Assembly: GCA_022822185.1 (NCBI GenBank)
Contig: JAJECE010000003.1
Location: forward strand, 1-36,522
Length of the DNA: 36,522 bases
Source of the DNA: Rhodothermales bacterium
GTDB taxonomy: Bacteria; Bacteroidota; Rhodothermia; Rhodothermales; Bin80
Reading direction: 5' to 3'
Shown: one piece after another, positions 1-36,522 of the stretch
Layout of the letters: the number at the start of each line of letters is the position of its first letter
Numbering within the stretch: position 1 is the stretch's first letter
Position numbers and translations under genes: made by a program
The notes under the pieces: model-generated
Told to the model about the DNA's origin: nothing
The model's input: the letters and a program-made list of their open reading frames with translations, nothing else
The model's database searches: none

Positions 1-93
1 ATCAATCCCAAAAACTCATCCGCCGACAAGATGTCCACATTAGAAGCCTGTCTCGACGAACTGAAAAAGAAAGGCGAAACGTCAGCCCCGTGA
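1..93 (+). CDS. C-terminal end of an unidentified protein (partial)
   Basis: An open frame enters from the left edge and ends at a TGA at 91-93, giving about 30 residues that finish in a lysine-rich, helical-looking tail (LDELKKKGETSAP). It may be the end of a gene that starts outside the window, or chance. There is too little sequence to assign a family. The next 210 bp, up to the amidohydrolase start, hold no convincing gene and presumably carry the promoter of the following cluster, although no clear promoter could be fixed there. Confidence 0.35.
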   Translation: MNPKNSSADKMSTLEACLDELKKKGETSAP

Positions 94-303
94 TACAGTA
101 GAATGGAGATGTCGGGGAGCATCCAATGAAACCAAGATGGGTAATTTATTTTTTGGTGAGCCCTAAGTCCGAATAGTTTTCGCCGTCGGATAATCTGGTT
201 AGACTGGGAGTGATCGGGATTTTTCCAATGGAAATTCAGTCTGATGTAGGATTGATACTGGAAGAACTGGACATCAAAATACAGACTCTATCCCCGTTTT
301 AAC

Positions 304-1617
304 ATGAAAACGAAAATTAGCATCTATCTCTTTGCCAGTTTTTTGATCTGTAGTACAGTTCAGGCGCAGGGGATCACGGCATTTACGAATGTGACGGTCC
401 TTCCGATGGACGAAGATCGGGTTTTACCGGGGCAGACGGTTGTAGTTGAGGGGGATCGTATCCGCTCGGTTGGAGCCGACATCGAAATCCCGAATGGTGC
501 ACGCAGGATTGACGGGACAGGCAAGTATCTGATGCCCGGCCTCGGAGAGATGCATGGTCATATTCCTCGACCGGATGAGCCTGCACAATACACCGAGGAT
601 GTTCTGTTCCTGTATGTATCGAATGGGATCACGACTGTTCGGGGGATGCTTGGGGCGCAGGGGCAGCTGGCACTTCGGGAGAGGGCAAACCGCAGTGAGT
701 TGATGGCTCCGAACCTGTATTTGGCGGGGCCCAGTTTTAATGGCAATTCAGTCAGTTCACCAGAGCAGGCAGCGGCAATGGCACGGTCGCAGGCGGCCGA
801 GGGATGGGATTTGTTGAAGGTGCATCCAGGCCTGACGAAAGCGGAGTTTGATGCCATGGCCCGGGTGGCGGCAGAGGAAGGGATCCGTTTTGCCGGACAT
901 GTACCTGCAGAGGTTGGGCTCATGCATGCCCTGAACATGGATCAGGAGACGTTTGATCATGTAGACGGGTATGTTGAATATCTTGGTTCAGAGGATCGCC
1001 CCGAAGAGGAAATGCTGGCGGAAGCCATTGCACTCACCAAAGAAAAAGGGGCCTGGGTTGTGCCGACGATGGCCCTGTGGGAGGTTCTGCATGGGACTAT
1101 TGATCTGGAGGATCTGCGGGCGTATGATGAACTCAAGTATATGCCGCGGAGGGTTGTGGATTACTGGTTCCGGGCGGTTGAGGAGCGACAGCGTAATCCT
1201 GGATATGACCGGGTTGCCGCGCTGGAGTTGATTCGCACCCGGATGCGTGTACTTCGTGCACTTTACGAGTCGGGGGTTCGTATTCTTTTGGGAACGGATG
1301 CCCCGCAATTCTTCAGTGTACCGGGATTTTCTCTGCACCGGGAACTGGAGCGTATGGTGGACGCTGGTATGTCCAATTATGCAATTCTTGATTCAGGTAC
1401 ACGCGCAGTCGGCGAATACTTTGCGGGTAAGGACACATTCGGTACCGTCAGTGAAGGAAGCCGGGCAGATCTTCTTCTGGTGGAGGGCAACCCGCTGGAG
1501 GATCTAGAGTATTTGAAGGATCTTTCCGGCGTGATGGTTCGCGGGAACTGGCTTTCCCGCGAAGACATCCAGGCGCGTTTAGACCGCATTGAAGAATCAA
1601 ACCGTCCTTCCAACTGA
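304..1617 (+). CDS. Exported amidohydrolase family protein
   Basis: A 437-residue metal-dependent hydrolase of the amidohydrolase superfamily, closest in style to imidazolonepropionase-like/prolidase-like members. Residues 1-22 form a signal peptide ending in VQAQ, so it should act in the periplasm or outside the cell. The metal-site signature is complete: HGH at 84-86, a lysine at 172 (LLKVHP) suited to carboxylation, histidines at 199 (AGHVP) and 219 (FDHVDG), and aspartate 332 (LGTDAPQ). An N-terminal beta-sandwich (about 25-75) and the returning C-terminal strand (RADLLLVEGNPLED) are typical of the family. Such enzymes cleave cyclic amides or X-Pro dipeptides; the substrate here is unknown. 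The next gene starts 4 bp after the stop, so the two are probably co-transcribed. The ATG at 304 is chosen because it begins the signal peptide. Confidence 0.9.
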   Translation: MKTKISIYLFASFLICSTVQAQGITAFTNVTVLPMDEDRVLPGQTVVVEGDRIRSVGADIEIPNGARRIDGTGKYLMPGLGEMHGHIPRPDEPAQYTEDVLFLYVSNGITTVRGMLGAQGQLALRERANRSELMAPNLYLAGPSFNGNSVSSPEQAAAMARSQAAEGWDLLKVHPGLTKAEFDAMARVAAEEGIRFAGHVPAEVGLMHALNMDQETFDHVDGYVEYLGSEDRPEEEMLAEAIALTKEKGAWVVPTMALWEVLHGTIDLEDLRAYDELKYMPRRVVDYWFRAVEERQRNPGYDRVAALELIRTRMRVLRALYESGVRILLGTDAPQFFSVPGFSLHRELERMVDAGMSNYAILDSGTRAVGEYFAGKDTFGTVSEGSRADLLLVEGNPLEDLEYLKDLSGVMVRGNWLSREDIQARLDRIEESNRPSN

Positions 1618-1621
1618 TTCG

Positions 1622-4201
1622 ATGCGAATTTCCATTCTGGCTGCTGTTCTTCTGGGATACTCTCCAATTGTGTCGCATGCGCAGAGTGGATCAGATCTGT
1701 TAAATACAGGGCACTACCTTCAGGCGCGTGAAGCCTTCAGGGACAGTCTTTATGGGGAGAACATTGAAGGGTACTTCGAGACCTATTTACAGACAGGCAG
1801 CTATGAGGCGGGTCTTCGAGAAGCGGAGGAACTGTTAAAGAGTGTGTCTGAGCCGGAATATGTGAATTATGCAATCGGTCGACTGCATATGGCGATGGGA
1901 AACTGGGAGGAAGCCGAAGTATCGTACATCCAGGCCATTGAAGTCAGGAATGATTACTGGCGTGCCGGGCTGGAACTGGCCCACCTGCATCGCCTTCGCG
2001 GAAATTCCCGTCAGGCGGAGCGCCTGTACACCATCATCAACCGCCGGTTGCGGCAAGGTGGTTTCACCACCGCGGAAGGCCTCGCTATCGGGGCGCAGGC
2101 GGCCAGACAGGTTGGCGATTATCATGAGGCCAATGAGGCGTTCTCCACCGCGTTAAGGCTGGATCCAGATCATACCCAGATTTTGCTGTGGCATGGAGAT
2201 CTATACACGCAAACCCATGATGAGGCATTTGCAAATGAGCGGTACAGCAAAGCTCTTTCTGTGAACCCCGACCGACCGGAGATTTACGCACGACTGGCTT
2301 CGGTGACGGGATCCTATGCCAGAAAAGAAGAATTGGCAAGGCAGGCGCTCCAGATCTCAGAGCAGTTTGCGCCGGCGCTGGCATTGACCGCCAGGTTACA
2401 TCTACTAGATGGCAGTTATACAGCGGCTGCGGCCGCGGCACACGCGGCGCTGGACCGGGATCCGGGATATTTAGAGGCGTGGGCGCATTATGCTGCTGCC
2501 CAGTTTTTACAGGGAAACCTTGAAGCGGTGAGTGAGGCCGAGGTCGCCGTGCGTCAGCGAACCAGCCGGACGGCTTCCTTTTATCGTGTGATGAGCGAAG
2601 ATCTGGCCCTCCGGTTCCGGTACCCTGATGCGGCGGTCTACGCGCAAAAAGCTGTGGAAGCCAATCCAGACGATGCAGCGGCCAATGCGACCTATGCGAC
2701 CGCGCTCATGCGTCTGGGAGATGTGCAGGCAGCGCGGGCCTATCTGGAGCGCAGTTATGAGCGTGATGCCTTTAATCTATATGCAGCCAATGGTTTGAGT
2801 CTTCTGGACGAACTGGACCAATTCTCGACATTGACCAGTCAACATTTTACGCTCCGTATCCATTCCGATGAGGCAAGTGTTTTAGGGCCGATCATGTTGC
2901 GGGAAGCCGAGCGGGCCTATGATGTCCTGCAGCCGCAGTACGGGTATGAGCCTGCAGGGAAGATTCGTTTGGAGGCCTACAATGACGCGGATGATTTTGC
3001 AGTCCGCGTGGCAGGGATTCCGCATGTAGGGCTGCTCGGAGTCTGTTTCGGGGATGTTGTGGCAATGAATACGCCGGCAGCGCAATCGGACAGGCCGTAC
3101 AACTGGGCACGTACGCTTTGGCATGAACTGGCGCACACTATGACGGTGGGTCTGAGTGACTACCGTATATCAAGATGGTTGACCGAGGGACTCTCGGTCT
3201 ATGAGGAGGTGCGTGCAAACCCGGCCTGGCGGCGGGACATGGAAATTCAGTTCTTTACCGCATATGATCAGGGCCGGCTCCATAAACTTGAAGAGATGGA
3301 TCGCGGGTTTACGCGTCCGACGTTTCCAGGGCAAGTTCTGTTGAGTTACTACCACGCGTACCGGGTGGTTGAATTTCTTTCAGCGGAGTACGGATTTGAT
3401 ACGCTGACACAACTTTTGGGTGCTTTGAGCCGGGGGCAAACGGAAGCGATGGCAATGCAGAATGTGTTCGGGAAGTCACATGGAGAGTTGGACAGGGAAT
3501 TCGGTGATCACCTGAAAGGGGAGCGCAAACGGCTTGATCCGGTGCTTCGGGGATGGCCGGATATGTTGACCGAGGAACAGCACGGCGGGAATCTGGCCAG
3601 CTATTTGGCACAGGCGGGGCAGGATTCGTTTTACGGGATCCTTGCGGGTGCCGAGGAGGCGCTGGAAGCGGGAGATATCGAAGCGGCGGAGTCCGGCTAC
3701 CGAAGGGCAATTGCACTTTACCCCGACTACACGGGGATTGGGAATCCCTATGAGGGGTTGGCAGGAATTTATCGTCAGCGCAGCCAGACGGTGGAACTTG
3801 CGCAGGTCTTGGAGGACTACCTTGGAATTCAGCCCTATGGGGATGCGTACGCGGTTGAGTTGGCAGAGATTTTACTGCAGCGGGCAGACACGACAAAAGC
3901 GGTGCACTATCTTACCCGTTCGCGCTACACGGTCCCCTACGACATGGAGGTTTTAGGGAAACTGGCAGAACTGTATGCAGATGCCGGGCAGCACGCACAT
4001 GAGATAGAAAAGCGGCGGGCCATTCTGGCGCTTCAGCCGGTTAACCGTGCCGAAGCACATTTTGCGCTTGCGAGCAGTCTATACCATAACCGGCAGATAG
4101 CCGAAGCCAAGCGGGCGGTCCTGCAATCGCTGGAAATTGCACCCGGCTACCGTGAGGCCCAAAAACTTCTCCTGCAAATTGTAGATCATCCCAATGAGTA
4201 A
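1622..4201 (+). CDS. Exported TPR protein with a central HExxH (peptidase MA-like) domain
   Basis: An 859-residue protein with a signal peptide (MRISILAAVLLGYSPIVSHAQ), which is why the ATG at 1622 is preferred over the in-frame start 33 bp upstream. The first 400 residues are tetratricopeptide repeats (for example ALRLDPDHTQILLWHGDLY). A central domain carries HELAH at 501-505 with a following glutamate at 522 (WLTEGLSVYEE), the zinc-ligand pattern of gluzincins such as the peptidase MA-like family. About 650-859 is a second TPR block. Known relatives are periplasmic or surface proteases or protein-interaction scaffolds. It lies between the amidohydrolase (4 bp) and the DUF4159 gene (8 bp overlap), so translation is likely coupled. 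The substrate is unknown. Confidence 0.85.
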   Translation: MRISILAAVLLGYSPIVSHAQSGSDLLNTGHYLQAREAFRDSLYGENIEGYFETYLQTGSYEAGLREAEELLKSVSEPEYVNYAIGRLHMAMGNWEEAEVSYIQAIEVRNDYWRAGLELAHLHRLRGNSRQAERLYTIINRRLRQGGFTTAEGLAIGAQAARQVGDYHEANEAFSTALRLDPDHTQILLWHGDLYTQTHDEAFANERYSKALSVNPDRPEIYARLASVTGSYARKEELARQALQISEQFAPALALTARLHLLDGSYTAAAAAAHAALDRDPGYLEAWAHYAAAQFLQGNLEAVSEAEVAVRQRTSRTASFYRVMSEDLALRFRYPDAAVYAQKAVEANPDDAAANATYATALMRLGDVQAARAYLERSYERDAFNLYAANGLSLLDELDQFSTLTSQHFTLRIHSDEASVLGPIMLREAERAYDVLQPQYGYEPAGKIRLEAYNDADDFAVRVAGIPHVGLLGVCFGDVVAMNTPAAQSDRPYNWARTLWHELAHTMTVGLSDYRISRWLTEGLSVYEEVRANPAWRRDMEIQFFTAYDQGRLHKLEEMDRGFTRPTFPGQVLLSYYHAYRVVEFLSAEYGFDTLTQLLGALSRGQTEAMAMQNVFGKSHGELDREFGDHLKGERKRLDPVLRGWPDMLTEEQHGGNLASYLAQAGQDSFYGILAGAEEALEAGDIEAAESGYRRAIALYPDYTGIGNPYEGLAGIYRQRSQTVELAQVLEDYLGIQPYGDAYAVELAEILLQRADTTKAVHYLTRSRYTVPYDMEVLGKLAELYADAGQHAHEIEKRRAILALQPVNRAEAHFALASSLYHNRQIAEAKRAVLQSLEIAPGYREAQKLLLQIVDHPNE

Positions 4202-4919
4202 ATGGCATTGGCGGACTGTGGCCATTTTTCTTTTGACTGGAGTCGCATGGGAAGCGGCTGCGCAGGCCGATTACGGGTTCCGGTTTGTGCGGGTACGGTT
4301 TGAGGCCGAGGGGATGGAGCAACGGGGGTGGGGGCGCGGTGGAGGCCCGATGTGGGCGCATGATTATCCGGTAGCGGAGCAGAATTTTTATATTGCTCTG
4401 AAGCGGACGACCGCGATTCATGTAGAAGAACCTAATCTGGTGCTGGATCTACTGGATCCAGCGATCTTTGAGCATCCGATCCTGTATCTATGTGAACCGG
4501 GGTACTGGCAGATGAGTGACGAAGAGGTAGAGCAGTTGAGCGAGTATCTCAACCGGGGCGGCTTCCTGTTGTTTGACGATTTCCGGGGGGATTTTGAGTG
4601 GTACAACCTTTATGAGCAGATGCAGCGGATCTTTCCGGATCAGGAGCCGGTGGAACTTCCTCCGACCCATCCGATCTGGAGTATCTACTTTGATATTGAT
4701 CCGGTTGCCGCCCCGTCTCTGGTGAGCGGGTATGTCGGGTCAACGGACGCGGACATGTACATGGCTTATTTTGACGGCCGCGGCCGCCTGGTTGCACTTG
4801 CAAATCGTAATCAGGATATCGGTGACGGCTGGGAATACCCGGACCGGGACTTTGAGAATGCTTCCACGGTGAGTTTTCAGATGGGCATAAATTTTGTAAT
4901 GTATGCACTTACTCACTGA
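4194..4919 (+). CDS. DUF4159 domain-containing exported protein
   Basis: A 241-residue protein with an N-terminal signal peptide (about 1-24, ending AAAQA). The rest matches the DUF4159 pattern: a FRFVRVRFE opening strand, a central segment with LSEYLNRGGFLLFDDF (the turn seen in glutamine-amidotransferase-like folds), then a DPVAAPSLVSGYVGS segment and a C-terminal helix ending in NFVMYALTH. The ATG overlaps the end of the TPR-peptidase gene by 8 bp. In related genomes (general knowledge) DUF4159 proteins lie in or beside MoxR/DUF58/Bat clusters, and a moxR gene does follow here after 87 bp. The molecular function is not established. Confidence 0.85.
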   Translation: MSKWHWRTVAIFLLTGVAWEAAAQADYGFRFVRVRFEAEGMEQRGWGRGGGPMWAHDYPVAEQNFYIALKRTTAIHVEEPNLVLDLLDPAIFEHPILYLCEPGYWQMSDEEVEQLSEYLNRGGFLLFDDFRGDFEWYNLYEQMQRIFPDQEPVELPPTHPIWSIYFDIDPVAAPSLVSGYVGSTDADMYMAYFDGRGRLVALANRNQDIGDGWEYPDRDFENASTVSFQMGINFVMYALTH

Positions 4920-5006
4920 GGACAGGCCCAGTCAGATCATGCGCAGGGCAGGATTAGCCACATTTTTCGAGTTGTGCAGTATCAGGTGTGCATTTTCTAA
5001 ATTCTA

Positions 5007-6026
5007 TTGATTTTGACAACTCCAGAGACCGAAGTCCGGGTACTTGAGCGCCTTCGTGAGGGAAAGTCCAAGATTATGTCGCAGATCCGCCGCCGCATTG
5101 TTGGGCAGGATGATGTAGTTGAGCAGGTTTTGATTGCACTTTTTGCGGGCGGTCACTGTCTTTTAACGGGCGTTCCCGGCCTCGCAAAGACCCTGCTCAT
5201 CAAGTCTCTTGGCGAGATGCTGGATTTATCTTATAAGCGGATTCAGTTTACCCCGGATCTCATGCCGGCCGACATCACAGGGATGGATATGCTGGATGAG
5301 GATCGCACCACCGGCCGCAGGACCATTGAATTTGTGAAGGGGCCTATTTTTGCCAACATTATCCTTGCGGATGAGATTAATCGTACCCCGCCCAAGACGC
5401 AGGCGGCTCTTCTGGAAGCGATGCAGGAGTATCAGGTTACTGCTGCGGGGGAGCGGTATCTGCTGGATAAACCCTTCTTCGTGCTTGCAACCCAAAACCC
5501 GATTGAACTGGAGGGGACCTACCCGTTACCGGAGGCGCAGCTGGACCGGTTTATGTTCAATATTGTGATTGACTATTTGTCTGCGGAGGATGAGTTGACG
5601 GTTGCGCTGGAGACGACCAGCCGCGATCAGGAATCGGTGGAGAAGGTATTATCGGGGGCGGATATTCTGGCGTTTCAGGATGAGGTTCGCAATGTATTCG
5701 TTCCCAGGAATGTCGCGCAGTTTGCGGTGGATCTGGTCCGCAGTACGCGGCCCAATTCGGAGGATGCTTTGGAGTTTGTTTCAAACTGGGTGAGCTGGGG
5801 GGCCGGATTACGGGCCACGCAGTACCTCCTTCTTGGAGGCAAGGTGCGTGCTGCGCTTCGCGGCCGCTACAATGTAGCCATTGAGGACATTCGCGCTTTA
5901 GCGCATCCGGTCCTTCGTCACCGTGTATTGACAAATTTCTATGCAGAGAGTGAGGGCATAACGGTTGAGTCCGTCATTGACCGCCTTTTATCGGAGGTGC
6001 CTGAGTTAAAGAGCGGTCTTTCGTAG
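5007..6026 (+). CDS. MoxR family AAA+ ATPase
   Basis: A 339-residue AAA+ chaperone-like ATPase. Walker A is GVPGLAKT (lysine 61), Walker B is ILADEIN (Asp122-Glu123), and sensor 1 lies in FFVLATQNPIE, followed by the MoxR signature YPLPEAQLDRF. The C-terminal lid domain reads LRATQYLLLGGKVRAALRGR. MoxR proteins help mature metalloprotein or von Willebrand-domain partners and usually precede DUF58 and Bat genes; none follows here. No ATG fits the usual N-terminus: the frame opens with TTG at 5007 (a second TTG at 5013), and the first in-frame ATG, near 5073, would remove the first helix. The start is therefore uncertain by a few residues. The 3' third of the gene is repeated in decayed form at 8382-8779. 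Confidence 0.92.
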   Translation: MILTTPETEVRVLERLREGKSKIMSQIRRRIVGQDDVVEQVLIALFAGGHCLLTGVPGLAKTLLIKSLGEMLDLSYKRIQFTPDLMPADITGMDMLDEDRTTGRRTIEFVKGPIFANIILADEINRTPPKTQAALLEAMQEYQVTAAGERYLLDKPFFVLATQNPIELEGTYPLPEAQLDRFMFNIVIDYLSAEDELTVALETTSRDQESVEKVLSGADILAFQDEVRNVFVPRNVAQFAVDLVRSTRPNSEDALEFVSNWVSWGAGLRATQYLLLGGKVRAALRGRYNVAIEDIRALAHPVLRHRVLTNFYAESEGITVESVIDRLLSEVPELKSGLS

Positions 6027-6397
6027 TGAGGGCTTAAGGGAAGGGTTACGGTCGACATTTGCGTTTTTGTCCAGCATTTGTCTTGCACAAACTCAGCACG
6101 GCAACTTCGTCCATGCAAACATTAGAAGGATCATAGCAAGATGTTTTTGAACTCATACATCCTCTCGGCCGTTCGGGGCTCCGCAACGTTTCCTTACGTG
6201 TATACGGCGGTCTTTCGGTGCTTCAGTCTTTTGATGGAACTTCAACAGGAGGGAGGCTGGAGGCCTATTCAGGGGGGATACTTGAAGTTGTTGCCCGAAT
6301 CCCAATGAAATTTGTTCGGTGACAGCGAAGAGGCGAAAGAACAGATCACAGAGGAGAGATGGCATGGAAACCACACTTATTGACGAACAGAAAACGT

Positions 6398-6810
6398 TCA
6401 TCGCAAGATCAGAATTACGTCTACAATGATATCGTTGCCGTGAATTCGGCCAGCGTTGTCTAGCGTCCTGTCTATGGCGTGATGTAGCTTAAGAGTGATG
6501 GATAGACATATCATCAGGGAACTCCGAGCAGTTTCGTATATTCCTGAATTCGCTAAGGAGCATGAAACACAATGTTTGGATTCAGATATGTTTCGGTAGA
6601 TAGAGGCATAATCGGGAACCAGATCAAGTCCGCAGGGGGCATGGGATTTGGTTTTGTAGACACGCATATGGTATCCTTCTCGTTCTTTGGGTATAAGGTC
6701 AAGAAGCGGTTATCTGGAAATATTTCTGCCTTTTGAAGTGACTTGCGGTTAAAAAATCCAATCCTCTTCTTTACCAGTTGTGAAATGTTTATCGAATCAT
6801 TTGGGTACAT
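6398..6810 (-). pseudogene. Possible decayed gene (weak sulfotransferase-like N-terminus)
   Basis: Two overlapping minus-strand frames (from ATG 6810, and the frame covering 6667-6398) join into something protein-like only if frameshifts are allowed. The upstream part contains AEIFPDNRFLTLYPK, which faintly resembles the phosphosulfate-binding segment of sulfotransferases (FPDDxFLVSYPKSGNTW), but the SGNTW part is missing. The downstream frame has LVPDYASIYRN. This is an impression rather than a firm identification; the stretch could equally be noncoding. Confidence 0.2.
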
Positions 6811-6878
6811 TGCTAATCAGGTCAACATGAACGGCTGTCAGTTTTCCCGCAGAATTCTCAACATGAGTTCATGGATTT

Positions 6879-6910
6879 TTCTTCCTGGAGGGTGGACTAA
6901 CATACATCTG
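6879..6910 (+). promoter_or_regulatory. Weak candidate Bacteroidota-type promoter for the cytosine methyltransferase
   Basis: TTCT at 6879-6882 and TACATCTG at 6903-6910 are 20 bp apart, each close to the TTTG / TAnnTTTG consensus but with mismatches. The start codon follows 27 bp after the second box. This is a match by eye only. Confidence 0.22.
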
Positions 6911-6937
6911 GTGTGACTATCAAGATACAAATAAACC

Positions 6938-8179
6938 ATGGCGATTAGGGAAAGAAAAACCTTTATTGACTTGTTCGCTGGATGTGGTGGTCTCTCACTC
7001 GGACTTATGCAGGCCGGCTGGGATGGCGTTTTTGCGATTGAGAAGTCGGTAGATGCATTTGAGACATTTCGCCATAATTTCTGTCAAAAAAAGTCCAAGT
7101 TGAGGTTCGCATGGCCTTCATGGCTGCCTTGCGAAGCAATGTCTACCGAAGACCTGCTGTCAAGTTATGCCAGCCAATTAAGGCAATTCAAGGGGAGGAT
7201 AGACCTGATTGCAGGTGGTCCACCGTGTCAGGGTTTTTCGTCGGCTGGCCTCCGGAATCCTGACGATCCCAGAAATGAACTTACACAAGAGTACATTGAT
7301 ATAGTGAAAATCTTGCAGCCAAGGTACTTACTATTGGAAAATGTGAGAGGATTCCAAATGAAATTCCCCGGCAAAGAGATTCCCTATTCGGAAATTGTCA
7401 AGAAAACACTGGAATCTTGTTCGGACTTTGGCTATCGGGTTTACTCATCAATGTTGAGTGCTTCCGATTTTGGGATACCACAGCCGCGCTCCCGCTTTAT
7501 AATGATTGCCATCAGAGATGACCAGCCCAAATCAGAAAGAAATCCATTCGATGCTCTAAAGGATAGTCTGCCTTACTTTCGGGAAATCAGGGGCCTGAAT
7601 GAGGATGAAACGGGAGTCCGTGAAGCGATCAGTGACTTAGAGATCCGTGCTCGAAAACTTAAGCCAAGCGTTGACAGCTCTGGCTTCAAACAGATCAACT
7701 ACGATGGAAGGCGGCATCTCACCGATTATCAAAAACTGATGCGCCGAAATGTGAAACGAAATTTTGAGCCGAACAGCCTACGTCTTGCAAATCACAGGGA
7801 AGGAACCCGTATCCGTTTTCAGGGGATTTTGGAAGAGTGCCCCAGAGGTGTCCATCTGTCGAAGGAAGATCGGGAGAAATTCGGAATGAAGAAACAGTCC
7901 TTTACCCCATTGCATCCCTCAAAACTGGCACGGACAGTTACGACGCTTCCTGACGATATGATCCACTATAAGGAACCAAGGATCCTTACAGTGCGCGAAA
8001 ATGCCCGGCTCCAGTCTTTTCCTGACTGGTTTAATTTTCAAGGTAAATATACAACCGGGGGGCAGCGCCGGAAACACGAATGTCCACGCTATACCCAGGT
8101 AGGAAATGCTGTTCCGCCTCTGATGGCAGAAGCTATAGGTGAGGTTCTATTACATTTGCTGCCAGATGACAGAACCTAG
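6938..8179 (+). CDS. DNA (cytosine-5)-methyltransferase
   Basis: A 413-residue C5-cytosine DNA methyltransferase with all main motifs in order: motif I FIDLFAGCGGLSLG near the N-terminus, motif IV GGPPCQGFSSAG with catalytic Cys97, motif VI LLENVRGF, motif VIII IPQPRSRF, and motifs IX-X (TVTTLPDDM ... QVGNAVPP). The target-recognition region lies roughly at 250-330, and the sequence it reads cannot be inferred. It transfers a methyl group from S-adenosylmethionine to cytosine in a short DNA site. No intact restriction enzyme gene is next to it: the frameshifted small gene overlapping its 3' end may be what is left of a partner. It is flanked by the intact moxR and by a decayed moxR fragment, suggesting acquisition. 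It may be an orphan or part of a broken type II system. Confidence 0.93.
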   Translation: MAIRERKTFIDLFAGCGGLSLGLMQAGWDGVFAIEKSVDAFETFRHNFCQKKSKLRFAWPSWLPCEAMSTEDLLSSYASQLRQFKGRIDLIAGGPPCQGFSSAGLRNPDDPRNELTQEYIDIVKILQPRYLLLENVRGFQMKFPGKEIPYSEIVKKTLESCSDFGYRVYSSMLSASDFGIPQPRSRFIMIAIRDDQPKSERNPFDALKDSLPYFREIRGLNEDETGVREAISDLEIRARKLKPSVDSSGFKQINYDGRRHLTDYQKLMRRNVKRNFEPNSLRLANHREGTRIRFQGILEECPRGVHLSKEDREKFGMKKQSFTPLHPSKLARTVTTLPDDMIHYKEPRILTVRENARLQSFPDWFNFQGKYTTGGQRRKHECPRYTQVGNAVPPLMAEAIGEVLLHLLPDDRT

Positions 8180-8355
8180 GAAGCTTAAAGACTTTAAACG
8201 ATTGTTTGACGAGAGAAATACTTATGCCCATTCTACTATAGAAGAGTTGCAAGAAAATCACTTCAGAGGGCGAATGTATAAGAATCCGTCGGGATGTACG
8301 CCACCAACAGGACAATATTGATCGCATATTGCGGAGGATAAATGACTCCTCGTAA
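8166..8355 (+). pseudogene. Small frameshifted gene overlapping the methyltransferase end
   Basis: An ATG at 8166 overlaps the methyltransferase stop by 14 bp, an operon-like arrangement. The frame reads MTEPRKLKDFKRLFDERN and continues to about ENHFRG near 8269. It then becomes low-quality and stops at 8319-8321, whereas the next frame takes over with a charged, helical sequence (RIRRDVRHQQDNIDRILRRI) and stops at 8353-8355. Skipping one base in the run around 8265-8271 (agaggg) would join both into about 62 residues. It may be a small controller-like or endonuclease-related protein, or the head of a lost restriction gene; I do not recognise the family. Confidence 0.4.
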
Positions 8356-8381
8356 ATTCATCTGAATACACACATGACCAA

Positions 8382-8779
8382 GAGTCGGTGGGAAGGTATT
8401 ATCGGGGCGGATATTCTGGCGTTTCAGGATAAGGTTGCAATGTATTCGTTCTCAGAAATGTCGCCCGGTTTGCGGTGGATCTGGTTCGCAGTATGCGGCC
8501 CAATTCGGAGGACGCTCTGGAGTTTGTTTCGAACTGGATGAGTTGGGGCGCAGGATTACGGGCCACGCATTACCTCCCTCTTGGGGGCAAATTGTGCGCT
8601 ATACTGCGCGGCCGCTACAACGTTGCTATTGAGAGCATTCACACTTTGGCACCCCCGGTCCTTCGTTACCGCGTCATGACAAATTTCTATGCAGAGAGTG
8701 AGGGATAACGGTTGAGTCCGTCATTGACCGCCTCTTATCAGAGTTGTCCGAGCCCATGAGCGATCTTTCGCAGTGGCAT
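8382..8779 (+). pseudogene. Decayed duplicate of the 3' third of moxR
   Basis: This stretch aligns base for base with 5632-6029 of the intact moxR, including the blocks that encode NSEDALEFVSNW, LRAT(Q/H)Y and TNFYAESEG. Several single-base deletions break the frame: gggggcgg has become ggggcgg near 8405, ggttcgcaatg has become ggttgcaatg near 8435, and gggcataacg has become gggataacg near 8703. The longest intact piece is 8475-8708. Upstream of 8382 there is no trace of the rest of moxR, so it is a partial copy with no ATPase motifs, certainly inactive. It forms a direct repeat of about 400 bp with the true moxR, enclosing the methyltransferase. Confidence 0.9.
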
Positions 8780-8931
8780 ATGTCAAGGACGGTGGCACTC
8801 GTAGTTATTGCTTGACAAAGATGGTCGACAGACTTAAACAGACCAATATTTTATAGAATAGGCAGAGTAGGGAATGTGGAACAATCTCAGGTGCGGCGGT
8901 TCAATCCTGCAGAGTTTAGTCGTAGAGATTA

Positions 8932-10242
8932 ATGGAACTTAGAAGGCTAGACCTTGAGCGATATAAGTGTTTTGACGCAAACACATCGTTTGAAATTGCT
9001 CCGTTAACTATTCTGGTGGGGGCGAATAATTCAGGCAAGACTGCATCGGCGCAAGCCATTCAGTTGGTTTCAAGCAGTTCGGCTTTTCCAAGTAACGACC
9101 GGCGAGAGCCTCTGTTGTTGAACTCCGAGGGGATTACTCATGGGACAATTTTCCAGGATTTAGTCTCCCGACATGCTGCACATGGTCAGTTATCCATGTC
9201 CGCAGTATTTGGAAATGGTAGCGATGAGGACGAATTATCGGTTGAGATTCAGAATGTAGTCAACGCATCCAAACCGTCTGAATCTACAGGGGTGATCAAG
9301 CATTGGAGCCTTCGTAGCCGAGGTAATGAGATTGAAGCAACTCGGGAATCGCTTCACGAAAAGGCTCTTTATCAGATCACTGTCTCTGGTGTTCTTCAAG
9401 ATTTGCAACAGATCAGTTGGGGAGGTCTCCTTCCATCAAGGTCTAATAGATTCCCAGATTGGGCCAATGAGAAAATGGACATGATCAGGGGATGGGCATC
9501 AGGGGTTCGTTACTTAACATGTCCTCGCAGTTTTCCGTCCTTCAATTTTTCAGTGAATAATTTTTCGCCAAGTTTTCACAGCACTACAGGTGCAACGGCA
9601 TCTCTGGAATTTGTTACAGATGATGATCTCCGAGATGCAGTCAGGCAGTGGTACCGAAATGTTTTCGGGGTTCGTCTCAATAAGAACACGAAAGCCGATC
9701 TGTATGATATTACCGTGGGAACACTGGATAATAGCACGAATGTATCTCTTGATCAGTCGGGTGCCGGGTTGTCACAAGTTTTTCCGGTAGCTGTTACCGC
9801 TCTTAAAGCAAGGAGGATGGGGCCGGGAGTTGATATCATTGAACTCCCGGAGGCAGGTCTTCACCCTGCTTTCCAAGCAGATGTTGCCGAACTCTTCGCA
9901 AAGAATCTTCCAGGGTTCAGCAGGCCGGTTATTATTGAGACCCACTCTGAAATGATCCTGCTTCGCATACGACGCTTAATCGCAGAGGGGAAGTTGCCAT
10001 CTGATCATGTAATTGTGTACTGGATCTATAACATGCCAGAATATGGTTCCAGATTACAGCAGATTAAGATCACGGATGAAGGTACAATGAGCAGTTGGCC
10101 GGAGGGGGTGTTCTATGAGGACTATGAAGAGATCCTTGCGATTCGGCGTGCAGTGCGAAGGGATCCACAGCCATCAGAGGTTGGTTCTCCTTCTAACCGT
10201 TCATCAGGTGGGATATCGCCGGCATTTACCGACAACCCATAA
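8932..10242 (+). CDS. AAA/ABC-type ATPase with DUF3696-like C-terminus
   Basis: A 436-residue ATPase of the SMC/OLD-like AAA class. Walker A is VGANNSGKT (lysine 36). The signature region is DQSGAGLSQVFPV. Walker B is VDIIELPEAGLHP (Glu307), and the ETHSE switch is at about 336-340. The tail (residues about 360-405: YWIYNMPEYGSRLQQI, then WPEGVFYEDYEE) fits the DUF3696 module found after this ATPase type. No nuclease domain of its own is visible. Such ATPases are common in phage-defence islands, often as energy-using partners of nucleases. A 256-bp gap with its own promoter separates it from the methyltransferase genes, so it may be a separate unit or a component of the same system. The ATG at 8932 begins right at the conserved first strand. 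Confidence 0.85.
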   Translation: MELRRLDLERYKCFDANTSFEIAPLTILVGANNSGKTASAQAIQLVSSSSAFPSNDRREPLLLNSEGITHGTIFQDLVSRHAAHGQLSMSAVFGNGSDEDELSVEIQNVVNASKPSESTGVIKHWSLRSRGNEIEATRESLHEKALYQITVSGVLQDLQQISWGGLLPSRSNRFPDWANEKMDMIRGWASGVRYLTCPRSFPSFNFSVNNFSPSFHSTTGATASLEFVTDDDLRDAVRQWYRNVFGVRLNKNTKADLYDITVGTLDNSTNVSLDQSGAGLSQVFPVAVTALKARRMGPGVDIIELPEAGLHPAFQADVAELFAKNLPGFSRPVIIETHSEMILLRIRRLIAEGKLPSDHVIVYWIYNMPEYGSRLQQIKITDEGTMSSWPEGVFYEDYEEILAIRRAVRRDPQPSEVGSPSNRSSGGISPAFTDNP

Positions 10243-10441
10243 GCCCCTGACACCAGTGTACGGCGTTCAGGTTATTATTCCCCCAAATTAGATTATCTTT
10301 CCTTGCGTCAGGAATGATTCACGATGATCAGTCAACTTTCTTTAGAAGGTTACGGTATGCCAAAAGAAGTGTCAAATAGGGCTTTTCGGTGCTTGCTTGC
10401 TGGATATCGCTGGATTAACTGCTTTGGTGATCCCTGAATGT

Positions 10442-10473
10442 TTTGTATTTGCACCTCGGATCCGGTACATTTG
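10442..10473 (+). promoter_or_regulatory. Bacteroidota-type promoter ahead of the split methyltransferase genes
   Basis: TTTG at 10442-10445 and TACATTTG at 10466-10473 are separated by 20 bp. This matches the known -33 TTTG / -7 TAnnTTTG promoter of Bacteroidota and its usual spacing. Transcription would begin near 10480, leaving a leader of about 25 nt before the ATG at 10505. It indicates that the methyltransferase/helicase genes are driven separately from the ATPase gene upstream. Confidence 0.55.
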
Positions 10474-10504
10474 ATTCGGGCACAGAACGATTATTTTTTT
10501 GAGC

Positions 10505-11269
10505 ATGAACGCTCCTCTTTTTGATACGATACCCGCTGAGACGGTCCCAACTAAGGATCTGCCTGTTGCCGACAGTAAGCAATCGCATGCGCAGGCTATT
10601 CGGAATCGGGTCAATAACTACCTTGAAACTGCTCTGGAGGAAGATGATTCTCCCATACTGGTACGTGATACAGATCGCGTAGATAATTACGGTGAGGTTT
10701 TCACTCCGCACTGGCTTGTCAAACAGATGCTGGACCACATGCCGGGTGACGTTGTTGCGGATTTGAACAAGTCAGCCCTCGATCCTTCCTGTGGAAACGG
10801 GCAGTTTCTGACCGAGGCACTGCGGCGCAAACTGGTGACCGCTGCCAAACTTTTTGCAGATTCACTGGATCACGAGCAATATCAATTCGACTGTATGCGG
10901 GCTCTATCGATGGTGTACGGGGTTGATATTAACGCAGACACCGCTACCGAGGCACGAGAGCGCATGGCAGCCATCGTTTTTAAAGCGTATGAAGCGGTAG
11001 TCGGGAGTAAACCGGACATTGACTTTGACTGTGCAGTTAAATATATTCTTCAGACCAATATCGTCGTTGGCGACTTTTTGGCGGACGATTATTCTTTGGT
11101 AGAATGGATTCCGCACAGTAAAAACTCATTTGAGCGGAGAGTCTGGCCCGCACAGATCATTTGTTCTAAAAAACATCAGCAGAGTACCCTTTTCCAGGAA
11201 ATGCTGGAACCCTCCAAAATTCTGCCACCTGTGCATTGGAGAGACATTACGGTCAGTAGTGAGAGTTGA
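10505..11269 (+). CDS. N6-adenine methyltransferase-like protein lacking the catalytic NPPY motif
   Basis: A 254-residue protein with an N6-adenine methyltransferase type SAM-binding half. GEVFTPHWLVKQMLDHM leads into motif I, DPSCGNGQF (Asp93), then MVYGVDINADT (motif II) and NIVVGDFLADD (motif III). The catalytic (D/N)PPY of motif IV should follow but is absent: the chain goes to a different ending, HSKNSFERRVWPAQII, and stops. The next gene begins 2 bp after the stop and carries its own FTP/motif I region plus NPPY, so the pair could form a heterodimer in which this chain is regulatory or helps bind DNA or SAM. The ATG at 10505 is chosen over an in-frame TTG two codons upstream. Truncation of a longer enzyme is an alternative, but the tight spacing argues for a functional pair. 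Confidence 0.8.
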   Translation: MNAPLFDTIPAETVPTKDLPVADSKQSHAQAIRNRVNNYLETALEEDDSPILVRDTDRVDNYGEVFTPHWLVKQMLDHMPGDVVADLNKSALDPSCGNGQFLTEALRRKLVTAAKLFADSLDHEQYQFDCMRALSMVYGVDINADTATEARERMAAIVFKAYEAVVGSKPDIDFDCAVKYILQTNIVVGDFLADDYSLVEWIPHSKNSFERRVWPAQIICSKKHQQSTLFQEMLEPSKILPPVHWRDITVSSES

Positions 11270-11271
11270 TT

Positions 11272-12789
11272 ATGCACAGGCCTGACGTACTGGAATGCCT
11301 TGCGAATTTATCCAGTGACGAGGTATTTACGCCGCCGGCATTTGCCAGGGGTATGTTGGACCGTCTACCAGATCGGGTCTGGCGGGATCCCTCGTTGAAG
11401 TGGCTTGATCCATGTACAAAGAGTGGTATTTTTCTCTATGAGGCGGCACAGCGATTAATGGAGGGCCTCAAATCGGAGATCCCCGATTATAGGGATCGTC
11501 GTGAGCACATTTATCGCAATATGCTCTATGGTATTGCGATTTCGGAACTTACGGGACTGATTTCTCGCCGTACCCTATATCACTGCAAGGATGCCAGTCT
11601 CGGGGCATACAGCATCGTCAGGTTTGACAATCCGGAGGGTAACATTCGTTTTCCTGAAGTGCAGTTTGAAGGGAAGGGGGGAAAACGTATTCATTTCGGA
11701 GTGAGCAAGGCAAAGAAGAGGATTGAAGAGGGACGAGAAGCGCACATTCACCCTTTCCTCCACATGAGTTTAAGAAAAATATTCGAAGAAGACAATATGC
11801 ATGCTGATATAATCATAGGCAACCCTCCCTATCAGATGCAGGATGGAGGAGGCACTGGAAAAAGTGCTACTCCGCTCTACAACAGATTTGTAGAAAAGGC
11901 CAAGGAGATAGACCCTGAACTGCTCACCTTTGTCATTCCTGCTCGCTGGTATGCGGGTGGCAAGGGGTTGGACAATTTTCGATCAGAAATGTTATCTGAT
12001 ACAAAAATATCAATTCTGGTAGACTATCCGCGTTCCGGCGATGTGTTTCCAGATGTAGATATTGCGGGAGGAATTTGCTCATTTTTGCGGGATAAAAATC
12101 ACCAAGGGGACTGCTTGGTCCTTCCGAACGGGGAAACCAGAGGAGCAACGCTTCGGAGGCTTGATGCACATCAGGTATTTGTCCGAGATAGTCGAGATGT
12201 TGCGATACTTGAGAAGGTGCTGGCGAAGACGCAGGCGCAAGGATGGGGTGTCATGAGTAGCATTGTGCGGCCAAGGAATTTCTACGGGCTACAAGCACAC
12301 AAACTGCCATCGTCAGTGACGGACGAGCAATCCTCTTCAGAGGCGACAATGCTCGTGACAAAGGATGGCGACAAGTATATCCCAAAAGATGCTGTCAGCA
12401 AAAACGCAGAAACGATCAATCACTGGAAGGTCATCATCTCCAAAACAAATCCCCAAGGTGGAAAAGCTGACAAACAGGGCCTTCGTGTTGTTATTAGCAA
12501 GCCGCGGGTGATTCCCCCGAATAGCGCTTGTACGGAAACGTACCTTGTCATCAATCTCTTTCAGCAGCATGAACCTGCAGGGCGGCTGTTGGATTACGTT
12601 AAATCAAGATTTTTCCGATTTCTCGTATCGCTGAAAACACCGACTCACAACATCTCCCAGACTTGTTTCGGGTTCGTCCCTCAACTACCTTTAGATCGTA
12701 ATTGGACGGATGAGATTTTGTATGAGCTCTTTGAACTAGAGAGTTCAGAGATTGCGCATATTGAGAGCAAGATTAAGCCGATCAATTGA
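11272..12789 (+). CDS. Eco57I-type N6-adenine DNA methyltransferase
   Basis: A 505-residue adenine methyltransferase. DEVFTPPAFARGML near the start, motif I-like DPCTKSGIF (Asp46) and catalytic NPPYQ (Asn184-Tyr187, preceded by ADIIIG) define the family. FVIPARWYAGGKGLDNFR and the later ISKPRVIPPNSACTETY region match the downstream part of Eco57I-type and related fused methyltransferases, where sequence recognition usually lies. It should methylate adenine at N6 in a specific DNA site. It starts 2 bp after the NPPY-less partner (a GAGAG stretch 6 bp before the ATG may be the ribosome site; an in-frame TTG lies two codons earlier). The helicase-nuclease gene follows after 131 bp. Together they look like a restriction-modification set; the recognition sequence is unknown. 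Confidence 0.87.
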   Translation: MHRPDVLECLANLSSDEVFTPPAFARGMLDRLPDRVWRDPSLKWLDPCTKSGIFLYEAAQRLMEGLKSEIPDYRDRREHIYRNMLYGIAISELTGLISRRTLYHCKDASLGAYSIVRFDNPEGNIRFPEVQFEGKGGKRIHFGVSKAKKRIEEGREAHIHPFLHMSLRKIFEEDNMHADIIIGNPPYQMQDGGGTGKSATPLYNRFVEKAKEIDPELLTFVIPARWYAGGKGLDNFRSEMLSDTKISILVDYPRSGDVFPDVDIAGGICSFLRDKNHQGDCLVLPNGETRGATLRRLDAHQVFVRDSRDVAILEKVLAKTQAQGWGVMSSIVRPRNFYGLQAHKLPSSVTDEQSSSEATMLVTKDGDKYIPKDAVSKNAETINHWKVIISKTNPQGGKADKQGLRVVISKPRVIPPNSACTETYLVINLFQQHEPAGRLLDYVKSRFFRFLVSLKTPTHNISQTCFGFVPQLPLDRNWTDEILYELFELESSEIAHIESKIKPIN

Positions 12790-12920
12790 AATTGTGACGC
12801 ACGACCTTGCAAATTTTTCCAAGTTAAGTCAGTAGCGATAACCGATGACGGGCAAGAACTAATGAGACGGCAGTGCCTCACATGGAACAAAAATTTGGCT
12901 ATTGAACCGGAGATTTTTAG

Positions 12921-15335
12921 GTGATGGGTAGAAGTAATACAGACCAAGCTCCCAAAATCTATGCATACACCTACGGGGAGTATTGTGAGAAAATATGGGA
13001 GCACCGCAGTGGCGGCCATGGATGGATGAAGGTGGGCTATACCGAGAAAGATGTTGCCCAGCGCGTCAAAGAACAAACGAGGGGCAGCGTTCCCGGTGAA
13101 GTGAAGCTGTTATGGGAAGAGGATGCGATATCTGATCATGGCCAGCCATTCAAAGATAACGAAGTACATAAGCGGTTGATCAAGAATGGTGCGCATAAAG
13201 TACACAATGAATGGTTTGAGGCAACTCTGGATGAACTAAAAATTGCAATTGCAGAGATCAAACAAGGCCGCAGAGTAGCCGCACCGGAGAATTTTGAAAT
13301 GCGCCCCGAACAGAGTGAAGCCGTGGAGCAGACAGCGGCTTACTTCCGAGGGCAGGTGGAGGATCAGGCCAGACGGTTCCTCTGGAATGCAAAAATGCGA
13401 TTCGGGAAGACATTTGCCTCCTATCAATTGGCCCTTGAAATGGGCTGGACGAAGTTGCTAATCCTCACTTACAAACCCGCGGTGGAGGATTCCTGGAGGG
13501 ATGATTTGGAGCGGCATCAGGATTTTGAGGGTTGGCAATTTATTGGCAAGGGAGAAGGCTTCGGCAGTATTGATGAGTCGGCTCCATACGTATGGATGGC
13601 CTCGTTTCAGGATATGATGCAGCGTACTGTGGAGGGGGAAATAAAAGACCGTCACGAGTTAATCTACGTCATTGAATGGGACTGCATCATTATTGATGAA
13701 TATCACTTCGGTGCCTGGCGAAGTAATGCAAAAGAGCTTTATGAATCTGACAAGTCTGATGAGGAAGCAGAGTTCATGGACGACTATGATCCTGATAGAT
13801 CGCTGAGGGAGGATTTTTCAATTATCGGTGCACACAGGCTCTACCTGTCGGGTACCCCATTTAGGGCATTGGCCGAGGGCGAGTTCGGTGAAGATCAGAT
13901 ATACAACTGGACGTATGCGGATGAGCAGAAGGCCAAACAGGCATGGCAGGGAGAACCCGATGAAGAGAATCCATATTCTCCCTTACCGCAGTTGAAGATA
14001 TTCACCTATAAGATCAGCGATGCGACCCGGTCTCATGCGGAGGCTACATTCGATGATGAATTCAGCCTGAATGGTTTCTTTCAGGCGAAATATCAGGACA
14101 GAATCCCAAGATTCAGCAGAGAAAATGATGTGCAGAAGTGGCTGGACTGGCTGCATAAGCGGGTAAAGATCACCGAACAGAACGATCACCCAGGGCCCCT
14201 TGCCGATCCCAAACTCCGTAGTTCCCTGCATCATACTGTATGGCATCTTCCTGATGTAGCATCCTGCAGAGCGATGGAAAGGCTCCTTAAGGAACCCCAG
14301 AATTTCTATTTTAACGAGTACAAAATTATTTGTGCAGCAGGAGCGAGGGCAGGTGTAGGGATTAAAGCATTGGGGCCTGTGCGAAATGCAATTGGTGATG
14401 GTTCACGCACGAAAACCATTACCCTAACATGTGGAAAGCTGTTAACCGGGGTTACCGTACCTCAATGGAGTGCAATCTTTATGCTTCGGGATACAAAATC
14501 CGCCGAAACCTATTTTCAGGCCGCATTTCGGGTTCAATCGCCTTGGACTCGTTCCGTAGACAGTAACCCAAAGATCCAAGAGATCCTCAAGCGGGAGGCA
14601 TTTGTGTTTGATTTTGCGCAAAACCGTGCACTGGAAATGGTATACGGATTCTGTGCAAAACAGGTCAATGCAAAGGGGGACGGTAATGTGAAAGCCGAGG
14701 TAGGTGAATTTCTGAACTTTCTCCCCATTCTGGCATACGAGGACGGCAAATTAGTTAAACTGAACGCAACAGATCTGATGGATAAAGCAACATCCGGGGT
14801 TGGCTCTGTGATGCTGGCCAAGCGGTGGCAGTCATCCCGCATGATTAATCTGAGTCGTGCTGCATTGGAGGGAATTCTGAACAATGAAGATCTTCTGAAG
14901 TCACTGGAGAATATGGAGGCCTTTCGCGCTTTGCGGAAGCATACCTCGGAAATACTGATATCGGAAAAAGCCATAAGGAAGGCCAAGGCAGAAGGCAAGA
15001 AAAAATCCACGGTTAGCAGTGAGAAAAGGGAGATGGCGAAACGCCGCAAAAAAATCCAGGAAGCTCTCCTGAAGTTTTTGACCAGAGTTCCCATTTTTAT
15101 GTACCTGACGGACTACAGAGAGGAGAGTCTCGTCGATGTGATTCGTAATGTAGAGCCGGCCCTTTTCACGAAGGTCACAGGATTGAAAATTGGAGATTTT
15201 GATGCTCTGTGCAAACTGGGTGTATTTAACACGCAGATATTGAATCAGGCAATCTATGCCTTCAAGCGTCAGGAGCATTTCAGTTTAACGGGTGGAAGAG
15301 TGTCGCAGGGACAAGAGGAGATGGGCAATGATTAA
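12921..15335 (+). CDS. GIY-YIG (T5orf172-like) nuclease fused to SF2 helicase
   Basis: An 804-residue protein. Residues about 10-115 match T5orf172/MUG113-type GIY-YIG nucleases: KIYAYTY, then WMKVGYT with arginine in AQRVKEQ, glutamate in DNEVHKRL and a closing NEWFEA. From about 130 it is a superfamily 2 helicase: NAKMRFGKT (Walker A, lysine 163), IIIDEYHFG (DEYH box, Asp259-His262), LYLSGTPF (motif III), and in the second RecA lobe TCGKLLTGVTVPQW and ETYFQAAFRVQSP (motifs V-VI). The last 150 residues are lysine-rich and helical. The natural reading is a restriction subunit that translocates on DNA and cuts with the GIY-YIG domain. It begins with GTG at 12921, 8 bp after GGAG; an ATG lies one codon on. 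It follows the methyltransferase genes on the same strand. Confidence 0.87.
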   Translation: MMGRSNTDQAPKIYAYTYGEYCEKIWEHRSGGHGWMKVGYTEKDVAQRVKEQTRGSVPGEVKLLWEEDAISDHGQPFKDNEVHKRLIKNGAHKVHNEWFEATLDELKIAIAEIKQGRRVAAPENFEMRPEQSEAVEQTAAYFRGQVEDQARRFLWNAKMRFGKTFASYQLALEMGWTKLLILTYKPAVEDSWRDDLERHQDFEGWQFIGKGEGFGSIDESAPYVWMASFQDMMQRTVEGEIKDRHELIYVIEWDCIIIDEYHFGAWRSNAKELYESDKSDEEAEFMDDYDPDRSLREDFSIIGAHRLYLSGTPFRALAEGEFGEDQIYNWTYADEQKAKQAWQGEPDEENPYSPLPQLKIFTYKISDATRSHAEATFDDEFSLNGFFQAKYQDRIPRFSRENDVQKWLDWLHKRVKITEQNDHPGPLADPKLRSSLHHTVWHLPDVASCRAMERLLKEPQNFYFNEYKIICAAGARAGVGIKALGPVRNAIGDGSRTKTITLTCGKLLTGVTVPQWSAIFMLRDTKSAETYFQAAFRVQSPWTRSVDSNPKIQEILKREAFVFDFAQNRALEMVYGFCAKQVNAKGDGNVKAEVGEFLNFLPILAYEDGKLVKLNATDLMDKATSGVGSVMLAKRWQSSRMINLSRAALEGILNNEDLLKSLENMEAFRALRKHTSEILISEKAIRKAKAEGKKKSTVSSEKREMAKRRKKIQEALLKFLTRVPIFMYLTDYREESLVDVIRNVEPALFTKVTGLKIGDFDALCKLGVFNTQILNQAIYAFKRQEHFSLTGGRVSQGQEEMGND

Positions 15336-15799
15336 AGGGAATGACGAGATCCGTTCCAAATCATACTTTTTCTCCGAGAGCATGGATGTCCTTGAGTAGT
15401 TGCACTAGATATACGTGTTCAAACTTATAGTTGTACATGTTTTCCGAAATCTTGTAAGCGAAGTCAGCCACTTATCTAACAGTACATGTATTTTTTATCA
15501 ATGGCACTTAAGGTTTTTGTCATGAGGAGTGTGCGTGACTAAATCAGTATTTAGAAAATCACCTTCTTTGCCGCCCCAAGTGCTCAGTAGATATCACATT
15601 AAAGAGGGCTGAAATCAATGATCGGTTTAGTTAAGAAAATCCATCATAGGTAACAGAGCATCTTGCAAAACTCTCGATCTTGAAGATTTTTGTTCACCTG
15701 AGTGCACCCAGGAGCGCTTTTCACCTAGATTATTAGTTTTGCAAAAATCTCAACATAGTCGATTTTTTGCGAAGTCCGATCTTGTAACAAGTTCTTTCT
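15336..15799. other. A/T-rich spacer between the helicase gene and the convergent TIR gene
   Basis: No convincing gene. A 23-codon frame (15328-15399, ATG overlapping the helicase stop, ending SESMDVLE) could be the head of a lost downstream gene. Two related imperfect inverted repeats occur, around 15664-15694 and 15741-15770, both built on GCAAAA...TTTTTG; the second is annotated as a likely terminator. The palindromic string GTACAT also occurs twice, near 15433 and 15482. Confidence 0.5.
15741..15770 (-). terminator. Hairpin downstream of the Fic-TIR unit
   Basis: GCAAAAATC at 15741-15749 pairs with GATTTTTTGC at 15761-15770 across an 11-base loop, about 30 bp past the TIR gene stop. The A/T-rich arms themselves supply a T-run, so it could end transcription from either side of this convergent junction. 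The stem is low in G/C, so strength is uncertain. Confidence 0.4.
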
Positions 15800-16660
15800 C
15801 TAGAATTTGTCTTCATAGGATTGAAAATTACCAGAACCTTCAATTTCAATAGCATACCGAAACCGCAACTCGTCTGAATCATTTTCCCGTGTATCATCCT
15901 TGATGTCAAGGATTTGGAGCGCAGCGTAAAATCCATGTATGTTCTGTAAAACTACAATCTGATTCAATTGAGGGGTTCGGGCGCGTGAGGTGTAGTCTAG
16001 TTCTTCTGCCGCAGAAATTTCGTGGATAAAGGTTTCGTTTTTGGCCAAAGCAACACCGTGGATAGAATCGGGATCATTATAGATATGTATGGAGCCGTTA
16101 CTTGCCTTTGACCATTGTGTCTCAAATTTGGTGGTACCAGATCCGATAGTGTACCGGCCATTAAAGTTGCTGTAATCAAAAACAACTTCCCCGACTTGAG
16201 ATGTCATTCTTGGATGCGGGATATCTGAAGCTTTTTCGGCACGCGGGTCCATCCCAATTTTTTCGGCTATGATAGTTGCGAGCTCTGCCGGGGTACACTC
16301 TTGGGCTTTGAGGTACATAATTGATTCTGGTAGCCCAGGAACCGGTGTGTCGTCAAAACGCACTGGAATGACATATTCTGAAGTTTCTCTGGATGCACGT
16401 TCAAGTATAATCTGTCTCTCGTGTGTTGGCCAACGTTTTTTCACATAGTCAGAGGAAATAAACATTACTGCGAAGGTTGACATTTCCCCGAATATTTTTT
16501 CAAATATTTCTAAGCCGTCATGTCCCCAAAGCCATGTTTGTTCATATCCATCGTAAAAAACGGGGATAGACCTTTTTGAGAGATGATGAGCTACTTCTTC
16601 AACATAATCTCGCTGCTCTCCAGCGAACGACAATGCTACTTGGAATGTTTTATTGGTCAT
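15800..16660 (-). CDS. TIR domain protein with C-terminal putative sensor domain
   Basis: A 286-residue protein. Residues 5-140 form a bacterial TIR domain: VALSFAGEQRDYVEEVAHHL (first strand and helix), PVFYDGYE (second strand), FISSDYVKKRWPTHE with a WxxxE motif whose Glu81 is the likely catalytic glutamate, and VIPVRFDDTPVPGL. Bacterial TIR domains of this class cleave NAD+ or make nucleotide signals from it, usually to stop phage infection by abortive growth arrest. Residues about 155-286 are a beta-rich domain (FDYSNFNGRYTIGSG, SIHIYNDPDS, QIVVLQNIHGFYAAL, LQILDIKDDTREND). I recall this as a recurrent partner of TIR domains, but its ligand is unknown. It lies 37 bp downstream of the Fic gene on the same strand, so the two are probably co-transcribed. 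Confidence 0.88.
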   Translation of the reverse strand: MTNKTFQVALSFAGEQRDYVEEVAHHLSKRSIPVFYDGYEQTWLWGHDGLEIFEKIFGEMSTFAVMFISSDYVKKRWPTHERQIILERASRETSEYVIPVRFDDTPVPGLPESIMYLKAQECTPAELATIIAEKIGMDPRAEKASDIPHPRMTSQVGEVVFDYSNFNGRYTIGSGTTKFETQWSKASNGSIHIYNDPDSIHGVALAKNETFIHEISAAEELDYTSRARTPQLNQIVVLQNIHGFYAALQILDIKDDTRENDSDELRFRYAIEIEGSGNFQSYEDKF

Positions 16661-16697
16661 TAGTTTGGAAGATCATATGATGAGATGTTTGGAATTT

Positions 16698-17810
16698 TTA
16701 GGTTGCACACAGAATATCTAATAGATCGGGGAAAGCATACAAGGCAGGCCGACGACCACTCCCTGCGCTCATTTGCTGCAAGATTCCATGCTCACAAAGC
16801 GTTGCCAATAGCCTGTGGGCGGTGCTTGAGGGGATTTTTGTTTGATCGCTGAAATGACCCATATTGAATACTGGGCATGAGAATACAGCCTCCATGACCT
16901 GGGGATCGTATCTGGTGCGCATCAGTTGCTCCATGCGTGTTTCAATTTTGTGATATAGCTTCTGTATTCTCTTTACCAACGAATGCGAGTATATGGATTG
17001 CTCCCTAACAGCATCCAGAAAAAAACTGCACCAGCCAGTCCAATCGTCGTCTCTTGACACAGCCAGTAGCCGGTCATAGTATTCACGATGATGCGCTACA
17101 AGCCATTGGCTAATAAAGAAAACTGGTTCGTGAATCAGGCCGGATTGCCACATGGACAGCGGTATGATCAAGCGGCCGACTCGCCCATTACCATCCTCAA
17201 ATGGGTGCAGTGCTTCAAATTCTGCGTGCATGATTGCACTCTGCACAAGCCGGTCTTGCACATGAGCAGACTGATAATCGTCCCATTGTCGAATTGACTG
17301 TTCGAGATTTTCGGGCGCAATGGGAATATATCTCATGTCATGGATGGTGCCTCCTGGAGGCCCTATGTAATTCTGGCATGTTCGAAATTTTCCAGGCGAC
17401 TTATCTCGGCCACGAACGCTGTTCATTAAATCAGAGTGTGCAGACTTAACAATATCCATAGACAGTCTACACGATTCCTCATGCATTGATGTGGCTGCGT
17501 GATTGAGTGCTTCACGGCAGTTCAATATCTCCTGTATATTATCCAGCAATACGGTCGAGGCGGGGAGGTGACCGCCTTCAAACTTCATCACATCTATTGA
17601 TGACGCATAGATACCCTCAATGTGGGAGGAATGAACTGCCTCATTCAATTGCAAATGGCCCAGAAAGAGTTTAGAGTTAGGTGCATCGGACAATAACTGA
17701 TCAAATTTGGCAAGGGCCATATAGGCGGGGCCGATTTTTGGGATCAAGGTTGACCAGTTGATTCTGTCATCTGGCGGGAATGCTTCAAAACGATAATGAG
17801 CGGGCGGCAT
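16698..17810 (-). CDS. Fic family protein (AMP-transferase) with winged helix C-terminus
   Basis: A 370-residue Fic protein. The catalytic motif HPFEDGNGRVGR is intact at 202-213. SSHIEG at 61-66 is the N-terminal inhibitory motif ([S/T]xxxE[G/N]), making it a class II Fic protein that holds itself inactive until a partner or ligand frees it. Residues about 305-370 look like a winged helix-turn-helix (SDQTKIPSSTAHRLLATLCEHGIL), seen in many chromosomal Fic proteins and suited to autoregulation. Fic enzymes usually transfer AMP from ATP to a hydroxyl side chain of a target protein; the target here is unknown. The ATG at 17810 is preferred to a TTG at 17822. It is the first gene of a two-gene unit with the TIR gene, directly beside a 70-bp repeat array. 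Confidence 0.9.
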   Translation of the reverse strand: MPPAHYRFEAFPPDDRINWSTLIPKIGPAYMALAKFDQLLSDAPNSKLFLGHLQLNEAVHSSHIEGIYASSIDVMKFEGGHLPASTVLLDNIQEILNCREALNHAATSMHEESCRLSMDIVKSAHSDLMNSVRGRDKSPGKFRTCQNYIGPPGGTIHDMRYIPIAPENLEQSIRQWDDYQSAHVQDRLVQSAIMHAEFEALHPFEDGNGRVGRLIIPLSMWQSGLIHEPVFFISQWLVAHHREYYDRLLAVSRDDDWTGWCSFFLDAVREQSIYSHSLVKRIQKLYHKIETRMEQLMRTRYDPQVMEAVFSCPVFNMGHFSDQTKIPSSTAHRLLATLCEHGILQQMSAGSGRRPALYAFPDLLDILCAT

Positions 17811-17860
17811 ACAAGCAAGCAAAAAACGATTCTAATGCCGTGTACTGAAAACGAGGTCTT

Positions 17861-18075
17861 TATGTTCCAGATTTCGGTATTTTTGGGGAGAAAGCGAGTT
17901 TGTAACCCGTGGACGGGAAGCAAAGTAGTTAATGTTCCATATTTTGTCATTTTCGGGAAGCAAGTGAGTTTATATCCCGTGGACGGGAAGCAAAGTAGTT
18001 AATGTTCCATATTTTGTCATTTTCGGGAAGCAAGTGAGTTTGTATCCCGTGGACGGGAAGCAAAGCAGTTCGCGT
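17861..18075. repeat. Three tandem copies of a 70-bp repeat upstream of the Fic gene
   Basis: GGACGGGAAG recurs at 17911, 17981 and 18051, exactly 70 bp apart, and the sequence between is almost fully conserved in the last two copies (the first is more diverged). Each copy has the perfect inverted repeat CCCGTGGACGGG and two uses of CGGGAAGCAA, 30 and 40 bp apart, so the unit is itself a diverged doublet. As both 'repeat' and 'spacer' parts are conserved, this is not a CRISPR array. The array starts 50 bp upstream of the Fic ATG (minus strand), so it overlaps the likely promoter region and could bind a regulator such as the Fic winged helix, or make a structured RNA. Confidence 0.9.
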
Positions 18076-18928
18076 TCCCAGAATTAATACAGGTGGTGCT
18101 GCTGCCGCTCATAAAAATGTCCCGTGCATCAACGTTTGGTGCTGTAACGGTGTGTATGTGTATTCATCAGCTCCCGAAGAATCTGCGGGAACTTGACATG
18201 TTCAATGGTTTCCAGTGCCATCCGCTCCCCGGCAACCGTGCGGGATTCCGTATGGCGGATCTCATAGGTGAGGATCTTGTCGCGGTAATCCGGCGGCTTC
18301 GCATAGACACCTTTGTCCTGGAGTCGTTTCACGATGAGATTTAGGGCCTTCTGGAAATCTTCATCGTCTTCTTTGCGGGAGATGATATCCTGGCCCTTTC
18401 AGTTGGGGAACGACACATTGAGTGAGTTCTCCCTAGTCTTCTTGGGGATATGGAGAAATCTGGACTGAGATTCAGTAGGGGGAAGTGTCGGGGCGTACCA
18501 TCGACAACTGGGACTGGAGGAGGGAAAAGCTTTGCCCTTTTTTGCCTTCCACGGTGGTATAGAGTCGTGCACGAATGAACATGATGTAGCGCAGGGGTTT
18601 GTGAAATGATAACTGGTGCGCGGGTAGGACAATCCGATTCCAACGCTTATAGCACTAGATAGAGTTTTTGACGAAAAATATACGATTTCGTGTATCTAGG
18701 CGGGATCAGAGGGTGAAAAATAGATGATTTGGCCATCTACGATACACAGTTGTGCTGTTTAACTCTGTGGTCATACTCTGTCCACGGGCTGCTATGCACA
18801 ACAATGTCGGTAGAACCAAATCTGAACATAGATGCTGCCTGGTAATATATCCCATTGATTCTAGAATTCTGAAACCCCTGACTTTATGCAAAGGCGGTTA
18901 ATCTAAGACAAATCCCTTACACAAGTAG
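18076..18928. other. Right edge of the accessory region without an intact gene
   Basis: Apart from the decayed minus-strand gene at 18129-18640, nothing convincing is seen. From 18641 to the permease start at 18929 the sequence is A/T-rich, with stops in all frames. A small A/T-rich inverted repeat (18721-18739) lies there with no gene it would obviously serve. Confidence 0.5.
18129..18640 (-). pseudogene. Decayed gene of unknown family
   Basis: A minus-strand frame reads coherently from about 18480 down to the stop at 18129-18131, with only one internal TGA at 18398-18400. Before it comes RFLHIPKKTRENSLNVSFP; after it EDDEDFQKALNLIVKRLQDK and VYAKPPDYRDKILTYEIRHT, then ERMALETIEHVKFPQILREL. 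Further upstream a shifted frame has HKPLRYIMFIRARLYTTVEG (about 18600-18540). The charged, protein-like composition and frame changes suggest a real gene broken by a nonsense change and at least one frameshift. I do not recognise the family. Confidence 0.45.
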
Positions 18929-21178
18929 ATGAGCGACAGTGACGGACGGCATTTAGGTCGTTTTGGAGCGACCGCACTTGGTGTGGGCGCAATCGTTGGG
19001 GGCGGCATTCTTGCACTTGCCGGGGTCGCCTTCTCCACTGCCGGTTCGGCGGCGATTATCGCTTTTGCACTCAATGGCGGCATTGCATTCCTGACCGCTG
19101 TCAGTTTCGTACGGCTAGCCTCCCGCTATCCTGAGTCCGGCGGCACATACGCCTACGCAAAGCGAGTCGTCCCAATTGAAGTTGCATTCATCGTAGGGTG
19201 GGTGGTCTGGTTCGCCTCAATTGTAGCTGGTGTGCTCTATGCACTCGGTTTTGCTGTCTTTGCCGTTGAGGGTGCAATCCGGATATTTCCAGCTTTTATG
19301 GGGCAGTGGAACTGGATTGGAGACGGGCGGGGGGAACTCTTGCTAGCACTTGCTGCTGTCGGGGTTTACTCCTGGATTCTTGTAGGACGCTCGGCAGGAG
19401 GCGGTAGTTCGGTCACGATAGGTAAGGTGATTGTCTTTGGGCTGCTCGTTGCCGGGGGAGTGTGGGCATGGCTAAATGGAAGTCCAGCCGAATCCTTCGA
19501 GCGCCTGCGTCCATTTGCGCCGGGTGGTGCACTGGGGGTTGTGCAGGCAATGGGCTATACCTTCATCGCACTTCAGGGATTCGACCTGATCGCCGCCGTT
19601 GGGGGCGAAGTGAAAGACCCGCGGCGTACCGTTCCGTTCGCGATGTACTCCGCCCTCGCCATTACACTTGTGATCTATCTACCGTTTCTTGCTGTAATTG
19701 CAACCGTAGGGGCCCCGCCCGAGGGAATTCTTGCAGCGGCGCAGGCGCATCCCGAGGGGCTCGTTGCTGAGGCCGTGGACCGGTACTTGGGGATGCCCGG
19801 TTATTGGCTCGTGATCGGTGCCGGCATTTTGTCGATGCTGTCAGCCCTGCATGCCAATTTGTACGGTGCCTCGCGCGTGGCGTTTTCCATGGCCCGCGAC
19901 CGCACACTTCCACGTCAAATTGGACAGATACGCGGGCGGACGGGAACACCAGCCATCGCGGTAATCACGACCGGGGGGATGATGGTTGTGATTGTTCTAG
20001 CAGTGGACAATGTGGCAGCAGCAGGAGCCGCCGCAAGCCTGATATTTCTCGTTTCATTCGCCATGGTACATTGTACCGCAATCCTGACTCTCCGGCGCTC
20101 GGGGGAGGTCCGCTTTCCACTGCTGCCGGTGTTCGGGATGATTCTCTGCCTAGGCTTAGCAGCATTTCAGGCCGTCGTTGTGCCTGAAGCGGGTCGTGTT
20201 GCGGCCCTGTGGCTAGGGGTTGGCGTGGCGCTATACCTTATGGCGCTCGCACCGGGCGCAAGGGTGGCTGATGCGAGCGCTGAAGCCAGAGACCCAGAAC
20301 TGGCTCACTCAAGGGGCCGAAATCCGCTTGTTCTTGCGCCAATCGCAAATCCGGCAAGTGCCGCAAGCCTGTCCAATGTGGCGGCAACGGTGTGTACCCC
20401 GAATGCGGGGAAGGCGGTTCTTCTTTCAGTGCTGCGCCCAGATCAAATTCCCAACGATGCAATAATCCGCGACGCAAAAGACATTTTAGCCGAGTCTTTC
20501 GGCCAAAGTCTTGATGTCACTGCGAGTCCAGAAACACTGTTTACAGTGGCATCTGACGTGTGGGAGGAAATCGCCCGTGTAGCAAACGAGCACGGCTGTG
20601 AAACTGTACTGCTCGGTTTGCCTCGGATTGCGAAACCCGGAGTAGAAGCCCGACTAGAAGGATTGATCTCAGCCATTGATGCGGATGTAGTCATTGTACG
20701 TGCCCCGCCGCGGTGGCGTATCTCCGAGGCGACGCGTATCCTTGTGCCCGTCCGGGGGCAGCGCGTGCATAGTCCACTGCGTGCTCGTCTGCTGGCCAGC
20801 CTGTCCCGCAAAATTCATCCAGATTTGACGTTTATACAGGCGCTGTCGTCTGCCAGAGGAGCGGATGCCGAGCGACGACAACGACAAACGATCCAACGTC
20901 TGGCCAGAGACGAAGCTGCGGGCCCCTATCAGGTGGAGATCGACGTAGTGGACGATCCGATTGCCAGTATTGTGTCCAGGGCATCTTCGAGTGACCTTCT
21001 CGTGATGGGGATGGAAAGTCGCCGCCGGCACAAACCTTCTATCGGTCCGTTCGCTTTGGAGGTCGCAAGAAGGACAACGGTGCCTCTGATTCTCCTGGGT
21101 TGCCGTTACAGTGCTAGCCCCTTCACTGCGCGGGGGTTCGTTCAGGCCGTCTCCGCAATCCAGAAGCCCGGCGGTTGA
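18929..21178 (+). CDS. APC superfamily permease fused to two UspA domains
   Basis: A 749-residue membrane protein. Residues 10-440 hold about 12 hydrophobic segments of an amino acid-polyamine-organocation permease. The family's first helix reads GATALGVGAIVGGGILALAG, followed by FVRLASRYPESGGTYAYAKR and, in helix 6, GYTFIALQGFDLIAAVGGEV. The cytoplasmic tail contains two universal stress protein-like domains, about 464-600 (NPLVLAPIANPASA...DVVIVRAPP) and 603-745 (RILVPVRG...DLLVMGMESRRR...SIGPFALEVARRTTVPLILLG). UspA domains in such fusions usually bind ATP or AMP and tune transport. The substrate, probably an amino acid, is not determinable. It is well codon-balanced and more G/C-rich than the accessory region, so it appears to be core DNA. 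Confidence 0.9.
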   Translation: MSDSDGRHLGRFGATALGVGAIVGGGILALAGVAFSTAGSAAIIAFALNGGIAFLTAVSFVRLASRYPESGGTYAYAKRVVPIEVAFIVGWVVWFASIVAGVLYALGFAVFAVEGAIRIFPAFMGQWNWIGDGRGELLLALAAVGVYSWILVGRSAGGGSSVTIGKVIVFGLLVAGGVWAWLNGSPAESFERLRPFAPGGALGVVQAMGYTFIALQGFDLIAAVGGEVKDPRRTVPFAMYSALAITLVIYLPFLAVIATVGAPPEGILAAAQAHPEGLVAEAVDRYLGMPGYWLVIGAGILSMLSALHANLYGASRVAFSMARDRTLPRQIGQIRGRTGTPAIAVITTGGMMVVIVLAVDNVAAAGAAASLIFLVSFAMVHCTAILTLRRSGEVRFPLLPVFGMILCLGLAAFQAVVVPEAGRVAALWLGVGVALYLMALAPGARVADASAEARDPELAHSRGRNPLVLAPIANPASAASLSNVAATVCTPNAGKAVLLSVLRPDQIPNDAIIRDAKDILAESFGQSLDVTASPETLFTVASDVWEEIARVANEHGCETVLLGLPRIAKPGVEARLEGLISAIDADVVIVRAPPRWRISEATRILVPVRGQRVHSPLRARLLASLSRKIHPDLTFIQALSSARGADAERRQRQTIQRLARDEAAGPYQVEIDVVDDPIASIVSRASSSDLLVMGMESRRRHKPSIGPFALEVARRTTVPLILLGCRYSASPFTARGFVQAVSAIQKPGG

Positions 21179-21516
21179 ATACGGGTGACATTATCATCGT
21201 TTTTGCGATATTTTGCAACTACACGGTCTGGCATATGCACGGTTCTAATGCCTGGATATTTTTCGGTGACAGAACATCTTACGGGGTCTGGACATTCGGC
21301 ATGGAGCGCTGCGGTATCCACCAGAAAACATGAATTTGCCCGGAAATCTCCCAGATTCATTCAGGCAAAAAGACCCCCAAAACTGCTGATCCCAATCAAG
21401 CGTTCGGATGAACCTTCTGCATACATCTCCCGCATTGAAAGCCGAGAATGGAAAAACCTGATCATCCTGCACATTTTGCGCATAGGCCAGATTCTGGCAA
21501 TCTGCCGTAGAGACCA
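21179..21516. other. Spacer between two convergent genes
   Basis: No supported gene. Open frames exist on both strands but none has a credible start or recognisable motif, and the plus-strand one runs into the fibronectin gene. A perfect inverted repeat GCCAGATTCTGGC lies at 21486-21498, just past the stop of the minus-strand gene, without a T-run. Confidence 0.5.
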
Positions 21517-24500
21517 TTATTTCAGCAGCGTCATCATCTTGACGGCTCTCTGCTGCTGGGTTTGCAGAACATAAAGATACGTGTCATTGGCGAGGCCCGA
21601 CCCGGAAAACAGCACGCTATGGCGACCGGCAGGCTGCACACCGTCCAGCAGTGTCTGCACCTTCTGCCCCAGAAGATCATACACGGTGAGTGTAACCTGC
21701 CCCGTCCGGGTCAGCGAAAATTCAATGGCGGTAGACGGATTGAATGGGTTCGGATAATTCTGCTCCAGCGAAAAGTCTGCAGGAACCTCTTCCCCTAAAG
21801 GTGCTATGGAGGTTCTTTTGTCTTCATCTGTCGTCGCGGTAACGACCATGGAGGGCGTGCTGAGCCCAGCCGCATTCCTGGCTAAGATCCGGTAATGGCG
21901 TGTGGAACCAGGGGGCAGCTGTGTATGACGATAACTGGTGGTGGTGACATCCTCCGCCAGTTTCTGCCAGATTGTCCCGGCATCCTCGGATACATCAACC
22001 TGATAGCCGGTGACGGCGGATCCGCCGTCCTCCAGGGGAGCGGACCAGGACAGGCTAATCGCATCTTGTCCATCCGCCTGTGCTTCTACATTCACCGGCA
22101 CCCCAGGTGCGCTCACGAGGATTACGGTGGTTGCATGGGCCACATTGGACGGATCACCTGCACCAACCGAATTGATGGCTCGAATGCGATAATGATGGGT
22201 TGATCCTGGTTGCAGGCCGGTGTGGGTATAGGTTGTGGTTGTAGTTTCTGTGTCTGCGACCAAATCGGCCCAGGTCTCTCCTGCATCCGCAGACCCCTCA
22301 ATCTGATACCCGCTGATGGTGGCTCCGCCGTCATCCACCGGGGCCGTCCAGGAAAGATTGATTTCGGTTTCTCCCGAAACTGAAGCAGTGAGTTTTGTGG
22401 GGGCATCGGGAACCGAGAGCGCATCCGTGGTCGCATTGGCCACATTGGAGGGATCGGCACTTTCGCCAACGGAATTGATGGCATAGACGCGGTAATGGCG
22501 TGTTGCGCTTTCGGGAAGTCCAGTATGCGTGTAGGTCGTTGCACTGCTTTCGGTGTTCGCCGCCAGATCGGACCAGTTTGAACCTGCATCGGGAGATGTC
22601 TCAATGCGATACCCGGTGATGGCCGTTCCACCATTGTTAGCGGGAGCCGTCCAGAAAAGATGAATCTGGGTTCGTCCTGAAGCCGTTGCGGTTAATTCTG
22701 CAGGGGCACCGGGCCGGGTTATTGCAGCCCCCGTGGTTGCATTGGCCACATTGGAAGGATCACTCGCTCCAATGGAATTGATGGCATAGACGCGGTAATG
22801 GCGCGTTGCGCCTTCGGGAATCCCTGTGTGGGTATAGGTTGTTGCACTGCTTTCTGTGTTCGCCACCAGATCGGACCAGTTTGCACCTGCATCGGTGGAC
22901 ATTTCAATTTGATATCCTGTAACCGTGGCCCCGCCGTCATTCGAGGGTACAGCCCAGGAAAGAACGATGCTGGTTTGCCCCGAAGCGGTCGCAGCCAATC
23001 CCGTGGGGGCATCCGGCACCGATGCCGCATCGGTAGTCGCATTGTCTATATTGGAAGGATTGCCCGTGCCGGCAGAATTGATGGCAGAGATGCGGTAATG
23101 ATAGGTGGTTCCAGGCAGAAGTCCGGTGTGGGTATAGGTCGTTGATGTCGTTCCCGTATTCGCCACCAGATCGGACCAATCTGAACCTGCATCGGCGGAC
23201 AGTTCAATTTGATATCCCGTAATTGCGCCCCCGCCATCATCGGAGGGAGCCGTCCAGGAGAGATTGATTGCGGTGCGTCCTGAAGCGGTTGCAGTTAAGC
23301 CGGTAGGGGCATCCGGTGCCGATGCAGCATCGGTCGTTGCATGGTCTACATTGGACGGATTGCCAGTCCCAACCGAATTGATGGCAGAGATGCGGTAATG
23401 ATAGGTCGTTGCGGCCAGAAGTCCGGTGTGGGTATAGGTCGTTGATGTCGTTCCCGTATTTGCCATCAGGTCAGACCAGTTTGAACCTGCATTGGTGGAC
23501 AGTTCAATTTGATATCCCGTAATTGTGGCCCCGCCATCATCAGAGGGAGCCGTCCAGGAGAGACTGATTGCAGTGCGTCCCGAAGCGGTTGCGCTTAGCC
23601 CAGTGGGTGCATCCGGCTGAGTTGCTGTACCTGCGGTTGTAGCATTATCTACATTGGAGGGATTGCCCGTTCCGGCAGAATTGATGGCGAAAACCCGGTA
23701 ATGATAGGTCGTTCCCGGCGTAAGCCCCGTATGCTCGTAGGCGGTCGCCGTACTTTCTGTATCATCCTCCTGCTCGGACCAGGTCGTTCCTGCATTGGTG
23801 GATGTTTCAATCCGGTATCCCGTAATCGCCGCTCCGCCGTTATTGGAGGGAGCGGTCCAGGAAAGATTAATCTGGGTGCGTCCTGATGCCGTTGCACTTA
23901 GCCCAGTGGGTGCACCTGGCTGAGTTGCTGTACTCGTGGTTGCATTATCTACATTGGAGGGAGTACCTGTACCAGCAGAATTGATGGCGGAAACCCGGTA
24001 ATGATAGGTCGTTCCCGGCGTAAGCCCCGTATGCTCGTAGGCGGTCGCTGTACTTTCTGTATCATCCTCCTGCTCGGACCAGGTCGTTCCTGCATTGGTG
24101 GATGTTTCAATCCGGTATCCCGTAATCGTGGCTCCGCCGTTATTGGAGGGAGCGGTCCAGGAAAGATTAATCTGGGTGCGCCCCGAAGCGGATGCACTCA
24201 GCCCGGTGGGTGCATCCGGCTGAGTTGCTGCACTCGTGGTTGCATGGTCTGCATTGGAGGGAGTACCTGTCCCAACCGAATTGATGGCGGAAACCCGGTA
24301 ATGATAGGTCGTTCCCGGCGTAAGCCCCGTGTGCTCGTAGGCGGTCACTGTACTTTCTGTATCATTCTCCTGTTCGGACCAGGTTGTCCCTGCATTGGTG
24401 GATGTCTCAATCCGGTATCCCGTGATCGCCGCTCCGCCGTTATTGGAGGGAGCAGTCCAGGAAAGATTAATCTGGGTGCGCCCCTGCACCTGAGCATCTA

Positions 24501-25866
24501 GACCGGTAGGTGCCTGTGGAGCAGATAGAGCTTCTGTAGTTGCATTATCCACAGTCGAGGGAGTCACTGTTGAGGATGACTTGTTTGCTGATACCCGGTA
24601 ATGATAGGTGGTTCCCGGCGTAAGCCCCGTGTGCTCGTAGGCGGTCGCTGTACTTACTGTGTTACCATCCTGCTCGGACCAGCTCGTCCCTGCATTGGTG
24701 GATGTTTCAATCCGATACCCCGTGATCGCCGCTCCGCCGTTATCCAAGGGAGCGGTCCAGGAAAGATTAATCTGGGTGCGCCCCTGTACCTGGGCATCTA
24801 GACCGGTAGGTGCCTGCGGAGCAGATATAGCCTCTGTAGTTGCATGATCTACAGTCGAGGAAGTACTTGTTCCAGCAGAATTGATGGCGGAAACCCGGTA
24901 ATGATAGGTCGTCCCCGGCGTAAGCCCCGTGTGCTCGTAGGCGGTCGCTGTACTTTCTGTATCATCCTCCTGTTCGGACCAGGTTGTCCCTGCATTGGTG
25001 GATGTTTCAATCCGATACCCCGTGATCGCCGCTCCGCCGTTCTCCAAGGGAGCGGTCCAGGAAAGATTAATCTGGGTGCGCCCCGAAGCGGTTGCACTTA
25101 GCCCAGTGGGCGCATCCGGCTGAGTTGCTGTACCTGTGGTTGCATGATCTACATTGGAGGGATTGCCCGTGCCAGCAGAGTTGATGGCGGAAACCCGGTA
25201 ATGATAGGTGGTTCCCGGCGTAAGCCCCGTATGCTCGTAGGCGGTCGCTGTACTTTCTGTATCATCCTCCTGCTCGGACCAGGTTGTCCCTGCATTGGCG
25301 GATGTTTCAATCCGATACCCCGTAATCGCCGCTCCGCCGTCATCCGAGGGAGCGGTCCAGGAAAGATTAACCTGAGTGGATCCTGAAAGGGTTGCGGTTA
25401 ATCCCGTCGGTGCTACCGGTGCGGATAGAGCCTTCGTGGTTACACTGATTTGAACATGACTACCTCGCCGCCCCTTTCCATTGACCGACTTGATACGGTA
25501 ACTATACCCTGTTCCAGGGGAGAGATTCCGATGAGTATAGGATGTGCTAGTGTGTAGATTTTGCACAACGTTCCAAAAATTTCCTTTCCGTATCTGAATC
25601 TGATAACCAGCAATCCATGATGAGTTACCAGTATTGGTGGGAGCATTCCAGGAAAGAGTGATTTGACGGTGTCCTGCCTTGGATGTTACATTTGTGGGCT
25701 TACCAGGATTTTGTGCGAATGCCTCAACGGGAGAAATGAATATGACCAAGAGCAGTAAGCCTATACTGCCGAGCCTCCTGGAAAAATGGGGGGGGGGGGG
25801 GGAAATTACAAGGGTAAAGGGGAATCGATGACTCATTCGAGTGGTTGAATTACAAGGTTTCCGCAT
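21517..25866 (-). CDS. Secreted protein with 13 fibronectin type III domains and C-terminal sorting domain
   Basis: A 1449-residue surface or secreted protein. A long n-region is followed by a hydrophobic core (about 34-46, GSIGLLLLVIFIS) and a cleavage-like EAFAQ at 49-52. Thirteen fibronectin type III domains follow, each opening with a variant of (A/D)APTGLxAxxSGRTQINLSW and closing with GTTYHYRVSAINSxGT. Domains 3-8 are nearly identical. The last 85 residues (LEQNYPNPFNPSTAIEFSL ... ALK-type end VKMMTLLK) are a type IX secretion-type sorting domain. The probable role is adhesion or binding of surface glycans or proteins; no catalytic domain is present. The start is ATG 25866 or the in-frame ATG 25836. 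A run of 15 C in the coding strand, codons 23-26, lies between start and signal peptide, so length changes there would switch the gene off or on. It stands alone, facing the permease gene. Confidence 0.9.
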   Translation of the reverse strand: MRKPCNSTTRMSHRFPFTLVISPPPPHFSRRLGSIGLLLLVIFISPVEAFAQNPGKPTNVTSKAGHRQITLSWNAPTNTGNSSWIAGYQIQIRKGNFWNVVQNLHTSTSYTHRNLSPGTGYSYRIKSVNGKGRRGSHVQISVTTKALSAPVAPTGLTATLSGSTQVNLSWTAPSDDGGAAITGYRIETSANAGTTWSEQEDDTESTATAYEHTGLTPGTTYHYRVSAINSAGTGNPSNVDHATTGTATQPDAPTGLSATASGRTQINLSWTAPLENGGAAITGYRIETSTNAGTTWSEQEDDTESTATAYEHTGLTPGTTYHYRVSAINSAGTSTSSTVDHATTEAISAPQAPTGLDAQVQGRTQINLSWTAPLDNGGAAITGYRIETSTNAGTSWSEQDGNTVSTATAYEHTGLTPGTTYHYRVSANKSSSTVTPSTVDNATTEALSAPQAPTGLDAQVQGRTQINLSWTAPSNNGGAAITGYRIETSTNAGTTWSEQENDTESTVTAYEHTGLTPGTTYHYRVSAINSVGTGTPSNADHATTSAATQPDAPTGLSASASGRTQINLSWTAPSNNGGATITGYRIETSTNAGTTWSEQEDDTESTATAYEHTGLTPGTTYHYRVSAINSAGTGTPSNVDNATTSTATQPGAPTGLSATASGRTQINLSWTAPSNNGGAAITGYRIETSTNAGTTWSEQEDDTESTATAYEHTGLTPGTTYHYRVFAINSAGTGNPSNVDNATTAGTATQPDAPTGLSATASGRTAISLSWTAPSDDGGATITGYQIELSTNAGSNWSDLMANTGTTSTTYTHTGLLAATTYHYRISAINSVGTGNPSNVDHATTDAASAPDAPTGLTATASGRTAINLSWTAPSDDGGGAITGYQIELSADAGSDWSDLVANTGTTSTTYTHTGLLPGTTYHYRISAINSAGTGNPSNIDNATTDAASVPDAPTGLAATASGQTSIVLSWAVPSNDGGATVTGYQIEMSTDAGANWSDLVANTESSATTYTHTGIPEGATRHYRVYAINSIGASDPSNVANATTGAAITRPGAPAELTATASGRTQIHLFWTAPANNGGTAITGYRIETSPDAGSNWSDLAANTESSATTYTHTGLPESATRHYRVYAINSVGESADPSNVANATTDALSVPDAPTKLTASVSGETEINLSWTAPVDDGGATISGYQIEGSADAGETWADLVADTETTTTTYTHTGLQPGSTHHYRIRAINSVGAGDPSNVAHATTVILVSAPGVPVNVEAQADGQDAISLSWSAPLEDGGSAVTGYQVDVSEDAGTIWQKLAEDVTTTSYRHTQLPPGSTRHYRILARNAAGLSTPSMVVTATTDEDKRTSIAPLGEEVPADFSLEQNYPNPFNPSTAIEFSLTRTGQVTLTVYDLLGQKVQTLLDGVQPAGRHSVLFSGSGLANDTYLYVLQTQQQRAVKMMTLLK
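23641..25440. repeat. Six tandem 300-bp repeats inside the fibronectin gene
   Basis: The same sentence of DNA (ATGATAGGT(C/G)GTTCCCGGCG) begins at 23701, 24001, 24301, 24601, 24901 and 25201, exactly 300 bp apart, each unit coding one 100-residue fibronectin domain. Identity is high even at third codon positions, so copying or gene conversion is recent. Units either side are more diverged, with a 3-bp offset between array and left-hand neighbours. Copy number changes by recombination would keep the frame. Confidence 0.92.
25788..25802. repeat. G15/C15 homopolymer near the 5' end of the fibronectin gene
   Basis: Fifteen consecutive G on the plus strand, read as C15 by the minus-strand gene and coding Pro-Pro-Pro-Pro within ISPPPPHF. 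At 15 the frame is open; a change of one base shifts it before the signal peptide. Tracts of this length slip readily in replication, and they are also error-prone in sequencing and assembly. On the coding strand AGGAGG follows 10 bp later, a possible internal ribosome site. Confidence 0.9.
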
Positions 25867-26247
25867 AGCCTAAATGTGTATGGTAAAATACTAATTGCGA
25901 ATAGATCAAATATACTATAAACGCGCCACATCTAGAGATTTTTGAAGCCATCCAGTGCGCCTCGGCAAAACCTCAAGGGGCGTATTTGAGAACTGAAACA
26001 GACCTCCATCCCTCAAAGAAACCCGTGAAACCAGAAATAGGTTCCATTTGGACACGCTCGCATAGTGCTGCTTCATCGGCCTTCAATCCCGATATGTATC
26101 GGCAGTTATAATCCCCGACGGGAGCTGATCTGAATGATACACTTTGTCTTGATCTGCAGAAGAATTACGGATAGTAAGGTTTCCCTGCAATGCAGGTCAG
26201 TAAGTGATGCAGATGCAATCTGATCTGTACGGCCGGAGTCATATCTC
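25867..26247. other. Intergenic stretch upstream of the fibronectin gene
   Basis: No gene seen on either strand. It should contain the promoter of the fibronectin gene and the end of the large minus-strand operon. An odd palindrome CCTGCAATGCAGG is at 26184-26196, about 50 bp past the last operon stop; its loop is too small for a standard terminator, so it could be a protein-binding site. Confidence 0.5.
25907..25914 (-). promoter_or_regulatory. Candidate -7 box of the fibronectin gene
   Basis: On the minus strand the bases read TATATTTG, a match to the Bacteroidota TAnnTTTG box, 41 bp before ATG 25866. No TTTG is found at the usual distance upstream, so only half the promoter is supported. 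Confidence 0.3.
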
Positions 26248-27612
26248 TTAGATAGTAACCCGCTCGCCCTGAGCCGGAGTCAGGATGCGGGCTCCGGGGC
26301 AGTGTTCCTTAAGGTTTTTTTTCAGCCAGCACTTGGCCTCCGTTTCTCCGTGCACCAGGATGATCGTTCTGGGCTGAAGCTTTGCGGCCAGAGCGGTGAG
26401 TTCTCTGCGATGCGCATGCCCGCTGAAACGAAAACGATCCACCTCGCATCCAATCGGCTGCATCCCGCGGTCCGGGTTGAGCAGGATTCCCTCCGCGCCA
26501 CTCTGTGCAGCGTGAAGGAGCTTCCCCGCGGGCAGATCATCCTTGCTGAATCCGACAAAGAAGATGGCATGTTTCTCATGTTCAAGAAGGTCAACAGCAA
26601 CCTGATGTGACAGCGTACGCTCAATCATCATCCCGCTGGTCAGCACATGAATTCCCGGCTGATTCATCACGCGATTCCGGGCTTTGCGCGTCCATGGAAA
26701 TCGCTTCTGCTCCACCGAGTAGACCTCAAAATCCGGATCAATCCGGGGAGAGGAAAAGCGGTAGTCATCGTAGATCCGCGAAACCTCACGCAGACCTCCC
26801 GCTGTATAGACGGGAGTATCAGGGTCAATCAGGTTCTGCATCTTGAAGCGCCCAAGGAGGGCAAGGATTTCCTGGGCACGACCCAGCATGAATACCGGCA
26901 GAAGTACGGTTCCGCCCCGATCCAGAACCGCGGCAAGCCGCTGTGAAAATCGGACTTCTTCCTCGGCGCGTGTGATGGTTTCGGCAATCGGATCTGCACC
27001 AAGCGTAGACTCCATAATGAGGACATCAATCGGTGCAGAGGGGTATTCCGCTCCGGGAATAATGGTTTGCGCCTCCGTTCGGGTGTCACTGGTATAACAG
27101 ATCCGACGCTGATCCGCAGTCGTGAGCAGTACTCCCGCAGATCCCAGGAGATGCCCGGAATAGTAGAACTTTGCTCGCAGATGCCCGCCCCTCAGATCAA
27201 TCCACTCATCATACTCGTGGGCATGGAGTACATCAAAGACATCCTCCAGATCCCCTTCGTCAAATAAGGCACGGAACGCAGAGGAACCCTCGTCGTACTT
27301 CCGCCTTTGAAGCCGGGCGGACGCGTACAGCATAAGCGTGGTTAAGGTTCGCGTTGCAGGGGTCAGGTGCAATCGGGCCCTCGGCCATTTTGCATTCAGT
27401 GCCGGGATGCCGCCGATATGATCGTGGTGCGCATGCGTGATGAATACATGCTCAACATTGCGGTGTTCAATGGGAGAAAAATCCGGCAGCGAGGCAGGGC
27501 CTTCTTCATTGGGATCGGCACCCGCGTCCAGAATAATCCCGCTGCCGCTTACCTCGAGATAGTGGCAGCTTGCACCGATATCGTTGGCTCTGCCAAGCGA
27601 AATAAAATCCAT
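26248..27612 (-). CDS. Metallo-beta-lactamase/beta-CASP/RMMBL exonuclease-like protein
   Basis: A 454-residue protein of the CPSF73/RNase J-like beta-CASP group. Metal-binding HAHHDH is at 60-65. SGHLLGSAG and YTSDTRTE follow, then the beta-CASP insertion (about 205-330), VLTSGMMIERTLS, FSGHAHRREL and the C-terminal IILVHGETEA of the RMMBL segment. Members process or degrade RNA, or are nucleic-acid hydrolases of unclear target. The start is ATG 27612; a GTG two codons earlier is possible. It is the last gene of a five-gene minus-strand operon, 11 bp after the aldolase stop. The cellular role cannot be settled from sequence. Confidence 0.9.
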   Translation of the reverse strand: MDFISLGRANDIGASCHYLEVSGSGIILDAGADPNEEGPASLPDFSPIEHRNVEHVFITHAHHDHIGGIPALNAKWPRARLHLTPATRTLTTLMLYASARLQRRKYDEGSSAFRALFDEGDLEDVFDVLHAHEYDEWIDLRGGHLRAKFYYSGHLLGSAGVLLTTADQRRICYTSDTRTEAQTIIPGAEYPSAPIDVLIMESTLGADPIAETITRAEEEVRFSQRLAAVLDRGGTVLLPVFMLGRAQEILALLGRFKMQNLIDPDTPVYTAGGLREVSRIYDDYRFSSPRIDPDFEVYSVEQKRFPWTRKARNRVMNQPGIHVLTSGMMIERTLSHQVAVDLLEHEKHAIFFVGFSKDDLPAGKLLHAAQSGAEGILLNPDRGMQPIGCEVDRFRFSGHAHRRELTALAAKLQPRTIILVHGETEAKCWLKKNLKEHCPGARILTPAQGERVTI

Positions 27613-27623
27613 ATACACGGGGC

Positions 27624-28298
27624 TCAGTCGGACTGGTGCTCCCTGAAGGCATCCCAGTCGTTCATGAACTTGGCAAGACCGATATCGGTGAGCGGGTGCT
27701 TGAGGAGTTTTTTAATCACGCCCAGCGGCATGGTTGCGACATGCGCCCCCATCATCGCCGATTGAACGACATGCACCGGGTGGCGGATGGAAGCCGCCAG
27801 CACCTCGGTTTCATAGCCGTAGTTGGCATAGATCTCAATAATTTCCTGCAGGAGGGTCATGCCGTCGGAGGAGATGTCGTCGAGTCGTCCAAGGAAAGGG
27901 CTGATGTAGGCAGCACCCGCTTTTGCGGCCAGGAGCGCCTGGGTTGGAGAGAAGCAGAGGGTACAGTTCGACCGGATCCCTTCCTGTGCAAGGGCATTGA
28001 TGGCTTTGATGCCGTCCAGAATCAGAGGAACCTTAACGACCACATTCTTGCGAATCGCTGCAAGCGTACGCCCCTGCTCCATGATTCCGCCAAAATCAAC
28101 GGCGGTAACCTCCGCAGAGACATCCCCGGGCACCATGTCACAAATTTTTGCAATGTGTTCGTGAAAATCCAGGGGCTGCCCTGCCCGCTCGGCCGCTATT
28201 TTCATGAGGGAGGGGTTGGTGGTCACCCCATCCAGGACTCCCATTTCTCCGGCTTCCTGAATTTCGGTTAGATCTGCAGTGTCAATAAAGAATTTCAT
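27624..28298 (-). CDS. fsa: Fructose-6-phosphate aldolase/transaldolase
   Basis: A 224-residue small transaldolase-family enzyme (TalC/FSA/MipB type). The N-terminus [13 protein letters not shown], the [13 protein letters not shown] turn and [14 protein letters not shown] with Schiff-base lysine 89 are diagnostic, as are [18 protein letters not shown] and [11 protein letters not shown]. It acts in the cytoplasm, either as transaldolase in the pentose phosphate pathway (sedoheptulose-7-phosphate plus glyceraldehyde-3-phosphate) or as an aldolase on fructose-6-phosphate. The subfamily cannot be split by eye. The length is normal. It sits 38 bp after the PP2C phosphatase gene in the minus-strand operon. 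Confidence 0.93.
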
Positions 28299-28336
28299 TG
28301 GATAAAAGGTGCTGATAAGTGTCGTACCCGTTGCGG

Positions 28337-30028
28337 CTAACTTTGATCGGTTGCCTTGATGATAATCAGGGTGCGATCATCGCTGAGCATCTCAACAGGG
28401 CCGGTAAATTGTTGAATATCGTTCTGAATCAACTCCGTAAGCGTACTGGCAGAGTGGTGCTGATTGGTCAGTGCCAGGTCCAACAGACGCTTCTCGGTAT
28501 ACTCATCCATAGATTTTCCCATGGCTTCGGTCACGCCGTCCGTATACATGATGACCAGATCTCCTGGCGCAAGTGTGATATAACTTGCATCGTAGGATGC
28601 ATCAGGGATGATACCAAGAAGCGGGCCGCCATCCGAGAGGTGCTCCACCTCTCCATTCGCGCGGATCCATAACGGGGGTTCATGCCCGGCATTCACGAAT
28701 GCAAGAGAGTGATCCGGATAATAAATGGCGGCAAAGGCAGTAATGAACTTGTCCATGTCCGTATTTTCGTACAGCATACGGTTCGTATGCTCAATGGCCT
28801 CCTGGAGCGTCAGGTTCATGGGCAGCATGATATGGGTGCATGCATGAATACTGGACATCAGGAGTGCTGCGGGGACCCCTTTGCCGGTTACATCCGCAAT
28901 CATGAAGAGGGTCCGGTTCTTGTTCAGGGGGGCGACGTCATAGTAGTCTCCCCCGACCTCCCGGCTGGACAGGGCCAGCGCAGAAATCTCAATCCCGGGG
29001 ATTTCCGGGATTTTATCCGGCAGAAGGCGGCGCTGGATCGTGCGGGCCATACGCAGTTCCTCCTCCATCTGCTGTTTGGCGATCCGTTCCTCAATCAGTT
29101 CAACGTTCTGGATTGCCGTGACGGCCAAGCTCCCGAGGGCATAAAGGAATTCGATGTCCTTGCGGTCATAAGGAGAACGGTTCATCTTTGTCCCAAGACA
29201 AAGCACACCATGGACGGCTCCCTGCTGCCGGATCGGGAGTGCAATGGCGATCCCGCTTTGCTCCAGGTGATCTCCCGGTTCTGCGCGGACGAGGTCCTGA
29301 ATCCCTGCCAAAAATTCCACCGCAAGGCTCTTTGCGGTAACCTGCTTTCCCGATACAAGTTCAAAGGTGCCGTCCGCCCGTCGTAAGTAAAACAGGTGCC
29401 CCTGTACCATCATTTGCCCCATGAGGGCAAATGAGAAAATTTTTAACACATGCGAGCGGTCCACCGTTGCATTGAACTCTTTGGACAGTTCAAAGAGGGT
29501 ATTGAGCTGCTGCACGGTACTGTCCAGATCCCGGTTGGTCCTGCGCAGCTGTTCCAGAATCAGCGAATTGTGAACGGCCGTTGAGGACATATTGACCAGA
29601 GATTGCATAAACTGCAATTCTTCCTCCTGAAAGGATGCTCCTGTAATTTTATGGCCAAGCGCAATCGCACCGATTGCGGATTGATCATCCCGTACGGGAA
29701 GGAGCAGCCGAATTCCGAGGGAATGAAGCAGATCAGGCAGCTTTTTATCTGCGATCAGCGTGTCCGAAATGAGAGGCGGCAATTCCAGACGGGAGCCCTC
29801 TTCTACGCCGGGGATTCCCTTGACCACAGTCACCCGCCAGTTTTGCTTTTCGGGATCATATAGAAGCGCAATGCCCCGGGGAACCAGGAGCTTCCCCATT
29901 GCAGTCAGGAGAAGATTGCTCAGCACAGAATAGAGTTCCAGCGAACTGCTTAGGATCTGGCTGGTCTGGAACAGCGCCTGCAGGTCATGTCGCTGTACCT
30001 CTTCCGCTCTTGGGACCGGTTCCGGCAT
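28337..30028 (-). CDS. GAF-domain SpoIIE/RsbU-type PP2C phosphatase
   Basis: A 563-residue signalling protein. Two GAF-like regions (about 20-150, [23 protein letters not shown] onward in part, and 185-310) are joined by helices and followed by a coiled stretch ([20 protein letters not shown]) typical before this catalytic domain. From about 345 lies a PP2C SpoIIE domain: [43 protein letters not shown]-like [10 protein letters not shown] and [12 protein letters not shown], with the aspartates needed to bind two Mn/Mg ions. Such enzymes dephosphorylate anti-sigma factor antagonists or other Ser/Thr-phosphoproteins in response to a signal bound by the GAF domains. No partner switch genes are nearby. 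It is 5 bp after the UPF0173 gene. Confidence 0.9.
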
Positions 30029-30033
30029 TCACG

Positions 30034-30717
30034 CTATAGATCAAACGACTCGCCCGGCCTGAGTATCCGGGTTTCGCGTTCAATCTCCTTCATCAGTTCC
30101 TGCCATTCTTCTGTATCCGCCCTGATTGCCGGAAATGTATCGTAATGGACAGGGATCGTAAGTTTGGGTTCAATCAGGTGGGCTGCGTGTCTTGCGCCGT
30201 GGATTCCCATCGTATAGACATCTCCGATGGGAAGCAGGGCAAGGTCAACAGGGTGATGGTTCCCAATCCATATCATTTCCATGAATGCACAGGTGTCTCC
30301 TGAATTGTAGACACAGCGGTCTTCGGCATAGAGAACATATCCGTTCGGGTTTCCGCCGTAGGTACCGTCCGGGAAGGAGGAGGAATGCCGTGCGTACGTC
30401 TGGATCAATGTTCCCCACTCAAACTGAATGCCCCCGCCGGTATTCATGGGCTGCACATTCTCATGTCCGTTCCTGCGGGTATACTCGGTGATTTCAAAAT
30501 TCGCGACAACCAGTGCGTCACATCGTTTTGCGATCTCCATTGTGTCTCCCCAATGGTCCCCGTGTGCATGTGTCAGGATAATGACATCCGGGGACAGGGA
30601 GTCTGCCGAGGTCACGGATTCTGCCAGAGGGTTGCCTGTAATGAACGGATCAAACAGGAGGGTTTTGTCCCCGGTTTCGATCTGTACTGCCGAGTGCCCG
30701 AAATAAGTAAGTCGCAT
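30034..30717 (-). CDS. UPF0173 metal-dependent hydrolase
   Basis: A 227-residue metallo-beta-lactamase fold protein of the UPF0173 (YtkL-like) family. The start MRLTYFGHSAVQIE, FDPFITGNP, and the metal motif HAHGDH at 50-55 are characteristic, as are NSGDTCAFMEM and LPIGDVYTMG, and the closing VHYDTFP. Members are cytoplasmic hydrolases without a proven substrate. The gene lies between the LamG protein and the phosphatase with 5-bp gaps on either side, so it is clearly part of the same operon. Confidence 0.93.
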   Translation of the reverse strand: MRLTYFGHSAVQIETGDKTLLFDPFITGNPLAESVTSADSLSPDVIILTHAHGDHWGDTMEIAKRCDALVVANFEITEYTRRNGHENVQPMNTGGGIQFEWGTLIQTYARHSSSFPDGTYGGNPNGYVLYAEDRCVYNSGDTCAFMEMIWIGNHHPVDLALLPIGDVYTMGIHGARHAAHLIEPKLTIPVHYDTFPAIRADTEEWQELMKEIERETRILRPGESFDL

Positions 30718-30722
30718 GATCG

Positions 30723-32354
30723 TTATTTGGTGAGTAAAATTTGTCGTGTATGCACGATTCCGTCCGGCCCTTGCAGGCGTGCGAAGTAGGTCCCGCTTGG
30801 CAGTTCATTCCCGTCCCAGACCGCCTCAAACTGCCCGGTCTCGTGATGCCGGTCAACCAGAATGGTCACGACATGCCCGGAAAGATTGATGATGGAGAGG
30901 CGCAGATGCTGAGGTTCACGAACTTCATAGTTGATGGAGGTTCGCGGATTGAACGGGTTGGGGTAGTTTCCCAGTATTTCAATGGCGGAAGGGGCGGCTT
31001 CTGCACCGACCCCTAGTTTGATGGTTCCGACAATCAGGGGCGTTTGCCCCGGCCCTTCTTGGACCAGCCGATAGAAGACGACTCGGTCCGGTGCCTCCAG
31101 ATCCGTGTAGGACCAGTTCGAGCCTTCAAAGGAGCGGCGGATGCGGGCCAGTTCATTGAAGGTGATGCCATCTTCCGAGCGCTCCACCAGAAAGATCTCG
31201 GAACCTGGATTTTCGTTCTCCCAAGTAAGCATGACTCCCTGATCAAAAACGATCCCGCTAAATCCGCGAACCGGAGGATTAAAGACGGGGCCACCGGCAA
31301 CGCGGTACGATACTGCCTCCTGCTCGTCGAAATACTGAAAACTTGATGCAGATTCAAAGTTCAGTACGAGAACCCCTTCAGCGGATGAAGTCTGTCGCAT
31401 CATGGACTGGATCTCGGTTGCCGTGCGGACAAGGGGCCAGAGGGATAAATTGTCCATTTGGCCGGCAAAACGGTTCTCTTCCGAGCGAATGCGTCCTCCC
31501 AGAGCAAGCGACGGGAGGCCACCCATGTAGGTGCCGCTGGGATCGTAGAGTGAGTCGGCGATCTGGCCGTCCAGAAAAAGCCTGGTCCAGTGGGATGCGG
31601 CATCATGGACCAGCCCAACATGATGCCAGTTGCCGTCTGCCACAGGAGATTCCGTTGCCAGAGTGACATGATGCCCGGCGATATTCCGGTAGTAGCGCAT
31701 GCGCCCCCTGGGATCAATCACAAGTTCTATCGGATAAAGGGTGGTTTCTTCGCCGTCCCATGTGGAAAGCAAGACGGCATTTAGGGTCGTTGTGCGTACC
31801 CATAGTTCCAGGGTGTGACTGTCGTGCAATGATTCCAGCCACCGCGGTTGAATATGAAGAGGGGCAGTATTTCCTTCTATTGCCAGCACAGATCCAGCCT
31901 CACTGTCAGGCAGAGGACGCAGCTGAGCACGACGCACTTCGGCTCCGTTTGCAGTATACCTTGCACCGACCTTTACGGCGGCAGCCACAGAGATTCTGTA
32001 ATGCGGGGAGAGGCTTCTTCGGTCAGTGCGTACCCGCAGGACAAGATCATAGGCCCCTCGCATCGGTTCAGTGGAAGACAGCAGAATTTGCCCTCTCGAA
32101 AGCTCCACCGCATCTAGTTGTACAGAGCGATAGGCCTGACGAACTGCCGTTGCACGGGTCAACTCCCAGTCCGCAGGCAGGGACACGACAAACCCTTCAT
32201 CCAAAGGGATTCCATTCCATTCCGTGAACAGATTGACCTCGGTTCCAGGCTTATAGGTGGCGGGGAACCATGTATTCAGTTCCTGCGCACAGGAGCCATC
32301 CATCGCAGGAAGGATCCAGACAAACAATAACAGGGCGCACACACACCGGAGCAT
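30723..32354 (-). CDS. Secreted LamG-domain protein with C-terminal sorting domain
   Basis: A 543-residue exported protein. The signal peptide is residues 1-23 (MLRCVCALLLFVWILPAMDG...CAQ). An N-terminal beta-rich part is followed by a LamG/concanavalin-like jelly roll (about 150-310: LELWVRTTTLNAVLLSTWDG, NWHHVGLVHDAASHWTRLFLDG, SLALGGRI). A fibronectin-like segment (about 355-440, VMLTWENENPGSEIFLVERS) comes next, and an NYPNPFNPRTSINYEV sorting module ends in GTYFARLQGPDGIVHTRQIL. The fold suggests carbohydrate or protein binding at the cell surface. It is the first gene of the five-gene minus-strand operon running to 26248. No enzyme motif is visible. Confidence 0.88.
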   Translation of the reverse strand: MLRCVCALLLFVWILPAMDGSCAQELNTWFPATYKPGTEVNLFTEWNGIPLDEGFVVSLPADWELTRATAVRQAYRSVQLDAVELSRGQILLSSTEPMRGAYDLVLRVRTDRRSLSPHYRISVAAAVKVGARYTANGAEVRRAQLRPLPDSEAGSVLAIEGNTAPLHIQPRWLESLHDSHTLELWVRTTTLNAVLLSTWDGEETTLYPIELVIDPRGRMRYYRNIAGHHVTLATESPVADGNWHHVGLVHDAASHWTRLFLDGQIADSLYDPSGTYMGGLPSLALGGRIRSEENRFAGQMDNLSLWPLVRTATEIQSMMRQTSSAEGVLVLNFESASSFQYFDEQEAVSYRVAGGPVFNPPVRGFSGIVFDQGVMLTWENENPGSEIFLVERSEDGITFNELARIRRSFEGSNWSYTDLEAPDRVVFYRLVQEGPGQTPLIVGTIKLGVGAEAAPSAIEILGNYPNPFNPRTSINYEVREPQHLRLSIINLSGHVVTILVDRHHETGQFEAVWDGNELPSGTYFARLQGPDGIVHTRQILLTK

Positions 32355-32380
32355 GCTATCAAGCGGCAGTCACCTAGGGC

Positions 32381-32400
32381 TCCCGGCACATTTACCGGGA
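32381..32400. terminator. Hairpin between two minus-strand genes
   Basis: TCCCGG at 32381-32386 pairs with CCGGGA at 32395-32400 around an 8-base loop, 42 bp past the stop of the small membrane protein and 27 bp before the LamG gene. It has no T-run, so it could be a rho-assisted end, a leader structure, or chance. Confidence 0.3.
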
Positions 32401-32441
32401 ACGGCTAAGATAAGAAGCAGATGAACTTTTTGCAACGGGGC

Positions 32442-32897
32442 TTATTCCCAGCTGGCAGCGTTCAGCAGCGTTATGTCCGGGATCTGCGATCCGATTTGAT
32501 CATCGGTATCCGGATCCTCAAGTAGATAGATGGCCACCCGTCCCGTATCATTCAGGGCGTACTCGAAAGCATTTCCTGTGCGGGGTGAGTAGATCAGTGA
32601 GTCCAGCAGGATCTCCGAATCAAAGACATTGAGAATGTCTGCGGAAGTGAGGGAATCCGAATGGAGCCACAGAATAAGTGAGTCCAGAGAGGATGGAAAA
32701 CGATCTTCCACGCGCTCATAATGAGTCAGGCCCGTTCGGACATGAATCATCTGCTGGCGAGTCAGTTCGGTCAGTGCCTCCTGACGCTCAATGGCCTCCC
32801 AGGGCTCGGTGATGGAGCGATATAACCATACGCCTAGGACCACGATTAGAATGGCCATGACGGCCTGAATAGCAATTTTAACGTTGTGATTGACCAT
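32442..32897 (-). CDS. Small membrane-anchored protein, pseudopilin-like
   Basis: A 151-residue protein with one N-terminal membrane helix (about 7-27, KIAIQAVMAILIVVLGVWLY). A helical stretch continues into LTELTRQQMIHVRTGLTHYE, and then comes DRFPSSLDSLILWL. That layout (membrane helix continuing into an amphipathic helix, then a 'Y...xRFPsSLdsL' turn) recalls type II secretion pseudopilins, but no prepilin peptidase site is seen. The tail (DTGRVAIYLLEDPDTDDQIGS) is acidic. ATG 32897 is preferred to GTG 32903. It is alone, divergent from pdxJ across about 200 bp that presumably hold both promoters. Function unknown. Confidence 0.75.
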   Translation of the reverse strand: MVNHNVKIAIQAVMAILIVVLGVWLYRSITEPWEAIERQEALTELTRQQMIHVRTGLTHYERVEDRFPSSLDSLILWLHSDSLTSADILNVFDSEILLDSLIYSPRTGNAFEYALNDTGRVAIYLLEDPDTDDQIGSQIPDITLLNAASWE

Positions 32898-33102
32898 AAC
32901 CACGGGGTAACTGTTTAATAATAGAAATCGTACTAATTTAATACGTAGCGATGAAACAGGTCATAGCGAACCGCATGTAACTCCTCACCGTGTATTTCGT
33001 TGAGCAGGTCTTTCTGCAATCAGCAAAGTAACGGAAGGTAGACAGAAGGTAACCATTTTGTGCCATCTTTGTTTGTGCATAAGTTAACAGACAGACAGAT
33101 CA

Positions 33103-33837
33103 TTGCCAAATTTACTCATCAACATTGACCATGTGGCGACGTTGCGCAATGCCCGCCAGGAGGCGTTTCCCGATCCCGTGGAGGCGGCACATCTGTGCGA
33201 AGCATCCGGTGCAGACGGAATTGTTTTTCATTTACGGGAGGATCGCCGTCATATTAATGATCGTGATGTCGTGCAACTGAAACAGGTTGTACGCGGCAAA
33301 CTGGATTTTGAACTTTCAACCAGCGAGGAGATCGTTTCGTTCTGCTGTGAGGTCTGCCCGGACTTGGCAACCCTTGTGCCAGAGCGCCGGGAAGAGATCA
33401 CCACGGAAGGAGGGCTTGATGTGATGCGCCTTCATGCAGATTTAGCGGGGACGGTGCATCGTTTAACCAAAGCGGGGATTGAAGAGGTTGCCCTGTTTGT
33501 AGATCCTGATCTAGAACAGATTCGGGCGGTGAGGGACACCGGTGCATCTGCCATTGAGTTGCATACGGGCGACTTTGCCAACGCAGTGAAGGGCAAAGAG
33601 CAGTTTGGTGAGGCGCAGCGTCTTGCAAAGGCGGCAGCGTTTGCGCATGAGTGCGGGCTCATTGTCCATGCCGGTCACGGGCTGGACTACGATAATTACC
33701 ATCTCTTCTCCCGCTCGGTGCCGTATGTATCTGAAGTGTCCATTGGGTTTGCAGTGATTGCGAAGTCCATTTTTGTTGGACTTGGGGCGGCCGTAACGGA
33801 TATGGCCCGGCTGGTCAAGGGGCCGCATGCATCCTGA
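33103..33837 (+). CDS. pdxJ: Pyridoxine 5'-phosphate synthase
   Basis: A 244-residue PdxJ. It condenses 1-deoxyxylulose-5-phosphate with 3-amino-2-oxopropyl phosphate to make pyridoxine 5'-phosphate in the DXP-dependent vitamin B6 route. The N-terminus NLLINIDHVATLRNAR, HLREDRRHINDRDV, the catalytic glutamate region ELSTSEEI, VPERREEITTEGG, HAGHGLDYDN and IGFAVIAKSIFVGL are all classic. There is no ATG near the conserved start: TTG at 33103 gives exactly the expected N-terminus. The gene overlaps era by 11 bp, so the two are co-transcribed, and pdxB of the same pathway lies just beyond on the other strand. Confidence 0.96.
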   Translation: MPNLLINIDHVATLRNARQEAFPDPVEAAHLCEASGADGIVFHLREDRRHINDRDVVQLKQVVRGKLDFELSTSEEIVSFCCEVCPDLATLVPERREEITTEGGLDVMRLHADLAGTVHRLTKAGIEEVALFVDPDLEQIRAVRDTGASAIELHTGDFANAVKGKEQFGEAQRLAKAAAFAHECGLIVHAGHGLDYDNYHLFSRSVPYVSEVSIGFAVIAKSIFVGLGAAVTDMARLVKGPHAS

Positions 33838-34708
33838 GGACTTCAAGAGTGGTTATGTTGCCCTGATCGGGAAGCCCAACGTCGGCAAAAGCACGCTGCT
33901 TAATGCTCTGATGGGGCAGAAACTCTCTATCGTAACCCCCAAAGCCCAGACCACCCGTCACCGGGTGCTGGGGATCCTGACCGAAGCAGGCACCCAGATC
34001 ATTTTTCTGGATACTCCGGGAATCATGCATCCGAATACCCGTCTGGATCAGTCCATGATGCGAAAGGTGCGCGAATCGGTCACGGATGCAGATCTTATCA
34101 TTTTTCTGGTGGATGCGCGTGCAGAGCAGCCGGACTTGCAGGGATTGAAAGCGATTCTTGACCGGCCCGCCATTCTGGCCCTGAACAAGGCCGATCTGGT
34201 GCAGCAGCATGCGCTGCTCCCCCTGGTTCACACCTACACGAACCTGCACTCGTTTGAGGCAATTGTTCCAATCAGTGCGCTGAAGGAAACCAATCTTGAT
34301 GCTCTTATGGGCGAGGTGGTGTGTCGTCTTCCACCTGGCCCTGCCCTGTATCCGGCTGAAATGATCAGTGAGCATCCCGAGCGGTTTTTTGTTTCGGAGA
34401 TTATCCGGGAGAAGGTTTTTGAACAATTCCGTCAGGAGGTCCCGTATTCGTCTACCGTAATGATTGCCAATTTTGTGGAACGCAGTGCGGGGAAGGACCT
34501 GATTGAAGCAGAGATTATCGTTGAGCGGCCGAGTCAGAAGGGAATCCTTATTGGTGCAGGGGGGGCGGCACTGAAGGCGGTCGGGATCAGGTCCAGGCAG
34601 GATATTGAGCAGTTTCTGGGGCGCAAGGTATACTTAAAACTCTATGTCCGTGTCCGCAGGGACTGGCGCAATCAGGGTCGATGGCTGCAATCCTTCGGCT
34701 ACAGGTAG
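33827..34708 (+). CDS. era: GTPase Era
   Basis: A 293-residue Era. The G domain has G1 GKPNVGKS (15-22), G2 around TTRHRV, G3 DTPG (62-65), G4 NKAD (120-123) and G5 SALK. The C-terminal KH domain starts about 200 and contains KGILIGAGGAALKAVGIRSR, ending in WRNQGRWLQSFGY. It binds the 3' end of 16S rRNA and helps assemble the 30S ribosomal subunit. Translation is probably coupled to pdxJ by the 11-bp overlap. Its 3' end overlaps that of the convergent pdxB gene by 10 bp, leaving no room for a terminator between them. Confidence 0.96.
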   Translation: MHPEDFKSGYVALIGKPNVGKSTLLNALMGQKLSIVTPKAQTTRHRVLGILTEAGTQIIFLDTPGIMHPNTRLDQSMMRKVRESVTDADLIIFLVDARAEQPDLQGLKAILDRPAILALNKADLVQQHALLPLVHTYTNLHSFEAIVPISALKETNLDALMGEVVCRLPPGPALYPAEMISEHPERFFVSEIIREKVFEQFRQEVPYSSTVMIANFVERSAGKDLIEAEIIVERPSQKGILIGAGGAALKAVGIRSRQDIEQFLGRKVYLKLYVRVRRDWRNQGRWLQSFGYR

Positions 34709-35829
34709 CCAACGCGAAGGCCGCGGTGCACGGCCTGCAGGTAGGGCGGCGGGATTGCTGTAGCGATACGGTGTCTGTTGAAGGCACGTCTGGGCGGATA
34801 ATTGCGGCGGAGTTGACGGAAGGTCTGGGCAACCTGGTCCGGATGTACAGTCAGGATTGTGCGCATGCGCACATCATCGGCATGAATATCATACAACTGC
34901 TGCGTGAGCGCCTCCAGCCAGTTGGACACAGGTTCTGGATAGAGAGAAATGGGATCCGGGAGATTTTCCCGAAGCAGGTTTTGGTAGTCCCAGCCTCCGT
35001 GAACCTGAAAATGCCGGGTAACCGCCTCATAGAGCATAATGGTTCCCTGCAGTTTTCCATCAACGGAGTGGCCGGCGATATGCGGAGTGGCCAGCGTAAC
35101 CTTTTGCAGTAATTGCAGATCGGGGGTCGGTTCATTCTCCCATACATCCAGCACCGCGGCATTTATTTTTCCGGACTCCAGGGCTTTTTTGAGGGCCTGA
35201 TTATCGATCACGTTTCCCCTCGAGGTATTCAGAATCCATGTCCCTGTTTTCATAGACTGAAGTTCGGCTTCTCCGATGAGGTGATGGGTGTCCGGGGATT
35301 TGGGGACATGCAGGGTGAGGATATCCGATTGGGTGAGGATGGTTTGTATGTCTACAAAGCCGGTTTGTCCTGCTTTTTGCAGTGGCGGATCATTCTTTAG
35401 AATCTGAAGCCCCAGCGCGGGGGCCTGCTTTGCAAGTTGTCCGCCAATGTTGCCACATCCAATGATTCCGAGTGTGCATCCGGTGATCAGGCGCATTTTC
35501 AGCGCCTGCAATCGCAGCAGCGCCGTCAGCACATACTCTACGACCGAACCGGCATTGGATCCTGGTGCATGTACGAACTCAATTCCCCGCTTCTGCAGGT
35601 AGGGTTGATCAATATGATCCAGCCCGGCCGTAGCCGATCCGACGAACGCGATCCGGCTTCGGTCAAGGAGGGCCTTATTCACACGGGTCACACTCCGGAC
35701 CAGAAGTATATCGGCCCGCGTGCATGTGTCACGGGTGATGGATTCTGCGTCCATCACCTGCACATTCCCGATGACGGAAAAAGCCGCCTCTACGTGCGGA
35801 ATGTTCTGATCTGCCACAATGAAGAGCAT
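34699..35829 (-). CDS. pdxB: 4-phosphoerythronate dehydrogenase
   Basis: A 376-residue PdxB, a D-2-hydroxyacid dehydrogenase oxidising 4-phospho-D-erythronate in the DXP-dependent vitamin B6 route. Start MLFIVADQNIP, catalytic-side FVGSATAGLDHID and HAPGSNAGSVVEY, NAD-binding LGIIGCGNIGG (120-130), arginine 204 in NTSRGNVID, glutamate in DVWENEP and histidine 250 in TPHIAGHS are all in place. The last 110 residues are the PdxB-type dimerisation domain. The gene converges on era with a 10-bp overlap of stop regions, and is divergent from the wall hydrolase gene across 88 bp. It supports a complete PdxB/PdxJ style B6 pathway in this organism. Confidence 0.94.
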   Translation of the reverse strand: MLFIVADQNIPHVEAAFSVIGNVQVMDAESITRDTCTRADILLVRSVTRVNKALLDRSRIAFVGSATAGLDHIDQPYLQKRGIEFVHAPGSNAGSVVEYVLTALLRLQALKMRLITGCTLGIIGCGNIGGQLAKQAPALGLQILKNDPPLQKAGQTGFVDIQTILTQSDILTLHVPKSPDTHHLIGEAELQSMKTGTWILNTSRGNVIDNQALKKALESGKINAAVLDVWENEPTPDLQLLQKVTLATPHIAGHSVDGKLQGTIMLYEAVTRHFQVHGGWDYQNLLRENLPDPISLYPEPVSNWLEALTQQLYDIHADDVRMRTILTVHPDQVAQTFRQLRRNYPPRRAFNRHRIATAIPPPYLQAVHRGLRVGYL

Positions 35830-35917
35830 GTATCTTTTTGTCAGGCGTTACGTATCAGGCGCTCCGAATGTGTATTTCGTATCCCCGGAAAAGTTTTTCC
35901 ATCTTTGAGGTGATCCC

Positions 35918-36522
35918 ATGATGCGTATAAGAAAAAAATACTTTTGGACTGCATTCTGTGGCCTCTTTCTGGTATTGCTTATACCCGGCATGATCGTATT
36001 TGCCCCGCCGCTTGGCGGCAAATACGCACCAGTTCAGTCGCCGCCTGCCCTGTCTATGCCCTCTTATGAGGAAACGTATACTGCTCTCCAGAACCCATGG
36101 GGGATTGACCCGGTGTATGTGGGCAACATTGACGGGGAGACCCTGTGGCTGGCCCGTGCAATGTTTTCGGAGAGTAAGCGGCACGATGAGCAGGAGTTGA
36201 TTGGCTGGACAGTACGGAACCGGGTTGAAGCAGTTCATCGCGGGTGCAGGACTTATGAGGAGTGTATTCTGGATCCCTTTCAGTTCAGTGCCTTTTTACC
36301 GGGGCAGCCGAAGCAGGGTTATTACACCGGCTTAACGGAGACTTCGGAGGTAGCGGGTTGGCACAGAACCATGGCACTGGCCCATTATATCCGCCATGCG
36401 GACGGGCGGTTGCGTCCCTTTGGGCGCAGCGTGCTGCATTTCTACAGTCAGCAGTCGATGATTGACACGACTCTTGTCCCGGACTGGGTGGGGGATCTTG
36501 TTCCTGTGGTTCCGCAGCGGAG
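35918..36522 (+). CDS. SleB-like cell-wall hydrolase, N-terminal part
   Basis: A frame open to the window end, 201 codons so far. A membrane helix or signal anchor (about 9-31, WTAFCGLFLVLLIPGMIVFA) is followed by a proline-rich linker. From about residue 75 comes a domain fitting the SleB hydrolase pattern: LWLARAMFSESKRHDEQELI, GWTVRNRVE, then CILDPFQFSAF and the later FYSQQSM. SleB-type enzymes cleave peptidoglycan glycan strands. The C-terminus is missing. Two ATGs (35918, 35921) are possible starts. Confidence 0.75.
   Translation, partial: MMRIRKKYFWTAFCGLFLVLLIPGMIVFAPPLGGKYAPVQSPPALSMPSYEETYTALQNPWGIDPVYVGNIDGETLWLARAMFSESKRHDEQELIGWTVRNRVEAVHRGCRTYEECILDPFQFSAFLPGQPKQGYYTGLTETSEVAGWHRTMALAHYIRHADGRLRPFGRSVLHFYSQQSMIDTTLVPDWVGDLVPVVPQR

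What the first reader, a model, noticed from the sequence alone, without database searches (positions are those of the whole stretch)
8932..15335. Candidate restriction-like defence cluster: DUF3696 ATPase, split N6-methyltransferase, GIY-YIG helicase
Four same-strand genes: an OLD/SMC-like ATPase, two neighbouring N6-adenine methyltransferase chains, and a T5orf172 GIY-YIG nuclease fused to an SF2 helicase. The nuclease-translocase with a paired methyltransferase looks like a restriction system of an uncommon make-up (type I/III-like motor but GIY-YIG cutter). The DUF3696 ATPase may be an added effector or a separate system.
Basis: partly seen in the sequence, partly recalled or inferred. Interest (0 to 1): 0.78.

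Follow-up and report, generated by a model that had tools for sequence, protein, structure and literature searches.

The report
DrdVI-type split restriction-modification system
Three of the four genes form a widespread restriction-modification system already known from the DrdVI enzyme, with a two-chain methyltransferase and a GIY-YIG nuclease-motor protein; the ATPase gene in front is a stray piece of a different candidate defence system.

Summary
The genes are real. The chain pair at 10505-11269 (M1) and 11272-12789 (M2), followed by the GIY-YIG/SF2-helicase protein at 12924-15335 (R), is a DrdVI-type "split" Type IIG restriction-modification (RM) system. All three align nearly end to end with the DrdVI genes of Deinococcus wulumuqiensis plasmid pDrdVI (31%, 40% and 42% identity), whose M1-2 pair is published as an m6A methyltransferase for GCAGCC. 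A second relative, MaeIV, is published for GCACY. In 106 of 106 outside loci that hold all three genes, the order is M1-M2-R on one strand; no other flanking gene recurs in more than 8. The ATPase at 8932-10242 is not part of it: it is the A subunit of PADLOC's candidate PDC-M55 system, found in relatives with its own B and C partners, and solitary here. One detail I did not find described: M1 keeps a canonical SAM motif but never has NPPY, while M2 has NPPY but an invariant lysine in place of the SAM-loop glycine and no motif-II acid. Neither chain alone has a full motif set, so a composite or partner-dependent enzyme is likely. New member of a known kind; methylation specificity here is unknown.

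The parts
10505..11269 (+). M1: small methyltransferase chain (254 aa); canonical SAM-binding motifs X, I, II, III, no catalytic NPPY
   Evidence: 31% to M1.DrdVI, E 3e-24; motif I Gly 134/135, acidic motif II 135/135, NPPY-like 0/135 in family; AlphaFold model pLDDT 88.6, best structural match MmeI MTase Z 13.2, CamA Z 12.4
10778..10807 (+). M1 motif I LDPSCGNGQF
   Evidence: sequence, column counts
11272..12789 (+). M2: large methyltransferase chain (ORF from TTG 11266; likely start ATG 11272), Eco57I-type gamma MTase plus C-terminal target-recognition region
   Evidence: 40% to M2.DrdVI over full length, E 3e-125; Pfam Eco57I; model pLDDT 88.6, CamA Z 22.7, BrxX 20.1, LlaGI 19.8, DrdV 19.6, M.TaqI 19.1
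11419..11421 (+). M2 Lys52 codon (residue 1 = 11266): lysine in place of the first Gly of the SAM loop (LDPCTKSGIF)
   Evidence: Lys in 133/133 aligned M2 proteins; kept in the fused Firmicutes branch
11821..11832 (+). M2 motif IV NPPY (catalytic)
   Evidence: 132/133 M2 proteins carry an NPPY-like motif
12924..15335 (+). R: GIY-YIG (T5orf172) nuclease fused to SF2 helicase/translocase (ORF from GTG 12921; likely start ATG 12924)
   Evidence: 42% to DrdVI R over full length; Pfam T5orf172, MUG113, ResIII; invariant R48/E97 (nuclease), K163 Walker A, D259-E260-x-H262, S310-G311-T312 (SF2)
12996..13259 (+). T5orf172/GIY-YIG nuclease domain of R
   Evidence: Pfam PF10544, E 1e-8
8932..10242 (+). 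Solitary AAA ATPase, PDC-M55A; in the finding's span but NOT part of the RM system
   Evidence: PADLOC PDC-M55A E 2e-65; relatives carry it with PDC-M55B and PDC-M55C; partners absent in window; absent from 126 DrdVI-type loci

Best explanation
M1, M2 and R (10505-15335) are a three-gene DrdVI-type split Type IIG RM system. M1 and M2 together form one N6-adenine methyltransferase with a single target-recognition region in the C-terminal part of M2, and mark one strand of a short asymmetric site in the host genome. R carries a GIY-YIG nuclease at its N-terminus and an SF2 ATP-dependent motor, and cuts DNA that lacks the mark, most likely after docking on M1-M2 at the target and hydrolysing ATP. 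Shown here: homology to DrdVI in all three chains, conserved gene order, intact nuclease and motor residues, and the motif split between M1 and M2. Shown by others for relatives: m6A methylation of GCAGCC (M1-2.DrdVI) and GCACY (M1-2.MaeIV). Inferred: complex formation between M1, M2 and R, ATP-dependent cleavage and phage restriction. The ATPase at 8932-10242 is an unrelated remnant of a PDC-M55 cassette.
For: Window M1/M2/R against M1/M2/R of pDrdVI: 31% E 3e-24, 40% E 3e-125, 42% E 0, nearly end to end. [quoted passage not shown] coli (PMC6430315); DrdVI R described as a fused translocase and REase, its homologue bearing a GIY-YIG domain (PMC4996451); [quoted passage not shown] 106/106 loci in the order M1-M2-R on one strand, no other flanking gene in more than 8/106. 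In Firmicutes plasmids R and M2 are one chain with M1 just upstream, and PADLOC's REase_MTase_IIG model spans both. Nuclease and motor residues of R invariant in 13 diverse homologues. ATPase separate.
Against: No activity data for this locus. Cleavage and phage restriction by a DrdVI-type R were not described in any paper I could read; the published work is on methylation. M1 shares only about 31% identity with M1.DrdVI. A comparable GIY-YIG/helicase/MTase set in B. subtilis (dnmA-yeeB-yeeC) gave no phage protection when tested (PMC9973331), so an intact locus need not be an active one.
Confidence: 0.9

Rival explanations
1. A four-gene system in which the ATPase is an added effector or sensor for the RM core.
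For: The ATPase lies 262 bp upstream on the same strand, in the same low-G+C island.
Against: No ATPase homologue in 126 DrdVI-type loci; in relatives it lies on other contigs or in genomes without the RM genes and heads its own cassette with PDC-M55B and PDC-M55C in 6 of 9 loci looked at.
Confidence: 0.04
2. An inactive relic: M1-M2 still methylate (an orphan-like epigenetic role) while R no longer restricts.
For: Precedent in dnmA-yeeB-yeeC (PMC9973331); broken copies of R occur nearby in the genus (G007, G009 remnants with stops; B. trehalosi fragments, PMC4996451).
Against: In the window all three frames are open and every nuclease and motor residue that is invariant in the family is present; similarity to the nearest relatives is spread over the full length.
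Confidence: 0.2
3. A Type ISP- or Type III-like system of a different lineage rather than DrdVI-type Type IIG.
For: SF2 motor plus gamma MTase plus single TRD resembles LlaGI/LlaBIII; M2 model matches LlaGI with Z 19.8 and LlaBIII with Z 19.7.
Against: Nuclease is GIY-YIG, not the Mrr-like/PD-(D/E)XK domain of Type ISP or Type III (established knowledge of those families; for the window); MTase is split into two chains; closest named sequence relatives are the DrdVI genes.
Confidence: 0.04

Closest known systems
DrdVI of Deinococcus wulumuqiensis 479 (M1-2.DrdVI + DrdVI; pDrdVI, CP031164)
   Same: Same three genes, order and strand; 31/40/42% identity over nearly full length; same GIY-YIG + SF2 architecture of R
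   Different: Diverged M2 target-recognition region, so GCAGCC specificity cannot be assumed; window M1 has about 45 extra N-terminal residues; no plasmid backbone here
MaeIV of Methanococcus aeolicus (M1-2.MaeIV, GCACY)
   Same: Published as a split methylase/RM similar to DrdVI with single-strand m6A
   Different: Not compared residue by residue here; different motif and host domain
Fused R-M2 form on Lactococcus, Enterococcus and Pediococcus plasmids (PADLOC REase_MTase_IIG PDLC03626)
   Same: Same domains with M1 encoded just upstream
   Different: R and M2 are one 1417-1461 aa chain; D-P of motif I also lost in M2
OspHL35III / DnmA-YeeB-YeeC type (MTase + helicase + GIY-YIG)
   Same: Same three activities, T5orf172 nuclease
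   Different: MmeI-like one-chain MTase, separate nuclease and helicase proteins (PMC4752239, PMC9973331)
Type ISP (LlaGI, LlaBIII)
   Same: SF2 motor and gamma m6A MTase with one TRD; M2 fold matches
   Different: One polypeptide with an Mrr-like nuclease, no M1 chain, no GIY-YIG
PADLOC PDC-M55 (for the ATPase only)
   Same: ATPase matches PDC-M55A, E 2e-65; relatives have B and C (GmrSD_N/DUF262)
   Different: B and C missing in the window

Membership tests
DrdVI-type split Type IIG RM | M1, M2 and R homologous to the DrdVI chains over their length | tested here: met
DrdVI-type split Type IIG RM | Gene order M1-M2-R on one strand | tested here: met
   window; pDrdVI; 106/106 relatives
DrdVI-type split Type IIG RM | R = GIY-YIG nuclease fused to SF2 translocase with intact residues | tested here: met
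DrdVI-type split Type IIG RM | M1+M2 give m6A on one strand of an asymmetric site | not testable with these tools
   Published for DrdVI and MaeIV only
DrdVI-type split Type IIG RM | R cleaves unmethylated DNA | not testable with these tools
   needs biochemistry
Type ISP RM | Single polypeptide nuclease-motor-MTase-TRD | tested here: not met
   three ORFs
Type ISP RM | Mrr-like PD-(D/E)XK nuclease at the N-terminus | tested here: not met
   N-terminus is T5orf172/MUG113
Type III RM | Mod with beta-class motif order and Res with C-terminal PD-(D/E)XK | tested here: not met
   M2 has gamma order (motif I before IV) and an Eco57I match; nuclease of R is N-terminal GIY-YIG
PDC-M55 candidate system (ATPase) | A subunit present | tested here: met
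PDC-M55 candidate system (ATPase) | B and C genes adjacent | tested here: not met
   No significant match to B/C proteins of relatives in the window

The most novel reading that the evidence does not exclude
The methyltransferase is a true composite: M1 supplies the cofactor and M2 the catalytic NPPY and target recognition, with M2's own cofactor pocket altered or closed by a conserved lysine, so that neither chain can methylate alone. This would be a bacterial DNA counterpart of METTL3/METTL14-like heterodimers with the roles divided differently, and would make assembly of M1 with M2 an on-switch for the whole RM system.
Probability: 0.4. Interest if true: 0.5.

Novelty: new member of a known kind. 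Interest (0 to 1): 0.3.

Why it matters
It places an apparently odd cluster in a named family, shows that this family is widespread (many bacterial phyla, plasmids, viral contigs), and takes the ATPase out of it. The near-invariant division of methyltransferase motifs between two chains, with an absolutely conserved lysine in the cofactor loop of M2, gives a concrete question: how two incomplete chains make one m6A enzyme.

Tried and rejected
DUF3696 ATPase as part of the system: rejected. The m5C methyltransferase (6938-8179), TIR protein and Fic protein as parts: m5C homologue near 1 of 126 loci, Fic near 3, TIR near none, so rejected. First genome-contig scan with R alone gave no relatives, probably because of poor peptide patterns; repeated with the M2 alignment. 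No sequence-level PDB relative for R or M2; weak ones for M1: 3ufb E 1e-5 and MmeI E 0.008. Natural M1-M2 fusions, which would have allowed the pair to be modelled as one chain: none among 126 loci; the hits labelled M1+M2 are cross-matches between the two paralogous domains. Literature on PDC-M55: none found.

Full report
What is there. The window is a whole 36.5-kb contig of a 3.7-Mb genome. Between about 6000 and 18500 the G+C content falls from 51-59% to 41-50%, and this stretch holds defence-type genes: an m5C methyltransferase (6938-8179), an AAA ATPase (8932-10242), two adenine-methyltransferase chains (10505-11269 and 11272-12789), a T5orf172/SF2 protein (12924-15335), and on the minus strand a Fic protein (17822-16698) followed by a TIR protein (16660-15800). 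The DUF3696 label for the ATPase is weak (E 0.0017, under Pfam's cut-off); PADLOC calls it PDC-M55A.

What recurs. The last three genes recur as a set. In genomes related to the window, the R protein was found with M2 next to it and M1 in front. A profile of M2 found 46 viral-contig loci and 563 relatives in genome contigs, of which 80 were fetched. In all 106 of these 126 loci where the three genes are present they lie in the order M1-M2-R on one strand, with a median M1-M2 overlap of 14 bases and a median M2-R gap of 5; many of the rest are cut by contig ends or hold only M2 fragments. As a control, no other gene family within 4 kb recurs in more than 8 of the 106. The ATPase occurs in none, the m5C MTase in one, Fic in three, TIR in none. 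R-type matches were found in 26 of 296 genomes drawn from the phylum.

What it is. One plasmid hit of R was plasmid pDrdVI of Deinococcus wulumuqiensis NEB 479. Window M1, M2 and R match the three adjacent pDrdVI genes at 31%, 40% and 42% identity over nearly their whole lengths. Fomenkov et al. [quoted passage not shown] coli (PMC6430315). PMC4996451 describes DrdVI as a fused translocase and REase, next to M1.DrdVI and M2.DrdVI, and notes the GIY-YIG domain in its homologue. [quoted passage not shown] On Firmicutes plasmids the same system occurs with R and M2 fused into one chain and M1 just upstream, and PADLOC's REase_MTase_IIG model matches both window proteins in its two halves. The system is thus a new member of a known kind. 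That the three adjacent pDrdVI genes are M1, M2 and R of DrdVI follows from the plasmid's table entry and the order given in the papers; the gene names themselves are not in the plasmid record.

How the methyltransferase is divided. M1 (135 sequences) keeps the canonical SAM loop (first Gly 134, second Gly 133) and an acidic residue in motif II in all, but no NPPY-like motif in any. M2 (133 sequences) has an NPPY-like motif in 132, yet lysine in all 133 where the first SAM-loop glycine should be, and Ala/Gly/Ser/Pro where the motif-II acid should be. The lysine is kept in the fused Firmicutes branch even where the neighbouring D-P is lost. The viral scan used a pattern containing this lysine and is biased for it; the genome-contig scan did not. 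The M2 model (pLDDT 88.6) has the whole gamma-class fold with target-recognition region, like CamA (Z 22.7, rmsd 4.2, 406 aligned), BrxX (Z 20.1), LlaGI (19.8), DrdV (19.6) and M.TaqI (19.1). The M1 model (pLDDT 88.6) matches only the cofactor half of such enzymes (MmeI Z 13.2, rmsd 2.7, 140 aligned; CamA Z 12.4). I infer one functional m6A enzyme made of both chains. That M1 provides the cofactor in trans is a possibility and not shown; M2 could bind SAM in an altered way and M1 could be a structural or regulatory partner. DrdVI and MaeIV were reported as M1-2 pairs, and I found no report of single-chain tests.

How restriction most likely works. R has the GIY-YIG (T5orf172) domain at residues 26-113 with invariant Arg48 and Glu97, and SF2 motifs (Lys163, D259-E-x-H262, SGT 310-312) invariant in 13 diverse homologues. 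No target-recognition domain was recognised in it, so it probably takes its target from M1-M2, as in Type IIG, ISP and III systems, and cuts when the site is unmethylated. This is inference; no cleavage data for a DrdVI-type R were found. An intact but inactive system is possible: the comparable dnmA-yeeB-yeeC set of B. subtilis gave no phage protection (PMC9973331).

The ATPase. Homologues in the same genus and family sit on other contigs, far from the RM genes, or in genomes without them. In six of nine loci examined the ATPase is followed by two further conserved genes; the two from one such locus match PDC-M55B and PDC-M55C, the latter with a GmrSD_N (DUF262) domain. Neither partner, nor a recognisable piece of one, is in the window. 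The window copy is therefore a solitary member of a separate candidate system.

Verdict. Observation confirmed; interpretation partly supported; interest modest (0.3). The M1/M2 motif division is the part worth an experiment.

Noticed in passing
5655-6028 and 8404-8775: The 3' end of the moxR-like gene (5007-6026) is duplicated about 2.75 kb downstream at roughly 85% identity, with the m5C methyltransferase between the copies; suggests that the island grew by insertion at the end of moxR.
   Followed up: partly
6938-8179: m5C DNA methyltransferase (dcm family, E 6e-45) with no nuclease partner seen beside it.
   Followed up: partly
15800-17822, minus strand: Fic (SoFic-like, PADLOC E 2e-97) followed by a TIR-domain protein whose C-terminal half has no significant Pfam match; possible separate two-gene unit.
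   Followed up: no
17859-18078: Three tandem copies of a 70-base repeat (83-86% identity) directly upstream of the Fic gene.
   Followed up: no
G000:C77:39844-41070 (L198 5845-7137): A second PDC-M55A-type ATPase in the same genome, broken by a stop codon.
   Followed up: no
L083, L085, L091, L110, L112, L121 and others, between M2 and R: 41 of 106 DrdVI-type loci have a gap of 250 bases or more between M2 and R, often with an extra ORF: KilA-N, Bro-N or HARE-HTH proteins, and a small family without Pfam match (L083, L085, L092-L094).
   Followed up: partly
L012 5339-6730: A relative carries a broken second M2/R copy just upstream of its intact M1-M2-R set.
   Followed up: no
L022 (Corynebacterium crudilactis pCRULAC2): A DrdVI-type R gene separated from its Eco57I-type methylase gene by a Tn3/IS block with aph(3'')-Ib and aph(6)-Id.
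   Followed up: no
11665-11700 (M2 residues 134-145): A CxxC knuckle conserved in 90% or more of the sampled M2 family is lost in the window's M2 and in two of its nearest relatives but kept in another.
   Followed up: no

Follow-up and report, generated by a model that had tools for sequence, protein, structure and literature searches.

We propose that a run of 15 identical bases near the start of a gene for a fibronectin (FN3) protein in an uncultured Rhodothermales bacterium is very probably an ON/OFF contingency switch, which by slipped-strand mispairing would toggle production of a surface protein sorted by the type IX secretion system (T9SS). This reading draws on the position of the tract and the frames on either side of it, differences in tract length between genomes, a mixture of ON and OFF relatives with intact frames, and a sequence motif that recurs at the tracts of unrelated genes.

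The tract and the gene that carries it

The gene lies in the 36,522-nucleotide stretch of DNA analysed here (the window), which makes up all of contig C89 in the draft genome G000 (3.71 Mb, 98.8% complete). The features to which we refer are as follows.

21517–25866, minus strand: ORF of 1449 aa, in frame (ON) in the assembly, encoding a long tract-bearing n-region, a putative signal peptide, an array of 13 FN3 domains and, at its end, a T9SS type A sorting tail
25864–25866, minus strand: M1, the earlier of two in-frame ATGs ahead of the tract; also retained in the relatives L125, L126, L128 and L067
25831–25833, minus strand: M12, second in-frame ATG, 34 nt before the tract; its frame is that of the ATG in divergent members of the family (MQFNHS..FPFNLVI / MSHRFPFNLVI)
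25788–25802, minus strand: the tract (G15 on the plus strand, C15 on the coding strand), proposed slippage switch, residues 22–27 (S-PPPP-H)
25714–25833, minus strand: putative signal peptide including the tract, MSHRFPFTLVISPPPPHFSRRLGSIGLLLLVIFISPVEAFA followed by QN
21538–21756, minus strand: C-terminal T9SS type A sorting domain (TIGR04183 of NCBIfam, 26.0 bits against a cut-off of 23)
25907–25914, minus strand: candidate Bacteroidota-type -7 promoter element TATATTTG, matching TAnnTTTG, the Bacteroidota -7 promoter consensus; a weak lead, with TAAATTTG in L067 and L128

The G15 run reported by the initial annotation was recovered at exactly this position, and no other G run in the genome reaches a length of 14; Markov models of order 1–3 predict only 0.004–0.026 runs of G≥15 per genome. 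Its placement between start codon and signal peptide was also borne out, as both plausible ATGs, which share one frame, lie upstream of it (the C15 tract begins 34 nt past the M12 start and about 64–67 nt past M1, in a gene of 4.35 kb) and the signal peptide lies downstream. The residues S-PPPP-H encoded by the tract sit between MSHRFPFTLVI and FSRRLGSIGLLLLVIFISPVEAFA, which is followed by QN; judged from sequence alone, SRRLGSIGLLLLVIFISPVEAFA followed by Q reads as an N-terminal signal peptide.

The count of 13 fibronectin domains agrees with Pfam, which finds 13 fn3 stretches in the protein. The sorting tail scores below the Pfam cut-off for PF18962 (22.2 against 27), and the genome encodes the T9SS outer-membrane protein SprA (1678 bits, cut-off 200). 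Recomputing the frames gave an open gene at C15 and a closed one at C13, C14, C16 and C17, in agreement with the earlier statement that a slip of one base closes the frame while a slip of three keeps it open. There was no Rfam match to a structured RNA within the window.

Elsewhere in the window, positions 6938–17822 hold a likely defence-type cluster comprising a C5-methyltransferase-like ORF, an Eco57I-type methylase, and T5orf172, TIR-domain and Fic proteins, and a tandem array of three copies (17862–18070, 70-bp period, 91% matches) separates the Fic gene from an amino-acid permease.

Tract lengths in a related genome

Synteny with a relative was established using the upstream neighbour of the gene.

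26248–27618, minus strand: beta-CASP metallo-beta-lactamase

Its protein is 96% identical in 'Rhodothermales bacterium isolate jk18xAbins.42' (JAJECV010000029.1), which we take to be genome G003. Bin names beginning jk18x belong to a study of Ircinia sponges (PMC9531527); we therefore take G003 to be sponge-derived, and by kinship the bacterium of the window is likely to have a sponge host as well. The 10.3 kb adjoining the tract in G003 (L100/L125) are 96.4% identical to the window, whereas the tract itself, at the corresponding position of the same type of gene, is C9 rather than C15, so that its length is more variable between these close relatives than its surroundings. Read from the homologous ATG, the C9 allele of L125 is OFF, and a length of C7 or C10 would turn it ON; the frame past the tract is open for 633 codons, up to the contig end. 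Lengths differ at five of six orthologous tracts, with flanks 87–96% identical, in draft short-read assemblies that may miscount long homopolymers (lengths in G000 and G003 respectively):

Window gene and L125: 15 and 9
L066 and L124: 11 and 16
L156 and L116: 10 and 14
L155 and L117: 7 and 9
L162 and L118: 10 and 9
mod1 and L123: 9 and 9

ON and OFF members of the FN3 gene family

Including the window gene, G000 and G003 together hold 15 relatives in which an upstream ATG precedes the tract and a signal peptide follows it, and FN3 or Ig-like architecture is found in other members of the family too. Four are ON and 11 OFF, close to the one in three expected for a random frame; these calls were anchored on the homologous ATG, as were those for the MKHITK family described below, although in the divergent FN3 members more than one upstream ATG is eligible and some calls depend on the choice. 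In most OFF members the frame beyond the tract is intact, running for hundreds of codons and for as many as 1,319 (543–1319 codons within G000), as in L070 (1319 codons), L066 (1295), L154 (at least 1175) and L162 (at least 801); L067 has just 175 codons downstream of the tract. The chance of a stop-free stretch of 1000 random codons is about 1e-20. The start itself has moved within the family, from the ATG of MQFNHS..FPFNLVI in the divergent members to that of MSHRFPFNLVI in the window group, in which the older ATG has been lost, and despite this the frame leading into the tract is unchanged across the family. Both OFF frames are represented, and there is no fixed -1 or +1 layout.

A motif shared by unrelated loci

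The tract of the window gene forms part of a longer motif.

25782–25802, plus strand: switch motif AAAAAT-G(n), common to unrelated loci of the genome and genus

At most loci the tract stands in the stereotyped context A5-7-T-G9+, in unrelated genes and in both orientations. AAAAATG9 occurs 16 times in G000 against 0.01–0.03 expected (Markov order 1–3) and 0 occurrences of the reversed control, whereas runs of G≥9 taken alone are not in excess in the genome (38 observed against 20–53 expected, same orders). Genus-wide, the base between AAAAA and G9 is T in 63 cases and A in five, and among G-runs of at least 5 in G000, 16/29 of those after AAAAAT reach 9 compared to 1/11 of those after AAAAAA or AAAAAC (Fisher p 0.012). 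Since the coding strand may carry the motif with either G or C, and in varied frames, the constraint acts on the DNA and not on the protein.

Three explanations were discarded. That a mobile switch cassette was inserted does not fit the type III Mod proteins: the tract-bearing Mod (AATGGGGGGGGGGTAGTT) is only 6 nt longer here than its tract-free homologue L176 (AATGGAGTAGTT) and the surrounding residues align, so the tract grew in place. Descent from one shared 5' cassette holds within the FN3 family and within the MKHITK family, but does not hold for the Mod, type ISP and autotransporter-like genes, which share just about 20 bp with the other loci. Finally, mutS1 was found in 10/10 genomes of the genus, thus slippage is not aided by its loss. 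There is some possibility, which we rate as rather unlikely, that in this genus A5-7-T-G9+ is a dedicated hypermutable element recognised in trans, that tracts could neither form nor switch without its A-run and T, whether replication, repair or a factor specific to the lineage is responsible, and that unrelated genes have been recruited to it successively.

Other putative switch loci

This genome carries about 20 such loci, encoding fibronectin adhesins, type III Mod proteins, type ISP enzymes and autotransporter-like proteins; most of their tracts are only 9–10 bases long and many lie near contig ends. The proposal of the initial annotation that the window gene has the layout of a phase-variable adhesin is supported, by the C15 and C9 orthologues and by the ON/OFF family, and is too narrow in that it concerned one gene where about twenty loci are involved, DNA methyltransferases among them. 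Outside the FN3 and MKHITK families, an ON/OFF call may rest on a long upstream frame chosen by length alone.

The type III locus (L060:4521-11300, equivalent to G000 C79:20520-27300) contains mod1 (G9, OFF) and mod2 (G10, ON, 636 aa), with Mod domains TypeIII_RM_meth and N6_N4_Mtase, followed by one res-like helicase ORF identified from its sequence. The mod tract lies about 175 codons in, directly before the DNLLIKGNNLL region. This tandem mod1-mod2-res arrangement is a candidate two-specificity phasevarion. In the type ISP enzyme (L158:1279-3059, L122:2672-6940, L129, L165 and L168) the tract falls inside the C-terminal specificity domain, at Pfam positions of about 181–185, and the gene is OFF in G000, G006 and G009 and ON in G003 and G002; a second type ISP enzyme, L131, has its tract at a different place. 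Two autotransporter-like proteins, both in frame, carry a tract near the start of the C-terminal domain, and the larger appears to contain Calx-beta-like repeats.

In the secreted MKHITK..NSLLTLLALL family, which is multi-copy (L007, L022, L025, L031, L054 and L121, with several copies at contig ends), the tract lies in the n-region of the signal peptide, and a one-base change in the A-run flips the frame as well, A4 being OFF and A5 ON where both have G9. One further AAAAATG10 (L065:4229-4244, G000 C22:47229) has no continuing open frame of at least 60 codons and is possibly intergenic.

Two or more further genera of the family also carry the motif within reading frames (L174, which is ON, and L173), and the occurrence of L173 in another genus indicates that this type of switch extends past the genus. 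L173:1005-2985 is a leucine-rich-repeat protein in which the motif precedes a signal-peptide-like stretch.

Proposed mechanism and alternatives

We propose that slipped-strand mispairing at replication adds or removes C:G pairs in the tract. At C15, and likewise at C12 or C18, ribosomes starting at the upstream ATG would read on across the tract and the signal peptide, so that the FN3 protein would be exported and then sorted by the type IX system, presumably for display at the cell surface. At other lengths only a short out-of-frame peptide would be made and the surface protein would be absent. Such switching would be reversible inside a single population.

Alternatively, ribosomal or transcriptional slippage could yield mixed products from all alleles, with tract length setting the level of expression instead of turning it ON or OFF. 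Runs of A and G lying side by side are in principle prone to slippage, and leaky expression would also explain why OFF genes remain intact; however this leaves the length variation among orthologues unexplained, and would not account for the occurrence of both OFF frames in place of a constant -1 or +1 layout. We consider it improbable, and slightly more so the slow drift of a homopolymer in a dispensable gene family, in which the length changes would be old and neutral and the OFF copies pseudogenes. The closest relative is a separate genome with flanks about 96% identical, so that length differences could have accumulated slowly, and it is only between genomes that differences are seen; many family members are moreover out of frame, and L067 has just its 175 downstream codons. 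Against drift stand the long intact frames of most OFF members (L070, L066, L154 and L162) and the retention of tracts within conserved enzymes, namely type III Mod and type ISP.

The assemblies are draft metagenome-assembled genomes and many tracts are close to contig ends, which might suggest that the tract lengths are sequencing or assembly artefacts of homopolymers. This is very improbable, given that orthologues differ by 4–6 bases within flanks 93–96% identical, that the majority of tracts are just 9–10 bases long, and that 16 identical motif contexts were found compared to none for the reversed control. Least likely of all is a start downstream of the tract, which the initial annotation had raised and which would make the tract a 5' leader that at most tunes expression: an AGGAGG followed by ATA does lie just past the tract, but the AGGAGG is missing from the orthologue L125 and from divergent paralogues, no ATG or GTG occurs in frame between the tract and the signal-peptide cleavage site of the window gene, the sole in-frame TTG falls within the hydrophobic core, the in-frame Met that follows lies well inside the FN3 array, and the upstream ATG is maintained in the same frame family-wide though relocated.

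As the window gene is one of about twenty loci, many of them of FN3 type or encoding DNA methyltransferases, a population carrying our proposed contingency switches should consist of cells in differing surface and methylation states. If FN3 proteins and DNA methyltransferases do switch randomly, the symbiont population would be a mosaic whose members differ in how they encounter host cells and phages. A plausible setting for this is contact with sponge cells, since Ircinia metagenomes are enriched in eukaryotic-like domains that include FN3 (PMC9531527), and we infer a role for the protein in contact with the sponge host or with phages. If true, this would carry phase variation from pathogens into an ancient animal symbiosis. 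Phase variation in sponge symbionts is testable in existing sponge metagenome reads, and one short motif would find such switch genes automatically.

Comparison with known systems

A literature search of partial coverage found no paper that connects sponge symbionts to phase variation as meant here. Eukaryotic-like FN3 proteins are enriched in sponge symbiont metagenomes (PMC9531527), and the family described here resembles them in being FN3 proteins of surface type; phase variation is not mentioned in that study.

Homopolymer contingency loci are known from host-adapted bacteria, for example sabA and pldA of H. pylori and genes of N. meningitidis (PMC2715451, PMC2831843, PMC5084427). The loci reported here are like these in that a one-base change closes the frame and in that there are many loci per genome. 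They differ in their setting, the known cases being mainly from cultured pathogens while these affect T9SS-sorted FN3 proteins in an uncultured Rhodothermales genus, and also in the presence of mutS1 together with a stereotyped A5-7-T-G9+ context at most loci. The type III locus similarly recalls the phasevarions driven by ModA, ModH and ModS (PMC11475388, PMC6265453), having a repeat within the mod reading frame, one of two copies in frame and an adjoining res, but its tract lies far into the gene and two tandem mod genes share one res. The type ISP enzyme, like the phase-variable type IIG restriction-modification enzyme of C. jejuni (PMC4889913), is a large restriction-modification polypeptide with a phase-variable repeat, which here falls within the C-terminal specificity domain. 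Homopolymer phase variation within ORFs, phasevarions and phase-variable restriction-modification enzymes are thus already well known (PMC2831843, PMC11475388, PMC4889913); what is new here is the lineage, the set of loci, the FN3/T9SS targets and the stereotyped motif.
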